This document shows, piece after piece, positions 1-64,000 of a DNA stretch of 64,000 nucleotides. The notes under the pieces are model-generated. The model was not told the origin of the DNA, ran no database searches, and saw only the letters and a list, made by a program, of their open reading frames with translations. The stretch lies in contig CM020618.1 of NCBI GenBank assembly GCA_009829735.1, forward strand, positions 25,579,122-25,643,121, given 5' to 3'. The DNA is from Pyropia yezoensis (Eukaryota > Rhodophyta > Bangiophyceae > Bangiales > Bangiaceae). The position numbers and the translations under genes are program-made. Numbering within the stretch: the first letter of the stretch is position 1; the number at the start of each line of letters is the position of its first letter.

Positions 1-1920
1 CTGTGGCTCGTGGTGTTCACAAGGCTCGAAGGGGTGGGACGGGCTACGAAATACAAGATGTGAGTTTGTGTGCAAATATGTGAGTTCATGTGAATGCCTC
101 AAAGCGGCCCGCAGCAAAGAAACAATATACAAAACTACACAAAAGACGGAGATACTTGCGAGAGGCTGCGGGCAGCTGCTGCCCGGTGCCATGAGCGCCT
201 ATGGAGGGGCTGAGGTGGAGCCAAAGAGAAGAATTCCCCTCCCCGTGTGGACACGGGCGAGAGGGAGCCATCGGCGTCTTTCACGCCGCGGCGTCCATAC
301 AACGGGAATGGTACCTACTGGACTTCCAAGAGACGAGGCGACGCCCCCAGACGAGTCACGGGTGATCAGCGAAGGAGCGTTGACCACGACCGCAGAGGGT
401 GAGCCCCGCCTTCTCCCGGGTGCGGCCAAGCCCTCGTGTTTGGACGGGCTGGGCACGTCAAAGTGGCGGTGAGGGCCTACCCCTGCTGCTGCTGCCTCTC
501 TACAGGGGGATAGGCCCCCTTTAGCTGAACGTATGGGATTGACTTCTCTTCGTGGCGCGACACCCCCGCCCAGGCGCACCGCTGCTTGGTCGTGCCACCG
601 GTCGCGTCGCCCTCCACGCTACCCCTCTTGACGGAGGCGGGGTGGCCACCCCCACAGAGCGTCGCCCCGCTGGCGCCATTGCGCCCACTGCGCGCGGGCC
701 CTCTTGTGTGGCCCTTGCTGCAGCCGTTGCCGCCCATTTCGCTGCCGGGGGGTCGCCGCCCGCCACCCCGCCACTCCCTCTTCCGTCACACGCAGAGAGG
801 CATGTAAAAAGGTGGAATCGTCCGTTGCCCCGGGCGCTCCCCCGCGGCGTGGTCACCCCGACCGATGGCGGCAAGCGCCAGAAAGTCGGCGCGCAGATGA
901 GGGAGGCGGCCACCCCCATGGTCGGCGCGGCCGCCGAGAGCAGCGACCCCCCTTGCGTACAGGCGCCCCCACAGAACGTAGATGGCACCTGTGGTGGATG
1001 CCAGCAGGGGCGCTCGCCTCCCTTTCCCCCCCACGGCGATTTGAGCGTTTTTTTTTTTGCGCTGTGTGGCTGCCACGACGGCGGCGTCGGCAGCGACGGC
1101 AACGGCGACAGCGACGGCGACGACTCGTCGCTGCGCCCCCCCCCCCCAGGAACCCCACCGCGGCTGGTACAAACACACAGGGCGGCTGCTACGGCGGTGA
1201 CGGCGGTCCCATGGAGAGGCAAGCAGCATCATCCGTGCCCCCTGCGCAGACGTTACCAGGCTCGTGGCCCGGGCAGCCTGGCCTGGCAGTGGCGGCTGCC
1301 GCGGCGTAGCGTGCAGTGGCGAGCGGGGGAGCTCCCCGAGGTGCGACGCGACCGACGGGGAACGCTCCGCTCGCGGTTCCCTCACTCTCAAGCAGTGCCG
1401 GGCTGACTTGCTATTCGTTCGGCTCGTGGAGTGGTAGCTAGACTATCTTTGCGGCCAGCTACCTGTAGCGCGCGCGCGACAGCGGGGCGCGGTGGGAGCT
1501 CCACTCCGTGGCAGTCGTGGTGGCGGTGACGCCCATCTTCCCTCCATCACCGACAAGCGCCACCCGCCACCCCATCGGCCGTCACCAGCAGCGTGCGCCA
1601 CGGGTCGTGGCGGTTGGGTGGACCTTTTCGGACGTGAGACGGGCACGCACCTTGCACTCGCTCCACTCCCACCGTGGGCAGGCTCCACCCACCCGCCGCA
1701 TACATTGGTCCACGCCAGGCGCGGGGGATGGGTGGCCCTGCAGCTGTGGCTGTTGGTGTGCCACGTGGAGGATGCCTCCGATTTCTTCTCCAGTACCGTA
1801 CACTGTACATACACTTTTGGGAGGGCGCCGGACGGCAGCTGTATGTCAAGCGACCACAGCCAATCATTTGGCATCTGATCTCTTCGCAGGACACCCCCCC
1901 CCGCCCACCTCTCATTTCTA
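1..1920. other. Noncoding GC-rich region, no gene supported
   Basis: No open frame here shows a recognisable domain. The long frames in all six registers have the Arg/Pro/Ala-rich composition expected of GC-rich noncoding DNA. A (GACGGC)-like microsatellite lies at about 1077-1130, with short T and C homopolymers next to it. Nothing else was seen. Confidence 0.5.
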
Positions 1921-2043
1921 TATTGTGCGTCCCGTAAAAAGTGGACGTGCACGGGTCGTGCAGTGTGGGTTTGATTGGTCCAGTGGCCGATATTTGACAT
2001 GATCACGACACGTGCACGACCACTTTTTACGGGACGCGCACTA
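1921..2043. repeat. Near-perfect 40-bp inverted repeat (foldback)
   Basis: The arms are 1921-1960 and 2004-2043. They are reverse complements at 36 of 40 positions and are separated by a 43-nt loop. Each arm contains the core CCCGTAAAAAGTGG or its complement. A paired structure this long is unexpected by chance. It could be a small foldback transposon, or a regulatory hairpin about 0.8 kb upstream of the repeat-protein start. No flanking target duplication was identified. Confidence 0.7.
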
Positions 2044-2338
2044 TATCCTGGCTATGTGTCCCCGCCGTTGTGGGCGCGTTCCGGAGATGCCAGCTGCGTG
2101 CTCGCCCAGATCGCCATACGCGACCTATCCGGAACGTGTGGCGGTGTGGGGTGGGCACGTCGCCGTGACCGCACCCGACCCCGGCCTGGAGAAGCGCGGG
2201 AGGGAGGGGCGGGCCCCCACTCCCGCGCTGTCTGAGCAACCCCACCTGAACTCGGCCGGCCGAAGGTGAGAGCCGGCCAAGTTGCGAGGGCCCCGTGGCC
2301 TCGTGTGGGCACGGGGGGCACAAACGGCCCATTTTGCT

Positions 2339-2360
2339 CCCCCCCCCCCCCCCCCCCCCC
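2339..2360. repeat. Poly-C tract, 22 nt
   Basis: An uninterrupted run of 22 C residues lies in the 5' region of the repeat-protein gene. Other C-rich stretches follow at about 2700-2745. Such runs can form i-motif or G-quadruplex structures and are prone to length errors in assembly. Confidence 0.9.
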
Positions 2361-2861
2361 TTTCCACCTCGGTCTCGTCGCACTCCAGCGCCCCCGCAGC
2401 CGCGGAGCTTCGACGGCGTGGGTGGCGGCTTGGCCCCCAGAAGCGCGAGTGCTCCCGCGGCCGGTGCGGCACCGACGCAGCCACCTGTGCGCTCGCGTCG
2501 ACGCCGCTGGGTGCGCGGACCGACGCGCCCGCGGCTGGCGGCTGCCGTAAGACCAACCGGCGCTTGCGTTCGTGCCAGCCCCTCCGTCCAACCGCCCACT
2601 GCGCAGGAACGGGCCGTTTTGGCGTTTCTCTGCCCCTCCGTCCGCCTCCCTTTCCCCCTTCCCGCACCACCCTCCTTGCTTCATCCTTACTGTGGCTTCC
2701 TCCCCCCCTCCCCCTCCCCCTCTCCCCCCCCCCCCTCCCCCCCCTACGCTACCTTGAACTTGTCCGGTGTTGTTATCGTTGCGTACGCGTGGACTGCGCA
2801 GCCCCCGGTTGCTCGACGTGTGCGTGGTTGCTTTGCGCGGCCCCCGCGGGTGCCGATCATC

Positions 2862-5800
2862 ATGGCGCCGCCGCCGGCGTCGGCGTTTGTGCCGCCGATT
2901 GTGACGCCGCCGCGTCTTCCCGGTGGGGCGGCGGCCCCCACCGTGGTACCCGCGTCGGCGTTTACGTCGGGTAGTGGCGCTGCGGTGACGGCCGCGTCGG
3001 GGTCGGCGGGCGACCGCAAGGCGGCGGCGCCCAGCCGTGGGCGCTCCCGTCGCAAGACGGTCGCGTCGGCCGGCCGGCCGTCCTCCAAGCGGCCCGCCTC
3101 CTTGTCGCGGGGCGGCTGCGGGACGGATGCGGGGGCGGGCGGTGATGAGAAAACCTCAACCGTTGTCCGGGCGCCCGCCAACCGCGCGCCTAGCGGCAAG
3201 GATGCGCCGGGGACGGAGCAGGCGCCCACCGCGGCCGCAGTGGCCGACGTGCTGTCGGCACTGGTGGCGCTCTTGTCGCCCGCCTCGGCGCCCGGGGCAG
3301 CTTTTGAGACGGCTGCCTCCTCGGCAGCCAATATCCCGCCGCAGCCCGTGACGCTCGCGCAAATGATGTCCCCGACGCCCGGGCAGTCTCCGCTTGAGGC
3401 GGCGGCCACCATGTTGGCCTCGACCGCCGCGGCTTCGCCGTCGGGCAGGGCCGCTACGGAGGTTCCTAAGGCCGCCACGGCCGCGCGGCCGTCGGCCCCT
3501 GCACCGTCAACAAACAAGGCGGGACCCCCAAAAGAATTCACCATGGCCGAGATGCTGGCGCCGACACCGGGGCAGTCTCCGCTCGAGGCGGCGGCTGCGC
3601 TGTTGGCTGCCGCTGCCCAGGCAGCACCCTCGGGAAAAGCCGCCACGGAGAAGCCGTCGTCGGTGAAGCCGCTGTTGTCTCCGCCTGTTGGTGAATCGCC
3701 GCTGGACTTGGCAGCGGCCAAGTTGACCCCGGCCCCGTCACAGGGAACGAAGTCTACGAACGAGCCATCAAAGGCCTCAGTCCTTGTGCCGTGCACGGGG
3801 CCGACGGCTGTCCCTACGTTGAGCGAAGTGCTGGACGCGTCGCCTGCCCGGACGCCGCTTGAGGCGGCAGCAGCCCAGCTTCAGTTGTCGGCTGAGCAGG
3901 CCCCGTCGGGTAAGGCAGCTGTCGAAAGGCCTCCTCATCTGCGTGACTTGCTGACTCCCGCGCCAGGTGAGTCGCCGCTCGAGTTGACTGCTCGACGGTT
4001 GGAGGCTGGGCAAGTGGGCCACGCATTCTACGCTGTTTCGCCTCTGGAGCGCACTGCTGAGGCGATGTATACCCCCCCGGTTGTCGAGGCCCCTGTTAAG
4101 AAGGTGACCACATCGGCCGGGCCGCCGACGATGGAACAGTTGCTTGCGCCGCCGCCTGCTCGGACCCCGCTGGAGGCTGCGGCCACCGTACTGCAGCGGT
4201 CGGCGGAGCTGCATCCGTCGGGTAAGGCCGCGATGGCGTCGCCCGCGCACATGCAGGCGCTGATGAACCCCAAGCCGTTCATGGAGTCTCCATTGGAGCA
4301 GCGCGCCGAGGCCATGTTCCCCGCCCCTGTTGTTGATGTTCCTGTGGTGAAGCCCTCGGGACCCGGGCCGATGCCGACGATGGCACAGCTGCTTGCGCCG
4401 CCAGCGGCCTCCACGCCTCTGGAGGCAGCCGCTACTGTGCTGGAGCGCTCGGCTGAGTTGCACCCTTCTGGAAAGGCTGCCATGTCCTCGCCTGTGCGCA
4501 TGGAGACGCTGATGAACCCCAAGCCGTCGATGGAGTCGCCACTGGAGCGTAGGGCGCAGGCGATGTTCCCCACACCTGTGGTGGAAGAGCCCGTGCGCAA
4601 GGAGGCTGTGCGATCAACTGGTCCGACGACCATTGAGGAGCTGCTTGCGCCGCCACCCGCTCGTACGCCTCTTGAGGCTGCTGCCTCTGTGCTGCAGCGG
4701 TCGGCCGAGCTTCATCCTTCTGGCAAGGCAGCGATGGTTTCGCCCGCGGACGTGAATGCGCTGCTGCATCCGACTCCTTCGATGGAATCACCGCTTGAGC
4801 GCACCGCTGAGGCGATGTTTACTGCACCGGTGGAGGATGTTAAGAAGTCCTCCGTGGCAGCTGGGCGGCCCTCCATGAAGCAGTTGCTCGTGCCGCCGCC
4901 GGCGCCGACGCCGCTTGAGGCGTCTGCCTCTGTTTTGCATCGGGAAGCTGAGTTGGCTCCGTCCGGCAAGGCGGCGATGGCGTCACCCACGCACATGCAG
5001 GCGTTGATGAATCCGAAGCCGTCGCTCGACTCACCGCTGGAACGGGTGGCTGAGGCGATGTTTGTTGCACCGGTGGCGAAAGAGCCGGTCGTGGAGAAGA
5101 CGGTCGTGCCGGCGGGCCCGCCGACGATGGAGGATCTTCTTGTACCGCCGGCTGCTCGCACGCCGCTCGAGTCAGCCGCATCGGTGCTGCAGCGCTCGGC
5201 AGAACTGGCCCCGACTGGCAAGGCGGCGATGGCATCTCCTGCGCAGCTTGAGGCGTTGTTGAACCCAGCGCCGTTGATGGACTCTCCTCTGGAACGTGCG
5301 GCGGAGGCAATGTTCCCGGCGCCCATTGAGGTCGCGCCTGTGGTTGAGGAGGTGGCGGCTGTAACCGGGCCGCCGTCGCTGGAGCAGTTGCTTGCTCCTC
5401 CGGCAGCATGGACTCCACTCGAGGCTGCCGCCGCCAGGTTGCAGCGATCAGCTGAGGCGGCCCCGACGGGCAAGGCCGCAATGGCTACACCCGATTATGT
5501 GGCGTCGCTGATGAACCCAGCACCGTCCATGGATTCGCCTTTGGAACGGACGGCTGAGGCGATGTTCACCTCGTCGTTTGTGCAAGCGCCTGCAGTTAAG
5601 CAGTCTACTGCCCCCGCGCCCATGCTGTCAGTGGCGGAGCTGCTTGCGCCGCCGCCGGCTCGCACGCCGCTTGAGGCGGCGGCTACTGTGCTGCAGCGTT
5701 CTGCCGAGTTTGATCCGTCGGGCAAGGCGGCCATGACGTCACTGGCGGACAGGGACATGCTGATGCACCCCAAGCCGTCGATGGAGTCGCCACTGGAGAG

Positions 5801-8534
5801 GAGGGCGGAGGCAATGTATCCTGGTCCCGTTGAGGAGGCGCCTGTGGCTAAGAAGATTTCTGCGCCGAAGATGCGTACGCCGCTGCAGGCGTCTGCGGCT
5901 CTGCTGGAGCGCTCGGCACTGCTTGACGCGTCTGGCAAGGCGGCGATGGCGCCGCCGACGAACATGGCGGAACTTATGCACCCCACGCCTTCTATGGAGT
6001 CGCCTCTGGAGCGCACTGCGGAGGCGATGTACACCGCTCCGGTGGTGGCTCCGCCTGCGACCAAGATTATGATGGCGCACAAGCTGCGCACGCCGCTTCA
6101 GGCCTCTGCGGCCGTGCTGGAGCGCTCGGCGCTGCTTGACCCGTCGGGCAAGGCGGCGATGGCCCCGCCGACTAACTTGGCGGCTCTTCTGCACCCCACG
6201 CCCTCCATGGAATCTCCTCTGGAGCGTCAAGCGGAGGCATTGTTCCCGGAATTATTCTCGGCGCCCGTCGTGGACGAGTCCGCTGCCGAGAAGACGGCTG
6301 TGCCATTTGGGCCGCTGACGATGGAGCAGCTGCTCTCCCCGCCTGCGGCTGATACTCCTCTCGAAGCGGCGGCCGCCGTGCTGCAGCGGTCGGCGGAGCT
6401 GCATCCGTCGGGTAAGGCCGCCATGGCGTCGCCCGCGCACATGCAGGCGCTGATGAACCCCAAGCCGTTCATGGAATCGCCACTTGAGCGGACGGCCGAG
6501 GCCATGTATTCAGCCCCAGTAGTGAAGGCACCTGTGGTGGTGGCGACTGGACCATCACCAGTGCCGACGTTGGAGCAGCTGCTCGCTCCGCCCGCTGCGT
6601 CCACGCCGCTGGAGGCCGCAGCCACCGTCCTGCAGCGTTCGGCTGAGCTGCATCCATCGGGTAAGGCCGCCATGGAGTCCCCGGCCCACATGTCGATGCT
6701 TCTGCACCCGACTCCATCGTTGGAGTCACCTCTGGAGCGCACTGCTGAGGCGATGTATACCCCCCCGGTTGTCGAGGCCCCTGTTAAGAAGGTGACCACA
6801 TCGGCCGGGCCGCCGACGATGGAACAGTTGCTTGCGCCGCCGCCTGCTCGGACCCCGCTGGAGGCTGCGGCCACCGTACTGCAGCGGTCGGCGGAGCTGC
6901 ATCCGTCGGGTAAGGCCGCGATGGCGTCGCCCGCGCACATGCAGGCGCTGATGAACCCCAAGCCGTTCATGGAGTCTCCATTGGAGCAGCGCGCCGAGGC
7001 CATGTTCCCCGCCCCTGTTGTTGATGTTCCTGTGGTGAAGCCCTCGGGACCCGGGCCGATGCCGACGATGGCACAGCTGCTTGCGCCGCCAGCGGCCTCC
7101 ACGCCTCTGGAGGCAGCCGCTACTGTGCTGGAGCGCTCGGCTGAGTTGCACCCTTCTGGAAAGGCTGCCATGTCCTCGCCTGTGCGCATGGAGACGCTGA
7201 TGAACCCCAAGCCGTCGATGGAGTCGCCACTGGAGCGTAGGGCGCAGGCGATGTTCCCCACACCTGTGGTGGAAGAGCCCGTGCGCAAGGAGGCTGTGCG
7301 ATCAACTGGTCCGACGACCATTGAGGAGCTGCTTGCGCCGCCACCCGCTCGTACGCCTCTTGAGGCTGCTGCCTCTGTGCTGCAGCGGTCGGCCGAGCTT
7401 CATCCTTCTGGCAAGGCAGCGATGGTTTCGCCCGCGGACGTGAATGCGCTGCTGCATCCGACTCCTTCGATGGAATCACCGCTTGAGCGCCGGGCCGAGG
7501 CAATGTTCCCCGCGCCGACTGTGAAGAAGTCCAAGGCGAAGGTGTCCGCACCTGTTCTTCGCTCGCCACTTCAGGCGGCGGCGTCTGTGCTTGAGCGTTC
7601 TGCCGAGCTCGACCCGTCTGGCAAGGCCGCCATGGCGCGGCCGACTATTCTTGCAACCCTCCTTCACGCCGGGCCGTCGATGGATTCTCCGCTGGAGCAG
7701 GTGGCACAGAGTCTCATCCCGCCCACACCCGCCCCTGAGGTGGAAGTCCGCTCACGGATCGTAAGCGAGCTGCTGCCGTCATCTGGGCCGACCCCGATGC
7801 CAACGCTGGCCGAGTTCCTCGACACGCAGCCGGCGCGGTCGCCTCTGGAGGTGTCTGCTTCCATTCTGGAGCGGTCGGCCATTCTCGACCCTTCGGGCAA
7901 GGCGGCCATGGCGGCGCCCCCGCACGTGTCGGCTCTTCTGCACCCTGAGCCCTCAGCAGATTCGCCGCTGGAGCGGACGGCGGAGGCGATGTTCCCCGCA
8001 CCGGTGGCGAATGCGCCCATGACCATGAACGGAGCTACCCGCGTGTCGCGCTCACCCGTTAACGCTGCGGCGTCCATTCTGCAGCGCTCAGCTGAGCTGA
8101 ATCCGCCGGGCAAGGCGGCCATGATGTCGCCCATGAGCGTGAAAGCGCTGCGGCACCCGGCGCCCTCGAATGACTACCCGTTGGAGCGGGCAGCGCAGGC
8201 GCTGAACACGTCCACCCCCGTGGCGGAAGCATCGTCGTCCAACGGTAGCGTGCTGGTGCTGTCGGGCGCACCTCGTTCCCCGTCCAGGGCGGCTACACCG
8301 GCGTTGCCAGACTTTGTCACTGCCGCGATGACGGGCAAGTCTCAGCCGTCGCGGCCGCCCAAGGCGCCAGCAGAGGAAGACAAGGACCGCAAGGAGGTTG
8401 CGTCCCCGGGCTGGCGGTCGTCGGTGCCCCCAGCGGGGGCCGCCGCGTTTGTCATGATGGTGGCCCTCGGTATTTACATGGCGATGAGCCAGGGTGTGGC
8501 CGCCGTCATTGCCGCCGTCCTGCCGAACAAGTAG
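2862..8534 (+). CDS. Tandem-repeat protein with C-terminal membrane anchor, family not recognised
   Basis: This 1890-aa protein is of unknown function. The frame is open further upstream, but 2862 is the first ATG giving a sensible start, in context ATCATCATGG and followed by MAPPPASAF; upstream residues look like translated UTR. Residues 1-160 are Ala/Pro/Ser-rich. From about 164 to 1780 there are some 20 units of 75-95 residues. Each unit has two half-repeats sharing a core like LLxPxPxxSPLExxAxxL; the first half continues into an HPSGKAAM-type motif and the second into AEAMFPAPV. The C-terminal 30 residues hold one hydrophobic helix (about 1860-1883) and end in LPNK, which suggests a tail anchor. 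No signal peptide or catalytic motif is visible. Two blocks of 762 bp (4041-4802 and 6729-7490) are identical. The PLExxA segments may form short amphipathic helices; that is inference. Confidence 0.8.
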   Translation: MAPPPASAFVPPIVTPPRLPGGAAAPTVVPASAFTSGSGAAVTAASGSAGDRKAAAPSRGRSRRKTVASAGRPSSKRPASLSRGGCGTDAGAGGDEKTSTVVRAPANRAPSGKDAPGTEQAPTAAAVADVLSALVALLSPASAPGAAFETAASSAANIPPQPVTLAQMMSPTPGQSPLEAAATMLASTAAASPSGRAATEVPKAATAARPSAPAPSTNKAGPPKEFTMAEMLAPTPGQSPLEAAAALLAAAAQAAPSGKAATEKPSSVKPLLSPPVGESPLDLAAAKLTPAPSQGTKSTNEPSKASVLVPCTGPTAVPTLSEVLDASPARTPLEAAAAQLQLSAEQAPSGKAAVERPPHLRDLLTPAPGESPLELTARRLEAGQVGHAFYAVSPLERTAEAMYTPPVVEAPVKKVTTSAGPPTMEQLLAPPPARTPLEAAATVLQRSAELHPSGKAAMASPAHMQALMNPKPFMESPLEQRAEAMFPAPVVDVPVVKPSGPGPMPTMAQLLAPPAASTPLEAAATVLERSAELHPSGKAAMSSPVRMETLMNPKPSMESPLERRAQAMFPTPVVEEPVRKEAVRSTGPTTIEELLAPPPARTPLEAAASVLQRSAELHPSGKAAMVSPADVNALLHPTPSMESPLERTAEAMFTAPVEDVKKSSVAAGRPSMKQLLVPPPAPTPLEASASVLHREAELAPSGKAAMASPTHMQALMNPKPSLDSPLERVAEAMFVAPVAKEPVVEKTVVPAGPPTMEDLLVPPAARTPLESAASVLQRSAELAPTGKAAMASPAQLEALLNPAPLMDSPLERAAEAMFPAPIEVAPVVEEVAAVTGPPSLEQLLAPPAAWTPLEAAAARLQRSAEAAPTGKAAMATPDYVASLMNPAPSMDSPLERTAEAMFTSSFVQAPAVKQSTAPAPMLSVAELLAPPPARTPLEAAATVLQRSAEFDPSGKAAMTSLADRDMLMHPKPSMESPLERRAEAMYPGPVEEAPVAKKISAPKMRTPLQASAALLERSALLDASGKAAMAPPTNMAELMHPTPSMESPLERTAEAMYTAPVVAPPATKIMMAHKLRTPLQASAAVLERSALLDPSGKAAMAPPTNLAALLHPTPSMESPLERQAEALFPELFSAPVVDESAAEKTAVPFGPLTMEQLLSPPAADTPLEAAAAVLQRSAELHPSGKAAMASPAHMQALMNPKPFMESPLERTAEAMYSAPVVKAPVVVATGPSPVPTLEQLLAPPAASTPLEAAATVLQRSAELHPSGKAAMESPAHMSMLLHPTPSLESPLERTAEAMYTPPVVEAPVKKVTTSAGPPTMEQLLAPPPARTPLEAAATVLQRSAELHPSGKAAMASPAHMQALMNPKPFMESPLEQRAEAMFPAPVVDVPVVKPSGPGPMPTMAQLLAPPAASTPLEAAATVLERSAELHPSGKAAMSSPVRMETLMNPKPSMESPLERRAQAMFPTPVVEEPVRKEAVRSTGPTTIEELLAPPPARTPLEAAASVLQRSAELHPSGKAAMVSPADVNALLHPTPSMESPLERRAEAMFPAPTVKKSKAKVSAPVLRSPLQAAASVLERSAELDPSGKAAMARPTILATLLHAGPSMDSPLEQVAQSLIPPTPAPEVEVRSRIVSELLPSSGPTPMPTLAEFLDTQPARSPLEVSASILERSAILDPSGKAAMAAPPHVSALLHPEPSADSPLERTAEAMFPAPVANAPMTMNGATRVSRSPVNAAASILQRSAELNPPGKAAMMSPMSVKALRHPAPSNDYPLERAAQALNTSTPVAEASSSNGSVLVLSGAPRSPSRAATPALPDFVTAAMTGKSQPSRPPKAPAEEDKDRKEVASPGWRSSVPPAGAAAFVMMVALGIYMAMSQGVAAVIAAVLPNK
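4041..4802 (+). repeat. 762-bp exact internal duplication, copy 1
   Basis: This block appears identical base for base to 6729-7490, line by line. The offset is 2688 bp, a multiple of three, so the frame is kept. It covers about three protein repeat units. The sequences diverge immediately outside both ends. Confidence 0.9.
6729..7490 (+). repeat. 762-bp exact internal duplication, copy 2
   Basis: This is the second copy of the 4041-4802 block. The identity includes synonymous sites, while all other repeat units in the gene differ widely. That pattern indicates very recent duplication or gene conversion, or an assembly error. Confidence 0.9.
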
Positions 8535-9137
8535 CGTGTGCGAGCGAGGTTGAGGTTGATGCGTGTCCCCCATTGAGCAGATGCAGGCGATGATGAGGTG
8601 GGCCCAAGTGGACGACCGCCCAACCGCCACCAGGGAGTTCACTTGTTTTATTTTTTTCTTATCTGCTCTTTGCTTTTCTTCGCTGGCGTGTTTATGCTGC
8701 CAGGCATGGTGTTTCCTTTCTCTTTCCTTCTTCACCCTGCCCCTCCTCGCCCTGGGGTTCTAGCAGCAGCAGCCGTCCCCCATTCTAGTAATAGCTTGCC
8801 CCCGACAACTGCTCAAGCCGCTTCCATATTCCCGCCGTGCTCTCCCGCGCGAGCTTGCGACGCGCGCGGGGGGGCTGCCAGCGCCTATCTCCACTCCAGG
8901 CGTTGTGGGCCACGCCGGCGGGGCCACAACCGACGGTTCCAGTGGCAACCATAACCCGAGGTGGCAGTCACCCTTCCATCATGAGCATGTATGTATGTAC
9001 ATACATACATACGTCGCGGCGTCTGCGCCAGCGCGAGCACCGACGAGTTAGACGTCGACGAGGTGAGGGTCTACATCATGCCTCCCTCCGCGCCGCCCCT
9101 CTCCCCGCCTCGGCTCTCCCCACATCCGACATCCGAG
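8535..9137. other. Intergenic region after the repeat-protein gene
   Basis: No gene is supported here. The first part is T-rich on the plus strand (about 8640-8740) and is probably 3' UTR. A 24-bp perfect palindrome of ATGT/ACAT units lies at 8987-9010. Confidence 0.5.
8987..9010. repeat. 24-bp perfect palindrome of tetranucleotides
   Basis: Three ATGT units are followed by three ACAT units, giving a perfect self-complementary 24-mer able to form a cruciform. It is strikingly AT-rich for its surroundings. Confidence 0.85.
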
Positions 9138-9667
9138 ATGTGGGCACCGGGACCACCACTCTCGACCCCATCCGTGGTCAGCCACTGCCGACACGGACCG
9201 CTCACGGGCCGCTCGTATCACTGTGGGTACGCAAGGTGAGACCCCCTTCCCACGTCCCCGCTTCCCCCCACCCTTGCCCCAACCGCAGCCCGTTGGCCTC
9301 CACGCCTTGGGAGTTGTACAACGATGGCGTCCTTGGTATACCAGGTGGCACCGCTGGACTACCAGCACCGCGGGGAAGGCGAGTTTCACAGGGGGGGGGG
9401 TATGTGGGCACCGGGACCACCACTCTCGACCCCATCCGTGGTCAGCCACTGCCGACACGGACCGCTCACGGGCCGCTCGTACCACTGTGGGTACGCAAGG
9501 TGAGACCCCCTTCCCACGTCCCCGCTTCCCCCCACCCTTGCCCCAACCGCAGCCCGTTGGCCTCCACGCCTTGGGAGTTGTACAACAATGGCGTCCTTGG
9601 TATACCAGGTGGCACCGCTGGACCACCAGCACCGCGGGGAAGGCGAGTTTCACAGGGGGGGGGGGGG
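9138..9667 (+). repeat. 264-bp tandem duplication
   Basis: Two direct copies start at 9138 and 9402 with a period of 264 bp. They differ at only a few positions. Each copy ends in a G homopolymer of about 10 or 13 nt. No protein is convincingly encoded. Confidence 0.9.
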
Positions 9668-11203
9668 CGTTCAATGGGTGGCCACGGAGCGGACGGCGCG
9701 CAGCTGCGGCGCGGCCGCCACGCTCGCTGGTTCACCGCCGCCGCCGCCACTGCCGACGCCACCGCTGCCACCTGCTGCCACTGCCGCCGCCACCGCCGCC
9801 GCTGCTGTCGCCGCCGCCGCTGTCACCGCTGTCGCCGCCGCCGCCGCTGTCGCCGCTGTCGCCGCCGCCGCCTCACCGCCAACGAGGCCGGCGCGGGGGT
9901 GAGGGCAAAGAGAGCGGCCCATCTCCCGCAGTGCCGCGCGCGCAATAGCGTAGCGCCGCGGCGGCAGTCGCCAGGTAGGGATACTAGCGTGGCCGCCGGG
10001 ACGGTCAGGCTGGCGGCAGCGGTGGTGGTGGCGGCGGCAGCGACGGCGGGGGCAGCCCCATGGCGAGGTGGCAACAGGGGGCGGGGGTGCCGCGGTGGCC
10101 GAGGTCAACAATGGGGCCACCGCCGGGCGTGTAGGAACGCCTCTGGGGATGCGGTTCCAAGGGTTGGGGCGGGGGAAGGGAAGGGAGAAACGGCTTGGGG
10201 GGGGAGGATGGGCAGCGGGCGGGCTCTGCACCGACTGCAGACTCGGCGGGGAGGAACAAGGCAAGGCAAAGCTACCGTTAGCTATACGACACGGCGATTG
10301 TGGATCCGGCTTGGGACAGGATCCCAATCGCAACCAAAAGTAGCACTGAGTCGGCACTAAGAAATGGTCAAATTCACGTCAGACACCAGAATGTAATTGC
10401 ATGAGCCCGTTTCTCTTCCCGCCCGCCTTGGTCGCCCGGCCCCGCGCGAGCAAATCGCGCACCAGCCTGCCAGACCCCCCCCCCCCCCCATTCCCACACG
10501 CCCGCCGCCCCGGCCCGTTGCCCCCCACCGGCCACGTGCGCTGCTGACGGGACCGCCGCCGCTTGGCCACCACGCAGCTCATCGCGTCGCCGGCCTCTTC
10601 CATCCACCTTTCCCCCCACCACCCCCCCCATCGCCCGCCGCTTTGTCGCGCGCGCGTGCCGCTGCCCCCGGCCTGCCTCGGCCCGCCGCCGTATCCCTCA
10701 TTACCGGCTGGCTGTTGCCGCTCGCCACGCCCGTCGGCCGCTCGATCCACTTGTTGTTTGCGGCGCTGCCGACCGCATTGTCCACTCCCCGCTCGTCTGG
10801 CCTGGCCTGGGCTGCACATTGCCGGCAACGGGCGGCCTGTGGCTGGAGGTTCTGTGTGTGTGTGTGTGGTTGCCCGCGGCGGCGTGTGCGTTGGTTGGTC
10901 TTCCGTCGTCGTCTTTCTTTTTCTTGGCCGCTTTTTTGCTTCCCGGCCCTCGCCTTTGTTTTGCATTTTGTGGTGCAGCAGCTCTGCTGCTGCTTCTGCA
11001 GAGCCGCCTACGCCACCGCTGTCTCTTTTTTTTTTTGGCGTAGGCCGCGGTGCCCGCTGGCTGGGGCCTCTCCCTCGAGCCGGCTGACGCGTGCTTCGCC
11101 GCTCCGCCGATCGGCGGTCGCGTTGCTCTTGACCGTCCCTTCCTCCTTCCCCTTCCTCCCTTGTCGCCGCCGTTCTTTTTGCTCCCCCAGCTCGGCATCA
11201 GTC
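9668..11203. other. Intergenic and 5' region of the DCP1-like gene
   Basis: The region has CCG-rich trinucleotide sequence (about 9735-9890), G-rich stretches, a (GT)n run near 10855 and T/C-rich pyrimidine tracts. Two tracts end in AG just upstream of the DCP1-like ATG: about 11022-11042 (T-rich, ending GTAG) and 11172-11190 (ending CCCCCAG). Both resemble 3' splice sites, so a 5'-UTR intron is possible. No separate gene is supported. Confidence 0.4.
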
Positions 11204-13333
11204 ATGAATGGCGGGGGCGTCGTGCAGCGGGCCGACATGGAACGCCACGCGGCGCGGACCAACCTGTCGGTCCTCCGGCGGCGGGACCCCGCGGTGACGG
11301 GCATCGTCGCGGCGGCCAGCCACGTGGCGGTCTACACCCTTGTCGACGGCGACTGGGCGCGCGCAGACGTGGAGGGCGCCCTCCTGCTCGTTGCCCGCTC
11401 CACCCCCCCGCATCACCGGGTGGTGGTGGTCAACCGCAAACACCCGACCAACCACGCTGAGGACGTGGATGCGGGGGGGCTGGAGCTGGAGACCAAGGGC
11501 CAGATGGTCATGTACCGGGTCGCGTCGTCGGGCGACGTGCGGGGGCTGTGGTTCCTTGAGCCCCGGGACTGCGTGCGGGTGTATGGGGTTCTTGAGGCGA
11601 TTGTGCGGGGGGAAGACGTGGCGGTTTGTGGCGTGGACGGGGAGGAAGCACCGGCAGCCGAGGAGGAGGGGGGGGGAGCGGCGGCCCCCACGACGACACC
11701 AGCGGCGGGGGGCGCCAAGGGCGGTGAAGCCCGCGCAAAGGAGCCGAGAGGACGTAAGGCCAAAGCAGCAGCGGCGGCGGCCGCGGCAGCGGCAGGGCGG
11801 GCGGAGCAGAAGCCAGCTGTGCAGTCGTTGGCGGTGCCGCAGCAGGCGGCTGCAGCGGCAGGCCCTGCCGGTCGGGCTTCACCAAAGGCAGAGTCGACAG
11901 TTTCCGCGCAGCAGGCGCCGTTCCAGCAACCGGCGCCAGGATTGGAGCCAGTGGATGGGCCACCGCCCTCATCACAGCCGCTGGCAGTGCAGCCGCCTCG
12001 CGATGTGCAGCCCCAGCTGCCTGAGCCACTGAAGGTGCAGTCGCAGGGCGAGGTGCAGGAGCCACAGCCGCCGCCGACGCCGCAGCGCGAGGTGCAAGAG
12101 CCGCAGCCGCCGCAGCAGCCGCCACAGCTGCAGCAGGTGCCGGCAGCTGCAGTCACGGCCGACCCACCCGAGCCGGCCCCTCAGCCGCCGCCAGCATCAC
12201 CGCCACCTGCTCCGGCACACGGCGAACCCCCCGGTGCAGTGCCCCCTCCGCCCGTGTCGCAGCCAGGGGGTGCGCCCGGCGGAGGTGGCGGGGGCTCTGC
12301 TCCTGCGCCGTCTCAAGCGGTGATGGGCGCGTACCCGCAGCCGCCGCCGCAACGGATGGCCCCACACCCCGGCGGCTATGGCCCGCCGCTGATGGGTCCA
12401 CATGGGCGAATGATGCCTCCTCCCATGGCTTTAGTTCCCCAGCCCAACGGCCTGCCGCCGATGGGCATGGTGCCGCCCAACGGTATGGGTCCGCCCAACG
12501 GTGTCCTGCCTCCCCATGCCAATGCTGGCCCCGGTGGTCGGCCGTTTCCACCGCCGCCGTACGGGATGCCGCCGCCGCTTGGTGGTGTCCCCCCCCCTGG
12601 CGCGCCCTTCCTGCCTGTCCACGCCATGGCGGGGATGCGGCTCAATGGGCGTGGGCCGGGGCCCGTCGCCGGCGGCGGTACGCCCCCCCCGTCGCAGCAG
12701 CTGCCTCATCTGGCAGGGGTGTACCATCCGCACCACCCCATGGCACCTCCTGTTGGCGTGCCGTATGGGGGGCACCCACCGCCACCCCACTTCTTCGCCA
12801 TGCACCCGCCGCACCCGCCGCCGGGGGTGGGCGGCCGTCGCCCCCCGTTTGGCTACTACCCTTATGGGCCTGGCGGGCCGCACCCGGGGGCGCCAATGGG
12901 GCCGCCCCTCCCGCGAGCCCACCCGGGCGCATACGGGATGCCGCCACCGCCGCACGGTCCGCCGGGACCGCCTCCGGTGGTGGCAGGCGCTGGTGGCGCG
13001 GGCGTTGGGCACAGCGGCGCGCCGCCCGGCTCTGCGGGTGGGGCGGTCGCGAGTGGGCGGCCCATAGGCGGCGGGGGTGTCCCCGCGCCGCGGTCGGCGG
13101 GTGCGCCGGCGTCGGGGTCCCCCGCCGTACCGTCTGGGGTACCCCCCACCAATGTGGAGATGTCCAGCTCGGCGGCGCCGGACTCGCAGACGTCGGCCGT
13201 CACATCTGCGCCTGGCCCGTCATCGGGGCTGCCGTCAGGGCTGCCGCCGGCAGTGCCCGCCGTGACTGCCGGCTCACCGGCTGACGTCAAAGGTGCTGGC
13301 GCTTTCATCATGAGCCTCCTGCGGACGACGTAG
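11204..13333 (+). CDS. DCP1: DCP1-like mRNA decapping factor with long Pro-rich tail
   Basis: This 709-aa protein resembles DCP1, the EVH1-domain activator of the Dcp2 decapping enzyme in cytoplasmic P-bodies. The start is the ATG at 11204 (MNGGGVVQRADMERHAARTN). Residues about 8-130 match the DCP1 EVH1 fold in order: NLSVLRRRDPAV, then VAVYTL, DVEGALLLVAR, a VVVNRK segment, LETKGQMVMYR, GLWFLEPRDC and a final helix VYGVLEAI. The rest (about 140-709) is low-complexity, first Ala/Gln/Pro-rich, then Gly/Pro/His-rich. No C-terminal trimerisation domain of the animal/plant type is obvious. The single-exon CDS is convergent with the NOC4-like gene downstream. The family call rests on motif order and spacing seen by eye. 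Confidence 0.82.
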   Translation: MNGGGVVQRADMERHAARTNLSVLRRRDPAVTGIVAAASHVAVYTLVDGDWARADVEGALLLVARSTPPHHRVVVVNRKHPTNHAEDVDAGGLELETKGQMVMYRVASSGDVRGLWFLEPRDCVRVYGVLEAIVRGEDVAVCGVDGEEAPAAEEEGGGAAAPTTTPAAGGAKGGEARAKEPRGRKAKAAAAAAAAAAGRAEQKPAVQSLAVPQQAAAAAGPAGRASPKAESTVSAQQAPFQQPAPGLEPVDGPPPSSQPLAVQPPRDVQPQLPEPLKVQSQGEVQEPQPPPTPQREVQEPQPPQQPPQLQQVPAAAVTADPPEPAPQPPPASPPPAPAHGEPPGAVPPPPVSQPGGAPGGGGGGSAPAPSQAVMGAYPQPPPQRMAPHPGGYGPPLMGPHGRMMPPPMALVPQPNGLPPMGMVPPNGMGPPNGVLPPHANAGPGGRPFPPPPYGMPPPLGGVPPPGAPFLPVHAMAGMRLNGRGPGPVAGGGTPPPSQQLPHLAGVYHPHHPMAPPVGVPYGGHPPPPHFFAMHPPHPPPGVGGRRPPFGYYPYGPGGPHPGAPMGPPLPRAHPGAYGMPPPPHGPPGPPPVVAGAGGAGVGHSGAPPGSAGGAVASGRPIGGGGVPAPRSAGAPASGSPAVPSGVPPTNVEMSSSAAPDSQTSAVTSAPGPSSGLPSGLPPAVPAVTAGSPADVKGAGAFIMSLLRTT

Positions 13334-13866
13334 CAAGGGTCGGCAGGCGCGCTTTGAGACTGAGGCAGATGCGCCGCTGTGACGGCGGGCGCACTTTGAT
13401 AGAGAAGCAGACGTGTCGGGGCCAGGGGATCCCGGAGGGGGACCCGCTTGGATTGATCGGATGAGAGGAAGGCTGCCGCGACCCGTGACGATTGGGGCTT
13501 TCCCATTGTCGCGACCCGGCGGTGCCACGGTCCTGTTGGGGCCCTTCGCCGCAGTCCGCCGCGGTCGGCAGCGGCTTTGTCGCCTCTCGAGTCGTTTGTA
13601 CAGTGCCGCGGGGTCTCAGGGGCGCCGCGCGCAGACCGGGGAGGGGCCTGCTTGGGGATCATCGAGTGCCGCTGATGCCCCCTGTATTATTTGAGAGGAG
13701 CTATGGTTTTTACGATATGGGGCCTCTCGCGCTCTTGTTGTGGTATTTGCACCCCCGCATATCCGCCTGGGAGACGGCCGACGCCGGCTACACACACCAT
13801 GGGCGAACACGCCTGAGTCCTCCACTCCCGCTCTAACAGCCCGCACCCCATCCACGCCCCCGCGTC
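13334..13866. other. Spacer between convergent genes
   Basis: This 533-bp stretch separates the 3' ends of the DCP1-like (+) and NOC4-like (-) genes and presumably holds both 3' UTRs and poly(A) signals. No ORF with protein-like composition was seen. Confidence 0.5.
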
Positions 13867-15870
13867 TCACCGCCAGCGCAGGACGCCCTCCAGCGCCAGC
13901 CCGTCCCCCACCGACGGCGCCGTGTACGCAAGGGGCGTCAGCGACCGGCGCTTGTCAAACTCGGCGTGGAACACATCGGCGTAGGAGAGGTCCGCACAGT
14001 CGGCCACGTCGCCCGGCGGCGGCCGTGGCCGCGGGATGGCCGTCACGTCGGCGGTAAAGGCGGCGGCGACCGCCGCGACGGCGGGGCTGACGTGCGACCG
14101 GAGGGGGGCCAGCTCCCACAGGCAGCTGTCTAGCGCGCGCGCCGCGGCGGGGTTTGCCGCGGCCGCGTCATACACGTCGGCGCCGCCCCATGCGTGGGGC
14201 GGTGTAGATGCGGGCGCGGCGGCGGCGGTGGCGGCGGCAGCAGTGGCGGCGGCAGCCGTGGCGGCGGCAGCGGCCGCTTCCCCCTTTACGAGAGCCCCTC
14301 CCGTCGACGGGGGGGGCTCGAAAAAGGAGGTAAACGCGGGCGCCGGCGTCAAGACCCCCCCCGCGCCCAGCGCTGCCCCCGCGTCAACGTACCGGCGGTG
14401 GACGAGCACCGACACGGCCGGGTGCTTGCGGATGAGCTCCAGCGCCAGCCGCAGGCACCACATGGCGCCGTGTGGGGGCGCAACCAGCGCCAGCCGCGCC
14501 AGCCGCTTGACAAACGCGGCGATCACCGCTGCGGGCAGGTGGCCGCCGCCCGCCAAAAACGCGGGCACCGCGGCGAGGAACGCTTGCCGGCGGCGAGCGT
14601 AGAAGAGGGTCTCGGGGGTGAGGCGGACGTAGAGGGAGGTGTAAAACGCCGGGTAGTCGAGGCCGTGGTCCCGGATGAGGGCGTAGAGGCCGTCGAGCGC
14701 CACGATCGACGGCGGGCCCCCGCGGTTGTACGCGGCGGTGAGGTAGTCGGCCAGGCGCAGGGGGGCGGCCAGCCGCGGGAGGACCGTCCCCGCGAGCGGC
14801 AGCAGCTTGTCCAGCTCCCCGCCCCCGCCGGGGCGGGTGGGCGCACCCAGCGCGGCCACCCAGCAGTCAGAGTAGGCGGCGCGTAGCGCCTTGTAGGGCA
14901 GCGTCACGTCCGTGGTCCCGGCCGCGCCGGGGGGGGGGAGGTGCGCCTTGCGCTTGCGCGACTCCCGCGGCTGCTGCGCCGGGCGCGGGCCGCCTAGCTT
15001 GGTCGACAGCAGCACGGGCGTCCAGGCACCCGCCTCGAGGGGCAGCGGGATGACCGCGTGGCTAAGCATGGCAAGCACATTGTCCACAACACCATCGGCG
15101 CCTGCTGGGGGGGCGGACGCCGCTGCCGTCCCGGCCGGCGACTCTTGTCCACCCCCTCCTGCGCTCTCGTCCCCCTCGCCGTCGGGCGACACGCCTAGCG
15201 CCGACGTGGCACCCGCGGCCTGCACGTCCGAAGGTGCCGCGTCGTCGGCCTTCGCGTCACTCGCGGCGACGGCCACCTCCCGTGCCGTACGCTCACGGCA
15301 GAGGCGGGTGGCCACTTCAAGCGTCCACAGCTTAACGTCGTCATAGGCCGCCACAAACACCTCGTTGAGCGTCGCCGCCGCAGGCACGGGCGGCACCGCC
15401 CCCAGCACCGCCGCCGCAACGGGGCGCCACGCGGCGGCGCCCGCGGCGGCGGCCACCGCCAGCGCCGCGTCGGCAACGCCCACGCCAGGCCCGGCACCCC
15501 CGCGGTGGCGGCCACCGCCCGCGGCAGGGGCGATCCCACCGGCCGTCGCGCCTGCGTTGTCGTCGTCGGCCGCGGCGGCCGGCGGCGGTGCGCGGCGGAG
15601 TGCCAGCGCCGGCAACGACGCGAGCCACTCGGCGGTGCGGGCGGCGAGCCAGGCCGCGACGGGCGCGCCAGCGTCGTCGCCCGACGCGACGGCCGCGGCG
15701 GCGGCGGCGGTGAGGCGGCCGAGCGACCGGCGGGAGGCGTGGAGGGCGGCCGTCGCCGTCGCGTCATCGGCAGAGGCGGTGGCGTCAAGGAGGGCAGGGA
15801 GGCCGTTGGCGCCAGCCAAGCCGGCAGAGCGGAGGGCCGCCTCAGCGGCGCGGACGCCCGCCACGTCCAT
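13867..15870 (-). CDS. NOC4: NOC4-like ribosome biogenesis protein (CBF/Mak21 family)
   Basis: This 667-aa protein resembles NOC4, which acts with NOP14 in 40S subunit maturation in the nucleolus. The start chosen is the ATG at 15870 (MDVAGVRAAEAALRSAG); the frame extends 32 codons upstream without an ATG. The diagnostic CBF domain lies at about residues 385-510: LDGLYALIRDHGLDYPAFY, then SLYVRLTPETLFYARRR, then FVKRLARLALVAPPHG, and ELIRKHPAVSVLVHR. After an Ala-rich insert (about 530-552) comes a second conserved piece near CLWELAPLRSHVSPAV. The N-terminal half is Ala-rich with helical repeats. The protein is longer than my recollection of the yeast and human proteins because of low-complexity inserts. 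Confidence 0.88.
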   Translation of the reverse strand: MDVAGVRAAEAALRSAGLAGANGLPALLDATASADDATATAALHASRRSLGRLTAAAAAAVASGDDAGAPVAAWLAARTAEWLASLPALALRRAPPPAAAADDDNAGATAGGIAPAAGGGRHRGGAGPGVGVADAALAVAAAAGAAAWRPVAAAVLGAVPPVPAAATLNEVFVAAYDDVKLWTLEVATRLCRERTAREVAVAASDAKADDAAPSDVQAAGATSALGVSPDGEGDESAGGGGQESPAGTAAASAPPAGADGVVDNVLAMLSHAVIPLPLEAGAWTPVLLSTKLGGPRPAQQPRESRKRKAHLPPPGAAGTTDVTLPYKALRAAYSDCWVAALGAPTRPGGGGELDKLLPLAGTVLPRLAAPLRLADYLTAAYNRGGPPSIVALDGLYALIRDHGLDYPAFYTSLYVRLTPETLFYARRRQAFLAAVPAFLAGGGHLPAAVIAAFVKRLARLALVAPPHGAMWCLRLALELIRKHPAVSVLVHRRYVDAGAALGAGGVLTPAPAFTSFFEPPPSTGGALVKGEAAAAAATAAAATAAAATAAAAPASTPPHAWGGADVYDAAAANPAAARALDSCLWELAPLRSHVSPAVAAVAAAFTADVTAIPRPRPPPGDVADCADLSYADVFHAEFDKRRSLTPLAYTAPSVGDGLALEGVLRWR

Positions 15871-16133
15871 GGCAGCTCGGCAGGTCGCCGTGGGGCTCAG
15901 CCAGAAGAGAGGGTTGACGATAACGAAAGGACTGTAGTGAAGAGAAGAACTCGCCTGTGATACCAACGAGCCCGGTCTTTGCCAGCTCCCTGGCGGCCGT
16001 GGGGTGGGTAGCCAAGAAGGGATGTTGGCGGCCTTCTAGTGTCCTGCCGGACAGACACTAGACGACTGGATGGTGGACGCCTCTGACCAAGAGTCACACC
16101 AATGGCTACCGCCGGCACCCCCCTCCCAGCCGC

Positions 16134-16174
<41 letters not shown>

Positions 16175-16643
16175 TACCCGCCGCCCCTCCCCCCCCCCCC
16201 TCCCAGCAGCCCCGCCATTGGCTGCCGCCGGCACCCCCCTCCCAGCACCCCCTCCCCCCTCCCCCTCCCAGCGCCGGTCTTGGCGCGGATGTGCCCGACG
16301 GCGACAAGGAATACATACTGTTGGTGATCTTGTAGCACCCCCCCAAAGTCTATAAAGAATGAATTGCTACGTAGCTGGACTGACATTACGCCACAATCAA
16401 AGACCAAGGCCAAGTGCGACACGGCACCCCTCTCGCCTCAACCTCACAGCCTACCTCCTCTGTGACAACGGAAGGTGTCGTCTCGTAGCAGCAACGCGAG
16501 GAGAGACAGTGGTCTCATGCCAAGGTAAGTTTTTCTTGTAGACAGCGCCACGACGCGGTCGGATAAGAACGACATGTCGGACAACGCGGACAGCATCGTC
16601 CGTTAACGCAGGCCAGGGAGATATACTGCTCGTGACAAACCAG
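15871..16643. other. Intergenic region with long poly-C tract
   Basis: This lies between the start of the NOC4-like gene and the end of the membrane-protein gene, both on the minus strand. It contains a 40-nt C run and the similar C-rich segments flanking it. No gene is supported. Confidence 0.5.
16135..16174. repeat. Poly-C tract, 40 nt
   Basis: An uninterrupted run of 40 C residues is followed by more C-rich sequence to about 16260. Similar segments flank the run: one at about 16099-16131 and one at about 16212-16245 share CCGCCGGCACCCCCCTCCCA, which points to a local duplication. The true length is uncertain. Confidence 0.9.
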
Positions 16644-18635
16644 TCATGTGGCACCCGACACTGCGTTGGAAACCACCGGCAGGTCTGAGAGTGGCCTCTT
16701 GTTCTGGCTGCCGCCGACCATGAACGTCATACCAGCAGCCACCATGAAGAAAGCAATGATCAGCAGAAGCGAGAGGCCACCACCCTCCCCACCCGAGGCA
16801 ACGTCCGCCGCAGCCGCTAGCAAGAAGGGTACGACAACGCCAACCCGCAACAGCGTCCGCTGCGACAAGACGGGCGCGACGAGCGCCCGAATGTAGTAAG
16901 GAGCCACCAGCCAGAGGATGCCCACCGTGGCATACTGCGCCACCGACAGTAACGACGTGGTTGACGCCGCAGCAGGAGTGACGAGGCCACGCGAGGAAGC
17001 CAGAGCCGCACCAATGGCAAGGAGAGACACAATCCCAGCAGCTGCGGTGACGCTGAGAGAGAATTGCCGCTTAGAGCCCCCCAGCTCTGTCGCCAGCCGC
17101 CGAGTGTGCGGGCGCGACGCTTGCATAAGAACGGACGCGAGCAGCACAAGAAGGACGCCTAGCTCAGCACGCACGGCGGACCCGTCCACAAGGAGCTCGT
17201 GAAAGAAGCCATCCCCGCTGCCGTCCCCGTCAATGTCAGAGTCAAACAAGGAGAGCAAGCTGCGGCGCAACGGCTTTTGCCCCACAGGGACACCGTCCAG
17301 CGCGACCATCTGCCACGGAGAGAGACCAGCAGCTCCACCGCTGATCTGCACGCGCGACAGCCGCCGGAGCGCGTCGCCCGCAGCAAGCGCTCGGTCGCGA
17401 ACGCCGTAAATCACGCGCGGCATGAGTGACAGAGGAGTGCTGTCAACAACCGGTGCGACAGCGGCGAGCGAACGAAGCGGCGCCATTGGAGGGACTGCAT
17501 CCACCGCAGCCATCAATGCAGCTATGTCCCCATTCCCAAGCAGGGCCCGTCTCCGAACGGCAAGCTGCTCGGGGAGTTGCTCCTGACCTCGCGCACGCGA
17601 AGCCGCCGCAGACAGCCGCGAAATCTCCTCCGCCGTCTTGTGCCGCAATGCCCCGACTGATTCCCCTGCACGATGGACCAGTGGTGACTCCTCAATATCT
17701 GCTAGCCCAGGCGCCCGCCCAGACGCGTCGTAGACCAACAAGGCGTAAGCAGCCAGCATCAGCAAGGCGCCTCGCGTCTTCCGCCGCTCAGGCAGTTCAC
17801 GCCGACGGATGATGGAGGAGGCGTAGAGTAGAGGTAGCTCAGCACCGTCGACTAACAGGGCACGCAGCGGGCCACACGACTTGACGCCCGCCACCCACGC
17901 ACACAGCGTGGCTGCCAGCATCGCGCCAGAGGCCGCAATCTGTTCCACCAAACAGGGGGTTGCAAATAAGGCCACCACAAGGCAAACAGAAATAGAAACA
18001 GCAAAGTCGGAGCAATGGTGAGGACGCACAAGCAGAAGAGCATAAAAAACGTGTCGCAAAGATTGAGAACGCATGGTTAGCAAGACGACCAAGAGAGGCG
18101 CACGCAAAGACCCGTGGAATACGCTTGAGCAACCCAAGTAACGTGCAAGAAAATTCGACGAAAAAGCGCACGCATCTGCTGGCTTAGGGCAAGAGACACA
18201 CAAAGGACTCGTGGACCAAAAACACCCCTTCGCTATGCCTACCTTGCGCCATCTCTTGGCACCGATGCGGCGGCCAGACCATGGCCTTTGTAGGGACAGT
18301 AGCACAGCAGATGCCCCAGCCACGACACAAAACAGGTAGAAAAAGAGAGGGGAGCCGTCGGCGCCTCGGAGAAAGCGGAAAGTAGCAAACGCCGCCGCCA
18401 CCCGGGCGACCTTGCCACCACACAACACTGCCAGAGCAGAGCGGAGAGACAGGGCAACCGTGTTTCCAGACGTCCCTGCCGCAGAAGACACAGACGCGGC
18501 GGAGGCAGACCCTATGGATGCAGAGGAAGTGGGGTTGGCCGCCGACGCTGAGGCCGTCGCCCCAGTCGCAGACACAGCGCCACTACCACCCCGAGCGCTG
18601 CTCCCGCTCCCTGGAAGTATGATGTTGTTGGCCAT
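16644..18635 (-). CDS. Polytopic membrane protein, family not recognised
   Basis: The 663-aa ORF starts at a true ATG (MANNIILPGSGSSARGG). Residues 1-60 are Ser/Ala/Gly-rich. About 8-10 hydrophobic segments follow, for example around LFFYLFCVVAGASAVLL, GALLMLAAYALLVY, LGVLLVLLASVLMQ, VAQYATVGILWLVAPYYI and LLLIIAFFMVAAGMTFMV. A loop near residue 462 reads DSDIDGDGSGDG, an Asp-rich possible Ca-binding stretch, though not a canonical EF-hand. The segment 17940-18242 is T-rich, has GTAGGC at its 5' edge and GGAACAG at its 3' edge, and is exactly 303 nt, so it may be an unspliced in-frame intron; removing it would leave 562 aa. A transporter role is possible but nothing identifies a substrate. 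Confidence 0.65.
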   Translation of the reverse strand: MANNIILPGSGSSARGGSGAVSATGATASASAANPTSSASIGSASAASVSSAAGTSGNTVALSLRSALAVLCGGKVARVAAAFATFRFLRGADGSPLFFYLFCVVAGASAVLLSLQRPWSGRRIGAKRWRKVGIAKGCFWSTSPLCVSCPKPADACAFSSNFLARYLGCSSVFHGSLRAPLLVVLLTMRSQSLRHVFYALLLVRPHHCSDFAVSISVCLVVALFATPCLVEQIAASGAMLAATLCAWVAGVKSCGPLRALLVDGAELPLLYASSIIRRRELPERRKTRGALLMLAAYALLVYDASGRAPGLADIEESPLVHRAGESVGALRHKTAEEISRLSAAASRARGQEQLPEQLAVRRRALLGNGDIAALMAAVDAVPPMAPLRSLAAVAPVVDSTPLSLMPRVIYGVRDRALAAGDALRRLSRVQISGGAAGLSPWQMVALDGVPVGQKPLRRSLLSLFDSDIDGDGSGDGFFHELLVDGSAVRAELGVLLVLLASVLMQASRPHTRRLATELGGSKRQFSLSVTAAAGIVSLLAIGAALASSRGLVTPAAASTTSLLSVAQYATVGILWLVAPYYIRALVAPVLSQRTLLRVGVVVPFLLAAAADVASGGEGGGLSLLLIIAFFMVAAGMTFMVGGSQNKRPLSDLPVVSNAVSGAT
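17940..18242 (-). other. Candidate in-frame intron in the membrane-protein gene
   Basis: Read on the minus strand, CGCAAG|GTAGGC forms a plausible donor at 18242 and a pyrimidine-rich stretch ending GGAACAG forms an acceptor at 17940. The 303 nt are divisible by three and lack stops. The segment is visibly lower in GC than the flanking coding sequence. If it is an intron, the encoded cysteine-rich residues there are not part of the protein. Confidence 0.4.
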
Positions 18636-19247
18636 GCCTCCACCTCAAAGCGGCGCGGTCCCCGCTCCGACGTGCAGAAAGGCGCGATGCCTGCAGAGCG
18701 CCCGACTCAGCGAGACTGCAATGCGTGGGTGGCCGAGGAGCGGCACAGCCGGTGCCCAAGAGAGCGAGGCACCAGCGACATAGGCACGCGAAGACGAAGC
18801 CGCGCACCACGAACTGTTCCCCGACCAAAAAAATAGAAAAGAAGGCGGCAGGCCCGCAACGACTGGGCAGCGCGTCCCGAGCTGTGGCTGTCGCCAGCGA
18901 TCCGGAGCACTGGCGCTCCGAAGGCCAAGTCAACAGGACGTGAGCGCACGCAGCAGCGCAGCAAGGCCCGACTGCCACTGCCGACAGTAGTAAGTAAACT
19001 ACATTTGTCGTTCTTCGGTCAAAAGAATCATAGAGGTAGTGATTCAACGGTTGGAACGAGCAATCGCCTTTGGCATCATTTGGATCTGTAGGCTGCCGAT
19101 CGTCGCCGGATTGTGAGCACCCGAGTTGCCTTCGCACTCGCAGCAGACAGCTGCCCTTTGCTCGCCTTCGGGGCAAACAGCCTTTCACGATCCCCCGCGA
19201 TTTCTAGCCGCCACAGCTACTGCGAGGAGTTGGCGGCAGCGATCCTG
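18636..19247. other. Upstream region of the membrane-protein gene
   Basis: No protein is supported. The region probably contains the promoter and 5' UTR of the minus-strand gene. It ends at the left edge of a retroelement LTR, with CCTG at 19244-19247 as the putative target-site duplication. Confidence 0.5.
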
Positions 19248-19607
19248 TGTAGCACAATAGGAATCCGTCGCACGTCCACTCTCAGGGAACACTCACCAAG
19301 GGGGATCGGCACCAACGTCACCGGGAGGCCAAGGTTGCTGTCCTTGGAGCGCAAGCCACGGGACCAAGATGGGAGCCCAAATGGGAGGGGTTTGTTGTTC
19401 TACCTTGGCCGGCGGTGGATTCGCCACCGGCCCCCTCGTTATAAACCCTCGGAGACACTACTAACTACCCTCCACCCCAAGATGCAAGTCCCTCTGGTCA
19501 TACGTAACTTATAGATACCGTGACCAGCTCGGACTCTCAAATTGAAAGTTAAGGATTAGAAGTAGCCCCCCTGTTAGGGTCACAATACGGACAACCATAT
19601 TGCTACA
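19248..19607 (-). repeat. LTR 1 (3' LTR of E1)
   Basis: This 360-bp repeat begins TGTAGCA and ends TGCTACA, giving 7-bp inverted termini with canonical TG...CA. It is adjacent to the polypurine tract on the right, which marks it as the 3' LTR of a minus-strand element. It differs from LTR 2 at several positions and by a 3-nt indel, about 2% by eye. Confidence 0.92.
19440..19445 (+). promoter_or_regulatory. TATAAA in LTR pointing towards the antisense ORF
   Basis: TATAAA occurs on the plus strand of LTR 1, i.e. antisense to the element's gag-pol, about 750 bp upstream of the antisense ORF start. The same bases read TTTATAAC in the sense direction, so the site could serve either orientation. 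It is conserved in the family's other LTRs. Promoter function is inference. Confidence 0.3.
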
Positions 19608-19620
19608 TATCCCCCCCTTA
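19608..19620 (-). other. Polypurine tract of E1
   Basis: On the minus strand this reads TAAGGGGGGGATA directly before the 3' LTR, the expected plus-strand primer site for a Ty3/gypsy element. It fixes the element's orientation. Confidence 0.8.
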
Positions 19621-20193
19621 GATTCGGCACGTCCTCGGGTCGAGTTGCATTCGGGTTACCGAACGTAAGTGGGTCGCGTGACTGTTTACCCGTCGGGTGG
19701 GGCTTTGCGCCCCGTCGCGACAGACACCCCTTTTCGAGGTTGTCCGAGGGGGGTGCCCCCCTTTGTGTGGTACACACACGATCCGTTTTCCGGACCGTTA
19801 ATTTCCCGATGCGGGTTTTTGTTCACGACCCCCCTTTCCGAGGGGTGGTGCAAGCGGATCCGCCACCAGGTGCCTGGTGGTAGGGGGGCCCCTCTCGTGT
19901 GGACGATTGAGTGGGGGGCGGGGGCTGCCCGCGTTGCGGGGGGGCGGTTGGGGGTGACCCCCCTTTGCTTACCCCGTGTGTGGGGGTGGCCCCGTCCCGC
20001 CCAGGTGCCTGGGTGGAGCGCGTTCGTAGCCCCGTGGGGCGTGGGTCGACCCGCGTGTTTGTGGCGCTTCTCGTGGCCGTTTGTGGTCATAAGCGCGGGT
20101 GCCCGCGCTTCCCTGGCTCGTCCCGGTTATCCCACCGTACCGGGTCGTAGCCGTCGACGGCTTGTGGGCGCGGGGGACTCCGCACCCGTTATC

Positions 20194-22641
20194 ATGTCCT
20201 ATCCCCAGGTGCTTGGAGAGGAGGAAGACCTCCTGATCGGGGAGGAGATGGAGGACGACGCGCCTGTCGGTCCCGACGCCGCGCGTTACGGGGTGAGCTC
20301 GTCTGACGACGACGGGCCTGCGGTGTCCGTCCGACTGTCGGCCGGAGGACTGTCGTCCGTGTGCAGCGGCACGACGGTGCCGTCGGCCGGCGGTCAACCC
20401 GGCGGTCAACCGCGCGTGGCGGCTTCTACCCCCTCTCTGCCGGCTGCCCGGATGGAGCCTGGTGCCGGTGCCGGCTCACCGCAGCTACCTCAAGATGGTC
20501 CGCCCTGCGGCGGAGGTGGCGACCCGCAGCCGACTCCGGCTGGTCAAGGTGGTCCGGGTGTCCGGGCGGTGACTCCTCGAGGCGGTCCCGACGTTGACGC
20601 GGGTGGTGGTGGCGGTGCGACACCCGGTGCGGCGGGTCAAGACGGTGCGGGTGTCCGCACGGCCGGGGCTCCGGCTCCGGAGGCTGTCCAAGTGCCTTCC
20701 CCTTCCGAGGCGGGGGCTACGCCGACGGGTGGTGCTGGCGCCGGTACCGTACCTGCGGTGCCGCGGGTGTCGAGCGGTCAAGACGCTCCTTCTCCCATGG
20801 CGGTTGACACCGGGAGTTACTCCGGGCGGGCGCCCGCCCTTCTTCTTCCTCCTCGGCCTCGTCAATCTCCGACGTCGGCCCCTCTGCCGGTGGTGCGTCC
20901 CCCGGCGCCCCCGATTCTTCCTGGTCCTGCCCGGGTTGCCCCGTTGGGTGGCGGCGTCGCCGTGGCGGCGGGTCAACCCGCCATGTCGGTGTCCGACTTG
21001 GTGGCTCGGGTTCGAGGCCTCACGGTGCAAGAGTCGATGGAGTCCGATGGGCGTATGCGGGTGGACTTCCACCTGGTGCATCCCCGTGGAGAGTCCTCCC
21101 GGCGCGTCAAGGTGGACCCGAGCTGGGAGCGGGAGTTGGTGCGGCTGGTCAACCAGCCGAACGCGGTCCGGGTGGAACACCATTGGATCCTGAGTCAGCC
21201 GGACGACCGGCATGCGCAGCTCTGGCGCACCCGGGTGGGACGGGGTGAGGTCTACCTCGACCCCAACTTCGGGGTCTGCGACCTGATTGCCCCCGCGTTG
21301 CCGCGGGAGATTGACTACCCGGCTAGTGCTCGGGGGATTGCGGCGGCGGCGGAGCCGGTTGCGTTTGGGGAGACGGTGAGCCGTACCGGTCGGTATCCCG
21401 ACTTTGACTACTACCCGGGGGTACCCCCGTATCTGTCGTTGACGGCTCCCTACCCGCCCATGGCGGGGTTGAAGTCGGCGTCGAGTTGGCGACGTAACCA
21501 TGGTGTCATGGCGGATGCGTTCCGCACGGATATAACGTGTGCGTTGCAGACCGGCAACGGTCGTGCTCCGGTATACACTCCCGTGCGCCCGCCGCTATGG
21601 CAGGAGGGGTGGGAACCCGCCCCTGCTTTCCGGTTTGACACCGGCTCCTGTCTTCGCTACTTCGGGAGTGTGTTGGCCTCGCGACCGGTCCACCCGTTGC
21701 AGGGTACCTTCACCCTTGAGGTTACCCTCGGGCAGGCTTCATCCTTCTTGCTGTCCGTCCGCCGGCAGGGTCGTCTGTTTCATCTTCCGACGGGTGTCCG
21801 TCGGCACATCGCGCAGTTGGGCGTGGATCTGATAGCTGCCAAGACCGGGTTGGCCCGGGAGTTCGAAGCCCTGCTGGCTGTTCACGATGCCGTGAACTGG
21901 GCTGGGGTGTTGGCCCTTCCCCCGTACCGGGACCCGCAGGCTGGGGCAACCCCCTTGCCTCGTCACTCGTTGCGTGTCCGGCGTACTCAGCCGGGTGAGC
22001 CCAGTTGCCATGGGTGGGCATCCACCGAGGCTGTTGCTGACCTGGGTATTCCCATGGTTATCCATGACCCTCTTCAGGTCCTTGCTCCGTGGTTCGGTAA
22101 CCCGATGCCGGCGGCGGGTGGCCGTCGTCCCCGAGAGTGGGGCTCTGTGGGTGGGGAGCGTGAGGTGTCCCGTCGTCGGGCGGAGTACCGCCGTGGTTAC
22201 GGTGGAGCCCCTTCGGTAGGGTCCTACCGGGCCTCGTATCAGGTGCCACCGGCTCCGGTGGTGGCCGTGTCGGCTCCTGTGGCTCCTCTGGCTGCGCCAG
22301 TGTCACCTCCCGCCCCTGTCCTACATGACGGGGGTCCCCGTCTCTGGTATGAGGGCGTTGACGCCCTTGTTACCCGCGCAATGCGTGGGGGTCTCTCTGT
22401 TAGCTGGGGGGATATCCCCCCAGGTGCTGCGCTGGTTGGGTCAGCGCGTTGCTTCGGTGGCGTGCTGGACCGCCTCCAGAAAGCTCTGGAGGACGTGGAG
22501 GCTGGCCGCAGCACCCTCGTCCAGCTATGCACCGAGGTAACTCGGGTGGTCGACCGTCGTGACGTTGCCGACCGGTGGAGCACGGAGGTCTACGCGCTTA
22601 CGCGTGAGTGGCCTCCCTCGGGCAGTGGGTCTACCCACTGA
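20194..22641 (+). CDS. Antisense accessory ORF of chromovirus E1 (aORF)
   Basis: This 815-aa protein is encoded antisense to gag-pol, between pol and the 3' LTR. The frame is open upstream to 19669, but the ATG at 20194 (MSYPQVLGEEEDLL) matches the start of the E2 homologue (MSDPQVPGGEDDLL). Residues 1-270 are acidic then Pro/Gly-rich and vary between copies. About 270-400 contain VSDLVARVRGLTVQESM and DPSWERELVRLVNQPNAV. About 405-580 form the domain shared with the antisense ORFs of E3 and E5, with PPYLSLT, RRNHG, YTPVRPPLW, CLRYFGSVL, LSVRRQGRLFHLP and FEALLAVHDAVNWAG. The C-terminal part is Arg/Pro-rich and ends in a helical segment LDRLQKALEDVEAG. No signal peptide, transmembrane helix or zinc finger is seen, so it is not an obvious envelope. 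Function is unknown. Confidence 0.8.
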   Translation: MSYPQVLGEEEDLLIGEEMEDDAPVGPDAARYGVSSSDDDGPAVSVRLSAGGLSSVCSGTTVPSAGGQPGGQPRVAASTPSLPAARMEPGAGAGSPQLPQDGPPCGGGGDPQPTPAGQGGPGVRAVTPRGGPDVDAGGGGGATPGAAGQDGAGVRTAGAPAPEAVQVPSPSEAGATPTGGAGAGTVPAVPRVSSGQDAPSPMAVDTGSYSGRAPALLLPPRPRQSPTSAPLPVVRPPAPPILPGPARVAPLGGGVAVAAGQPAMSVSDLVARVRGLTVQESMESDGRMRVDFHLVHPRGESSRRVKVDPSWERELVRLVNQPNAVRVEHHWILSQPDDRHAQLWRTRVGRGEVYLDPNFGVCDLIAPALPREIDYPASARGIAAAAEPVAFGETVSRTGRYPDFDYYPGVPPYLSLTAPYPPMAGLKSASSWRRNHGVMADAFRTDITCALQTGNGRAPVYTPVRPPLWQEGWEPAPAFRFDTGSCLRYFGSVLASRPVHPLQGTFTLEVTLGQASSFLLSVRRQGRLFHLPTGVRRHIAQLGVDLIAAKTGLAREFEALLAVHDAVNWAGVLALPPYRDPQAGATPLPRHSLRVRRTQPGEPSCHGWASTEAVADLGIPMVIHDPLQVLAPWFGNPMPAAGGRRPREWGSVGGEREVSRRRAEYRRGYGGAPSVGSYRASYQVPPAPVVAVSAPVAPLAAPVSPPAPVLHDGGPRLWYEGVDALVTRAMRGGLSVSWGDIPPGAALVGSARCFGGVLDRLQKALEDVEAGRSTLVQLCTEVTRVVDRRDVADRWSTEVYALTREWPPSGSGSTH

Positions 22642-23119
22642 GGAGTGCTATTGTTTGTGCGGGAGAGGGCCCCGGCAACCCTTATGGTAGCCGGGTAGTA
22701 GTGAGTATAAACTCATCCCCTTTGGGGGCATTGCTTGTCTCTGTTTGCTGCCCTGGGGAGTACCCCTTCTGGCGCAGTGGTGCCTTGCCTCCCGTCCAAC
22801 TTCTTCCGGTAGGTTCATGCTTGGGGAGGTCATCCTCCCTCACTTGGTGTCTTGGCTTGGGGAGGTCATCCTCCCGTGTAAGCTCCCTAGTTACTTCGAT
22901 ATTATCGGATTTAGCCTTTACCTTTAAGTTAACTTATTAAGGTTCAGGTTTTACTTAGTTACCTAAGCTTAGCTCTACTTAGTTACCTAAGCTTGGTTCG
23001 ACTTAGAAACCTAAGTCTGATTTGACTTAGAAACCTAAGTCTGCCGTAACCACGTCACACCCTACTTAGTAGGTATAAGCCTCACCCCCCAACAGCCGAA
23101 GTCGGTGTCGGTTGGGTTG
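22642..23119. other. Spacer between convergent aORF and pol of E1
   Basis: It holds two copies of a hairpin with arms GGGAGG/CCTCCC around a 4-nt loop (about 22832-22880), then a 24-bp tandem repeat, then sequence conserved in E2 and E4. The 3' ends of two convergent ORFs meet here, so it may carry terminators or poly(A) signals for both transcripts. Confidence 0.6.
22953..23048. repeat. Four 24-bp tandem repeats with internal dyads
   Basis: Units start at 22953, 22977, 23001 and 23025. Units 3 and 4 contain ACTTAGAAACCTAAGT, with 6-bp arms around a 4-nt loop. Shorter, diverged versions occupy the same place in E2 (about 31561-31626) and E4 (about 63031-63098), so copy number varies between elements. 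Confidence 0.85.
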
Positions 23120-26100
23120 TTACAGTAGGCGTCGTCGCCTCACGTAAGGCATGAGGAGTTGGCGGGGTATATTCGCCGCCTGTTCCCAGGTGGGTGAGTC
23201 GTATCCGACCCACATAACCTTGACGTACCAGGGTCCTGGTATGTCCGGGTCGGTGTGTCCGACCACGCTCTCTACTTGGTATGGAATCCCATCCGGTCCC
23301 ACCGGGTCATCCGACCGGTGGGTTGTAAGAGCTTCATGTAGCAACCCAGCCGGTACCGGCTGAGGCTGTTCCGGCTTCGGAGCAGGTGTGACATCATTCA
23401 TACTGATGCGTTGGATCTCCGTATCGGAGTGTAAGATAACAGAGTGGTCATCTCTGTGGAGGATCTGGTACGGTCCCTTGACCGGTTGCATAAGCTTGTT
23501 CCCTCGGAACTTCTGGTGTCTGATATAGACCCAGTCACCTGTTACCAGGGTTGCGTTGCGCACCCGTAGTCGGGCGTCGAAGTTCTTCTTATACCGAAGT
23601 TGTGTTCTGTCAAGGGCACCCTTGAGCTTAGGAATCATCCACGATAGCTTGGCCAACCAAGCTAGGTGGATGCGTTCGGCGGGTCGGCTCTTCGGTGTAT
23701 CATACCGAGTGCACCTGCCGGGTGGCAGCGTCAAGTTACCGACGCCTAGTGGCATGACCCACACCAGCGGAGCAATGTTTGTGCTCCGATGTGGCCTGGC
23801 ATTGTATGCCAGGGTGAGTACGGACAGAAGCCTGTCCCAAGTGTTCGTGTGCTCGGCCACGTACCACTGTAGCATCTTTACGATGGTGCGGTTGAACCGC
23901 TCCACCTGCCCGTTGGACTGCGGGTGGTAGTCGGATGACCGACGTGGTTCGATACCGAACATGCCCAGGAACTTAGTGCAGAATGCCGACGTAAGGTTTG
24001 CTCCGTTATCGGAGAGGAGTTGCTTCATGACTCCGTATGCACTGATCCAGTGGTCAACCACTGCGTTCATAATCGTGTATGCCGTATCATTCGGGATGGC
24101 TGCCGCTCTTGACAGCTTAGTGAAGCGGTCAGACATGACCAGGATGTACCTGTTCCCTTCTTCCGTTATCGGAAGTGGCCCGAGTATGTCGATAGCGACT
24201 TGCTCGTTGGGCCCATCAGGTGGGAATAGCTTCATGGCAGACGCCCGCCTATGTAGACTCATGCGGTTACGTGCACAGGGGTGGCATCCCCGTACGTGGT
24301 CGACCACGTCGACGGCCATTGCTGGCCAGTAGAAGAACCTTCGCATTGCTGCGAACATACGTGAACCCCCCGGGTGTCCGGCTGTAGGGTTCTCATGTTC
24401 TCGTTTCATGACGGCTTGCCGTAAGAACACGGGAACCACGACTTGATGTCGTCCATCGGCGGGTGCCCGCCGGTATATGAGTCCGTCTTCGTTTTCGGAG
24501 AAGATGCCGGCCGTACCGGCCAGGAGGTTAGCACGATGACGTCTACAGTCATCGTCGTTGGCCTGTGCCTCGCGGAAGTCCGCGAGGGTCAATGGGCACG
24601 CAAGGTGTGCCATGGTATGGTCAGCCATACCCTGGGTAGCATTACCCACCATGCACACCGGTACTTCCGGGATGTCCTCGTCCACCGGGCGGGTATCCCC
24701 GCTCGGGGTGTCGAGTCGAGACAACGCGTCTCCGAGGTGGTGGGTTGACCCAGCCTTATACACCGTGCGGTAGTCGTGCTCGGCCATCTTCAGCCTCCAT
24801 CGGGCTAGCCTCCCATGGCTATCGGAATCCTTGTCACCAAGGTTGAGGAGCCATCGGAGGGGTTCGTGGTCGGACCTCACGATGAACCTGGAGCCCTCCA
24901 GGTATGGACGGAGCAGTTGCACTGCCCATATAACTCCGAGGCATTCACGCTCGGTGGCACTATAGTTCCGCTCAGCCGGGTTGAGTGTCCGGCTGAAGTA
25001 CCCTACCGGACGTAGGTCCGGGATAACGTTATCGGTACCGATCAACGTCTCCCCTTGTAACAGGGTGCATCCCACTTGTGTATCACACGCATCGACATCG
25101 ATGACGAAGGTACCCCGTCTATGCGGTAACGCAAGGACGGGTGGGGCTAGTAGGGCTCGCTTCAGCGACTCGAATGCCTCCTCTTCGCTAGGCGAAGGGG
25201 GTTGGAGTACCTTGGGTAAGGTACTGCTCGTAAGAACGGTTAACGGTTTAGCTATCCGAGCGAAGTCCTTGACGAACCGTCGGTATACATTGCACATTCC
25301 CAGGAAGCTCTTGAGCTGCGTCTGGGTGTTAGGGAACCGGGCATCCCGGAGTGCCCGGGTATTGGCTTCGAGTACCCCTAGTTTACCAGGGGTTATCTGG
25401 TGGCCCAGATACTCGACCGTCTGTTGGAAGAAGGCGCACTTCTTCAGACGCAGGGTTACCCCGGCGTTCCTCAAGAGGGTGAGTACCTCGTCAACATGTT
25501 GTACATGGTCATCCATGTTACGCGAGAAGACGATGACGTCATCGAGGTACACTAGGCAGTTACGCCACTTCACCCCCGACAGTATGATGTCGATAGCCCG
25601 CTGGAATGTAGCGGGGGCGTTGGACAATCCGAAGGGCATCCTTAGGAACTCGTACACTCCACTGTGACAGACGAATGCCGTCTTGGGGATATCCTCGTCC
25701 GCCACCGGGATCTGCCAGTATCCGGCATTGCAGTCGATGGTGGTAAACACCGTAGCCTCCCCCAGGGAGTCGATGCATTCATCCATCCTTGGTAAAGGGT
25801 ATGAGTCCTTCTTGGTAACCAAGTTGAGGCGTCGATAATCGATGCAAAACCGAGGAGTTTGATCCTTCTTCGGCACAATAACGACTGGGGCACCCCATTC
25901 CGACATCGAAGGTCGGATCACCTTAGCTTCACTCATCCTCTTCACTTCTCCATCAACGATCTCTCGTTGCATAGGTCCCGCTCGGTGCGGTTGTGAGCGG
26001 GCGGGTCGTGCGCCTGGTACCAGGTCTATACGATGTTGGGTTGCCCCAATGGTCCCCAAGGCCCCGCCTGTCCACATAACGTCATGCTTTCTTAGCATCC

Positions 26101-27286
26101 GTCGTACCCCTTCGGCTACCGAAGGGGGAAGGTGGTCGAGGTCAGCCTCGGCCAGTGCCTTCAAGGCCTCTTGGTCCTTTGGCGGCAGGTCCGCCGGAGC
26201 CGCCGATGGGTTAGGCTTCCCGTCATCGGTTTGCTGTCGCTCGGTGGTCTCGGCGACCGCCAGTACTTCAAGTGGTTCCACTTGACCTTCCTTATCAGGG
26301 GTAAGGATATCTCCTTCGTAGAGTTCGGCAATCCCGAGGATAGTTCCCTTCGGGAGGGTGACTGCCTTACGGCGATAGTTCGCCATCACTAGGAGGGACG
26401 ACCCTCCTGCTGGGAGGTCTATGAGACCGTTGGCCATGGTCAACCCATGGCGCTTGTACGTCCGTAGGTTGGACTGGACTCTGCAGATGCCTGCGAGGTC
26501 GCAGTTAACCGGGAGGACTGTCTCTGACAACGGCTCAAAGCGAGTTCGCTTGGCCAACCGAAGTGTCTTCGGCTCGACGCTTGCGTACACCTCAGCCACG
26601 TTAACGTGGCTTCCTTGTAGCGTCAGGTCCCTGACGATAGCCGTGTGTCCTCGCTTCGTCCCGTCGGCTTCTTGAAGCTCGACGGTCCTCCGGCCTGGCC
26701 GGATTGCATCAACGTGAACGTTGATGAAGGTGCACCCCAGTATGCAGGGCACCGATAGCGTTTCACATACCAGGAAGTCAACTTCCGTGGTGAGATCCCC
26801 GATGGTAACCTGCAGCGACATCGCTGCGGTCGTACGAATGAGTCGACCATTCGCGTCCTTGATGGTGGGTCCCCGAGTCACTCTGACTCGTGGAAGCCAC
26901 TTGTCCGGGAGGGTATCCTTCCGGATAAGGTTGGGTCCAGCCCCTGTATCCAGTACAGGGTAGTACGATCGTGTCGACTGGGGGTCAACCCCCAGTGTGG
27001 CTGATACCTTGAAGTTCTCCAAGGTAAACAACACATGTCCTACACCGATATCCGGTGTAGCTCGGGCATCCTGAACAGGGCCCTTGTCTGGTTCAACGTG
27101 AAGGGGCTTCCCGTCCTCTCCTCCCAACCTTGGAGGTTGGTCATCAATCCCCTGACGCCGTGTCGTCGGGGCCGGAAGGTGTACCCGGGGGTTGATGCGG
27201 CGTCGGCTCAACCGCGCTCTCCGTGGGGCTTTCCCCGCGGTACTCCGGGGTGGCTTGCTTGGGTGACCCCAGCGCCCCCCGGTCAT
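23120..27286 (-). CDS. pol: Chromovirus E1 pol polyprotein (PR-RT-RH-IN-chromodomain)
   Basis: This uninterrupted 1388-aa polyprotein starts at an ATG 8 nt past the gag stop and in the -1 frame relative to gag. Domains in order: aspartic protease with LDTGAG (about 112-117); reverse transcriptase with FCIDYRRLN, FTTIDCNAGYWQ and YLDD (about 580); RNase H with FVIDVDACD (about 726) and NYSATERECLGVIWA; integrase with an HHCC finger (HENPTAGH to CHPC, about 960-1000) and the D-D-E residues in VAIDILG, SDNGAN and NGQVERF. A C-terminal chromodomain (about 1339-1382) has WYVKVMWVGYDSPTWE. It is nearly identical to pol of E4. All catalytic residues are present, so it could be functional and supplied in trans to defective copies. 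Confidence 0.95.
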   Translation of the reverse strand: MTGGRWGHPSKPPRSTAGKAPRRARLSRRRINPRVHLPAPTTRRQGIDDQPPRLGGEDGKPLHVEPDKGPVQDARATPDIGVGHVLFTLENFKVSATLGVDPQSTRSYYPVLDTGAGPNLIRKDTLPDKWLPRVRVTRGPTIKDANGRLIRTTAAMSLQVTIGDLTTEVDFLVCETLSVPCILGCTFINVHVDAIRPGRRTVELQEADGTKRGHTAIVRDLTLQGSHVNVAEVYASVEPKTLRLAKRTRFEPLSETVLPVNCDLAGICRVQSNLRTYKRHGLTMANGLIDLPAGGSSLLVMANYRRKAVTLPKGTILGIAELYEGDILTPDKEGQVEPLEVLAVAETTERQQTDDGKPNPSAAPADLPPKDQEALKALAEADLDHLPPSVAEGVRRMLRKHDVMWTGGALGTIGATQHRIDLVPGARPARSQPHRAGPMQREIVDGEVKRMSEAKVIRPSMSEWGAPVVIVPKKDQTPRFCIDYRRLNLVTKKDSYPLPRMDECIDSLGEATVFTTIDCNAGYWQIPVADEDIPKTAFVCHSGVYEFLRMPFGLSNAPATFQRAIDIILSGVKWRNCLVYLDDVIVFSRNMDDHVQHVDEVLTLLRNAGVTLRLKKCAFFQQTVEYLGHQITPGKLGVLEANTRALRDARFPNTQTQLKSFLGMCNVYRRFVKDFARIAKPLTVLTSSTLPKVLQPPSPSEEEAFESLKRALLAPPVLALPHRRGTFVIDVDACDTQVGCTLLQGETLIGTDNVIPDLRPVGYFSRTLNPAERNYSATERECLGVIWAVQLLRPYLEGSRFIVRSDHEPLRWLLNLGDKDSDSHGRLARWRLKMAEHDYRTVYKAGSTHHLGDALSRLDTPSGDTRPVDEDIPEVPVCMVGNATQGMADHTMAHLACPLTLADFREAQANDDDCRRHRANLLAGTAGIFSENEDGLIYRRAPADGRHQVVVPVFLRQAVMKREHENPTAGHPGGSRMFAAMRRFFYWPAMAVDVVDHVRGCHPCARNRMSLHRRASAMKLFPPDGPNEQVAIDILGPLPITEEGNRYILVMSDRFTKLSRAAAIPNDTAYTIMNAVVDHWISAYGVMKQLLSDNGANLTSAFCTKFLGMFGIEPRRSSDYHPQSNGQVERFNRTIVKMLQWYVAEHTNTWDRLLSVLTLAYNARPHRSTNIAPLVWVMPLGVGNLTLPPGRCTRYDTPKSRPAERIHLAWLAKLSWMIPKLKGALDRTQLRYKKNFDARLRVRNATLVTGDWVYIRHQKFRGNKLMQPVKGPYQILHRDDHSVILHSDTEIQRISMNDVTPAPKPEQPQPVPAGLLHEALTTHRSDDPVGPDGIPYQVESVVGHTDPDIPGPWYVKVMWVGYDSPTWEQAANIPRQLLMPYVRRRRLL

Positions 27287-27294
27287 CCTTCCTC

Positions 27295-28263
27295 TTACTC
27301 GTTTCCCGCCCTTGGTAGGGTGCTGTCCGCCGGGACATCCGGCTGAGGAGGTGCCCCCTCGACGGCCAGTACTCCACCTGGAGCTGGCTGCCTACCCGGT
27401 GCGGGTCCGGGTGCTCGGGCGGGATACCCCCCGGTGGATGCCTTGAGTTGCGCCGCTGCCCGCCGAGACTCCTCGGGGATGAGTGGGCAGGAAGACACCC
27501 AGTGCTGGGGATCCCCACACAACATACACCCGGACGTGCCGGTCCCCCCTTGAGGTCGCATCGGGGTAGCCCCGTAGCTACGGTTGCCTCCCTCGGGCGC
27601 CCGAGTGCCTGCTCCCTGGTAGGCCTTGGGTCCTTGGGTCAACCGGAACATGGACTCCCCCAACCGGTTGGGTCGGCCCGCAATCTGCGGGGGTGCCTCC
27701 GTGCGCACCGCCCATGTTGGCAAGGGTTGGTGAGGGTTACCCGTCACCGGGGAGTACCCCGTAGTCCGCACATACGGGACGCGCCGTCCCGTTCCTTCGT
27801 TGACCTGGAACTGGGTTCCAGCCGGGGCGATGTACGCTACCGTACCGTGTTCATCAATCACCGGCGTCGCCGGTAGCAACAGATGGCCCTGTTGGTCGAC
27901 TAGAGGTTCATCCTCCCCAATAGGGGTATGTTCGGTCGCCACCAGTACTGGTGCGGCCTTACGTTCCACCTTCTCTTGCCTCGGTACCGGGGTAAGACTG
28001 GGCTTGCCTCCCTCACCCTTGGGCTTCGGGGCCAAGGCACACTCCGGGTGTAGAACCCGGTAGGCGTCCCCTAGGGACTTGCACATATGCATCAGTCGAC
28101 TGAAGTTCGTCCGAGCCGTGCCAAACGTCGATCCGGCACCGGAAAGCATTGGCGTCTCAATGTTATCGATCGGGTTCCCGATCCCGGTTCCCGTAGTCAC
28201 CTCCGGAGTCGGCGTCGACGCCGATCCGTCATCTTGAACGTTCCCCGTCTCTTGGGTAGACAT
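27295..28263 (-). CDS. gag: Internally deleted Gag of E1
   Basis: This 322-aa protein starts at the ATG at 28263 (MSTQETGNVQDDG). Compared with the 777-aa Gag of E4 it lacks about 1.2 kb encoding the central capsid-like region. The join falls where E4 has GGACG at both breakpoints, i.e. a short-homology deletion that keeps the frame. The C-terminal part retains the zinc knuckle CMLCGDPQHWVSSC. The reading frame ends at TAA just before the pol ATG. Without the capsid region this Gag is unlikely to assemble alone. Confidence 0.85.
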   Translation of the reverse strand: MSTQETGNVQDDGSASTPTPEVTTGTGIGNPIDNIETPMLSGAGSTFGTARTNFSRLMHMCKSLGDAYRVLHPECALAPKPKGEGGKPSLTPVPRQEKVERKAAPVLVATEHTPIGEDEPLVDQQGHLLLPATPVIDEHGTVAYIAPAGTQFQVNEGTGRRVPYVRTTGYSPVTGNPHQPLPTWAVRTEAPPQIAGRPNRLGESMFRLTQGPKAYQGAGTRAPEGGNRSYGATPMRPQGGTGTSGCMLCGDPQHWVSSCPLIPEESRRAAAQLKASTGGYPARAPGPAPGRQPAPGGVLAVEGAPPQPDVPADSTLPRAGNE

Positions 28264-28468
28264 AGTCACAATCAGTCCACCGACGCAACGATCACCACGA
28301 ATAAGAGAGCGAGGGGGTACATTGGGGAGAGTAACAGTAGGTCACCGTCACAGCTAAAAGCTCAACACAATCGATCAGGCCGCAACACCACGAGTACAAG
28401 AAAAGGACCGGATCCCTATCCGTGTGCCAGGGCCGAAGACGGCGTCACCACAAGGGTGACGGAAACCC

Positions 28469-28487
28469 GTCCCCTGCTGCTCCACCA
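28469..28487 (-). other. Primer binding site of E1
   Basis: One base inside the 5' LTR, the minus strand reads TGGTGGAGCAGCAGGGGAC. It begins with the TGG expected to pair with a tRNA CCA end. The same 19 nt occur at the same position in E4 and in the unrelated-LTR element E3. The tRNA species was not identified; it is not the common initiator-Met site. Confidence 0.75.
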
Positions 28488-28488
28488 A

Positions 28489-28851
28489 TGTAGCACAATA
28501 GGAATCCGTCGCACGTCCACTCTCAGGGAACACTCACCAAGGGGGATCGGCACCAACGTCACCGGGAGGCCAAGGTTGCTGTCCTTGGAGCGCACGCCAC
28601 GGGACCAAGATGGGAGCCCAAATGGGAGGGGTTTGTTGTTCTACCTTGGCCGGCGGTGGGTTCGCCACCGGCCCCCTCGTTATAAACCCTTGGAGACACT
28701 ACTAACTACCCTCCACCCCAAGATGCAAGTCCCTCTGGTCATACGTAACTTATAGATACCGTGACCAGTACGGACTCTCAAATTGAAAGTTCAGGATTAG
28801 AAGTAGCCCCCCTAACATTAGGGTCACAATACGGACAACCATATTGCTACA
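28489..28851 (-). repeat. LTR 2 (5' LTR of E1, shared junction with E2)
   Basis: This 363-bp LTR has TGTAGCA/TGCTACA termini. Its left edge adjoins the E1 primer binding site. Its right (U3) edge joins directly to E2 pol sequence at GTTTACCACC, which in intact copies follows GGCTACGGT. This is the expected product of an LTR end joined into another copy's pol. Confidence 0.92.
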
Positions 28852-31480
28852 GTTTACCACCATCGACTGCAATGCCGGATACTGGCAGATCCCGGTGGCG
28901 GACGAGGATATCCCCAAGACGGCATTCGTCTGTCACAGTGGAGTGTACGAGTTCCTAAGGATGCCCTTCGGATTGTCCAACGCCCCCGCTACATTCCAGC
29001 GGGCTATCGACATTATGCTGTCGGGGGTGAAGTGGCGTAACTGCCTAGTGTACCTCGATGACGTCATCGTCTTCTCGCGTAACATGGATGACCATGTACA
29101 ACATGTTGACGAGGTACTCACCCTCTTGAGGAACGCCGGGGTAACCCTGCGTCTGAAGAAGTGCGCCTTCTTCCAACAGACGGTCGAGTATCTGGGCCAC
29201 CAGATAACCCCTGATAAACTAGGGGTACTCGAAGCCAATACCCGGGCACTCCGGGATGCCGGGTTCCCTAACACCGAGACACAGCTCGAGAGCTTCCTGG
29301 GAATGTGCAATGTATACCGACGGTTCGTCAAGGACTTCGCTCGGATAGCTAAACCGTTAACCGTTCTTACGAGCAGTACCTTACCCAAGGTACTCCAACC
29401 CCCTTCGCCTAGCGAAGAGGAGGCATTCGAGTCGCTGAAGCGAGCCCTACTATCCCCACCCGTCCTTTCGTTACCGCACCGACGGGGTACCTTCGTCATC
29501 GATGTCGATGCATGCGATACACAAGTGGGATGCACCCTGTTACAGGGAGAGACGTTGATAGGTACCGATAACGTTATCCCGGACCTACGTCCGGTAGGGT
29601 ACTTCAGCCGGACACTCAACCCGGCTGAGCGTAACTATAGTGCCACCGAGCGTGAGTGCCTCGGAGTTATATGGGCAGTGCAACTGCTCCGTCCATACCT
29701 GGAGGGCTCCAGGTTCATCGTGAGGTCCGACCACGAACCCCTACGATGGCTCCTCAACCTTGGTGACAAGGATTCCGATAGCCATTGGAAGCTAGCCCGA
29801 TGGAGGCTGAAGATGGCCGAGCACGACTACCGCACCGTGTATAAGGCTGGGTCAACCCACCACCTCGGAGACGCGCTGTCTCGACTCGACACCCCGAGCG
29901 GGGATACCCGCCCGGTGGACGAGGACCTCCCGGTGGTACCGGTGTGCATGGTGGGTAATGCAACCCAGGGTATGGTTGACCATACCATCTCACACCTTGC
30001 GTGCCCATTGACCCTCGCGGACTTCCGCGAGGCACAAGCCAATGACGACGACTGTAGACGTCATCGCGCTAACCTCCTGGCCGGCACGGCCGGCATCTTC
30101 TCGGAGAATGAAGACGGACTCATATACCGGCGGGCACCCGCCGATGGACGACATCAAGTCGTGGTTCCCGTGTCCTTACGGCAAGCCGTCATGGAACGAG
30201 AACACGAGAACCCCACAGCCGGACACCCGGGGGGTTCACGTATGTTCGCAGCAATGCGAAGGTTCTTCTACTGGCCAGCGATGGCCGTCGATGTGGTCGA
30301 CCACGTAAGGGGCTGCCACCCCTGTGCACGTAACCGCATGAGTCTACATAGGCAGGCGTCTGCCATGAAGCTATTTCCACCCGATGGGCCCAACGAGCAA
30401 GTCGCTATCGACATACTCGGGCCACTTCCGGTAACGGAAGAAGGGAACAGGTACATCCTGGTCATGTCTGACCGCTTCACTAAGCTGTCACGAGCGGCAG
30501 CCATCCCGAATGATACGGCATACACGATTATGAACGCAGTGGTTGACCACTGGATCAGTGCATACGGAGTCATGAAGCAACTCCTCTCCGATAACGGAGC
30601 AAACCTTACGTCAGCATTCTGCACTAAGGTCCTGGGCATGTTCGGCATCGAACCACGTCGGGCATCCGACTACCACCCGCAATCCAACGGGCAGGTGGAG
30701 CGGTTCATCCGCACCATCGTCAAGATGCTACAGTGCTACGTGGCAGAGCACACGAACACTTGGGACAGGCTTCTGTCCGTACTCACCCTGGCATACAATG
30801 CCAGGCCACATCGGAGCACAAACATCGCTCCGCTGGAGTGGGTCATGCCACTAGGCGTCGGTAATCTGACGCTGCCACCCGGCAGGTGCACTCGGTATGA
30901 TACACCGAAGGGCCGACCGGCCGAACGTATACACCTAGCTTGGTTGGCCAAGCTATCGTGGATGATTCCTAAGCTCAAGGGTGCCCTTCACAGAACACAA
31001 CTTCGATACAAGAAGAACTTCGACGCCCGACTACGGGTGCGCAACGCTACCCTGATGACAGGTGACTGGGTCTACATCAGACACCAGAAGTTCCGAGAGA
31101 ACAAGCTTATGCAACCGGTCAAGGGACCGTACCAGATCCTCCACAGAGATGACCACTCTGTTATCTTACACTCCGATACGGAGATCCAACGCATCAGTGT
31201 GAATGATGTCACACCTGCTCCGAAGCCGGAACAGCCTCAGCCGGTACTGGCTTGGTTGCTACATGAAGCTCTTACAACCCACCGGTCAGATGACTCGGTG
31301 GGACCGGATGGGATTCCATACCAAGTAGAGAGCGTGGTCGGACACACCGACCCGAACCTACCAGGACCCTGGTACGTCAAGGTTATGTGGGTCGGATACG
31401 ACTCACCCACCTGGGAACAGGCAGCGAATATACCCCGCCAACTCCTCATGCCTTACATGAGGCGACGACGCCTACTGTAA
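28852..31480 (+). pseudogene. pol: 5'-truncated pol of E2 (RT to chromodomain)
   Basis: The frame is open from the LTR junction to a stop at 31480 and encodes about 876 residues matching E1/E4 pol from FTTIDCNAGYWQ (about residue 514 of the intact protein) to the end. Protease and the first part of RT are missing. YLDD, the RNase H motifs, the HHCC finger, D-D-E and the chromodomain are all kept, with scattered substitutions. No native start codon remains. Confidence 0.92.
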
Positions 31481-31934
31481 CAACCCAACCGACACCGACT
31501 TCGGCTGTTGGGGGGTGAGGCTTATACCTACTAAGTAGGGTGTGACATGGTTACGGCAGACTGATGATTCTAAGTCGAACCAAGCTTAGGCAACTAAGTA
31601 GAGTCAAGCTTAGATAACTAAGTAGAACCTGAACGTTAATAAAGTAACTTAAAGGTAAAGGCTAACTCCGATAATATCGAAGTAACTAGGGAGCTTACAC
31701 GGGAGGATGACCTCCCCAAGCCAAGACACAAAGTGAGGGAGGATGACCTCCCCAAGCATGAACCAACCGGAAGAAGTTGGATGGGAGGCAAGGCACCACT
31801 GAGCCAGAAGGGGTACTCCCCAGGGCAGCAATCAGAGGCAAGCAATGCCCCCTAAGGGGATGAGTTTATACTCACTACTACCCGGCTACCATAAGGGTTG
31901 CCGGGGCCCTCTCCCGCACAAACAATAGCCCTCC
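31481..31934. other. Spacer between convergent pol and aORF of E2
   Basis: It corresponds to 22642-23119 of E1 in inverse orientation. It keeps the two GGGAGG/CCTCCC hairpins (about 31700-31757) and shorter, diverged versions of the 24-bp repeat. Confidence 0.6.
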
Positions 31935-34304
31935 TCAGTGGGTAGACCCACTGCCCGAGGGAGGCCACTCACGCGTAAGCGCGTATACCTCCGTGCTCCA
32001 CCGGTCGGCAATCGCACGACGGTCAATCACCCGAGTTACCTCGGTGCATAGCTGAACGAGGTCGCTGCGACCAGCCTCCACGTCCTCCAGAGCTCTCTGG
32101 AGGCGGTCAAGCACGCCACCGAAGCAACGCGCTGACCCAACCAGCGCAGCACCTGGGGGGATATCCCCCCAGCTAACAGAGAGACCCTCCCGCATTGCGT
32201 GGGCAACAAGGGCGTCAACGCCCTCATACCAGAGACGGGGGCTCCCGTCTTGTATGACAGGGGCGGGAGCGGATACTGGCGTAGCCAGAGGAGCCAGAGG
32301 AGCCGACACGGCCACCACCGGAGCCGGTGGCACCTGATACGAGGCCCGGTAGGACCCTACCGAAGGGGCTCCACCGTAACCCCGGCGGGCCTCCGCCCGA
32401 CGACGGGACACCTCACGCTCCCCACCCGCAGAGCCCCACTCTCGGGGACGACGGCCAACCACCGCCGGTATCGGGTTACCGAACCACGGGGCAAGGACCT
32501 GAAGAGGGTCATGGATAACCATGGGAATACCCAAGTCAGCAACAGCCTCGGTGGACGCCCACCCATGGCAACTAGGCTCACCCGGCTGAGTACGCCGGAT
32601 ACGCAACGAGTGACGAGGCAAGGGGGTTGCCCCAGCCTGCGGGTCCCGGTACGGGGGAAGGGCCAACACCCCAGCCAAGTTAACGGCATCGTGAACAGCC
32701 AGCAGGGCCTCGAACTCCCGGGCCAACCCGGTCTTGGCAGCTATCAGGTCCACGCCCAACTGCGCGATGTGCCGACGGACACCCGTCGGAAGATGAAACA
32801 GGCGCCCCTGCCGGCGGACGGACAGCAAGAAGGAGGACGCCTGCCAGAGGGTAACCTCAAGGGTGAAGGTACCCTGCAACAGGTGGACCGCCCGGGAGGC
32901 CAACACACTCCCAAAGTATCGGAGACAGGAGCCGGTGTCAAACCGCAAAGCAGGGGCGGGTTCCCACCCCTCCTGCCATAGCGGCGGGCGCACGGGAGTG
33001 TATACCGGCGCACGACCGTTGCCGGTCTGCAACGCACACGTTATATCCGTGCAAAACGCATCCGCCATGACACCATGGTTACGTCGCCAGCTCGACGCCG
33101 ACTTCAACCCCGCCATAGGCGGGTAGGGAGCCGTCAACGACAGATACGGGGATACCCCCGGGTAGTAATCAAAGTCGGGATACCGACCGGTACTGCCCAC
33201 CGTCTCCCCAAACGAAACCGGATCCGCCGCCGCCGCAATCCTCCGAGCACTAGCCGGGTAGTCAATCTCCCGCGGCAACGCGGGGGCAATCAGGTCGCAT
33301 ACCCCGAAGGCGGGGTCGAGGTAGACCTCACCCCGTCCCACCCGGGTGCGCCAGAGCTGCGCATGCCGGTCGTCCGGCTGACTCAGGATCCAATGGTGTT
33401 CCACCCGCACCGCGTTCGGCTGGTTGACCAGCCGCACCAACTCCCGCTCCCAACTCGGGTCCACCTTGACGCGCCGGGAGGACTCTCCGCGGGGATGGGG
33501 CAGGTGGAAGTCCACCCGCATCCGCCCATCGGACTTCATTGACTCTTGCACAGTCAGGCCTCGAACCCGAGCCACCAAGTCGAACATCGACATGGCGGGC
33601 TGACCCGCCGCCACGGCGACGCCGCCACCCAACGGGGCAACCCGGGCAGTACCAGGAAGAATAGGGGGCGCCGGGGGATGCCCCACCGGAAGATGGGCCG
33701 GCGCCGGAGTCGCACGCGGCCGAGGAGGAAGAAGAAGGGCGGGCGCCCGCCCGGAGTAACTCCCGGAGTCCACTGCCATCGGGGTAGATACCTCTTGACC
33801 ATCGCGCGTCCGCGGCACCGCGGGCAGAGCATCGCCGCCACCCGGACCCGACGTGGGTACCACGGGGGCAGCACGGGTAGACCCGCTACCCGCCGCAGCG
33901 GACACACCAACCGGGCGGGCACCCGCGCCGTCTTGACCCGCCGGACTGGCCGGGGTGCCGCCACCACCATCCGCCACGCCGGCGACACCGTCTTGAGGTA
34001 GAGCCACGCCGGTACCGGCGACAGAAGCCATCCGGTCCGCCGGAGGAGAAGCGGTAGAAGCCACCGCTGCACGCGGTTGTCCGCCACCCGACGGAGCCGT
34101 CGTGCCGCTACACACGGACGACAACCCGCCCGGCGCGCCTTCCGGGGCCACACGAACGGTCACCCGGTCGTCCTCGTCCTCCGACGAGCTCGCTAGGAAG
34201 CACTCGGCGGCGGTGGCGGAGACGGGAACGTCGTCCACCATCACCTCTTCCCCCTCTTCAGGCAGGAGGTCGTCCTCGCCCCCGGGTACCTGGGGGTCCG
34301 ACAT
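31935..34304 (-). CDS. Antisense accessory ORF of chromovirus E2 (aORF)
   Basis: This 789-aa protein lies antisense to E2 pol and is uninterrupted from the ATG at 34304 (MSDPQVPGGEDDLL). The C-terminal two thirds are nearly identical to the E1 protein, including the PYLSLT, RRNHG, LRYFGSVL and RRQGRLFHLP motifs. The N-terminal acidic/Pro-rich part is clearly diverged in sequence and length but keeps composition and GGLSSVCSGTT. An open frame of this length in a copy that has lost gag and half of pol suggests recent insertion or selection on the aORF. Confidence 0.8.
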   Translation of the reverse strand: MSDPQVPGGEDDLLPEEGEEVMVDDVPVSATAAECFLASSSEDEDDRVTVRVAPEGAPGGLSSVCSGTTAPSGGGQPRAAVASTASPPADRMASVAGTGVALPQDGVAGVADGGGGTPASPAGQDGAGARPVGVSAAAGSGSTRAAPVVPTSGPGGGDALPAVPRTRDGQEVSTPMAVDSGSYSGRAPALLLPPRPRATPAPAHLPVGHPPAPPILPGTARVAPLGGGVAVAAGQPAMSMFDLVARVRGLTVQESMKSDGRMRVDFHLPHPRGESSRRVKVDPSWERELVRLVNQPNAVRVEHHWILSQPDDRHAQLWRTRVGRGEVYLDPAFGVCDLIAPALPREIDYPASARRIAAAADPVSFGETVGSTGRYPDFDYYPGVSPYLSLTAPYPPMAGLKSASSWRRNHGVMADAFCTDITCALQTGNGRAPVYTPVRPPLWQEGWEPAPALRFDTGSCLRYFGSVLASRAVHLLQGTFTLEVTLWQASSFLLSVRRQGRLFHLPTGVRRHIAQLGVDLIAAKTGLAREFEALLAVHDAVNLAGVLALPPYRDPQAGATPLPRHSLRIRRTQPGEPSCHGWASTEAVADLGIPMVIHDPLQVLAPWFGNPIPAVVGRRPREWGSAGGEREVSRRRAEARRGYGGAPSVGSYRASYQVPPAPVVAVSAPLAPLATPVSAPAPVIQDGSPRLWYEGVDALVAHAMREGLSVSWGDIPPGAALVGSARCFGGVLDRLQRALEDVEAGRSDLVQLCTEVTRVIDRRAIADRWSTEVYALTREWPPSGSGSTH

Positions 34305-34880
34305 GGTGCAACCGGGGTAGCAGGGGCGCCCCGTGCAGAAAAGCCGAGGCCGGCTCGACCCGGTACAAAGAACGCTCGCGCAGGACGAGCCAGGGAAGCG
34401 CGGGCACCCGCGCTTATAACCACACAGCTCAGCACGAGCGATACGGCAGCGCGGGACGACCCGCGCCAGCCGAGCTACGGGGGCGCTCCACCCAGGCACC
34501 TGGACCGGAGCCACGCCCCCCCCACGCGGGGTAAGCAAGGGGGGTCACCCCCAACCGCCCCCGCGCAACGCGGGCAGTTCCCGCCCCCACTCAATCGTCC
34601 ACACGAGAGGGGCCCCCCTACCACCAGGCACCTGGTGGCGGATCCGCTTGCACCACCCCTCGAAAAGGTGGGTCGTGAGCAGAACCCGCATCGGGAATTT
34701 AACGGTCCGGAAAACGGATCGTGTGTGTACCACACAAAGGGGGGCACCCCCCTCAGACAACCTCGAAAAGGGGTGTCTGTCGCGACGGGGCGCAAAGCCC
34801 CACCCGACTGGTAAACGGTCACGCGACCCACTTACATTCGGTAACCCGAATGCAACTCGACCCGAGGACGGGCCGAATCT

Positions 34881-34892
34881 AAGGGGGGGATA
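34881..34892 (+). other. Polypurine tract of E2
   Basis: AAGGGGGGGATA lies directly before LTR 3, as in E1. It confirms plus orientation for E2. Confidence 0.8.
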
Positions 34893-35255
34893 CGTAGCAA
34901 TATGGTTGCCCGTATTGTGACCCTAATATTAGGGGGGCTACTTCTAATCCTTGGCTTTCAAGTTGATAGTCCGTACTGGTCACGGTATCTATAAGTTACG
35001 TATGACCAGAGGGACTTGCATCTTGGGGTGGAGGGCAGTTAGTAGTGTCTCCGAGGGTTTATAACGTGGGGGCCGGCGGCGAATCCACCGCCGGCCGAGG
35101 TAGAACAACAAACCCCTCCCATTTGGGCTCCCATCTTGGTCCCGTGGCTTGTGCTCCAAGGACAGCAACCTTGGCCTCCCGGTGACGTTGGTGCCGATCC
35201 CCCTTGGTGAGTGTTCCCTGAGAGTGGACGTGCGACGGATTCCTATTGTGCTACA
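34893..35255 (+). repeat. LTR 3 (3' LTR of E2)
   Basis: This 363-bp LTR starts CGTAGCA, where the other copies have TGTAGCA, and ends TGCTACA. It is followed by CCTG (35256-35259), which matches the four bases before LTR 1. Confidence 0.9.
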
Positions 35256-36132
35256 CCTGTGCTGTTGCCAGTGCTCCTGCCGCCACGCGCGCCGCCGCCG
35301 CTGCGGGCGGCACGGAACAGGCGGAGGCTTGCGTCGACGCGGGGGCTGCGGCAGTGGTGGTCGCCGCCGCCGCGGTAGGGACTGGCGGCGGTCGCGGCGA
35401 CGGTAGCGGTGGCGTCGTCCGCGGCTGTTCCGGCGACGACGGCCGTAGGCAGCGGTGGCCATGCTGAGGGGGGGGGCGAGGGGCTCCCGGCCTGATGCGG
35501 GGGGCGACTGGTGATGGCGGTGAATGTGGAGGGGGAGCCTGGACCTCCGACGAGACGAGATATGGGGCCAGGCCCGGGGACGGAAGGGTGAAGTGAGAGG
35601 AGCGGCGACCACCAGAAACCTGCCCCTGGGTAAAAGATTATTTCGAAGTCGAGGCGTTGAGGATCTTTCAAATGAATCTTCGCATGCACTGTGAAATTTG
35701 TGAATGCAGTATCCCGAGGAATCTATTGGCTGAAGGCCAAATGCCCTCGTGCGCTGTGAGCCTGTACGTACTGCATGCGGCTAGAAATTCTCGAGAGCTG
35801 TCCATCACATACTGAACGATCCTGGGCCAGGTCGGACTCTATTTGTTGGAAGAACATTGGAGAATATTATCTATTTGGAGAATATTATCTAGAGCTCGTG
35901 TGTGCATGGTATCGGGGCCTACGAAGGCTAAAACTGTACGTACGAACCGAGGACGCGGACGAGGACATCCATGTGTTGCGTGCGCTGGTATTCACGGTCC
36001 ACTCTGCAGCTCAGCAGCTGCGGACTCGCTCGTCCGACTCGTTACTGCATGCTCGCCGCTGTTCACCTCCCCCCCTCCCCCCCTCCTCTGTGCCCTTGGG
36101 TGCCCTCCCCACTGCCACTCCCCGCAGCCGCT
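35256..36132. other. Host flank without a supported gene
   Basis: GC-rich sequence runs to about 35640. After that comes a lower-GC stretch containing a 19-bp-period direct repeat of GGAGAATATTATCT (about 35858-35891). No protein was recognised. Confidence 0.4.
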
Positions 36133-36660
36133 ATGGCTCCACCCCTGCGCGCGTTGCGCGAGTTTTTCTCTGCCGCCCCTCTCGACGACGACGGCGACGC
36201 CCCCCCCGCCCCCCCTCCCCCATCGCGCCCGCAGCCGGCGCCGTCGCGGCCGACGCGGCGGGCGCCGCCGCCCCCCCCTCCGCCGCTGCCTGCACGTCAC
36301 CCGCCTCGGGCGGGACTGTCCGACGGTATGGGGAGTCCCGTTGCCCCGGAAAGGTGGGCCCCGTCGCGGGACGACACTCCAGCTGCCGCCGACGCTTCCG
36401 CACCCGCCGCGTCCGCCGTCGCGGGTGCGCGCGGCCCCCTGGACCCCCTGCCAGAGGACCCGTGGCGGTGGAAGTACGCGACCACCGACGCGTACCTGCG
36501 GCTGGCGGACAACCCGTGTCGTTGGCCGAATGCTGTCACGCAAGTTCATCCGGTGGGTGGCCATCGACTCTGACGCGGACTTGGTGCAAGCGGCGTCCCA
36601 GTCGGGCCTACCGGTCGTGCTTGGCGATGACAAGTCGGGTCCACAGGCCAGGTGCGTGGT
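36133..36660 (+). pseudogene. Broken ORF with TrkA-N/RCK-like fragment
   Basis: A Pro/Ala-rich frame begins at the ATG at 36133 (MAPPLRALREFFSAAPL) and runs to DNPCRWPNAVT near 36540. A different frame then reads KFIRWVAIDSDADLVQAASQ and SGLPVVLGDD, which resembles the second half of a TrkA-N (RCK) nucleotide-binding domain, as found in K+-efflux antiporters. The frame change and the absence of the rest suggest a decayed gene. A missed splice site is the alternative. The family match is based on one short segment. Confidence 0.3.
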
Positions 36661-37417
36661 CGATGGGCCGCCGGGGCATGGAAATCCCGATTTTTTTTTA
36701 ATCCATCGTCTGGCAGGCGTGTGTCCAGGGCATTGTTCCTGTGGCTGCACGCTTTGGCGCAGTGGGTCCGTGCCTGGAGCTTTCGTCTCAGCGCGGCGGT
36801 TTGCGATGGCTTAGACAGCTGTAGCCGCTAGTGTTGGGGGGGGGGGGGGCGGGGGTGCCACGACCGGGATGACGTCAGCACGAAAGAAGAAAACAAAAAG
36901 AAACTTCGAGCCCACCGTGACCGCACGACCAAGAAAAGGAGCGCCGGATGCGTGCATCACGGTTTGGCAGGGACCCCACGAAGTCACAAGCCAGCGGGAG
37001 CTACGCTCGCGGGGCAAACGGCTGCCGGGCAGCTGCCGGGAGGCCACGGGCACAAGCCGAATCCACCTTCTCTCCCCCTCCACGTTCTGGGGCGGCGACC
37101 AGTCCAGGGCGACTCCCCCACCAACCGCGCCCGCCCCCCCCGGCATCACCACCGCGAGCGAAGGACACAGTCGATGGCGCGCCGCCATACGCCCCAGGCC
37201 GCGTTGACCAACCGCAAGACCGACCCCAGTGGCTGGGGAAATGGCGTGTGCCGTCAACGGGCCACCCCGACGACACGTCACCACTAAGCCGCGCGTGCGC
37301 CGAGCACCCGCAGGCCGCCATACGAGGGGGCCCTCCCTCGTGGGTGACCCAGGGACCCGGCTAGTTCCCCACCGCACCTAGCCACCTCCTCGACCCCAGC
37401 CATCCACGCACACACCC
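36661..37417. other. Noncoding stretch with 14-nt G run
   Basis: It contains a G homopolymer at 36836-36849 and a TGACGTCA palindrome near 36870. Open frames here have no protein-like composition. No gene is supported. Confidence 0.4.
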
Positions 37418-37607
37418 TCACCGTCGCAGCTGGTCCATCCGCGCAGTCAACGCTGCATTCACCGGCTGCTCTTCCGCTTCCACCGTCCCTACAGCCCCCA
37501 CCTGCGTGGTCGGTGCGTCCGCCATCCTGCCCGCGACGGCCAGACGCAGCTCGTCCATGACCGAGTCCACCAGCTGTCGGCCATCGCCTTGGGCGCCGCC
37601 GACCGGA
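37418..37607 (-). pseudogene. Possible last exon or remnant of a CHMP1/Vps46-like ESCRT-III gene
   Basis: Read on the minus strand, a frame ending in TGA at 37418-37420 encodes QLVDSVMDELRLAVAGRM, a TTQVGAVGT linker and ALTARMDQLRR. This resembles the C-terminus of CHMP1/Vps46 proteins, including a terminal MIM1-like Leu-x2-Arg-x3-Leu helix that binds Vps4. Upstream the frame closes at a stop, and CTAG at 37608-37611 could be a splice acceptor. I could not find the N-terminal exons to the right, where a plus-strand gene lies instead. It is either an orphan exon or part of a rearranged gene. Confidence 0.4.
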
Positions 37608-37632
37608 CTAGTGTCTATTCTACCGGAAAAGA

Positions 37633-37671
37633 GGATTAATTAATCCGGTTCTGAGGATTATTTAATCCTCA
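37633..37671. repeat. Two adjacent AT-rich palindromes
   Basis: GGATTAATTAATCC (37633-37646) is a perfect palindrome. TGAGGATTATTTAATCCTCA (37652-37671) is palindromic except for one pair. Both share GGATTA/TAATCC. They lie about 30-70 bp upstream of the ATG at 37701, so they could be an operator-like element for that gene, or a transposon end. Confidence 0.6.
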
Positions 37672-37700
37672 GTGGAACATGCGTTTCTGGACGGCCACGC

Positions 37701-38240
37701 ATGCGGACTGCGCTGCAGGCATCATCGGCGGTACGTGCGCGATGGGTTGACCTGTGCGGCGCGCTGGAACGGTTTTTGCTGAAGTTCGGCGACATTATCG
37801 TACCCCACGATTCCCACGACGAGGCGTTTGGCCCGGGCCGCTCTTTCGGTGCAGCGGTTCGTCGCTTGCGCACGAACCCGTCCCACTTCCTACAAGACGA
37901 AGCGGAAAAGTCCAAGCTCACTGCATGGGGCTTTGACTGGCGGCAGTCGCTTGCAGCGGGGGTGGAGCGGTTGGCCCATCAGAGGCAGCGTGAGACTGTT
38001 GCGAAAGCTATTGCGTTTGTGCGGAAGCACAAGCGCGCTCCTTTCTGTCGGGCGGCATCGTCAAGAGAGGAGGTGGCACTGTACTGTCGCCTATTCCGGG
38101 CCAAAGCAAATCGACCGCCCATCTCCGAATGGGGACTTCGGAAGCTGGACGCAGCGTGGATGGAAGCCACAGGTGCACCGTCCTTTCCCCGTCATATCGT
38201 CTGGTACCGCGGGGTACGGCCCGAGAGGGCGGCAGAATAG
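37701..38240 (+). CDS. Small protein with a helicase-associated (HA)-like domain
   Basis: This 179-aa protein starts at an ATG (MRTALQASSAVRARW). Residues about 14-80 follow the helicase-associated domain pattern: W followed by an L-rich helix (LCGALERFLLKFGD), IVPHD, GRSFGAAVRRLRT, then a helix and KLTAWGFDW. A second half (about 80-179) is charged and helical, with RQRETVAKAIAFVRKHKR. HA domains occur in tandem in many algal and protist proteins of unknown role. There is no helicase motor here. It could also be an orphan gene of mobile origin, since it lies just outside element E3. Confidence 0.5.
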   Translation: MRTALQASSAVRARWVDLCGALERFLLKFGDIIVPHDSHDEAFGPGRSFGAAVRRLRTNPSHFLQDEAEKSKLTAWGFDWRQSLAAGVERLAHQRQRETVAKAIAFVRKHKRAPFCRAASSREEVALYCRLFRAKANRPPISEWGLRKLDAAWMEATGAPSFPRHIVWYRGVRPERAAE

Positions 38241-38496
38241 GGAGGCGCAGCAGAGGTAGCCGCGGCGACGGCTGTGGGTGTGCCGGCGCCGGCGACAGTG
38301 GTGGTGGTGGCGATGGCGGTGGTGGTGGCGGGGGGGGGGGGGCTGGGGTCGCCGGTATGCGCGCCCGGCTGGGGCAAGGCGCACGCCCCCACCCGGACTG
38401 GCACCGGGCGTCGGCGGGCGGGCGGGCACAGGCGCTGGCCGCGTGGCTGGCCGCGTCACCTTGACGGCTTTGGTGGCGGCGGGCAAGACAGCGGGT
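38241..38496. other. G-rich spacer at the presumed 3' truncation of E3
   Basis: GGT/GGC-rich sequence contains a 13-nt G run near 38330. No LTR or polypurine tract is visible, although the 3' LTR of E3 is expected here. The element is therefore probably 3'-truncated. Confidence 0.4.
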
Positions 38497-40425
38497 ATGG
38501 TCAGCGTGGCGGGCGGCACGATGGGGGAGGACACCTCCTACGGTGCAGCGCCCGCCGGGACTTCCGGCCGGGGCTCCGCGATCGCTCCGGGGGATGGGAC
38601 TCCCGCGTCACCCGGCTTTGGGTTGACGGCGGGGTCTCCCCCGGAGACGGGACAAGTTGTCCCGCGTGAGGCCTTGGGGCGGTGGTTTTACCCCGCTTGG
38701 CCTCTCTATGAGAAGGGGTTGACTGTTCTTCGCTGTGGCCGACTTGGCGCAGCAATGGGTCGGGTATGGGACCGCCTACGGGAGAAGTATCCCCGTAGGG
38801 TCGGGTTCCCTGCCGGCTTCAGGACGGACCAGTTTGCCTTCCTGGACGACGAGGAGGTCGAAGACGTACAGCGGGCCAAGGCCATGGTGGACCGCGGGGG
38901 AACTATCCCGGGTCCCGGCGACTTGCCGACCTTTACTTGGGACGCGGTGGCAACTCGCCCCCCGTACCTTAACGAGGCCGATCCGCACACTCATCACTTT
39001 GATGTGCGGATGGGGAAGGGCTTCCGGCGAGGTCCCTACTTGATGACCTCGGCTCAACTTGAGTTTCCTCAGCAGTCTGCTGCCAGTAAGGAGCAGTACT
39101 ATCCGAAGAAGCCCGAGTGGTGGCCTCAAGTTGAGGTCCCCTACGGGTTCCCGGCGTTGCTGCCACGGTTGCATGACCACTTCGGCTCCGTCATGTTGAC
39201 GGCTGGCCCTGATCACCTGGTGTGGGCCATGTTGGCCACCCAGTGGCTCCTCGAGGTCATGTCGACCTGGGTGTCTTGTGTTCAGCGGCGGGGGATGCTC
39301 TGGCATCTCCCCCTCCGGCTCATCCAAGGTTTGGAACAGCTCACCCCTCAGCAAGTTGCTGAGGGGTGCTCACCAGGACAACTCACTCTACTTGAGGAGA
39401 TGCTCCGGCTCCATAAGTTCATCGAGTGGGAGAGCATTGAGCACAAGTTGCGCCGCCCCACTCGTAGGCCCTAAGACGATGGCGCACTTCGCCAGTTCGT
39501 GTGGGTCTCTCGTGAACTTCACGACGGCCGTGTGGTCCTACGAGAGGGGTTGGGCATCGGGGAGTACCCGTATGCCCCGGGGGTGGATAGCCACACTGCG
39601 CCACCCCCGGACAAGCCCATAGTTACGGCCGTGCCGTCCTATGATGACCATATGACTCAACCCACTGCGGGGGCCCCAAGTCGGGGTCGCAGTTACACCC
39701 GGGTACCGCCACCTCGGCGGGCCCCTCCGCTTCCTCCTGTTCCTTTCCAGCCTCACGGGAACATCCCGATCAGCGTGGCCATTGAGTCGTCCACCCCGGT
39801 GTCCCCCAACTTGGGGGCCACCCTCCTGACGGTATACCCCAAGTTGGTGTTACCGCCCACGCCTCTAGCCTCAGAGATGATGATCACCACGTTGGTGCGC
39901 ACCATTTCCTGGTTGGCCGCGTCGACCGCAACTCTTCAAACTTCCGAGACTCCTCAACTTGAGGAGCGCGTTCGTACTGCAGTGGCGACCGCGAGTTGCG
40001 AGTCGGTGGCGGAGTTTATGACGGCCGAGTTGGCTCGCATTGGGGCTATTATGCCCCAGCCAGCCCCACTTGGGCGTGGCAAGCGTCGTGCGAGCCGGGC
40101 ATACTCGCCTCCTCGCCGTCGTCGCCGACGCTCGCGGCGCTCTCCCTCCGTGTCGGAAGACGAGTGGTCTTACTCCGTCTCGGAGTCCTCTACCCCGTCG
40201 GAGACGGATTCTGTCCAGCGTCTGCGTCGCAAACTTGCGCGCAAGACCAGGCAGAAGAGTAGCCACGGTCGGCGCCACTTGCGCGACCGTGAAGGGCGCG
40301 ACGGTTCCGACTTGGAGCCGCCGCCCCTTCCAACGAGTGGAGACCGTTATCGGCGTGGATCTCGCCGCTCGCCTCCACGTGAGGGCGAGGGCCGTGGAGT
40401 GGGAGAGTCTAGCATGCGTGCCTAG
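38497..40425 (+). pseudogene. Antisense accessory ORF of chromovirus E3 (aORF), one nonsense codon
   Basis: A single frame runs from the ATG at 38497 (MVSVAGGTMGEDTS) to the stop at 40425, broken by TAA at 39472-39474. About residues 155-315 match the E1/E5 antisense domain: RPPYLNEAD, GKGFRRG, LEFPQQSAAS, KPEWWPQVEVPYG, HFGSVM and VQRRGMLWHLP. Past the stop, FVWVSRELHDGRV and GEYPYAPGVD align with FVRVRLESRDGVW and LDLPYSPDV of E5, so the two halves are one gene. The C-terminus is a basic Arg/Ser-rich tail (about 40077-40415). The start is uncertain because the N-terminus may be truncated. Confidence 0.7.
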
Positions 40426-40536
40426 TTGGCAGCTGTCTTTGTTGTGAGAGTGTGAGGGTTAGGGCTGTAGTTAAAAGCCACTCTGCGTACCACTTCGACT
40501 TGAAGCACTCTCTTGGCACTGTTGCTCGGCCTTCCC

Positions 40537-43500
40537 TCACGTTGAGGGAGGGCTGTTTGGGTCTATCTCATTCCGGGCACAGTACGCCCGGACCTTCTCA
40601 GCGGGAAGGTCCTCCCACGTTTCGTCCTTGGCTTTGTAGCCAAACCAACGCACCCTCAACATGAGGCGGTCAGTGTCTTCATCCCATCCGTGTTCGATGA
40701 ACTTATCGAACACGTACTCCTGCGGGCCCTGTTTGGCCGCAGGCAGGGAGGGGAGGCGTCACGCTTCCAAAGCACGCGCCCAAGCTGGGTCGCCTGCAGG
40801 CGGTGGTGCAACTTTGACCACGTCCTGTCCGTTCACTGTGCGGACCCCATCGTCACTTTCGATGGTGAAGCGCCGCCCATCAGTACGAAGGACCTGGTAC
40901 GGCCCCTTCGTCTGGAATACCAGCTTACCCCCAGTTGGGGTGTGCGAGTGTACCAGCACCCAGTCACCCTGCTCGGGGACATGCTTGGCGTTGCGCACCT
41001 TTTTGTCAAAGGTACGCTTGTAGCGCTTTTGTGCTTTGTCCATCTCAGCCCTGACTTTAGGGACGAGGTTTTCAAGCCTAGCAGCGAACTCCGCCTTACT
41101 CTCAGTAGGAGTAGGCGTACTGCCACCATCCTCCCTAGTTGGGAGCGGCCGCCGCACGGCAATAGACCGCACACGACGGGGGGTCACAAAAGCGAGGGGT
41201 ACTTCCCCGGTAGATGAGTGAACCTGCGAATTGTAGGCGGTAGTAAGAATAGAAATGTATTGGTCCCACGTCTTCACGTGCCCACTCACATAGTGGCGCA
41301 GCTGCCTAACAACAGTTTTGTTGAAGCGCTCCACCTGCCCATTAGTTTGTGGGTGGTAGGGGGTGGCATAGTTTGCCCGCACCCCCAACATATCCAGCAC
41401 TCCCTGAAACAGTACAGACGCAAATTGCGGTCCATTGTCCGATAGTGTACTATCTGGGATGCCATACGCGGCAACCCAGTGATCTAGGAAGGCTGACACG
41501 ACCGACATGGCCGTGATCTCTGCCAGTGGGATCGCTCGCGTAAGTTTCGTGAAGCGGTCACAGATGACCAGGAGGTACTGGTTGCCCTCCTCGGTCACGG
41601 GCAGTGGCCCAAGGATGTCCATCGCCAACGCGGCGAAGGGCTCCTTGGCCGGGAACAATAGCATAGCCGTACTAGGCCGCCGTTCCATCAGACGGTTCTG
41701 TGCACAACTTGTGCAGGCAGCCACCCAACTGTAGATGTCCACCACCATGGACGGCCAGAAGTACCTGGTCCTCAGGGTCTGGTACTGTTTACTAGACCCC
41801 AGGTGTCCACCCGTGGGAGCGTTGTGCTCCCTCTCAAGGATACTGTCCTTGAGGGATGCGGGGACGACAAGTTGTTCAGCCCCTTGGAATACCCCCCTCC
41901 TCATGAGGAGGCCATCGTCTCCCAGAAAGAACCGCGTCTCCACCACTGTATCCAGTGTATCCCTCCGCGACTTGCAGAAGTGATCCTCGGCCTGGGCCTT
42001 CACCACCTCGTCCAGGGACAGGGGCAAGTACTTCTTGTTCCCTGGCGCCTCGGGGTTGAACGCCTGACCCGAGCGCGTGACTACCCCCACGATGGGGATG
42101 TCCTCATCGACTGGGTTAGTGTCCAGCCCCTCGGTAGGTACCCGAGAGAGGCCGTCGGCAAGGGCATGTTGCCTGCCAGGTCGGTACTCAATATCAAAGT
42201 TGAAGGGTGCCAGTCGCACCCTCCACCGGTTGAGACGAGTGTTCGTACAGTCCATCTTGAAGATGAACTGCAACGCGCGGTGGTCACAGCGGATGAGGAA
42301 CTTCTCACCCTCTAGGTAGTGACGAAGTGACGTCACCGCCCACACGACTGCGAGTCCTTCCAACTCGGTGACTCCGTAGTTCTTCTCGGCCGAGTTCAGC
42401 CCCTTGCTGAAGTATCCCACCGGCAAGTACTCCTTGTCCGGCTGCTGCTGAAGCAGCACACAATCAAGTTGGTCGTAGCTAGCGTCCACATCCAGGATGT
42501 AGTGGCCTCCCAACCTGGGAATAGCCAGGATAGGGGGCTTCAGCAGAAGGTCCCGAAGAGTCTCAAAGGATTCCTGCTCCACCCGACTTGGGGGAGGCAG
42601 GTCCTTCGGTAGCGTTGAGCTCACTAGCTCATTCAATAGCTTCGCCACCTTGGCGAAGCCCTTGGTGAAACGTCGGTACACGTTACACATCCCGAGGAAG
42701 CTCCTCATCTGCGTCTGGGTCCGGGGGTACTGAGCCTTACGAATGGCCCTCAAGTTTTTCTCGTTGACACTGAGACGCCCCGGACGGACAACATGTCCCA
42801 AGTATTCCACCTCTTGAGTGAAGAGGTGGCACTTACTCGCCTTCAGTGACACACCGGCGTCAGCAAGTAGCTTGAACACCTGGCCAAGATGGCCAATGTG
42901 TTCCTCCGGACTTCGGGAGAACACAATGATATCGTCTAGGTACACAAGACAGATCTGCCACCGTACTCCGGCCAGAATCATGTCCATAGCGCGCTGGAAA
43001 GTTGCCGGCGCGTTACACAGGCCAAACGGTAGACGCTTGCACTGGTAGGTACCACAGTGACAGGTAAAGGTAGTTTTATGCCTGTCTTCCGGGGCAATAG
43101 GAATTTGCCAGTACCCCGCGTTACAGTCCAGGGTAGAGAACACGTTTGCCTCCCCCAGAGAGTCCAGACAGTCGTCCATCCTAGGTAGGGGATAACTGTC
43201 CTTCACCGTGCTCTCGTTGAGCTTACGGTAGTCGATACAAAACCGGGGTGTCCCATCAACTTTGGGGACGATAACCACCGGACTCGCCCACTCGGCGTTG
43301 CTGGCCTCGATCGCATCGAGGGCCTCCATGCGAGCAACTTGCTCCTTAACGAGGGCCCTTGAACGAGGTCCTCCCGTATACGGTTGTTGGCGTATAGGGG
43401 GTGCACCGGGCTTCAGCTCGATCCGGTGTTGGGTGGCTCTCATGAGTCACAATTAGCCATCCCGCAACTTATGATATTGGTCCAAGAGGCGTTCAACTTG

Positions 43501-44556
43501 AACCCTCAACCTGGGGGGGACACCCTCCATGTTCACATGGGGCCGAGGAGAGGCGGCCGACTTGGCTTGATGCTTCTCCTTTCCGGACTTCGGGTCGCTA
43601 CTTGCACCCGCGTTGAGGGTGACCGCTACTACCGGTCCCTCATGTTGGTCGATATAGCCGAACTTGGCTCCCGACTTGAAGTACTTGGGCGACGAGCTCA
43701 GGTTTATAACCTGGATCCTCCACGGGACTCCGGCTTTGGAGTCCATCGTGCCAAGGGCAACATGCACTTGGTGCTTGCGAGCAAGACGGGGGTGAGAGTG
43801 CACCAACCCATTCCCCGTATAATCAGTTACAACGTCAACGTGCGCCACCGAGTTGGGGGGCAACGTGACTTTACGGGCTAGACGCAGGGTAGCAGTAAAC
43901 CCTTCCCTCACAGAGCAAACAGGCTTCGACTGTGAAACTGTCACAGGAGCCACAGACTTTCCCTTACCAAGGATGGGGATAGTCTCCCCATTCATCATCT
44001 TGACCCAGTACTCAGGGCCACAAATCAAAGGCACTTGTGTAACAACATAAGGGGTACCCAGAAGCAGGGGTACCGATATATTCTCAGCTACACCATAGGT
44101 CACGTCGACCTCATGGGTCCCCAACCTAGTTGGTAGGGTCACGGCACCAACAATGGGAAGTACCCCACCAATGATGTGAATCATATGGTCAGCTTTGGAC
44201 CTCCAGCGTTGGAGCTTCACCTCCTTTGGTAATAGCGACTTGCGTATCAAGGAGGCTCCTGACCCGGTATCAAGTACGATACGGGCACAACAGGCGCGGC
44301 CGGGGGCAAGTTGCACCCGTCCAGCCACCTGGAAGTTCTCACCCGTCAGCACCGCGATGACCCGACGTGGGTTTACGTTCTTGGGGAGTCCTACCCGAGT
44401 TGGGCGGACTCCCTTAGGTCGCCGCAGTATCCGGCACGGTTGGTTCGTCCTCCTGGCCCACTTGGCCGAGGCTGCCGTTGTGAGCTTCGGACGACCAGCC
44501 CCAACGGTCATTCGTTTCCCGCCGACTTGGCGTCCGAATCTCAGGGCGGGGAGCAA
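40537..44556 (-). pseudogene. pol: Chromovirus E3 pol (PR-RT-RH-IN-chromodomain) with three nonsense codons
   Basis: The frame runs from 44556, overlapping the end of gag by 16 nt in the -1 frame, to a stop at 40537. Stops interrupt it at 43453-43455 (TAA), 43447-43449 (TGA) and 40759-40761 (TGA). No frameshift is needed. Domains in order: protease with VLDTGSG; reverse transcriptase with FCIDYRKLN and YLDD; RNase H with YILDVDASYDQ; integrase with an HHCC finger (HNAPTGGH to CTSCAQ) and LAMDILG, LSDNGPQF, NGQVERFN. The chromodomain (about 40552-40719) with VRWFGYKAKDETWEDLP lies past the last stop but in the same frame. The first two stops lie in the linker between protease and RT. Confidence 0.9.
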
Positions 44557-46454
44557 GACGACGAGTCCGAAGACGGCGTGTCTGCCTCCTCCGCCGAGGG
44601 TGTGGCGACCGCGACGACCGGTCGAGACCCACCCTCGCGGCGTGAACGTACTTCGTTCGTAGCCGACTTCTTACTCGCATTCCTAACAAGTTGTTGGATG
44701 CGTTTACTCAACTTGGGGCAATCATATGCCCAGTGTCCATCGGAGTTGCAGTTCCAACACCGATTGTCAGTTCCCGGAGGGGTCTTCCCAACTGGGGAAG
44801 ACGAAGGGATACCCTGGGAAGCTCCCACGGCAGCTACCACCCTCTCCTTGCGGATTCGGCGTGCCTCTCTCAACTCTCTGGCCTGGCGCGCCTCCTCCCG
44901 TTCCTTGGCCAACTCGGCCTGACGCTCCTGGCGTTGTTCCTCCCGCAACTTGCGGTAGGCCTCGCCTCTGCGGTAGGCGAACCTAGCCAACTTGGCCAGG
45001 GTTGCCCGGGCAGTGTTATGCTCCCGGGTCTCCATCCGGACTGACCAATGGAGTCCCTCCACAAACCGACTCTTCATCACAGCTTGTGGATGAAGAAACC
45101 CACAAAGTTTGTTGAGCTTACGGACTCGCTCCGCAAAGGACAACTCGTCCTCCGCCTCTTCCTGATGGGCTTGCGTAAACTTCTCGACTTGAAAAGCCAA
45201 CGCTGCCTCATCAACCATGGCTCTCAACAACCAGTTGACGAGCTCCAAATAGGACGTCACCTCCCCAGCGTCTCCACTTGAGGAGCTGGGCATGACGGAC
45301 ATAAGTTCTGTCCGCAGGTCGCCCTTAGTAAACTCCTATAGCATGTAAAAAGCCATGCCTTCACTTATGGCATTGTCGTCACAGGCTTTTGTGAAACGAC
45401 GTAGGAACTCAAAGACACGGAGGGGGGGGGATCCATCCCACTCCGCTTTGTGCCCAAAAGAATGAAGTGCATTCTTCTTGGCACGGCCCATGGCTCGGGC
45501 CTGGTCAGGACCATACACCACCGACTTGTTGTGGAGGGCATAGGTCTCACAGTCAAAGATGCTCTGGTAGACCGGGTTGGCTACCTGGATCTTTGGCGGC
45601 ACCTCACGTTGAGGGAACAGCCGCTGTGGCACTGGGGTAAGTTCACCCTCAGTGCCTGTAGTCCGGCGCGGCGCGCTTGGTGTAGCCGCCGGCGTTCCCG
45701 GGGGGAACTCCCCCATGAAGGGCGTACGCCCCACCGAGTATGGTGCGGCTCCCTCGTTGGGAGTCACAGGTGTCGCCCCCAGTTCGGGGCGACCCGAGAT
45801 AGGCGTGAGGGGGGATTCCCCCTGCGCCTGCGGGCTCGAAAGCCCCGATCCGGTCTGGACATTAAGGCCATCTGGCAAACTCGCCACAATCCGATTCAGA
45901 ATAGTATTCGTCATCGTGACCACCAGGTCCGGCAAAGTCTGCCGCAACACATTGGTCGCCTCCCGACGGACAGTTTCCGCGAGGAGTGGATTGACGACTC
46001 CAGTTGAGTCTCGGTCCGCCTCCGGGAGTCCACCTGAGGGGTAACCACGATCCTCAGGGGTCTCAACCGGGGGCATGGGCGCGAGCCCATCGCCGACCAA
46101 CGGAGGTCCGCCGTCCTCCGAAAGCCTAGTTGGCGACGGCTCCAAGCCAAAGTTGGCTCCAACCCGAGTGGAACCCGCGGGGACAGTCCTCACCCCTTGG
46201 GACGTTCCCGTTGAGTATACCACACGGTGGCCAGACTTCGGCCCACCCACATCAGAAGTGTCACCCGAGTGAACTCCCGACTGAGTCGGGGTGGCCTGTT
46301 GCCCGCCCGCACTTCCAGTCCTGCTGGCTTGAGGGACCTCCAGTCCCTCTGCGACCCCAGGTAAGCCCACCTGTGTCTCACCAGTATTCAAAGGCACTGA
46401 AGTACGTGCGTCACCCGTGTACTCCCCGGACGACGGGGGGTCCGAGCTAGCCAT
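44541..46454 (-). pseudogene. gag: Chromovirus E3 Gag with one nonsense codon
   Basis: The frame runs from the ATG at 46454 (MASSDPPSSGEYTG) to TGA at 44541, interrupted by TAG at 45336-45338. Residues 1-290 are Ser/Thr/Gly/Pro-rich. The capsid-like part spans the stop and continues with an EVEKFTQAHQEEAEDELSF-like helical region and a long charged coiled-coil-like stretch rich in Arg/Glu. A zinc knuckle CWNCNSDGHWAYDC lies near the end. The frame overlaps pol by 16 nt. Confidence 0.85.
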
Positions 46455-46552
46455 GTTGGCTGACGATCCGTATGACACGGTCCAAGCCCACCGTTCCTCT
46501 GAGACAGAGGGCCCCCTACACCCGGGTGCACCCGGAGGTAAAGCTTACCTCT

Positions 46553-46571
46553 GTCCCCTGCTGCTCCACCA
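46553..46571 (-). other. Primer binding site of E3
   Basis: The minus strand reads TGGTGGAGCAGCAGGGGAC two bases inside the LTR. It is identical to the site in E1 and E4 although the LTRs are unrelated. Confidence 0.75.
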
Positions 46572-46573
46572 AT

Positions 46574-47042
46574 TGTGGCAAAAACCACATGCACACACGG
46601 CAACCTAGTTGGGGCGGTGTGCGAGGGCTGCCTCCCGTGTCGGGGGAACCGGAAGAAGTGCAAGTCGCACACACTCTGTCCCTGTTGTGGGGCAAACCCC
46701 CCACGGACAAACAAGAGGATGGTGTGTGGTCCAACAGTTTCTTGGTCGGGACGGGGACGCAGGGCCAAGCCCCGCTGTCCCTCCCCTTATCCCCCCAGGG
46801 TCCACTCAGAATCTCGCCACTCAGAATCTCCCACCCCAGCACCTGCCCACCGGGCCACACGAAAATTCAAGACGATAAATGCAAAAAACCCTCAAATCCA
46901 AGTTGGATTTACTACAAAGCTAACTATCCCAAACTTAGGGAATATGGACCCAAATGCAGGGGGAGGAACGGATCAGGCTAGTGGCCTGCCGCCCCTTGCA
47001 TGGCACGTGTTGCCCCCGTACCTGGGGGTTAATACTGCCACA
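46574..47042 (-). repeat. LTR of E3 (5' LTR)
   Basis: This 469-bp segment has TGTGGCA and TGCCACA at its ends, a 7-bp inverted repeat in the same style as the first family's LTRs. Its inner edge adjoins the primer site. Only one copy is in the window, so the outer edge is inferred from the terminal motif. Confidence 0.65.
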
Positions 47043-47582
47043 GGTACTGTTGTTTGTGACCTCATTTACTTTCCTCCACTTACTGAGTGATGGCTTACTG
47101 CGTGACAGTGGTTTGCACTTCCCCCCGGCATTGCCGTTGATGACGTGACCATGTGTTCGTTTTGCCGCGCGCCATCTCAACAGTGATTTTTTCTTCCCCC
47201 GTGTTTTGCCGTTGATCACATGATCATGTGTCGTTTCCCCTCGCTCCAACTCTACATTGGATTGTTCTTCCCCCCCGCTTTGCGGTTTTTGACGTGACCA
47301 TGTGGTGTTTCCTTTCGTTTTCTTCTGTACTGTTGGTGGTTGACGTCTTCGCACAGGACGAGCGCACGGATCTGTCTTGGCATTCCCCGACCGGCGGGCG
47401 ATCTATTTGGCAGTCTTGAGTGCAACTTATAAACAAATTTGTTTCAAACTCAAACACCATTGGATCGCGTGACAGCTCCCAGACATTGTCAGGCCGCCTC
47501 TCGAGACACCGATGCCTGGATATCCAGGAAGATCGGGCTGGATATCCAGTTATGTCGATCGCTGAGGAGCAATGTCAGCCTA
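47043..47582. other. Noncoding flank with tandem repeats and palindromes
   Basis: It contains three degenerate copies of a roughly 75-bp unit (about 47117-47315), a 14-bp palindrome CACATGATCATGTG at 47217-47230, and two copies of CTGGATATCCAG at 47516-47527 and 47538-47549. No gene was recognised. Confidence 0.5.
47117..47315 (+). repeat. Three degenerate ~75-bp tandem repeats
   Basis: Each unit has a TTCCCCC stretch followed by TTGCCGTTGATGACGTGACCATGTG or a variant. Units begin near 47117, 47191 and 47263. The conserved TGACGTGACCATGTG core joins a bZIP-like and an E-box-like motif, so an enhancer role is conceivable but untested. Confidence 0.6.
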
Positions 47583-47822
47583 TCAAAGTCCAGCCGATCC
47601 AAAGCCAGGATAACCAGCCACTACCGGGATAACCCGCCCAACATTTCCCGTAGGGCAGCCCCCGATGGAGGAGCGGCCCGTCAGAAGAACGTAGAAGATG
47701 GTATCACTGTTGCTGGCCATTGCAGAGCAGTCCCTGGTGAAGGAGGAGGCGGCAGAGACCACCATCGCCAGCGTAGCACAGACGGCTAGGAGAGCCATCA
47801 TGGCGCGACGGGAGGATGCCAT
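47583..47822 (-). CDS. Possible small secreted protein
   Basis: This 79-aa ORF begins at the ATG at 47822 (MASSRRAMMALLAVCATLAM). The first 27 residues look like a signal peptide, with a basic start and a hydrophobic core ending VVSAASS. The rest (to GFGSAGL) has no known domain and two cysteines. It may be the first exon of a longer gene or a chance ORF. No expression evidence is visible. Confidence 0.25.
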   Translation of the reverse strand: MASSRRAMMALLAVCATLAMVVSAASSFTRDCSAMASNSDTIFYVLLTGRSSIGGCPTGNVGRVIPVVAGYPGFGSAGL

Positions 47823-49375
47823 CGCGTCTAGACGAGCGGGTGGGAGGGGGGACAAAGGGGGGGGGGGGAGGCGAGATGGGGCGTCGGCGACCGTGCGTGG
47901 GTCTAAAGCGGGAGATGGCGGTTTGAAAAGATTGGGTCCAAGTGCGACCTATGGGGCTCGAGGCGCGATCGGGTGGTGGGGTGGGCGCCCACAAAGAGCG
48001 GGAAGGCCTTCAAAGGCTTCGTTTATATGCTGCAGGCGCCGCTGCGACCGGCGGCAGCGAGGCCGACGCACGCGCCCACAGGCTGCCCTCTGGAAAGTGT
48101 TCGCCAGCGGTGGGTAGCTGCGCCGAGCTACCACGCATGGGGGCCCCCAGTGCCATCGCATCCTGCGACTCATATCGCGGTCGACGACCCGAAAGTCTGG
48201 GGCGAGGCAAGCGGCGTGGCCGGTGCAGTCACCATGGACATTGTCCCGACGTCATGTAAGGCCCAATTGTGCCAACAGGGGCCTTCGGGGTAGTGAAGCG
48301 TATCGCTTTTCATTCACCGGCGTTTGCGCAGGACCCCGCTCTCTAAGGTATGGACCTTGGATAAAATCTACGTCTTTATCTGTCAAACGAGCAACCTAGC
48401 TCAACTCTCGAGCCCCGACTCGGCGGCGTTTCCGCTTCCGCTGATCGGGCCTACCGCGCCGTCGGCGGTGGGAGGGGTGGGGCCGGCGGCGGGGGGCAGA
48501 GGGGCGGGGAGGGGGGGTAGGGGTGGTCCGGAGGAGGAGGGTGGGGGGCCGGTGGCGATGGGGGAGGCAATTCTGTTGGCCTGTGGCGATGGGGGGGACA
48601 TATTGTTGCCGGCAGAGGATAAAGGGGGGGATGATTGTGGCGGTGACGGCCGTTTCGGGCTGGAGTGCCGGGGGGGGGGGGGGGGGGGGGGGGGGGGCGG
48701 GGGGTGGGGGAAGGGAGGCGGCGGAGGGAACGGAAGGGGGGTTGTCATCCTGTTTCCTGCGCCCTGAGGCTGGCGTGTGTGTAAAAGGGGGCGGGGAGGC
48801 GTGTCGGGCGCCTCGGCGTGGTGGTTTGGCGGCGTCTACTGACGTGCGGGAAGAGGTGGACCCCACGCCCGCCCACCCTCCCACACAGCTCCGAGTGCAG
48901 CGGGATGATGAATGGGGGGGCGGTGCCAGCTGCCAGAGGAAACGCTTGGGGACACGGACAGACAACCGACGGTCGGGACTGTGCGCGTGGCGTAGGTGGC
49001 CCTGCTCGGTAACTTTGAATGCGCACCCTCCTCCCCCACCCCCCACCCCTTTCCACCCCCGCCGCCCTCCCCATGTGGCGCCGCACGCCAGCGGGGGGGT
49101 GACGCGGTGTGGGGGCGTAGACGGGGGCCAGCGGAGCGTGGGCGCAGCCCGGTACCATTCGGAACGTCGGGGCCATTGGATAAGAGCACCCTCCCCGGGA
49201 TCCCTCGTCCCCAGCACCCAGGTCCCATCGTACCATCGTCCCCGCGGCGCTTCCCGTGGCCACTTCGTCCTCTCCCGTTACCTTGTTCCCCTTTGTCACC
49301 ACGATCCCCTTCCCCGTTTCCGAGCCCACGTACCCCACCACACGTACCACCACGTTTCCCTCCACCCGGGCCGCA
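47823..49375. other. G-rich noncoding region
   Basis: G-rich low complexity runs from about 48460 to 48760 and includes a 28-nt G homopolymer. A C-rich stretch follows near 49020-49075. The 3' LTR of element E5 should lie near the right end, but I could not identify its edges. No protein was recognised. Confidence 0.4.
48670..48697. repeat. Poly-G tract, 28 nt
   Basis: An uninterrupted run of 28 G residues is followed by further G-rich sequence. It is prone to G-quadruplex formation and to assembly error. Confidence 0.9.
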
Positions 49376-50894
49376 ATGGATACCGGCAGCGCTGCGGCGG
49401 GCTCGCCTGCTGGCGCGGGCCCTGAGGCCCACAACCGTCAAGGTGACCGAGCTGTTCAAGGTGGCCCCGCGTCAGGGCCAGATGTACCGGTGGACCAAGA
49501 GGAACCCGGGGCGGGCCAGTCGTACGCGGTCGTGGTCGGCGTGGTTCCGGAGGACTTTCGTTCTGAGACGGTTACGGCGTGGCCCCGGGAAGAGGCGCGT
49601 GGCTGGGTTACTAGTACCAGGGCCCATGGAATCCTTCGTGCCGTGGACGGAAGCTGTCCGGGAAACTCGTTTCGTAAGCAGATGGCTGTGCTGCCGGAAG
49701 CTCGGATCCCTGTCCTGGCAGACCTGTTTCCAAGCGATCACGGTGGTGCGGCACGCGGACGAGGTCGGGTACGTCGAACGGTTCAAGACGGCCCGTACGG
49801 AACTATCTCAAGGAACCCTACCTGCCGCGCCTTCGACTTGTTACCTGCTCGGGGCCCCTTCGTACCTGATCTTTTCCGGGTTCCAAGTGCCTCAGGCTAG
49901 CCTGGTGTTTAGTCGGCACCATCGTGACAAGTCTCGGTTCCTGGTGGGGTGGCACCAACAGGAGTTTCCAAGCTGTTCGGCGGCTACCCGCGGGCTCCAC
50001 TACGTTCGGGTCCCCCACTGGTTCGAGAACGTTGAACTACCGTTTGGGGCCCTTGTGGAACAGCCGGCGGTTCAGTGTTACTTCCCAGAACTTCTTCGTT
50101 CGTCGGACGCATTCGCTTGGTACGTGCTTCGAACGGAATGGGCTGCCAACTGTGCCGTGTACCTGCTCGAGTTTGCCCGGCGGGAGGGTTACCTGTGTCT
50201 CTTTCCTCGGCCCCTTCGTACCAGGATCCAGCGTGTCGCTACCCGTTCTATTTGCCAGGGTCCCGGTGGCGTGGACGAGGCGGCAGTGCGGGACCTTGAC
50301 GCTCTTCTGGCCCTTACTGATCAAGTGGTTTCCGTGGCGGGGCTCCGTGCGCGTCTCCTTGCTTCTGGGAAACGTCGTAAGGACCGCGGCTCCTTCGTTC
50401 GAGTTCGTCTCGAGAGTCGGGACGGGGTATGGGCGGCGCTGGTAGACGAGGACCTGGCCCCGTTGGACCTGCCGTACTCCCCGGACGTACTGGAAGGGTG
50501 CGAGATCCTCGGGACCCAAGACGAGAACGCTGATCAGTCGGACGAGGTGGTTCCCACGGGGCCTTTTGGGGGTCCGGGCGCTCGGTCGTCGGGGTCAGCT
50601 GGTCATCGTTCGGACCCTCCCGGGGGTCGTACCGTGTACGTGGCCAACCTCCTCGACCATGGGGATGTGCCTGATACGGAACTTATGGATCTGGAGGGCA
50701 ACCTGACTACCACGGCGGTTCTTGGGCTACGCAGCTTCTATGGGAGCCCCGCGGACGTCCTTGCCAACGCTCACGTCGGACCCCAGTTGTCGGCTTCCCT
50801 CCACGCAATGGTGAACCTTGGGGCCCGTGTTGCCGAGTGGACCCGAGCTCAAGGGGGGTCCAGTAACCCAGACTACAAAAGGCTACTGAACTAG
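49376..50894 (+). pseudogene. Antisense accessory ORF of chromovirus E5 (aORF), frameshifted
   Basis: The likely start is the ATG at 49376 (MDTGSAAAGSPAGAGPEAHN). This frame gives protein-like sequence (VVVGVVPEDFRSETVTAWP) to about 49770. A second frame then carries the conserved domain to the stop at 50894, so a one-base shift lies between them. Domain motifs are APSYLIFSG, RHHRD, EFPSCSAATRG, VPHWFENVELPFG, CYFPELL, FARREGYLCLFP and LDALLALTDQVV. These align in order and spacing with E3 and E1. The C-terminal part includes FVRVRLESRDGVW and ends DYKRLLN. Function is unknown. Confidence 0.7.
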
Positions 50895-51341
50895 GTTGAC
50901 CGTAACGGGATCCGGGGGGACCTGGGTACCGAGTTGGGTAACGCCGAGGCGGCCGCGCGTCGTGCCTGCACGGGGACCCAGGAAGGTTCTCGGGTACGTG
51001 GCCGAGACGACATGGACGAGGAAGCGTCTTCTCGTCCCGATAGTCGTTTCCGTGGGACTAGGTTAGCGAGGGTGCCCGGGTTTCATCGGTGCGTTCCAGT
51101 GTTGTCCTTATGACTTGTTGCCTTGAGGGTCATAAATTTTTCTCTGCTTCTCCCCATCCTCTTTGTAGCCACGTCCCATTTCCATAGCCTCCCCTCACAT
51201 AGTCTCTGTACTGAGTGAAAGAGAGGGAGGCGTCGGGGGAAGAGAGCTGAACCAAGGCCCACAGAGAAAACAGGATTCCAAGTAGCCCTCCTTTTAAAGA
51301 CAACTTATATATTCCTTGCCATATACGTGTTGACTGGGGTT
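50895..51341. other. Spacer between convergent aORF and pol of E5
   Basis: T-rich and purine-rich stretches lie between the two 3' ends. No protein is supported. It has no visible sequence match to the corresponding spacer of E1. Confidence 0.5.
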
Positions 51342-53504
51342 CTATGTCGAACCGGTAACCTTCCCATGCACAAGGGTCCCTTGAGTTATACTAAGCCCCG
51401 AGTGAGGGAAGGATCCGCTGACCAGGTCCAGGGTGTGGGGGGGTCCCAACTTAGCAACGGGGCCACATATCCGCACCCGGTCCAAGGTTCCAGGGCCACA
51501 CAGCATAGATAGCCTTGAAGGGTTCCAGTAGTACGATGGCCTCCTCCTCCCGCAGTGGAGGTTCGGTTCCAACGCGTTCACAGTACTGGAAAACCTTGGC
51601 CCTGTCGAACTTGTGGAATGGTTCCCATGTATCCTCGGACTGGGCGTAACCCCACCAGCGAACCAAGAGCCATAGGTTTCCTTTCTGGTCCCTGTCGTGC
51701 CCCAAGAATCGTTCCCAAGCAAAAGGGGTACCAGAGTCCTCATGGTCCAGGGGTACAACTGGTTCTTGCGGACCATGCAACTGGACGTAGAGTCTGTCTG
51801 GCCAGAGGGTGTGGGTGCATGGGCCACATGGTCACTACTAACCCGGTCACGGATCCCTTCAACCAGTACCGTGAACGTGTGTCCATCTCGGTCCACGATC
51901 CGATAGGGACCCTTGACCCTTTGGTCCAGATTCTTCCGACTGTCGTCGTTGGTATCCATGTGCACCCAGTCTCCCATGCGAAGGGTCTCGTTCACAGGCG
52001 TAACCCGTTTATCGTAACCCCTCTTGTACCGGCGCTTGGCCAGGTCAACGTTCTTGCGTAGCGTGAAAGCTAGGTTCTTCAGGTGGGCCCGTCTCATCTC
52101 ACGTACCTGGCGTGCATTGCCACTGAACTCCTTGGGATACGGGGACCCTGGGAGCCGGTCCAGTGCAAAGGTACGCACGCGTTCAGGGATTACAAACTCA
52201 AACGGGGCCACATCGGTACTCTGTTGCGGTCTTGTGTTGTACGCCACGGTAAGGACGGAAACCAATTCCTCCCACTGGTCCTCATGGTCCTCGATGTATG
52301 TACGTAGCTGGACCACGATAGTACGGTTAAAGCGTTCCACTTGTCCCTGGGTCTGCGGATGGTACGTGGTAGACGTTACGTGTTTGATCCAAAGCATACT
52401 GCAGACGCCACGGAAGTGCGTGGACGCCAGCAGGGGCCCGTTGTCAGTCAGTAACGTTTCCGGGGGCCCGTAAGAAGCGACCCATGTATCCAAAAAGGCC
52501 GAGGCCACCACTCCTGCGTCCTGACTGCTAATGGGTACCACTTTGGTCAGCTTGGTAAACCTGTCCACAATAACCAAAAGGTACTTGTTCCCGTTCACTG
52601 TCTCGGGCAAGGGTCCCAACAGGTCAAGGCCTACGTCCTTAAAGGGATCCGAAGCAGGGAACAACTTCAACAAATTGGTGCGTCGCCTTCCTTGAGCCCT
52701 GCCCTTGGAACAAGCAGTACAGTTCGTAACAAAGGCGTGCACGTCGGCCACCATAGTTTCCAAGTAGAACATTCGTCTCATAGAGGTATACATATTATTG
52801 ATCCCTGGGTGTCCCGCGTGGCCTGGTTCATGTTCCAGGGTCAGTACCTCCTGCTGTAGTTCGTTGGGGACCACAATCTGAACGGCTCGGTCCAGAGAAG
52901 CAAGTCGTACAAGTAACCCTTCACGTGTATCTCCGTACCGCGAGTTATCGTTCCGGTTCATCTCTTCCTGAAATTCCATACAAAGCTTATCGTTTCCCTG
53001 AGCCTTGAGGATCCTGTCAACCGACAGCGGTGGGTACCTCTTATGTGTCTTGAAGTTCGGACGGACCCATCAGGTAACAAAGTTTGCCATGGTTAACAGG
53101 GACGGTATCTCCTCAGGTATAGGTCCTCGATCGTGTCCCGTAGTTTCTAGCCTTGACATGAAGTCTGCAGCATGGTGGTGTTGACCAGGACGGGACTCAA
53201 CGGTATAATGGTACTCAGCTAACCGGAGTCGCCAACGAGCCAAACGTCCATGGGCTCCGTCCATGTGTAACATCCACTTTAAAGCGGTGTGGTCCGTGCG
53301 TACAACGAAGCGTGTACCCTCTAGGTACGGTCGTAACAAAAAGAGAGCCCAGACGACGGCAAGACACTCGCGTTCCGTGGTACTATAGCTCCGTTCCGCT
53401 TGTGTCAGGACCCTGCTCCAGTAACCCACGGGCTTGCACGCCCCGTCCTCTTGTTCCTGCAGCAAAACGCAACCAATTTGGGCAGCGCTCGCGTCGGTAT
53501 CCAC
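51342..53504 (-). pseudogene. pol: E5 pol, RNase H and integrase part
   Basis: RNase H begins at 53504 with MDTDASAAQIGC, followed by YSTTERECLAVVWA and FVVRTDHTALKW. An in-frame TGA at 53070-53072 separates it from integrase, which continues in the same frame. Integrase shows an HHCC finger (EHEPGHAGH to CTACSK) and the D-D-E residues in VGLDLLGPLP, LTDNGPLL and QGQVERFN. After about 51790 the frame is shifted and the true continuation is the chromodomain in another frame. Confidence 0.85.
51451..51780 (-). pseudogene. E5 pol C-terminal chromodomain, in shifted frame
   Basis: The frame encodes WERFLGHDRDQKGN then LLVRWWGYAQSEDTWEP and FDRAKVFQYCERVG, the pattern of a chromovirus chromodomain. 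It overlaps the integrase frame and is reached by a frameshift near 51790, so the element's pol is broken here. Confidence 0.75.
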
Positions 53505-53551
53505 AATAAACTGACCCGGGCGTCGCGGAAGCGCCAGGATCGGGGTGTGGG

Positions 53552-55438
53552 TTAGACGGTACTTGATTTTCTCGAGAGCGTCCGTCTGAGCAAGAGTGAA
53601 AGGAGGCAGAGGGTCGGGTACTTTGTACTGGTCATGGCCAACAGAGGGCGGGCCACCTGAGCATAGTTCTTAACAAAGCGACGGTAAACGTTACACAATC
53701 CAAGGAAACGGTGTCGGTCCTTTTTGGATCTCGGTGTCTTGGCTTCCCGTAGCCCAGCTAGGTTCTTCTCGTTCACGCGGAGCTGGCCCTTGCCGACGAT
53801 ACGGCCAAGGTACTCCACTTCGTCATGGAACAAAAGGCATTTGCTGGCCTTAAGGAAGACACCGGCCTTAGCGAGTAGCCCAAAGATCTCCTCGAAGTGT
53901 TCCAGGTGCTCCGTAGGGTTCTTAGAGAAAACAATAATGTCGTCCAGGTACACGAGGCACGTCTTCCATTTAGCCCCGGACAGGATCATGTCTATGGCCC
54001 TTTGAAACGTAGCCGGAGCGTTCGTGAGACCAACGGGGAGCCTTATGTACCGGAAGGTTCCTTCGTGACACGTGAGCGTTGTCTTATCCTGGTCTTCGGC
54101 AGCAACAGGGATCTGCCAGTGACCACAATTCGCGTCTAACATCGAAAACACGGTTGCCTCTCCCAGAAAGTCGATACAGTCGTCCATCCTCAAGAACGGG
54201 TACGTGTCCTTAAGCGTCACATTGTTCAGTCTGCGGTAGTCAACACAGAACCGCGGGGTACCATCGGGCTTCGGGACCAAGACAACCGGGAACGACCACT
54301 CGGCCTGAGATGGTTCAATGACCCCGAGCTTGGTCTGCTTTTTCACTTGTTCCTTGATAAGGTCCCGATGATGGAGCCCAGCACGGTACAGTTGGGAACG
54401 AATAGGCTTGGCCCCGTCCTTCAAAGTGATCCGGTGAGGTGTCACGTCAATACGTCCCAGTTGTCCGTCCCACAGACCCTTGTAGCGTTCCCAAAGTTCA
54501 TGTACAGCCTGGTGTAGTTCAGGCGGGATCAGCTCGCACGCTACCTCGGGCACCTGGACCGGGGTTCCGTCTGACGTCTTGCCCGTCGTATCCGGCTCGG
54601 GGAACGTGGTTCCATCGGATCCCTCAGGGGTCTCGCCTCCCGGTGGCGTCGCTTGGCCCGACGAGATCCATTGCTCGGTCCCCAGCGTAACAATAGGGTC
54701 GGCCCCCTCACTAGGGGCCGGCAAGTAATCAGTGGGGACCTCATGCACGGGTCCGTCGTACGGGATAGCGACGCCAATGGAAACGATCTTGGGCAAGTTG
54801 ACCGCCCGGTTCGAGATGTTCATGATGTGGATCCGGAAGTCCCGACGGGTCCGTACGTTAACCAGGGCGTTATGCAGACGGAGCCCTTTCTTAGCCATCT
54901 TGTGCGGCCGTTCATAAAGTAAGCAACCTCCATTCGTTCCGCACTTGACGTAGACCGCTTGGAGGGATTGGGGTGCCAAAGTTACAACTTTAGAGAGGTA
55001 CAGGGCAGAAAGATCTTGGCGTACGGGGTTACCCTTCACAGGAAAAGCGTTCTGGGTCATTCCGTCCCACGTTCTCTGGGCGTACGTCAGGAAACCTAGG
55101 TTCCTAAGCACAGACCCGGTTCCAGGGTAGATCGCCTTAACATGTTCCTTCTGAAAGTCCATCCCGAGGATCAACGGTACCGAGAGGGCCCTGACCACGC
55201 GGAACTCGAACTCCATCGGCTTCCCGTTCACTATGACCGATAGTTCTACGATTGCACGGGCCCCTAACAACTGACCCGAGGCGTCACAGACATGCGTCGA
55301 CATGGGAGCCCTTGACGCCAGTCGTCGCCACCCGTCAGGGAGGATGTCCTCGCGTACCACGCTTGGCCCAGCACCAATGTCCAGGATGGCAGTGGTGTCC
55401 TTCGGTTCCTCCTTGCCCAGTCGAATCAAAGAGTTCAA
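53552..55438 (-). pseudogene. pol: E5 pol, protease and reverse transcriptase part
   Basis: This 628-residue frame lacks an ATG. A TGA at 55448-55450 lies just upstream in the same frame, preceded by pol-like residues. The protease active site reads LDIGAG, where the other families have LDTGAG or LDTGSG, so the catalytic triad residue Thr is replaced by Ile. RT is well kept: RFCVDYRRLNNVT, FSMLDANCGHWQIP and YLDDIIVFS. The frame is lost near 53640 and resumes in RNase H. The element is presumed inactive. Confidence 0.85.
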
Positions 55439-55698
55439 AGCAAAGTTTCACTTACGCAGTACAAGCAAGGTACCCTTGAACCCATAGGGCTTCTTCATCC
55501 TCATCCGACGCCGGAGCCCAGACTTTGATCGTCCTGCCAGAGAGTGAAAACAGGATCAAGGGGTGGTCAAAGCAATAGAAGACTCAGAGCGTACAGTTGT
55601 ATCGGGGACCTTCAAGATCTTGGAGAGCCCCAACGCAGTTGCAAACGAGCAGGTACTATCCCGATGATGGGGAGGGGACCGTCTTGATCCGCCCCCCG

Positions 55699-56007
55699 TT
55701 ACTTTTTTACCGAGGGTCCCGGCTCCTGGGAACCGTCGTTCACATGGTACCCTTGGTCCGCCTCGTCATCCGAGAGGTTTATCCCTTCACAAAGGGCCTG
55801 AACCATAGCAACCCGGATCTGACGATGGAATTGGCGGTCCGCGTTCGGCTTAACATCGGTACTCTGACTCCGTCCACGAGTGGCCGCAAGGATCGAGTCC
55901 CGGGCCTGGAGAACCGCTTTCCGTTGGACCTCAGACAACACGGAACATTGATGAGCCATGTGACCCGGTTCCCAACAGAGATAACAACGGTACGGTCGCC
56001 GACTGTC
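55699..56007 (-). pseudogene. gag: E5 gag 3' fragment with zinc knuckle, cut by E4
   Basis: The frame is open from 56007 to the stop at 55699. It starts DSRRPYRCYLCWEPGHMAHQC, a CX2CX4HX4C zinc knuckle, and continues into a charged C-terminus (LSDDEADQGYHVND). Its upstream end coincides exactly with the left edge of the E4 LTR, showing a nested insertion. Confidence 0.8.
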
Positions 56008-56370
56008 TGTAGCAATATGGTTGTCCGTATTGTGACCCTAATATTAGGGGGGCTACTTCTAATCCTTAACTTCCAATTTGAGAGTCCGAGCTGGTCACGG
56101 TATCTATAAGTTACGTATGACCAGAGGGACTTGCATCTTGGGGTGGAGGGTAGTTAGTAGTGTCTCCGAGGGTTTATAACGAGGGGGCCGGTGGCGAATC
56201 CACCGCCGGCCAAGGTAGAACAACAAACCCCTCCCATTTGGGCTCCCATCTTGGTCCCGTGGCTTGCGCTCCAAGGACAGCAACCTTGGCCTCCCGGTGA
56301 CGTTGGTGCCGATCCCCCTTGGTGAGTGTTCCCTGAGAGTGGACGTGCGACGGATTCCTATTGTGCTACA
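56008..56370 (+). repeat. LTR 4 (5' LTR of E4)
   Basis: This 363-bp LTR starts TGTAGCA, ends TGCTACA and is followed after one base by the primer binding site. The bases before it are CTGTC (56003-56007), of which the last four or five should reappear after the 3' LTR outside the window. Confidence 0.93.
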
Positions 56371-56371
56371 T

Positions 56372-56390
56372 TGGTGGAGCAGCAGGGGAC
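56372..56390 (+). other. Primer binding site of E4
   Basis: TGGTGGAGCAGCAGGGGAC lies one base after the 5' LTR. It is identical to the sites of E1 and E3. Confidence 0.8.
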
Positions 56391-56594
56391 GGGTTTCCGT
56401 CACCCTTGTGGTGACGCCGTCTTCGGCCCTGGCACACGGATAGGGATCCGGTCCTTTTCTTGTACTCGTGGTGTTGCGACCTGATCGATTGTGTTGAGTT
56501 TTTACCTTTGACTGTGATCTACTGTACTCTCCCCAATCTACCCCCTCGCTCTCTTGTTCGTGGTGATTGATACGTCGGTTGACTGATTGTGACC

Positions 56595-58928
56595 ATGTCT
56601 ACCCAAGAGACGGGGAACGTTCAAGATGACGGATCGGCGTCGACGCCGACTCCGGAGGTGACTACGGGAACCGGGATCGGGAACCCGATCGATAACATTG
56701 AGACGCCAATGCTTTCCGGTGCCGGATCGACGTTTGGCACGGCTCGGACGGCAGGAGGCGGGGGCCCGCCTCAACTGTCGTCGACCGACCTCACTCCGCC
56801 GCCTCCTTCACCAGGGGATTCCCTGATGGCATCATTGGCCCGCATCGAGGCCCGGTTTTCCGCGCTCGACGCCCGTCAAGATCGGACGGAGGACGCAATG
56901 GCAGTGTTGATGTCAACACGGCACACGACGGGACCCCGTCGTGTTCCTCCCACACCGGTACGGTTCGAACCGGCCGGACTACTTTCGGAGTCCACCAGGG
57001 TCAATCCCGGGGTTGCTACTCCTGGACAACCCCCGGACACAAGGGGGTATGGGTCCGACTCGTCGGCAGAGTTGGAACGGAGTCACACGGAGCGATACGC
57101 TCGGAGCACCCGAAGCGGACTCCGCGGACACGACCCGGCGGATACGTACGCCGGGGGAGAGTCGGTTATTGGGGGAGGGGGTACCCTCTCGCAGTACCCC
57201 CACGACGAAGGAGGCCCGGCAACTCGGGTTCCCGAGGTGCCGACGCCTGAAGTACCATCTTCAGTGGTGGAAGCTATGACCGCGCAGGTAACTGCGAGCC
57301 TACTGAAGCGGATGGAGTCCGATGAGTTCGCTCATCAACTGGCTAAGCGACTGGATATCCAGGACGCTGACACGGAGATCGTCAACGAGGTCTTCCGGTC
57401 GGTTCTTACTCCGGAACGTTATCGTTTGGAGGACCGCTCTACCACCGTATCGGAATCGATGCGTAATACGTCGCATCGGGCGATCCGCTCTATGCAGACC
57501 CTTATGAAGGGAGTCCCTATGTTCGGGGGGCCGAACGGACGCCCGTTGGCAGTCATCGGCTTCTTGACTAGCTTCAAGGCAGCCGCAGACAAGGCGCTCG
57601 TTAACGAGGGGCTGGCCCTGGAGATCCTCCCGTTCTTTGTTGATGAACGGGTGCGAGGCATTCTTCGCCAGGCATCCCCGATGCCGGGAATGAGGGTCGC
57701 GGCCACCCCCATGGATTACCGTGGGATATTGAAGGAGCTGCTGAGCAGCTACCTCAGTGAGGACAAGTGCGAGGACCACTATCGGGCCCTTCGCACTGCC
57801 ACCGCCCAGTCCTGGGAGGATGAGGAGATGTTTGGACGCCGGATCCAAGAGCTCGACTACGAGCTGGGGAAGCTCCTCGGAGAAGGGGAGCTACGGGCCA
57901 TCCTGTTCGCAGGAGTACCCAACTACGTGCGGATATCCGCACGGGGCGCCAACATGGCACGGACGAACTTCAGTCGACTGATGCATATGTGCAAGTCCCT
58001 AGGGGACGCCTACCGGGTTCTACACCCGGAGTGTGCCTTGGCCCCGAAGCCCAAGGGTGGGGGAGGCAAGCCCAGTCTTACCCCGGTACCGAGGCAAGAG
58101 AAGGTGGAACGTAAGGCCGCACCAGTACTGGTGGCGACCGAACATACCCCTATTGGTGAGGGTGACCCTCTAGTCGACCAACAGGGCCACCTGTTGCTAC
58201 CGGCGACGCCGGTGATTGATGAACATGGTACGGTAGCGTACATCGCCCCGGCTGGAACCCAGTTCCAGGTCAACGAAGGAACGGGACGGCGCGTCCCGTA
58301 TGTGCGGACTACGGGGTACTCCCCGGTGACGGGTAACCCTCACCAACCCTTGCCAACATGGGCGGTGCGCACGGAGGCACCCCCGCAGATTGCGGGCCGA
58401 CCCAACCGGTTGGGGGAGTCCATGTTCCGGTTGACCCAAGGACCCAAGGCCTACCAGGGAGCAGGCACTCGGGCGCCCGAGGGAGGCAACCGTAGCTACG
58501 GGGCTACCCCGATGCGACCTCAAGGGGGGACCGGCACGTCCGGATGTATGTTGTGTGGGGATCCCCAGCACTGGGTGTCTTCCTGCCCACTCATCCCCGA
58601 GGAGTCTCGGCGGGCAGCGGCGCAACGCAAGGCATCCACCGGGGGGTATCCCCCCGAGCACCCGGACCCGCACCGGGTAGGCAGCCAGCTCCAGGTGGAG
58701 TACTGGCCGTCGAGGGGGCACCTCCTCAGCCGGATGTCCCGGCGGACAGCACCCTACCAAGGGCGGGAAACGAGTAAGAGGAAGGATGACCGGGGGGCGC
58801 TGGGGTCACCCAAGCAAGCCACCCCGGAGTACCGCGGGGAAAGCCCCACGGAGAGCGCGGTTGAGCCGACGCCGCATCAACCCCCGGGTACACCTTCCGG
58901 CCCCGACGACACGGCGTCAGGGGATTGA
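56595..58928 (+). CDS. gag: Full-length Gag of chromovirus E4
   Basis: This 777-aa protein starts at the ATG at 56595 (MSTQETGNVQDDG). The N-terminal third is Pro/Ser-rich. The central capsid-like region includes KGVPMFGGPNGRPLAVIGFL and EDEEMFGRRIQELDYELG, typical of retrotransposon Gag helices. A zinc knuckle CMLCGDPQHWVSSC lies near residue 650. Compared with E1 the sequence lacks one base near 58650, so the last 90 or so residues are read in another frame and the ORF runs 143 nt into pol instead of stopping at TAA just before the pol ATG. Which version is ancestral is unclear; the TAA-before-ATG arrangement looks more regular. Confidence 0.9.
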   Translation: MSTQETGNVQDDGSASTPTPEVTTGTGIGNPIDNIETPMLSGAGSTFGTARTAGGGGPPQLSSTDLTPPPPSPGDSLMASLARIEARFSALDARQDRTEDAMAVLMSTRHTTGPRRVPPTPVRFEPAGLLSESTRVNPGVATPGQPPDTRGYGSDSSAELERSHTERYARSTRSGLRGHDPADTYAGGESVIGGGGTLSQYPHDEGGPATRVPEVPTPEVPSSVVEAMTAQVTASLLKRMESDEFAHQLAKRLDIQDADTEIVNEVFRSVLTPERYRLEDRSTTVSESMRNTSHRAIRSMQTLMKGVPMFGGPNGRPLAVIGFLTSFKAAADKALVNEGLALEILPFFVDERVRGILRQASPMPGMRVAATPMDYRGILKELLSSYLSEDKCEDHYRALRTATAQSWEDEEMFGRRIQELDYELGKLLGEGELRAILFAGVPNYVRISARGANMARTNFSRLMHMCKSLGDAYRVLHPECALAPKPKGGGGKPSLTPVPRQEKVERKAAPVLVATEHTPIGEGDPLVDQQGHLLLPATPVIDEHGTVAYIAPAGTQFQVNEGTGRRVPYVRTTGYSPVTGNPHQPLPTWAVRTEAPPQIAGRPNRLGESMFRLTQGPKAYQGAGTRAPEGGNRSYGATPMRPQGGTGTSGCMLCGDPQHWVSSCPLIPEESRRAAAQRKASTGGYPPEHPDPHRVGSQLQVEYWPSRGHLLSRMSRRTAPYQGRETSKRKDDRGALGSPKQATPEYRGESPTESAVEPTPHQPPGTPSGPDDTASGD

Positions 58929-61900
58929 TGACCAACCTCCGAGGTTGGGAGGAGAGGACGGGAAGCCCCTTCACGTTGAACCAGACAAGGGCCCTGTTCA
59001 GGATGCCCGAGCTACACCGGATATCGGTGTAGGACATGTGTTGTTTACCTTGGAGAACTTCAAGGTATCAGCCACACTGGGGGTTGACCCCCAGTCGACA
59101 CGATCGTACTACCCTGTACTGGACACAGGGGCTGGACCCAACCTTATCCGGAAGGATACCCTCCCGGACAAGTGGCATCCGCGAGTCAGAGTGACTCGGG
59201 GACCCACCATCAAGGACGCGAATGGTCGACTCATTCGTACGACCGCAGCGATGTCGCTGCAGGTTACCATCGGGGATCTCACCACGGAAGTTGACTTCCT
59301 GGTATGTGAAACGCTATCGGTGCCCTGCATACTGGGGTGCACCTTCATCAACGTTCACGTTGATGCAATCCGGCCAGGCCGGAGGACCGTCGAGCTTCAA
59401 GAAGCCGACGGGACGAAGCGAGGACACACGGCTATCGTCAGGGACCTGACGCTACAAGGAAGCCACGTTAACGTGGCTGAGGTGTACGCAAGCGTCGAGC
59501 CGAAGACACTTCGGTTGGCCGAGCGAACTCGCTTTGAGCCGTTGTCAGAGACAGTCCTCCCGGTTAACTGCGACCTCGCAGGCATCTGCAGAGTCCAGTC
59601 CAACCTACGGACGTACAAGCGCCATGGGTTGACCATGGCCAACGGTCTCATAGACCTCCCAGCAGGAGGGTCGTCCCTCCTAGTGATGGCGAACTACCGC
59701 CGTAAGGCAGTCACCCTCCCGAAGGGAACTATCCTCGGGATTGCCGAACTCTACGAAGGAGATATCCTTACCCCTGATAAGGAAGGTCAAGTGGAACCAC
59801 TTGAAGTACTGGCGGTCGCCGAGACCACCGAGCGACAGCAAACCGATGACGGGAAGCCTAACCCATCGGCGGCTCCGGCGGACCTGCCGCCAAAGGACCA
59901 AGAGGCCTTGAAGGCACTGGCCGAGGCTGACCTCGACCACCTTCCCCCTTCGGTAGCCGAAGGGGTACGACGGATGCTAAGAAAGCATGACGTTATGTGG
60001 ACAGGCGGGGCCTTGGGGACCATTGGGGCAACCCAACATCGTATAGACCTGGTACCAGGCGCACGACCCGCCCGCTCACAACCGCACCGAGCGGGACCTA
60101 TGCAACGAGAGATCGTTGATGGAGAAGTGAAGAGGATGAGTGAAGCTAAGGTGATCCGACCTTCGATGTCGGAATGGGGTGCCCCAGTCGTTATTGTGCC
60201 GAAGAAGGATCAAACCCCTCGGTTTTGCATCGATTATCGACGCCTCAACTTGGTTACCAAGAAGGACTCATACCCTTTACCAAGGATGGATGAATGCATC
60301 GACTCCCTGGGGGAGGCTACGGTGTTTACCACCATCGACTGCAATGCCGGATACTGGCAGATCCCGGTGGCGGACGAGGATATCCCCAAGACGGCATTCG
60401 TCTGTCACAGTGGAGTGTACGAGTTCCTAAGGATGCCCTTCGGATTGTCCAACGCCCCCGCTACATTCCAGCGGGCTATCGACATCATACTGTCTGGGGT
60501 GAAGTGGCGTAACTGCCTAGTGTACCTCGATGACGTCATCGTCTTCTCGCGTAACATGGATGACCATGTACAACATGTTGACGAGGTACTCACCCTCTTG
60601 AGGAACGCCGGGGTAACCCTGCGTCTGAAGAAGTGCGCCTTCTTCCAACAGACGGTCGAATATCTGGGCCACCAGATAACCCCTGGTAAACTAGGGGTAC
60701 TCGAGGCCAATACCCGGGCACTCCGGGATGCCCGGTTCCCTAACACCCAGACGCAGCTCAAGAGCTTCCTGGGAATGTGCAATGTATACCGACGGTTCGT
60801 CAAGGACTTCGCTCGGATAGCTAAACCGTTAACGGTTCTTACGAGCAGTACCTTACCCAAGGTACTCCAACCCCCTTCGCCTAGCGAAGAGGAGGCATTC
60901 GAGTCGCTGAAGCGAGCCCTACTAGCCCCACCCGTCCTTGCGTTACCGCATAGACGGGGTACCTTCGTCATCGATGTCGATGCGTGTGATACACAAGTGG
61001 GATGCACCCTGTTACAGGGAGAGACGTTGATCGGTACCGATAACGTTATCCCGGACCTACGTCCGGTAGGGTACTTCAGCCGGACACTCAACCCGGCTGA
61101 GCGGAACTATAGTGCCACCGAGCGTGAATGCCTCGGAGTTATATGGGCAGTGCAACTGCTCCGTCCATACCTGGAGGGCTCCAGGTTCATCGTGAGGTCC
61201 GACCACGAACCCCTACGATGGCTCCTCAACCTTGGTGACAAGGATTCCGATAGCCATTGGAAGCTAGCCCGATGGAGGCTGAAGATGGCCGAGCACGACT
61301 ACCGCACGGTGTATAAGGCTGGGTCAACCCACCACCTCGGAGACGCGCTGTCTCGACTCGACACCCCGAGCGGGGATACCCGCCCGGTGGACGAGGACAT
61401 CCCGGTAGTACCGGTGTGCATGGTGGGTAATGCTACCCAGGGTATGGCTGACCATACCATGGCACACCTTGCGTGCCCATTGACCCTCGCGGACTTCCGC
61501 GAGGCACAGGCCAACGACGATGACTGTAGACGTCATCGTGCTAACCTCCTGGCCGGTACGGCCGGCATCTTCTCCGAGAACGAAGACGGACTCATATACC
61601 GGCGGGCACCCGCCGATGGACGACATCAAGTCGTGGTTCCCGTGTCCTTACGGCAAGCCGTCATGGAACGAGAACATGAGAACCCTACAGCCGGACACCC
61701 GGGGGGTTCACGTATGTTCGCAGCAATGCGAAGGTTCTTCTACTGGCCAGCAATGGCCGTCGACGTGGTCGACCACGTAAGGGGATGCCACCCCTGTGCG
61801 CGTAACCGCATGAGTCTACATAGGCAGGCGTCTGCCATGAAGCTATTCCCACCCGATGGGCCCAACGAGCAAGTCGCTATCGACATACTCGGGCCACTTC

Positions 61901-62952
61901 CGGTAACGGAAGAAGGGAACAGGTACATCCTGGTCATGTCTGACCGATTCACCAAGCTGTCACGAGCGGCAGCCATCCCGAATGATACGGCATACACGAT
62001 TATGAACGCAGTGGTTGACCACTGGATCAGTGCATACGGAGTCATGAAGCAACTCCTCTCCGATAACGGAGCAAACCTTACGTCGGCATTCTGCACTAAG
62101 GTCCTGGGCATGTTCGGTATCGAACCACGTCGGGCATCCGACTACCACCCGCAGTCCAACGGGCAGGTGGAGCGGTTCATCCGCACCATCGTCAAGATGC
62201 TACAGTGCTACGTGGCAGAGCACACGAACACTTGGGACAGGCTTCTGTCCGTACTCACCCTGGCATACAATGCCAGGCCACATCGGAGTACCAACATCGC
62301 CCCACTGGAATGGGTCATGCCACTAGGCGTCGGTAACCTGACGCTGCCGCCAGGCAGGTGCACTCGGTATGATACACCGAAGGGCCGACCCGCCGAACGC
62401 ATCCACCTAGCTTGGTTGGCCAAGCTATCGTGGATGATTCCTAAGCTCAAGGGTGCCCTTGACAGAACACAACTTCGATACAAGAAGAACTTCGACGCCC
62501 GACTACGGGTGCGCAACGCAACCCTGGTAACAGGTGACTGGGTCTATATCAGACACCAGAAGTTCCGAGGGAACAAGCTTATGCAACCGGTCAAGGGACC
62601 GTACCAGATCCTCCACAGAGATGACCACTCTGTTATCTTACACTCCGATACGGAGATCCAACGCATCAGTATGAATGATGTCACACCTGCTCCGAAGCCA
62701 GAACAGCCTCAGCCGGTACCGGCTGGGTTGCTACATGAAGCTCTTACAACCCACCGGTCGGATGACCCGGTGGGACCGGATGGGATTCCATACCAAGTAG
62801 AGAGCGTGGTCGGACACACCGACCCGGACATACCAGGACCCTGGTACGTCAAGGTTATGTGGGTCGGATACGACTCACCCACCTGGGAACAGGCGGCGAA
62901 TATACCCCGCCAACTACTCATGCCTTACATGAGGCGACGACGCCTACTGTAA
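58786..62952 (+). CDS. pol: Chromovirus E4 pol polyprotein (PR-RT-RH-IN-chromodomain)
   Basis: This intact 1388-aa polyprotein starts at an ATG. It has the same length as E1 pol, from which it differs by scattered substitutions. All catalytic motifs are present: LDTGAG at about 112, YLDD near 580, RNase H FVIDVDACD near 726, integrase finger at about 960-1000, D-D-E at about 1030, 1091 and 1129, and a chromodomain at 1339-1382. Position 1126-1131 reads NGQVERFIRT where E1 reads NGQVERFNRT. With full-length gag this is the most likely autonomous copy in the window. Confidence 0.95.
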   Translation: MTGGRWGHPSKPPRSTAGKAPRRARLSRRRINPRVHLPAPTTRRQGIDDQPPRLGGEDGKPLHVEPDKGPVQDARATPDIGVGHVLFTLENFKVSATLGVDPQSTRSYYPVLDTGAGPNLIRKDTLPDKWHPRVRVTRGPTIKDANGRLIRTTAAMSLQVTIGDLTTEVDFLVCETLSVPCILGCTFINVHVDAIRPGRRTVELQEADGTKRGHTAIVRDLTLQGSHVNVAEVYASVEPKTLRLAERTRFEPLSETVLPVNCDLAGICRVQSNLRTYKRHGLTMANGLIDLPAGGSSLLVMANYRRKAVTLPKGTILGIAELYEGDILTPDKEGQVEPLEVLAVAETTERQQTDDGKPNPSAAPADLPPKDQEALKALAEADLDHLPPSVAEGVRRMLRKHDVMWTGGALGTIGATQHRIDLVPGARPARSQPHRAGPMQREIVDGEVKRMSEAKVIRPSMSEWGAPVVIVPKKDQTPRFCIDYRRLNLVTKKDSYPLPRMDECIDSLGEATVFTTIDCNAGYWQIPVADEDIPKTAFVCHSGVYEFLRMPFGLSNAPATFQRAIDIILSGVKWRNCLVYLDDVIVFSRNMDDHVQHVDEVLTLLRNAGVTLRLKKCAFFQQTVEYLGHQITPGKLGVLEANTRALRDARFPNTQTQLKSFLGMCNVYRRFVKDFARIAKPLTVLTSSTLPKVLQPPSPSEEEAFESLKRALLAPPVLALPHRRGTFVIDVDACDTQVGCTLLQGETLIGTDNVIPDLRPVGYFSRTLNPAERNYSATERECLGVIWAVQLLRPYLEGSRFIVRSDHEPLRWLLNLGDKDSDSHWKLARWRLKMAEHDYRTVYKAGSTHHLGDALSRLDTPSGDTRPVDEDIPVVPVCMVGNATQGMADHTMAHLACPLTLADFREAQANDDDCRRHRANLLAGTAGIFSENEDGLIYRRAPADGRHQVVVPVSLRQAVMEREHENPTAGHPGGSRMFAAMRRFFYWPAMAVDVVDHVRGCHPCARNRMSLHRQASAMKLFPPDGPNEQVAIDILGPLPVTEEGNRYILVMSDRFTKLSRAAAIPNDTAYTIMNAVVDHWISAYGVMKQLLSDNGANLTSAFCTKVLGMFGIEPRRASDYHPQSNGQVERFIRTIVKMLQCYVAEHTNTWDRLLSVLTLAYNARPHRSTNIAPLEWVMPLGVGNLTLPPGRCTRYDTPKGRPAERIHLAWLAKLSWMIPKLKGALDRTQLRYKKNFDARLRVRNATLVTGDWVYIRHQKFRGNKLMQPVKGPYQILHRDDHSVILHSDTEIQRISMNDVTPAPKPEQPQPVPAGLLHEALTTHRSDDPVGPDGIPYQVESVVGHTDPDIPGPWYVKVMWVGYDSPTWEQAANIPRQLLMPYMRRRRLL

Positions 62953-63408
62953 CAACCCAACCGACACCGACTTCGGCTGTTGGGGGGTGAGGCTTATACC
63001 TACTAAGTAGGGTGTGACATGGTTACGGCAGACTTAGGTTTCTAAGTCGAACCAAGCTTAGGTAACTAAGTAGAGCTAAGCTTAGGTAACTAAGTAAAAA
63101 CCTGAACCTTAATAAGTTAACTTAAAGGTAAAGGCTAACTCCGATAATATCGAAGTAACTAGGGAGCTTACACGGGAGGATGACCTCCCCAAGCCAAGAC
63201 ACAAAGTGAGGGAGGATAACCTCCCCAAGCATGAACCAACCGGAAGAAGTTGGGCGGGAGGCAAGGCACCACTGAGCCAGAAGGGGTACTCCCCAGGGCA
63301 GCAAACAGAGGCAAGCAATGCCCCCAGCGGGGGATGAGTTTATACTCACTACTACCCGGCTACCATAAGGGTTGCCGGGGCCCTCTCCCGCACAAACAAT
63401 AGCACTCC
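62953..63408. other. Spacer between convergent pol and aORF of E4
   Basis: It is the counterpart of 22642-23119 in E1 and keeps the 24-bp repeat array (about three copies, 63031-63098) and both GGGAGG-type hairpins (about 63174-63230). In the second hairpin one loop base differs. Confidence 0.6.
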
Positions 63409-64000
63409 TCAGTGGGTAGACCCACTGCCCGAGGGAGGCCACTCACGCGTAAGCGCGTAGACCTCCGTGCTCCACCGGTCGGCAACGTCACGACGGTCGA
63501 CCACCCGAGTTACCTCGGTGCATAGCTGGACGAGGGTGCTGCGGCCAGCCTCCACGTCCTCCAGAGCTTTCTGGAGGCGGTCCAGCACGCCACCGAAGCA
63601 ACGCGCTGACCCAACCAGCGCAGCACCTGGGGGATATCCCCCCAGCTAACAGAGAGACTCCCACGCATTGCGCGGGTAACAAGGGCGTCAACGCCTTCAT
63701 ACCAGAGACGGGGACCCCCGTCAGGTAGGACAGGGGCGGGAGGTGACACTGGCGCAGCCAGAGGAGCCACAGGAGCCGACACGGCTACCACCGGAGCCGG
63801 TGGCACCTGATACGAGGCCCGGTAGGACCCTACCGAAGGGGCTCCACCGTAACCACGGCGGTACTCCGCCCGACGACGGGACACCTCACGCTCCCCACCC
63901 ACAGAGCCCCACTCTCGGGGACGACGGCCAACCGCCGCCGGCATCGGGTTACCGAACCACGGAGCAAGGACCTGAAGAGGGTCATGGATAATCATGGGAA
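63409..64000 (-). pseudogene. Antisense accessory ORF of E4, partial and frameshifted
   Basis: This is the C-terminal end of the aORF, continuing past the window. It matches E1 from VIHDPLQVLAPWFGNP to the stop at 63409. One G is missing from the run near 63631 compared with E1, so the frame changes after SVSWGDIP and the last 60 or so residues are lost. The damage is recent, as the rest is nearly identical to E1. The shift could also be a sequencing error in a homopolymer. Confidence 0.75.

Follow-up and report, generated by a model that had tools for sequence, protein, structure and literature searches.

A third gene antisense to pol in a lineage of red-algal Ty3/gypsy retrotransposons, tentatively read as a regulator of the element

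Introduction

What does a long open reading frame (ORF) do on the strand opposite to pol, in the region that follows pol in a Ty3/gypsy retrotransposon? The question is raised by a window of Pyropia yezoensis DNA (the whole stretch analysed, 64 kb), in which all five elements, E1 to E5, carry an opposite-strand ORF 3' of pol. Extra genes that retrotransposons keep over deep divergence are uncommon, and many of them have a known domain; the present genome has at least four abundant families in which a sizeable protein without a recognised domain is encoded antisense to pol. An earlier note, made by eye from the letters of the window, had suggested that divergent chromovirus families share this protein. 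The reading preferred here, held tentatively and at somewhat less than an even chance, is that one Ty3/gypsy lineage has this ORF as its third gene, which probably descended along with pol, and that the product of the ORF is predicted to act in trans as a regulator of the element.

The Elements of the Window

The pol genes of the window were confirmed as Ty3/gypsy by Pfam (RVT_1, RT_RNaseH, integrase), and their positions relative to the antisense ORFs are as follows.

19248..19607, minus strand: 3' LTR of E1, upstream of the antisense ORF, with the ends TGTAGCA...TGCTACA
20194..22641, plus strand: E1 antisense ORF of 815 aa, convergent with E1 pol; homologues P0006-P0022
21274..21909, plus strand: shared-domain core of E1, residues 536-747 of the frame opening at 19669 (BLASTP, hhalign)
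23120..27286, minus strand: E1 pol with PR, RT, RNase H and IN (Pfam RVT_1 3e-36, RT_RNaseH, rve)
27295..28269, minus strand: probable gag of E1 (weak zinc-knuckle match, E 0.027, under the cut-off)
28489..28851, minus strand: 5' LTR of E1 (comparison of the LTR pair)
28844..31480, plus strand: E2 pol, its 5' side cut off at the end of the E1 LTR
31935..34304, minus strand: E2 antisense ORF, open from the ATG at 34304 to the stop at 31935
38497..40425, plus strand: E3 antisense ORF, a single frame with one internal stop (after 39474)
39037..39366, plus strand: shared-domain core of E3, residues 254-363 (BLASTP E3/E5 2e-11)
40759..43443, minus strand: E3 pol (Pfam)
49376..50894, plus strand: E5 antisense ORF as delimited in the earlier note, a frame-broken copy (main frame 48996-50894)
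49938..50261, plus strand: shared-domain core of E5, residues 315-422 (BLASTP against E3)
51342..55438, minus strand: E5 pol in two ORFs, 51342-52979 and 53552-55438 (Pfam)
58786..62952, plus strand: E4 pol, a 99% repeat of E1
63409..64000, minus strand: E4 antisense ORF, of which the window contains just the 3' part; its frame is broken there, with about the last 75 residues in frame

The E1 antisense ORF runs from an ATG at 20194 to a stop at 22641, and the frame upstream of the ATG is open to 19669. Given that both LTRs of this element were located (353 of 363 aligned positions are identical between them), the ORF sits between pol and the 3' LTR, inside the element, beginning on the side of the 3' LTR and ending on that of the pol stop. 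The placement of such ORFs between pol and the 3' LTR, as had been proposed for the families of the window, was thus borne out for E1, and the orientation antisense to pol and 3' of it for all of the elements. For E3 and E5, no LTR pair turned up within the ranges searched, and the LTR boundary used for these is that of the earlier note. The ORF bounds first given held for E1 and E2, but E3 has its internal stop, E4 is broken, and the start of E5 at 49376 lies in a different frame from the main ORF at 48996-50894, so that this copy is frame-broken; in the E5 relatives P0024 and P0026, both parts of the ORF are joined in one protein.

The E1 pol has the Ty3/gypsy domain order gag-asp_proteas, RVT_1, RT_RNaseH, H2C2 and rve, and the same order is found from RT onward in the pol of E3 and of the locus L017. 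The probable gag of E1 had zero matches at E 0.01. The window also holds 60 ORFs of at least 200 aa, long chance ORFs being common here. A scan of the gap between pol and the ORF for bacterial-type promoters and terminators, a method ill-suited to eukaryotes, returned nothing above chance. In the E1 LTR, a TATA-like GTTATAAAC, near-palindromic, reads toward the antisense ORF.

A Fourth Family and the Copies in the Genome

A second, different pol was found in the locus L022, beside an E5-type copy, and defines a further family, F6, placed with the E5 type at moderate support in both the RT (81/96) and the IN (82/65) trees. The genome searched comprises 107,475,971 bases in 11 contigs, three of them of 43.6, 34.3 and 29.4 Mb, and all of the copy counts given here are of matches listed, which favour good copies. 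The search with the F6 pol returned at least 94 copies, and the one F6 3' region that was read (L037) contains, on the minus strand at 877-2994, an ORF of 705 aa that runs antisense to pol and matches P0024 (3e-12), P0026 (6e-12) and the E3 protein (3e-6). All of the 63 matches listed for this ORF lack a stop, and for 37 of them an F6 pol is listed no more than 4 kb away, convergent in 37 of 37 cases and at a near-constant spacing; the other 26, with no listed pol nearby, are no evidence that pol is absent.

For the E1 type, the genome holds at least 46 copies, of which 17 are listed as free of stops over the 990-aa query and 29 with a stop somewhere in it, a query that contains 175 leader residues; with another query, 126 of 126 matches are listed as stop-free over some 300 matched C-terminal residues. 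Of the 104 genome matches listed for E3, about 90 lie in an open frame of 720-724 residues, the query itself ending at the stop of the window copy. The E5 type has at least 83 matched stretches, of 37-98% identity. The search with the L022-type ORF gave at least 101 stretches, among which those listed from its own subfamily are mostly fragments or stop-bearing; this E5 subfamily is therefore largely decayed, and the antisense gene is not kept everywhere.

One Protein Family

BLASTP between the antisense proteins gave E values of 2e-11 for E3 and E5, 1e-9 for E1 and E3, and 0.001 for E1 and E5. In the profile comparisons made with hhalign, E5 and F6 reached 98.0% (E 2e-13), E3 and E5 95.7%, E1 and E3 90.2%, E1 and E5 58.9% (E 9e-5, 475 columns), and E3 and F6 40.5%, against controls in which ten reversed comparisons stayed at or below 2.5% and four forward comparisons with gag at or below 0.2%. 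The direct similarity between E1 and F6 is not significant, given that their value of 1.3% falls below its own reversed control of 2.5%, and these two proteins are linked solely through E5 and E3. The similarity is colinear across the central module and, for E5 and F6, across almost the whole protein. By these comparisons, the antisense ORFs of E1, E3 and E5 are one protein family. The resemblance that had been seen by eye among the three thus lies far above chance in BLASTP and is significant in the profile comparison, and the motifs on which it was based are colinear in the alignments, the F6 protein being without the P-x-W motif.

Outside this genome, hypothetical proteins of Pyropia vietnamensis (Bangiales) share 55% identity with residues 440-880 of E1, and a EukProt gene model is 99% identical to E5 across about one third of the latter. 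No relative was confirmed in the contigs of prokaryote genomes searched with P0007, or in the viral contigs searched with P0024.

Selection on the Antisense Protein

Long ORFs may arise incidentally, and an ORF opposite a non-coding or regulatory 3' region of G+C-rich DNA would need no protein to explain it, a possibility to which the number of long ORFs in the window lends some weight. Among ten E5-type copies of five subfamilies, however, the dN/dS of the antisense frame was 0.20-0.50 in 45 of 45 pairs, with third positions changing most; the stop codons present in some copies were omitted, and, as synonymous divergence was often above 1, the ratios of the deepest pairs are rough.

A control over all six frames, made on 6 pairs, found 0-2 stop columns and a ratio of 0.23-0.39 in the frame of the antisense ORF, and 11-30 stop columns and ratios of 0.38-2.22 in each of the other frames. 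The lowest ratios among the latter (0.38-0.56) belong to the opposite-strand frame that shares third positions, and these lowish values might be taken to favour an incidental origin, but each pair shows 17-23 stop columns in that frame, and the antisense-ORF frame had the lowest ratio in 6 of 6 pairs. Together with the 45 pairs, this control argues strongly against an incidental ORF, as does the occurrence of homologues across four families and also in Pyropia vietnamensis, and we regard the chance of it as practically negligible.

Between E1 and E2, the ratio for the antisense ORF is 0.45 over 780 codons, so that the dN/dS check suggested by the earlier note gave values well below 1 in both the E5 type and E1/E2, these being the sets covered by the estimates; the copies of E3 and of F6 are near-identical. 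Judged by the substitutions, the protein is preserved by selection in the families tested (E5 type, E1/E2). The integrase of comparable elements had a dN/dS of 0.06-0.11 in five of six pairs, one pair being saturated, with L031 in place of L020, since the integrase is absent from the stretch at hand of the latter. Compared with this benchmark in comparable pairs, the antisense protein is constrained, yet about 2.5 to 5.5 times freer to change.

Probable Descent with Pol

The antisense-protein tree, from which E5 itself was left out, has 20 E5-type copies, 15 of them shared with the integrase tree, and the five clades a-e were recovered in both trees from these common copies. Clades a and b are sisters in both (98/99 for IN, 99/100 for the antisense protein), and clade b has a support of 93/87 in the integrase tree; the order of the remaining clades is unresolved in the antisense-protein tree. 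Copies with a pol match that was missing, short or unpaired are excluded from the trees, these being E2, L019-L021, L023, L024, L033 and L036 for RT, and L019, L020, L033 and L036 for IN.

The agreement of the E5-type clades with those of the integrase over 15 copies, and the presence of the ORF in the F6 pol family, uphold the proposal that the gene is older than the split of the families. The antisense gene was likely inherited with pol; at the deeper splits, where E1 and E3 have long branches and the order is thus uncertain, such co-inheritance is what we infer.

The gene may instead have been captured or exchanged repeatedly between families. Nested and rearranged insertions do occur here (L018), the bdelloid rotifer retroelements have ORF3 types in common, as described in PMC5408684, and the order of E1, E3 and F6 is too poorly supported to decide the matter at that depth. 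The matching clades of the E5 type nevertheless speak for joint descent, and the apparent mosaic at L018, taken up as a candidate exchange of ORF and pol, proved in a junction search to be a nested insertion of another element. Repeated exchange is accordingly rated very unlikely.

A canonical chromodomain (8e-15) is present in the family nested in L018, which has at least 39 further copies that start within 14 bases of each other, and the approximately 860 bases from its pol ORF to its boundary have no match to the antisense proteins. Given that this more distant chromovirus family does without the ORF, the gene belongs to a single lineage, and not every Ty3 element of this genome requires it. 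The co-resident family also offers a natural comparison for the benefit that an antisense gene may bring to a retroelement.

The label of chromovirus, applied from the start to the elements of the window, was sustained only in part. The PF00385 chromodomain matched the pol of L017 (8e-4) and F6 (8.5e-5), both under the curated cut-off, a search of the pol of E1, E3 and the window's E5 gave no match, and in E1, L017 and F6 a motif resembling a chromodomain can be made out by eye. These observations bear on another possible role, in which the antisense protein would direct integration or tether the pre-integration complex to chromatin, complementing weak integrase chromodomains. The families bearing the ORF do have a weak Pfam chromodomain or none, and the family without it a canonical one, but this correlation rests on five families only and is blurred by the motifs seen by eye, and such a role is considered quite improbable.

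Protein Build and Possible Function

The proteins are built alike: an N-terminal tail rich in P, G, S and A is followed by a central module, some 200-300 residues long, then by a short second module, a linker rich in P and S, and finally the C-terminal module. The N-terminus and the linker are probably disordered, judging by their composition. The N-terminus of the E1 type is acidic, with a DDLL-EEEE motif that is kept in Pyropia vietnamensis, an acidity that is clear only in this type. The E3 protein has an arginine/serine-rich C-terminus, and strong arginine clusters are found only there; E1 and F6 have a single RRR or RRRR run, and E5 has none.

The domain, which had not been recognised by eye, had no match in the Pfam, NCBIfam, PDB and fold searches, the sequence searches of the first three yielding nothing significant. 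No enzyme signature was found and, in one protein from each of four families, there was no CxxC pair and no membrane segment, the top 19-residue Kyte-Doolittle means being 1.16-1.54; this agrees with the absence of envelope features reported before. The AlphaFold2 models had a mean pLDDT of 42.5 for P0024 and 40.3 for residues 440-990 of E1, from alignments of 13 rows each, and are helix-rich in the central and C-terminal parts, although models this poor were not used as evidence. Foldseek against the PDB, run on the P0024 model only, gave 0 matches at E <=0.001 and a best E of 0.86. Given the low pLDDT and the lack of a Foldseek match, no DNA- or RNA-binding or other fold is claimed. Two weak hits may be recorded, one of DUF641 to the part of E3 past its stop (E 0.084, under the cut-off), and one at chance level of the A6 profile to the PDB (E 0.81).

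The most likely role of the product would be that of a trans-acting regulator of its own element. The protein may be expressed from an antisense transcript whose start would lie within the 3' LTR or close to it. Its build would suit a regulator working in the nucleus, where it could bind to nucleic acid or to chromatin factors and so adjust the transcription of the element itself, by analogy with known systems. This reading is preferred because of the disorder suggested by the composition of the N-terminus and the linker, the acidic or basic patches of some families, the lack of an enzyme, membrane or capsid signature, the fast evolution, and a position like that of the plant TRP28.

The closest rival is a protein that antagonises host silencing, by RNA interference or chromatin, rather than regulating the LTR. 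In such a scenario, the convergent antisense transcript and the genomic RNA would form double-stranded RNA, the consequences of which the protein would block. A dN/dS roughly 2.5 to 5.5 times that of the integrase is expected in conflict with a host factor, and families with many near-identical copies keep the ORF open, but relaxed constraint also gives fast change, and no RNA-binding family or fold was found (Pfam, PDB, Foldseek on the P0024 model). The evidence here does not separate this role from that of a regulator, and we consider it unlikely while granting it an appreciable chance.

A structural or traffic protein of the virus-like particle, such as a second capsid-like, RNA-packaging or nuclear-import factor, would fit the helix-rich central and C-terminal parts of the poor models and the retention with pol in the E5 type. 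On the other hand, the proteins have neither a zinc knuckle nor a CxxC pair, their expression from the opposite strand would decouple them from the stoichiometry of gag, and no profile similarity was found to the three gag proteins of these elements (hhalign <=0.2%), a result by which an origin from gag was also rejected. A role of this kind thus seems rather improbable.

Comparison with Known Systems

Returning to the predicted regulator, the layout has precedents in plants. According to PMC11963269, maize Grande, rice RIRE2 and Silene Retand have antisense ORFs located between pol and the 3' LTR, Retand being a non-chromovirus lineage of Eudicotyledons and Liliopsida in which 97% of the clusters studied encode TRP28; in that account, such antisense ORFs are common to recently active families, and a regulatory role has been proposed. 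The layout is matched by E1, where both LTRs are known, and the ORFs of E3, the E5 type and F6 are likewise antisense and 3' of pol, with the LTR not delimited. A relation to TRP28, suspected by eye, gained no support from the PF04195 searches, given that 11 members of the family gave no match at E values up to 10; a search of the genome for PF04195 found none, although a remote homology could lie below the reach of HMMER.

Among algae, the REM1 element of Chlamydomonas is also a Ty3/gypsy element with a reverse-oriented coding sequence, which PMC2774666 describes as a truncated integrase that keeps GPY/F and a chromodomain. In the elements of Pyropia yezoensis, by contrast, the sense pol encodes the integrase, and searches with the antisense protein gave no match to an integrase, chromodomain or GPY/F family.

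In bdelloid rotifers, the ORF3 of LTR retrotransposons is also an extra gene beyond gag and pol that is common to several families, being env-like or coding for a GDSL esterase or a DEDDy exonuclease according to PMC5408684, and none of these domains was found here by Pfam. The Ectocarpus transposable element survey (PMC12477816) includes a giant DNA transposon with an accessory gene on the strand opposite to the transposase, which is a different arrangement from that of these retrotransposons. The section of PMC2864245 at hand makes no mention of such an antisense ORF, and searches of the open-licence literature, with most subscription papers outside their scope, brought up no paper describing this ORF in red algae.

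The layout is thus already known from plants (Retand/Grande), and the protein family and the lineage appear to be new within the searches made. HBZ is a retroviral antisense regulator. According to PMC11963269, the HBZ of HTLV-1 is antisense to gag-pol-env, nuclear and regulatory; the protein described here is similarly antisense to the other genes of its element, and no bZIP or any other Pfam domain was found in 11 members of its family, unlike HBZ. It is possible, if doubtful, that the third gene carried on the opposite strand throughout this red-algal Ty3/gypsy lineage represents a new family of trans-acting regulators or anti-silencing proteins, with a further origin beside TRP28 and HBZ. 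If true, the site beside the 3' LTR would be suggested as a general niche for antisense regulatory genes, and the layout seen in these families poses the question of whether regulators have repeatedly come to reside in the region from pol to the 3' LTR.

The E1/E2 junction and the E1 LTR

At window position 28851/28852, the start of the repeat common to the truncated E2 pol coincides with the end of the 5' LTR of E1 (both are Ty3/gypsy elements with an ORF antisense to pol), and no obvious target-site duplication is present in the bases on either side of E1. This junction may have originated through the insertion of E1 into E2, or through recombination between the two elements. The E1 LTR also contains, at window 19430-19450, the near-palindromic TATA-like GTTATAAAC, a candidate element that could work in both directions.

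Related sequences outside the window

The predicted protein P0022 of Pyropia vietnamensis (MMPV_000838), a homologue of the E1-type antisense protein, begins with the N-terminus of that protein and continues into sequence judged by eye to be gag-like. It is probably a gene model spanning pieces of elements, while a real fusion of the two portions may also account for this arrangement.

A chromovirus family with at least 39 further near-identical copies lacks an antisense ORF:
L018 (a genomic locus), 5695-9501: chromovirus family, canonical chromodomain and Tf2-1-like SH3 domain

Other features of the window

2295-8534, +: 2,079-aa ORF (ORF call)
10397-13333, +: host-type gene, Dcp1-like decapping protein (match 5e-26)
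13867-15966, -: host-type gene, CBF/Mak21 family (match 4e-34)

The Pfam search of the 2,079-aa ORF returned no match; inside it lies a repeat array (4038-7526) of at least 12 copies, spaced mostly at 243-252 nt (approximately 83 aa). Long poly-C/poly-G tracts occur at 16087-16269 and approximately 48650-48730.
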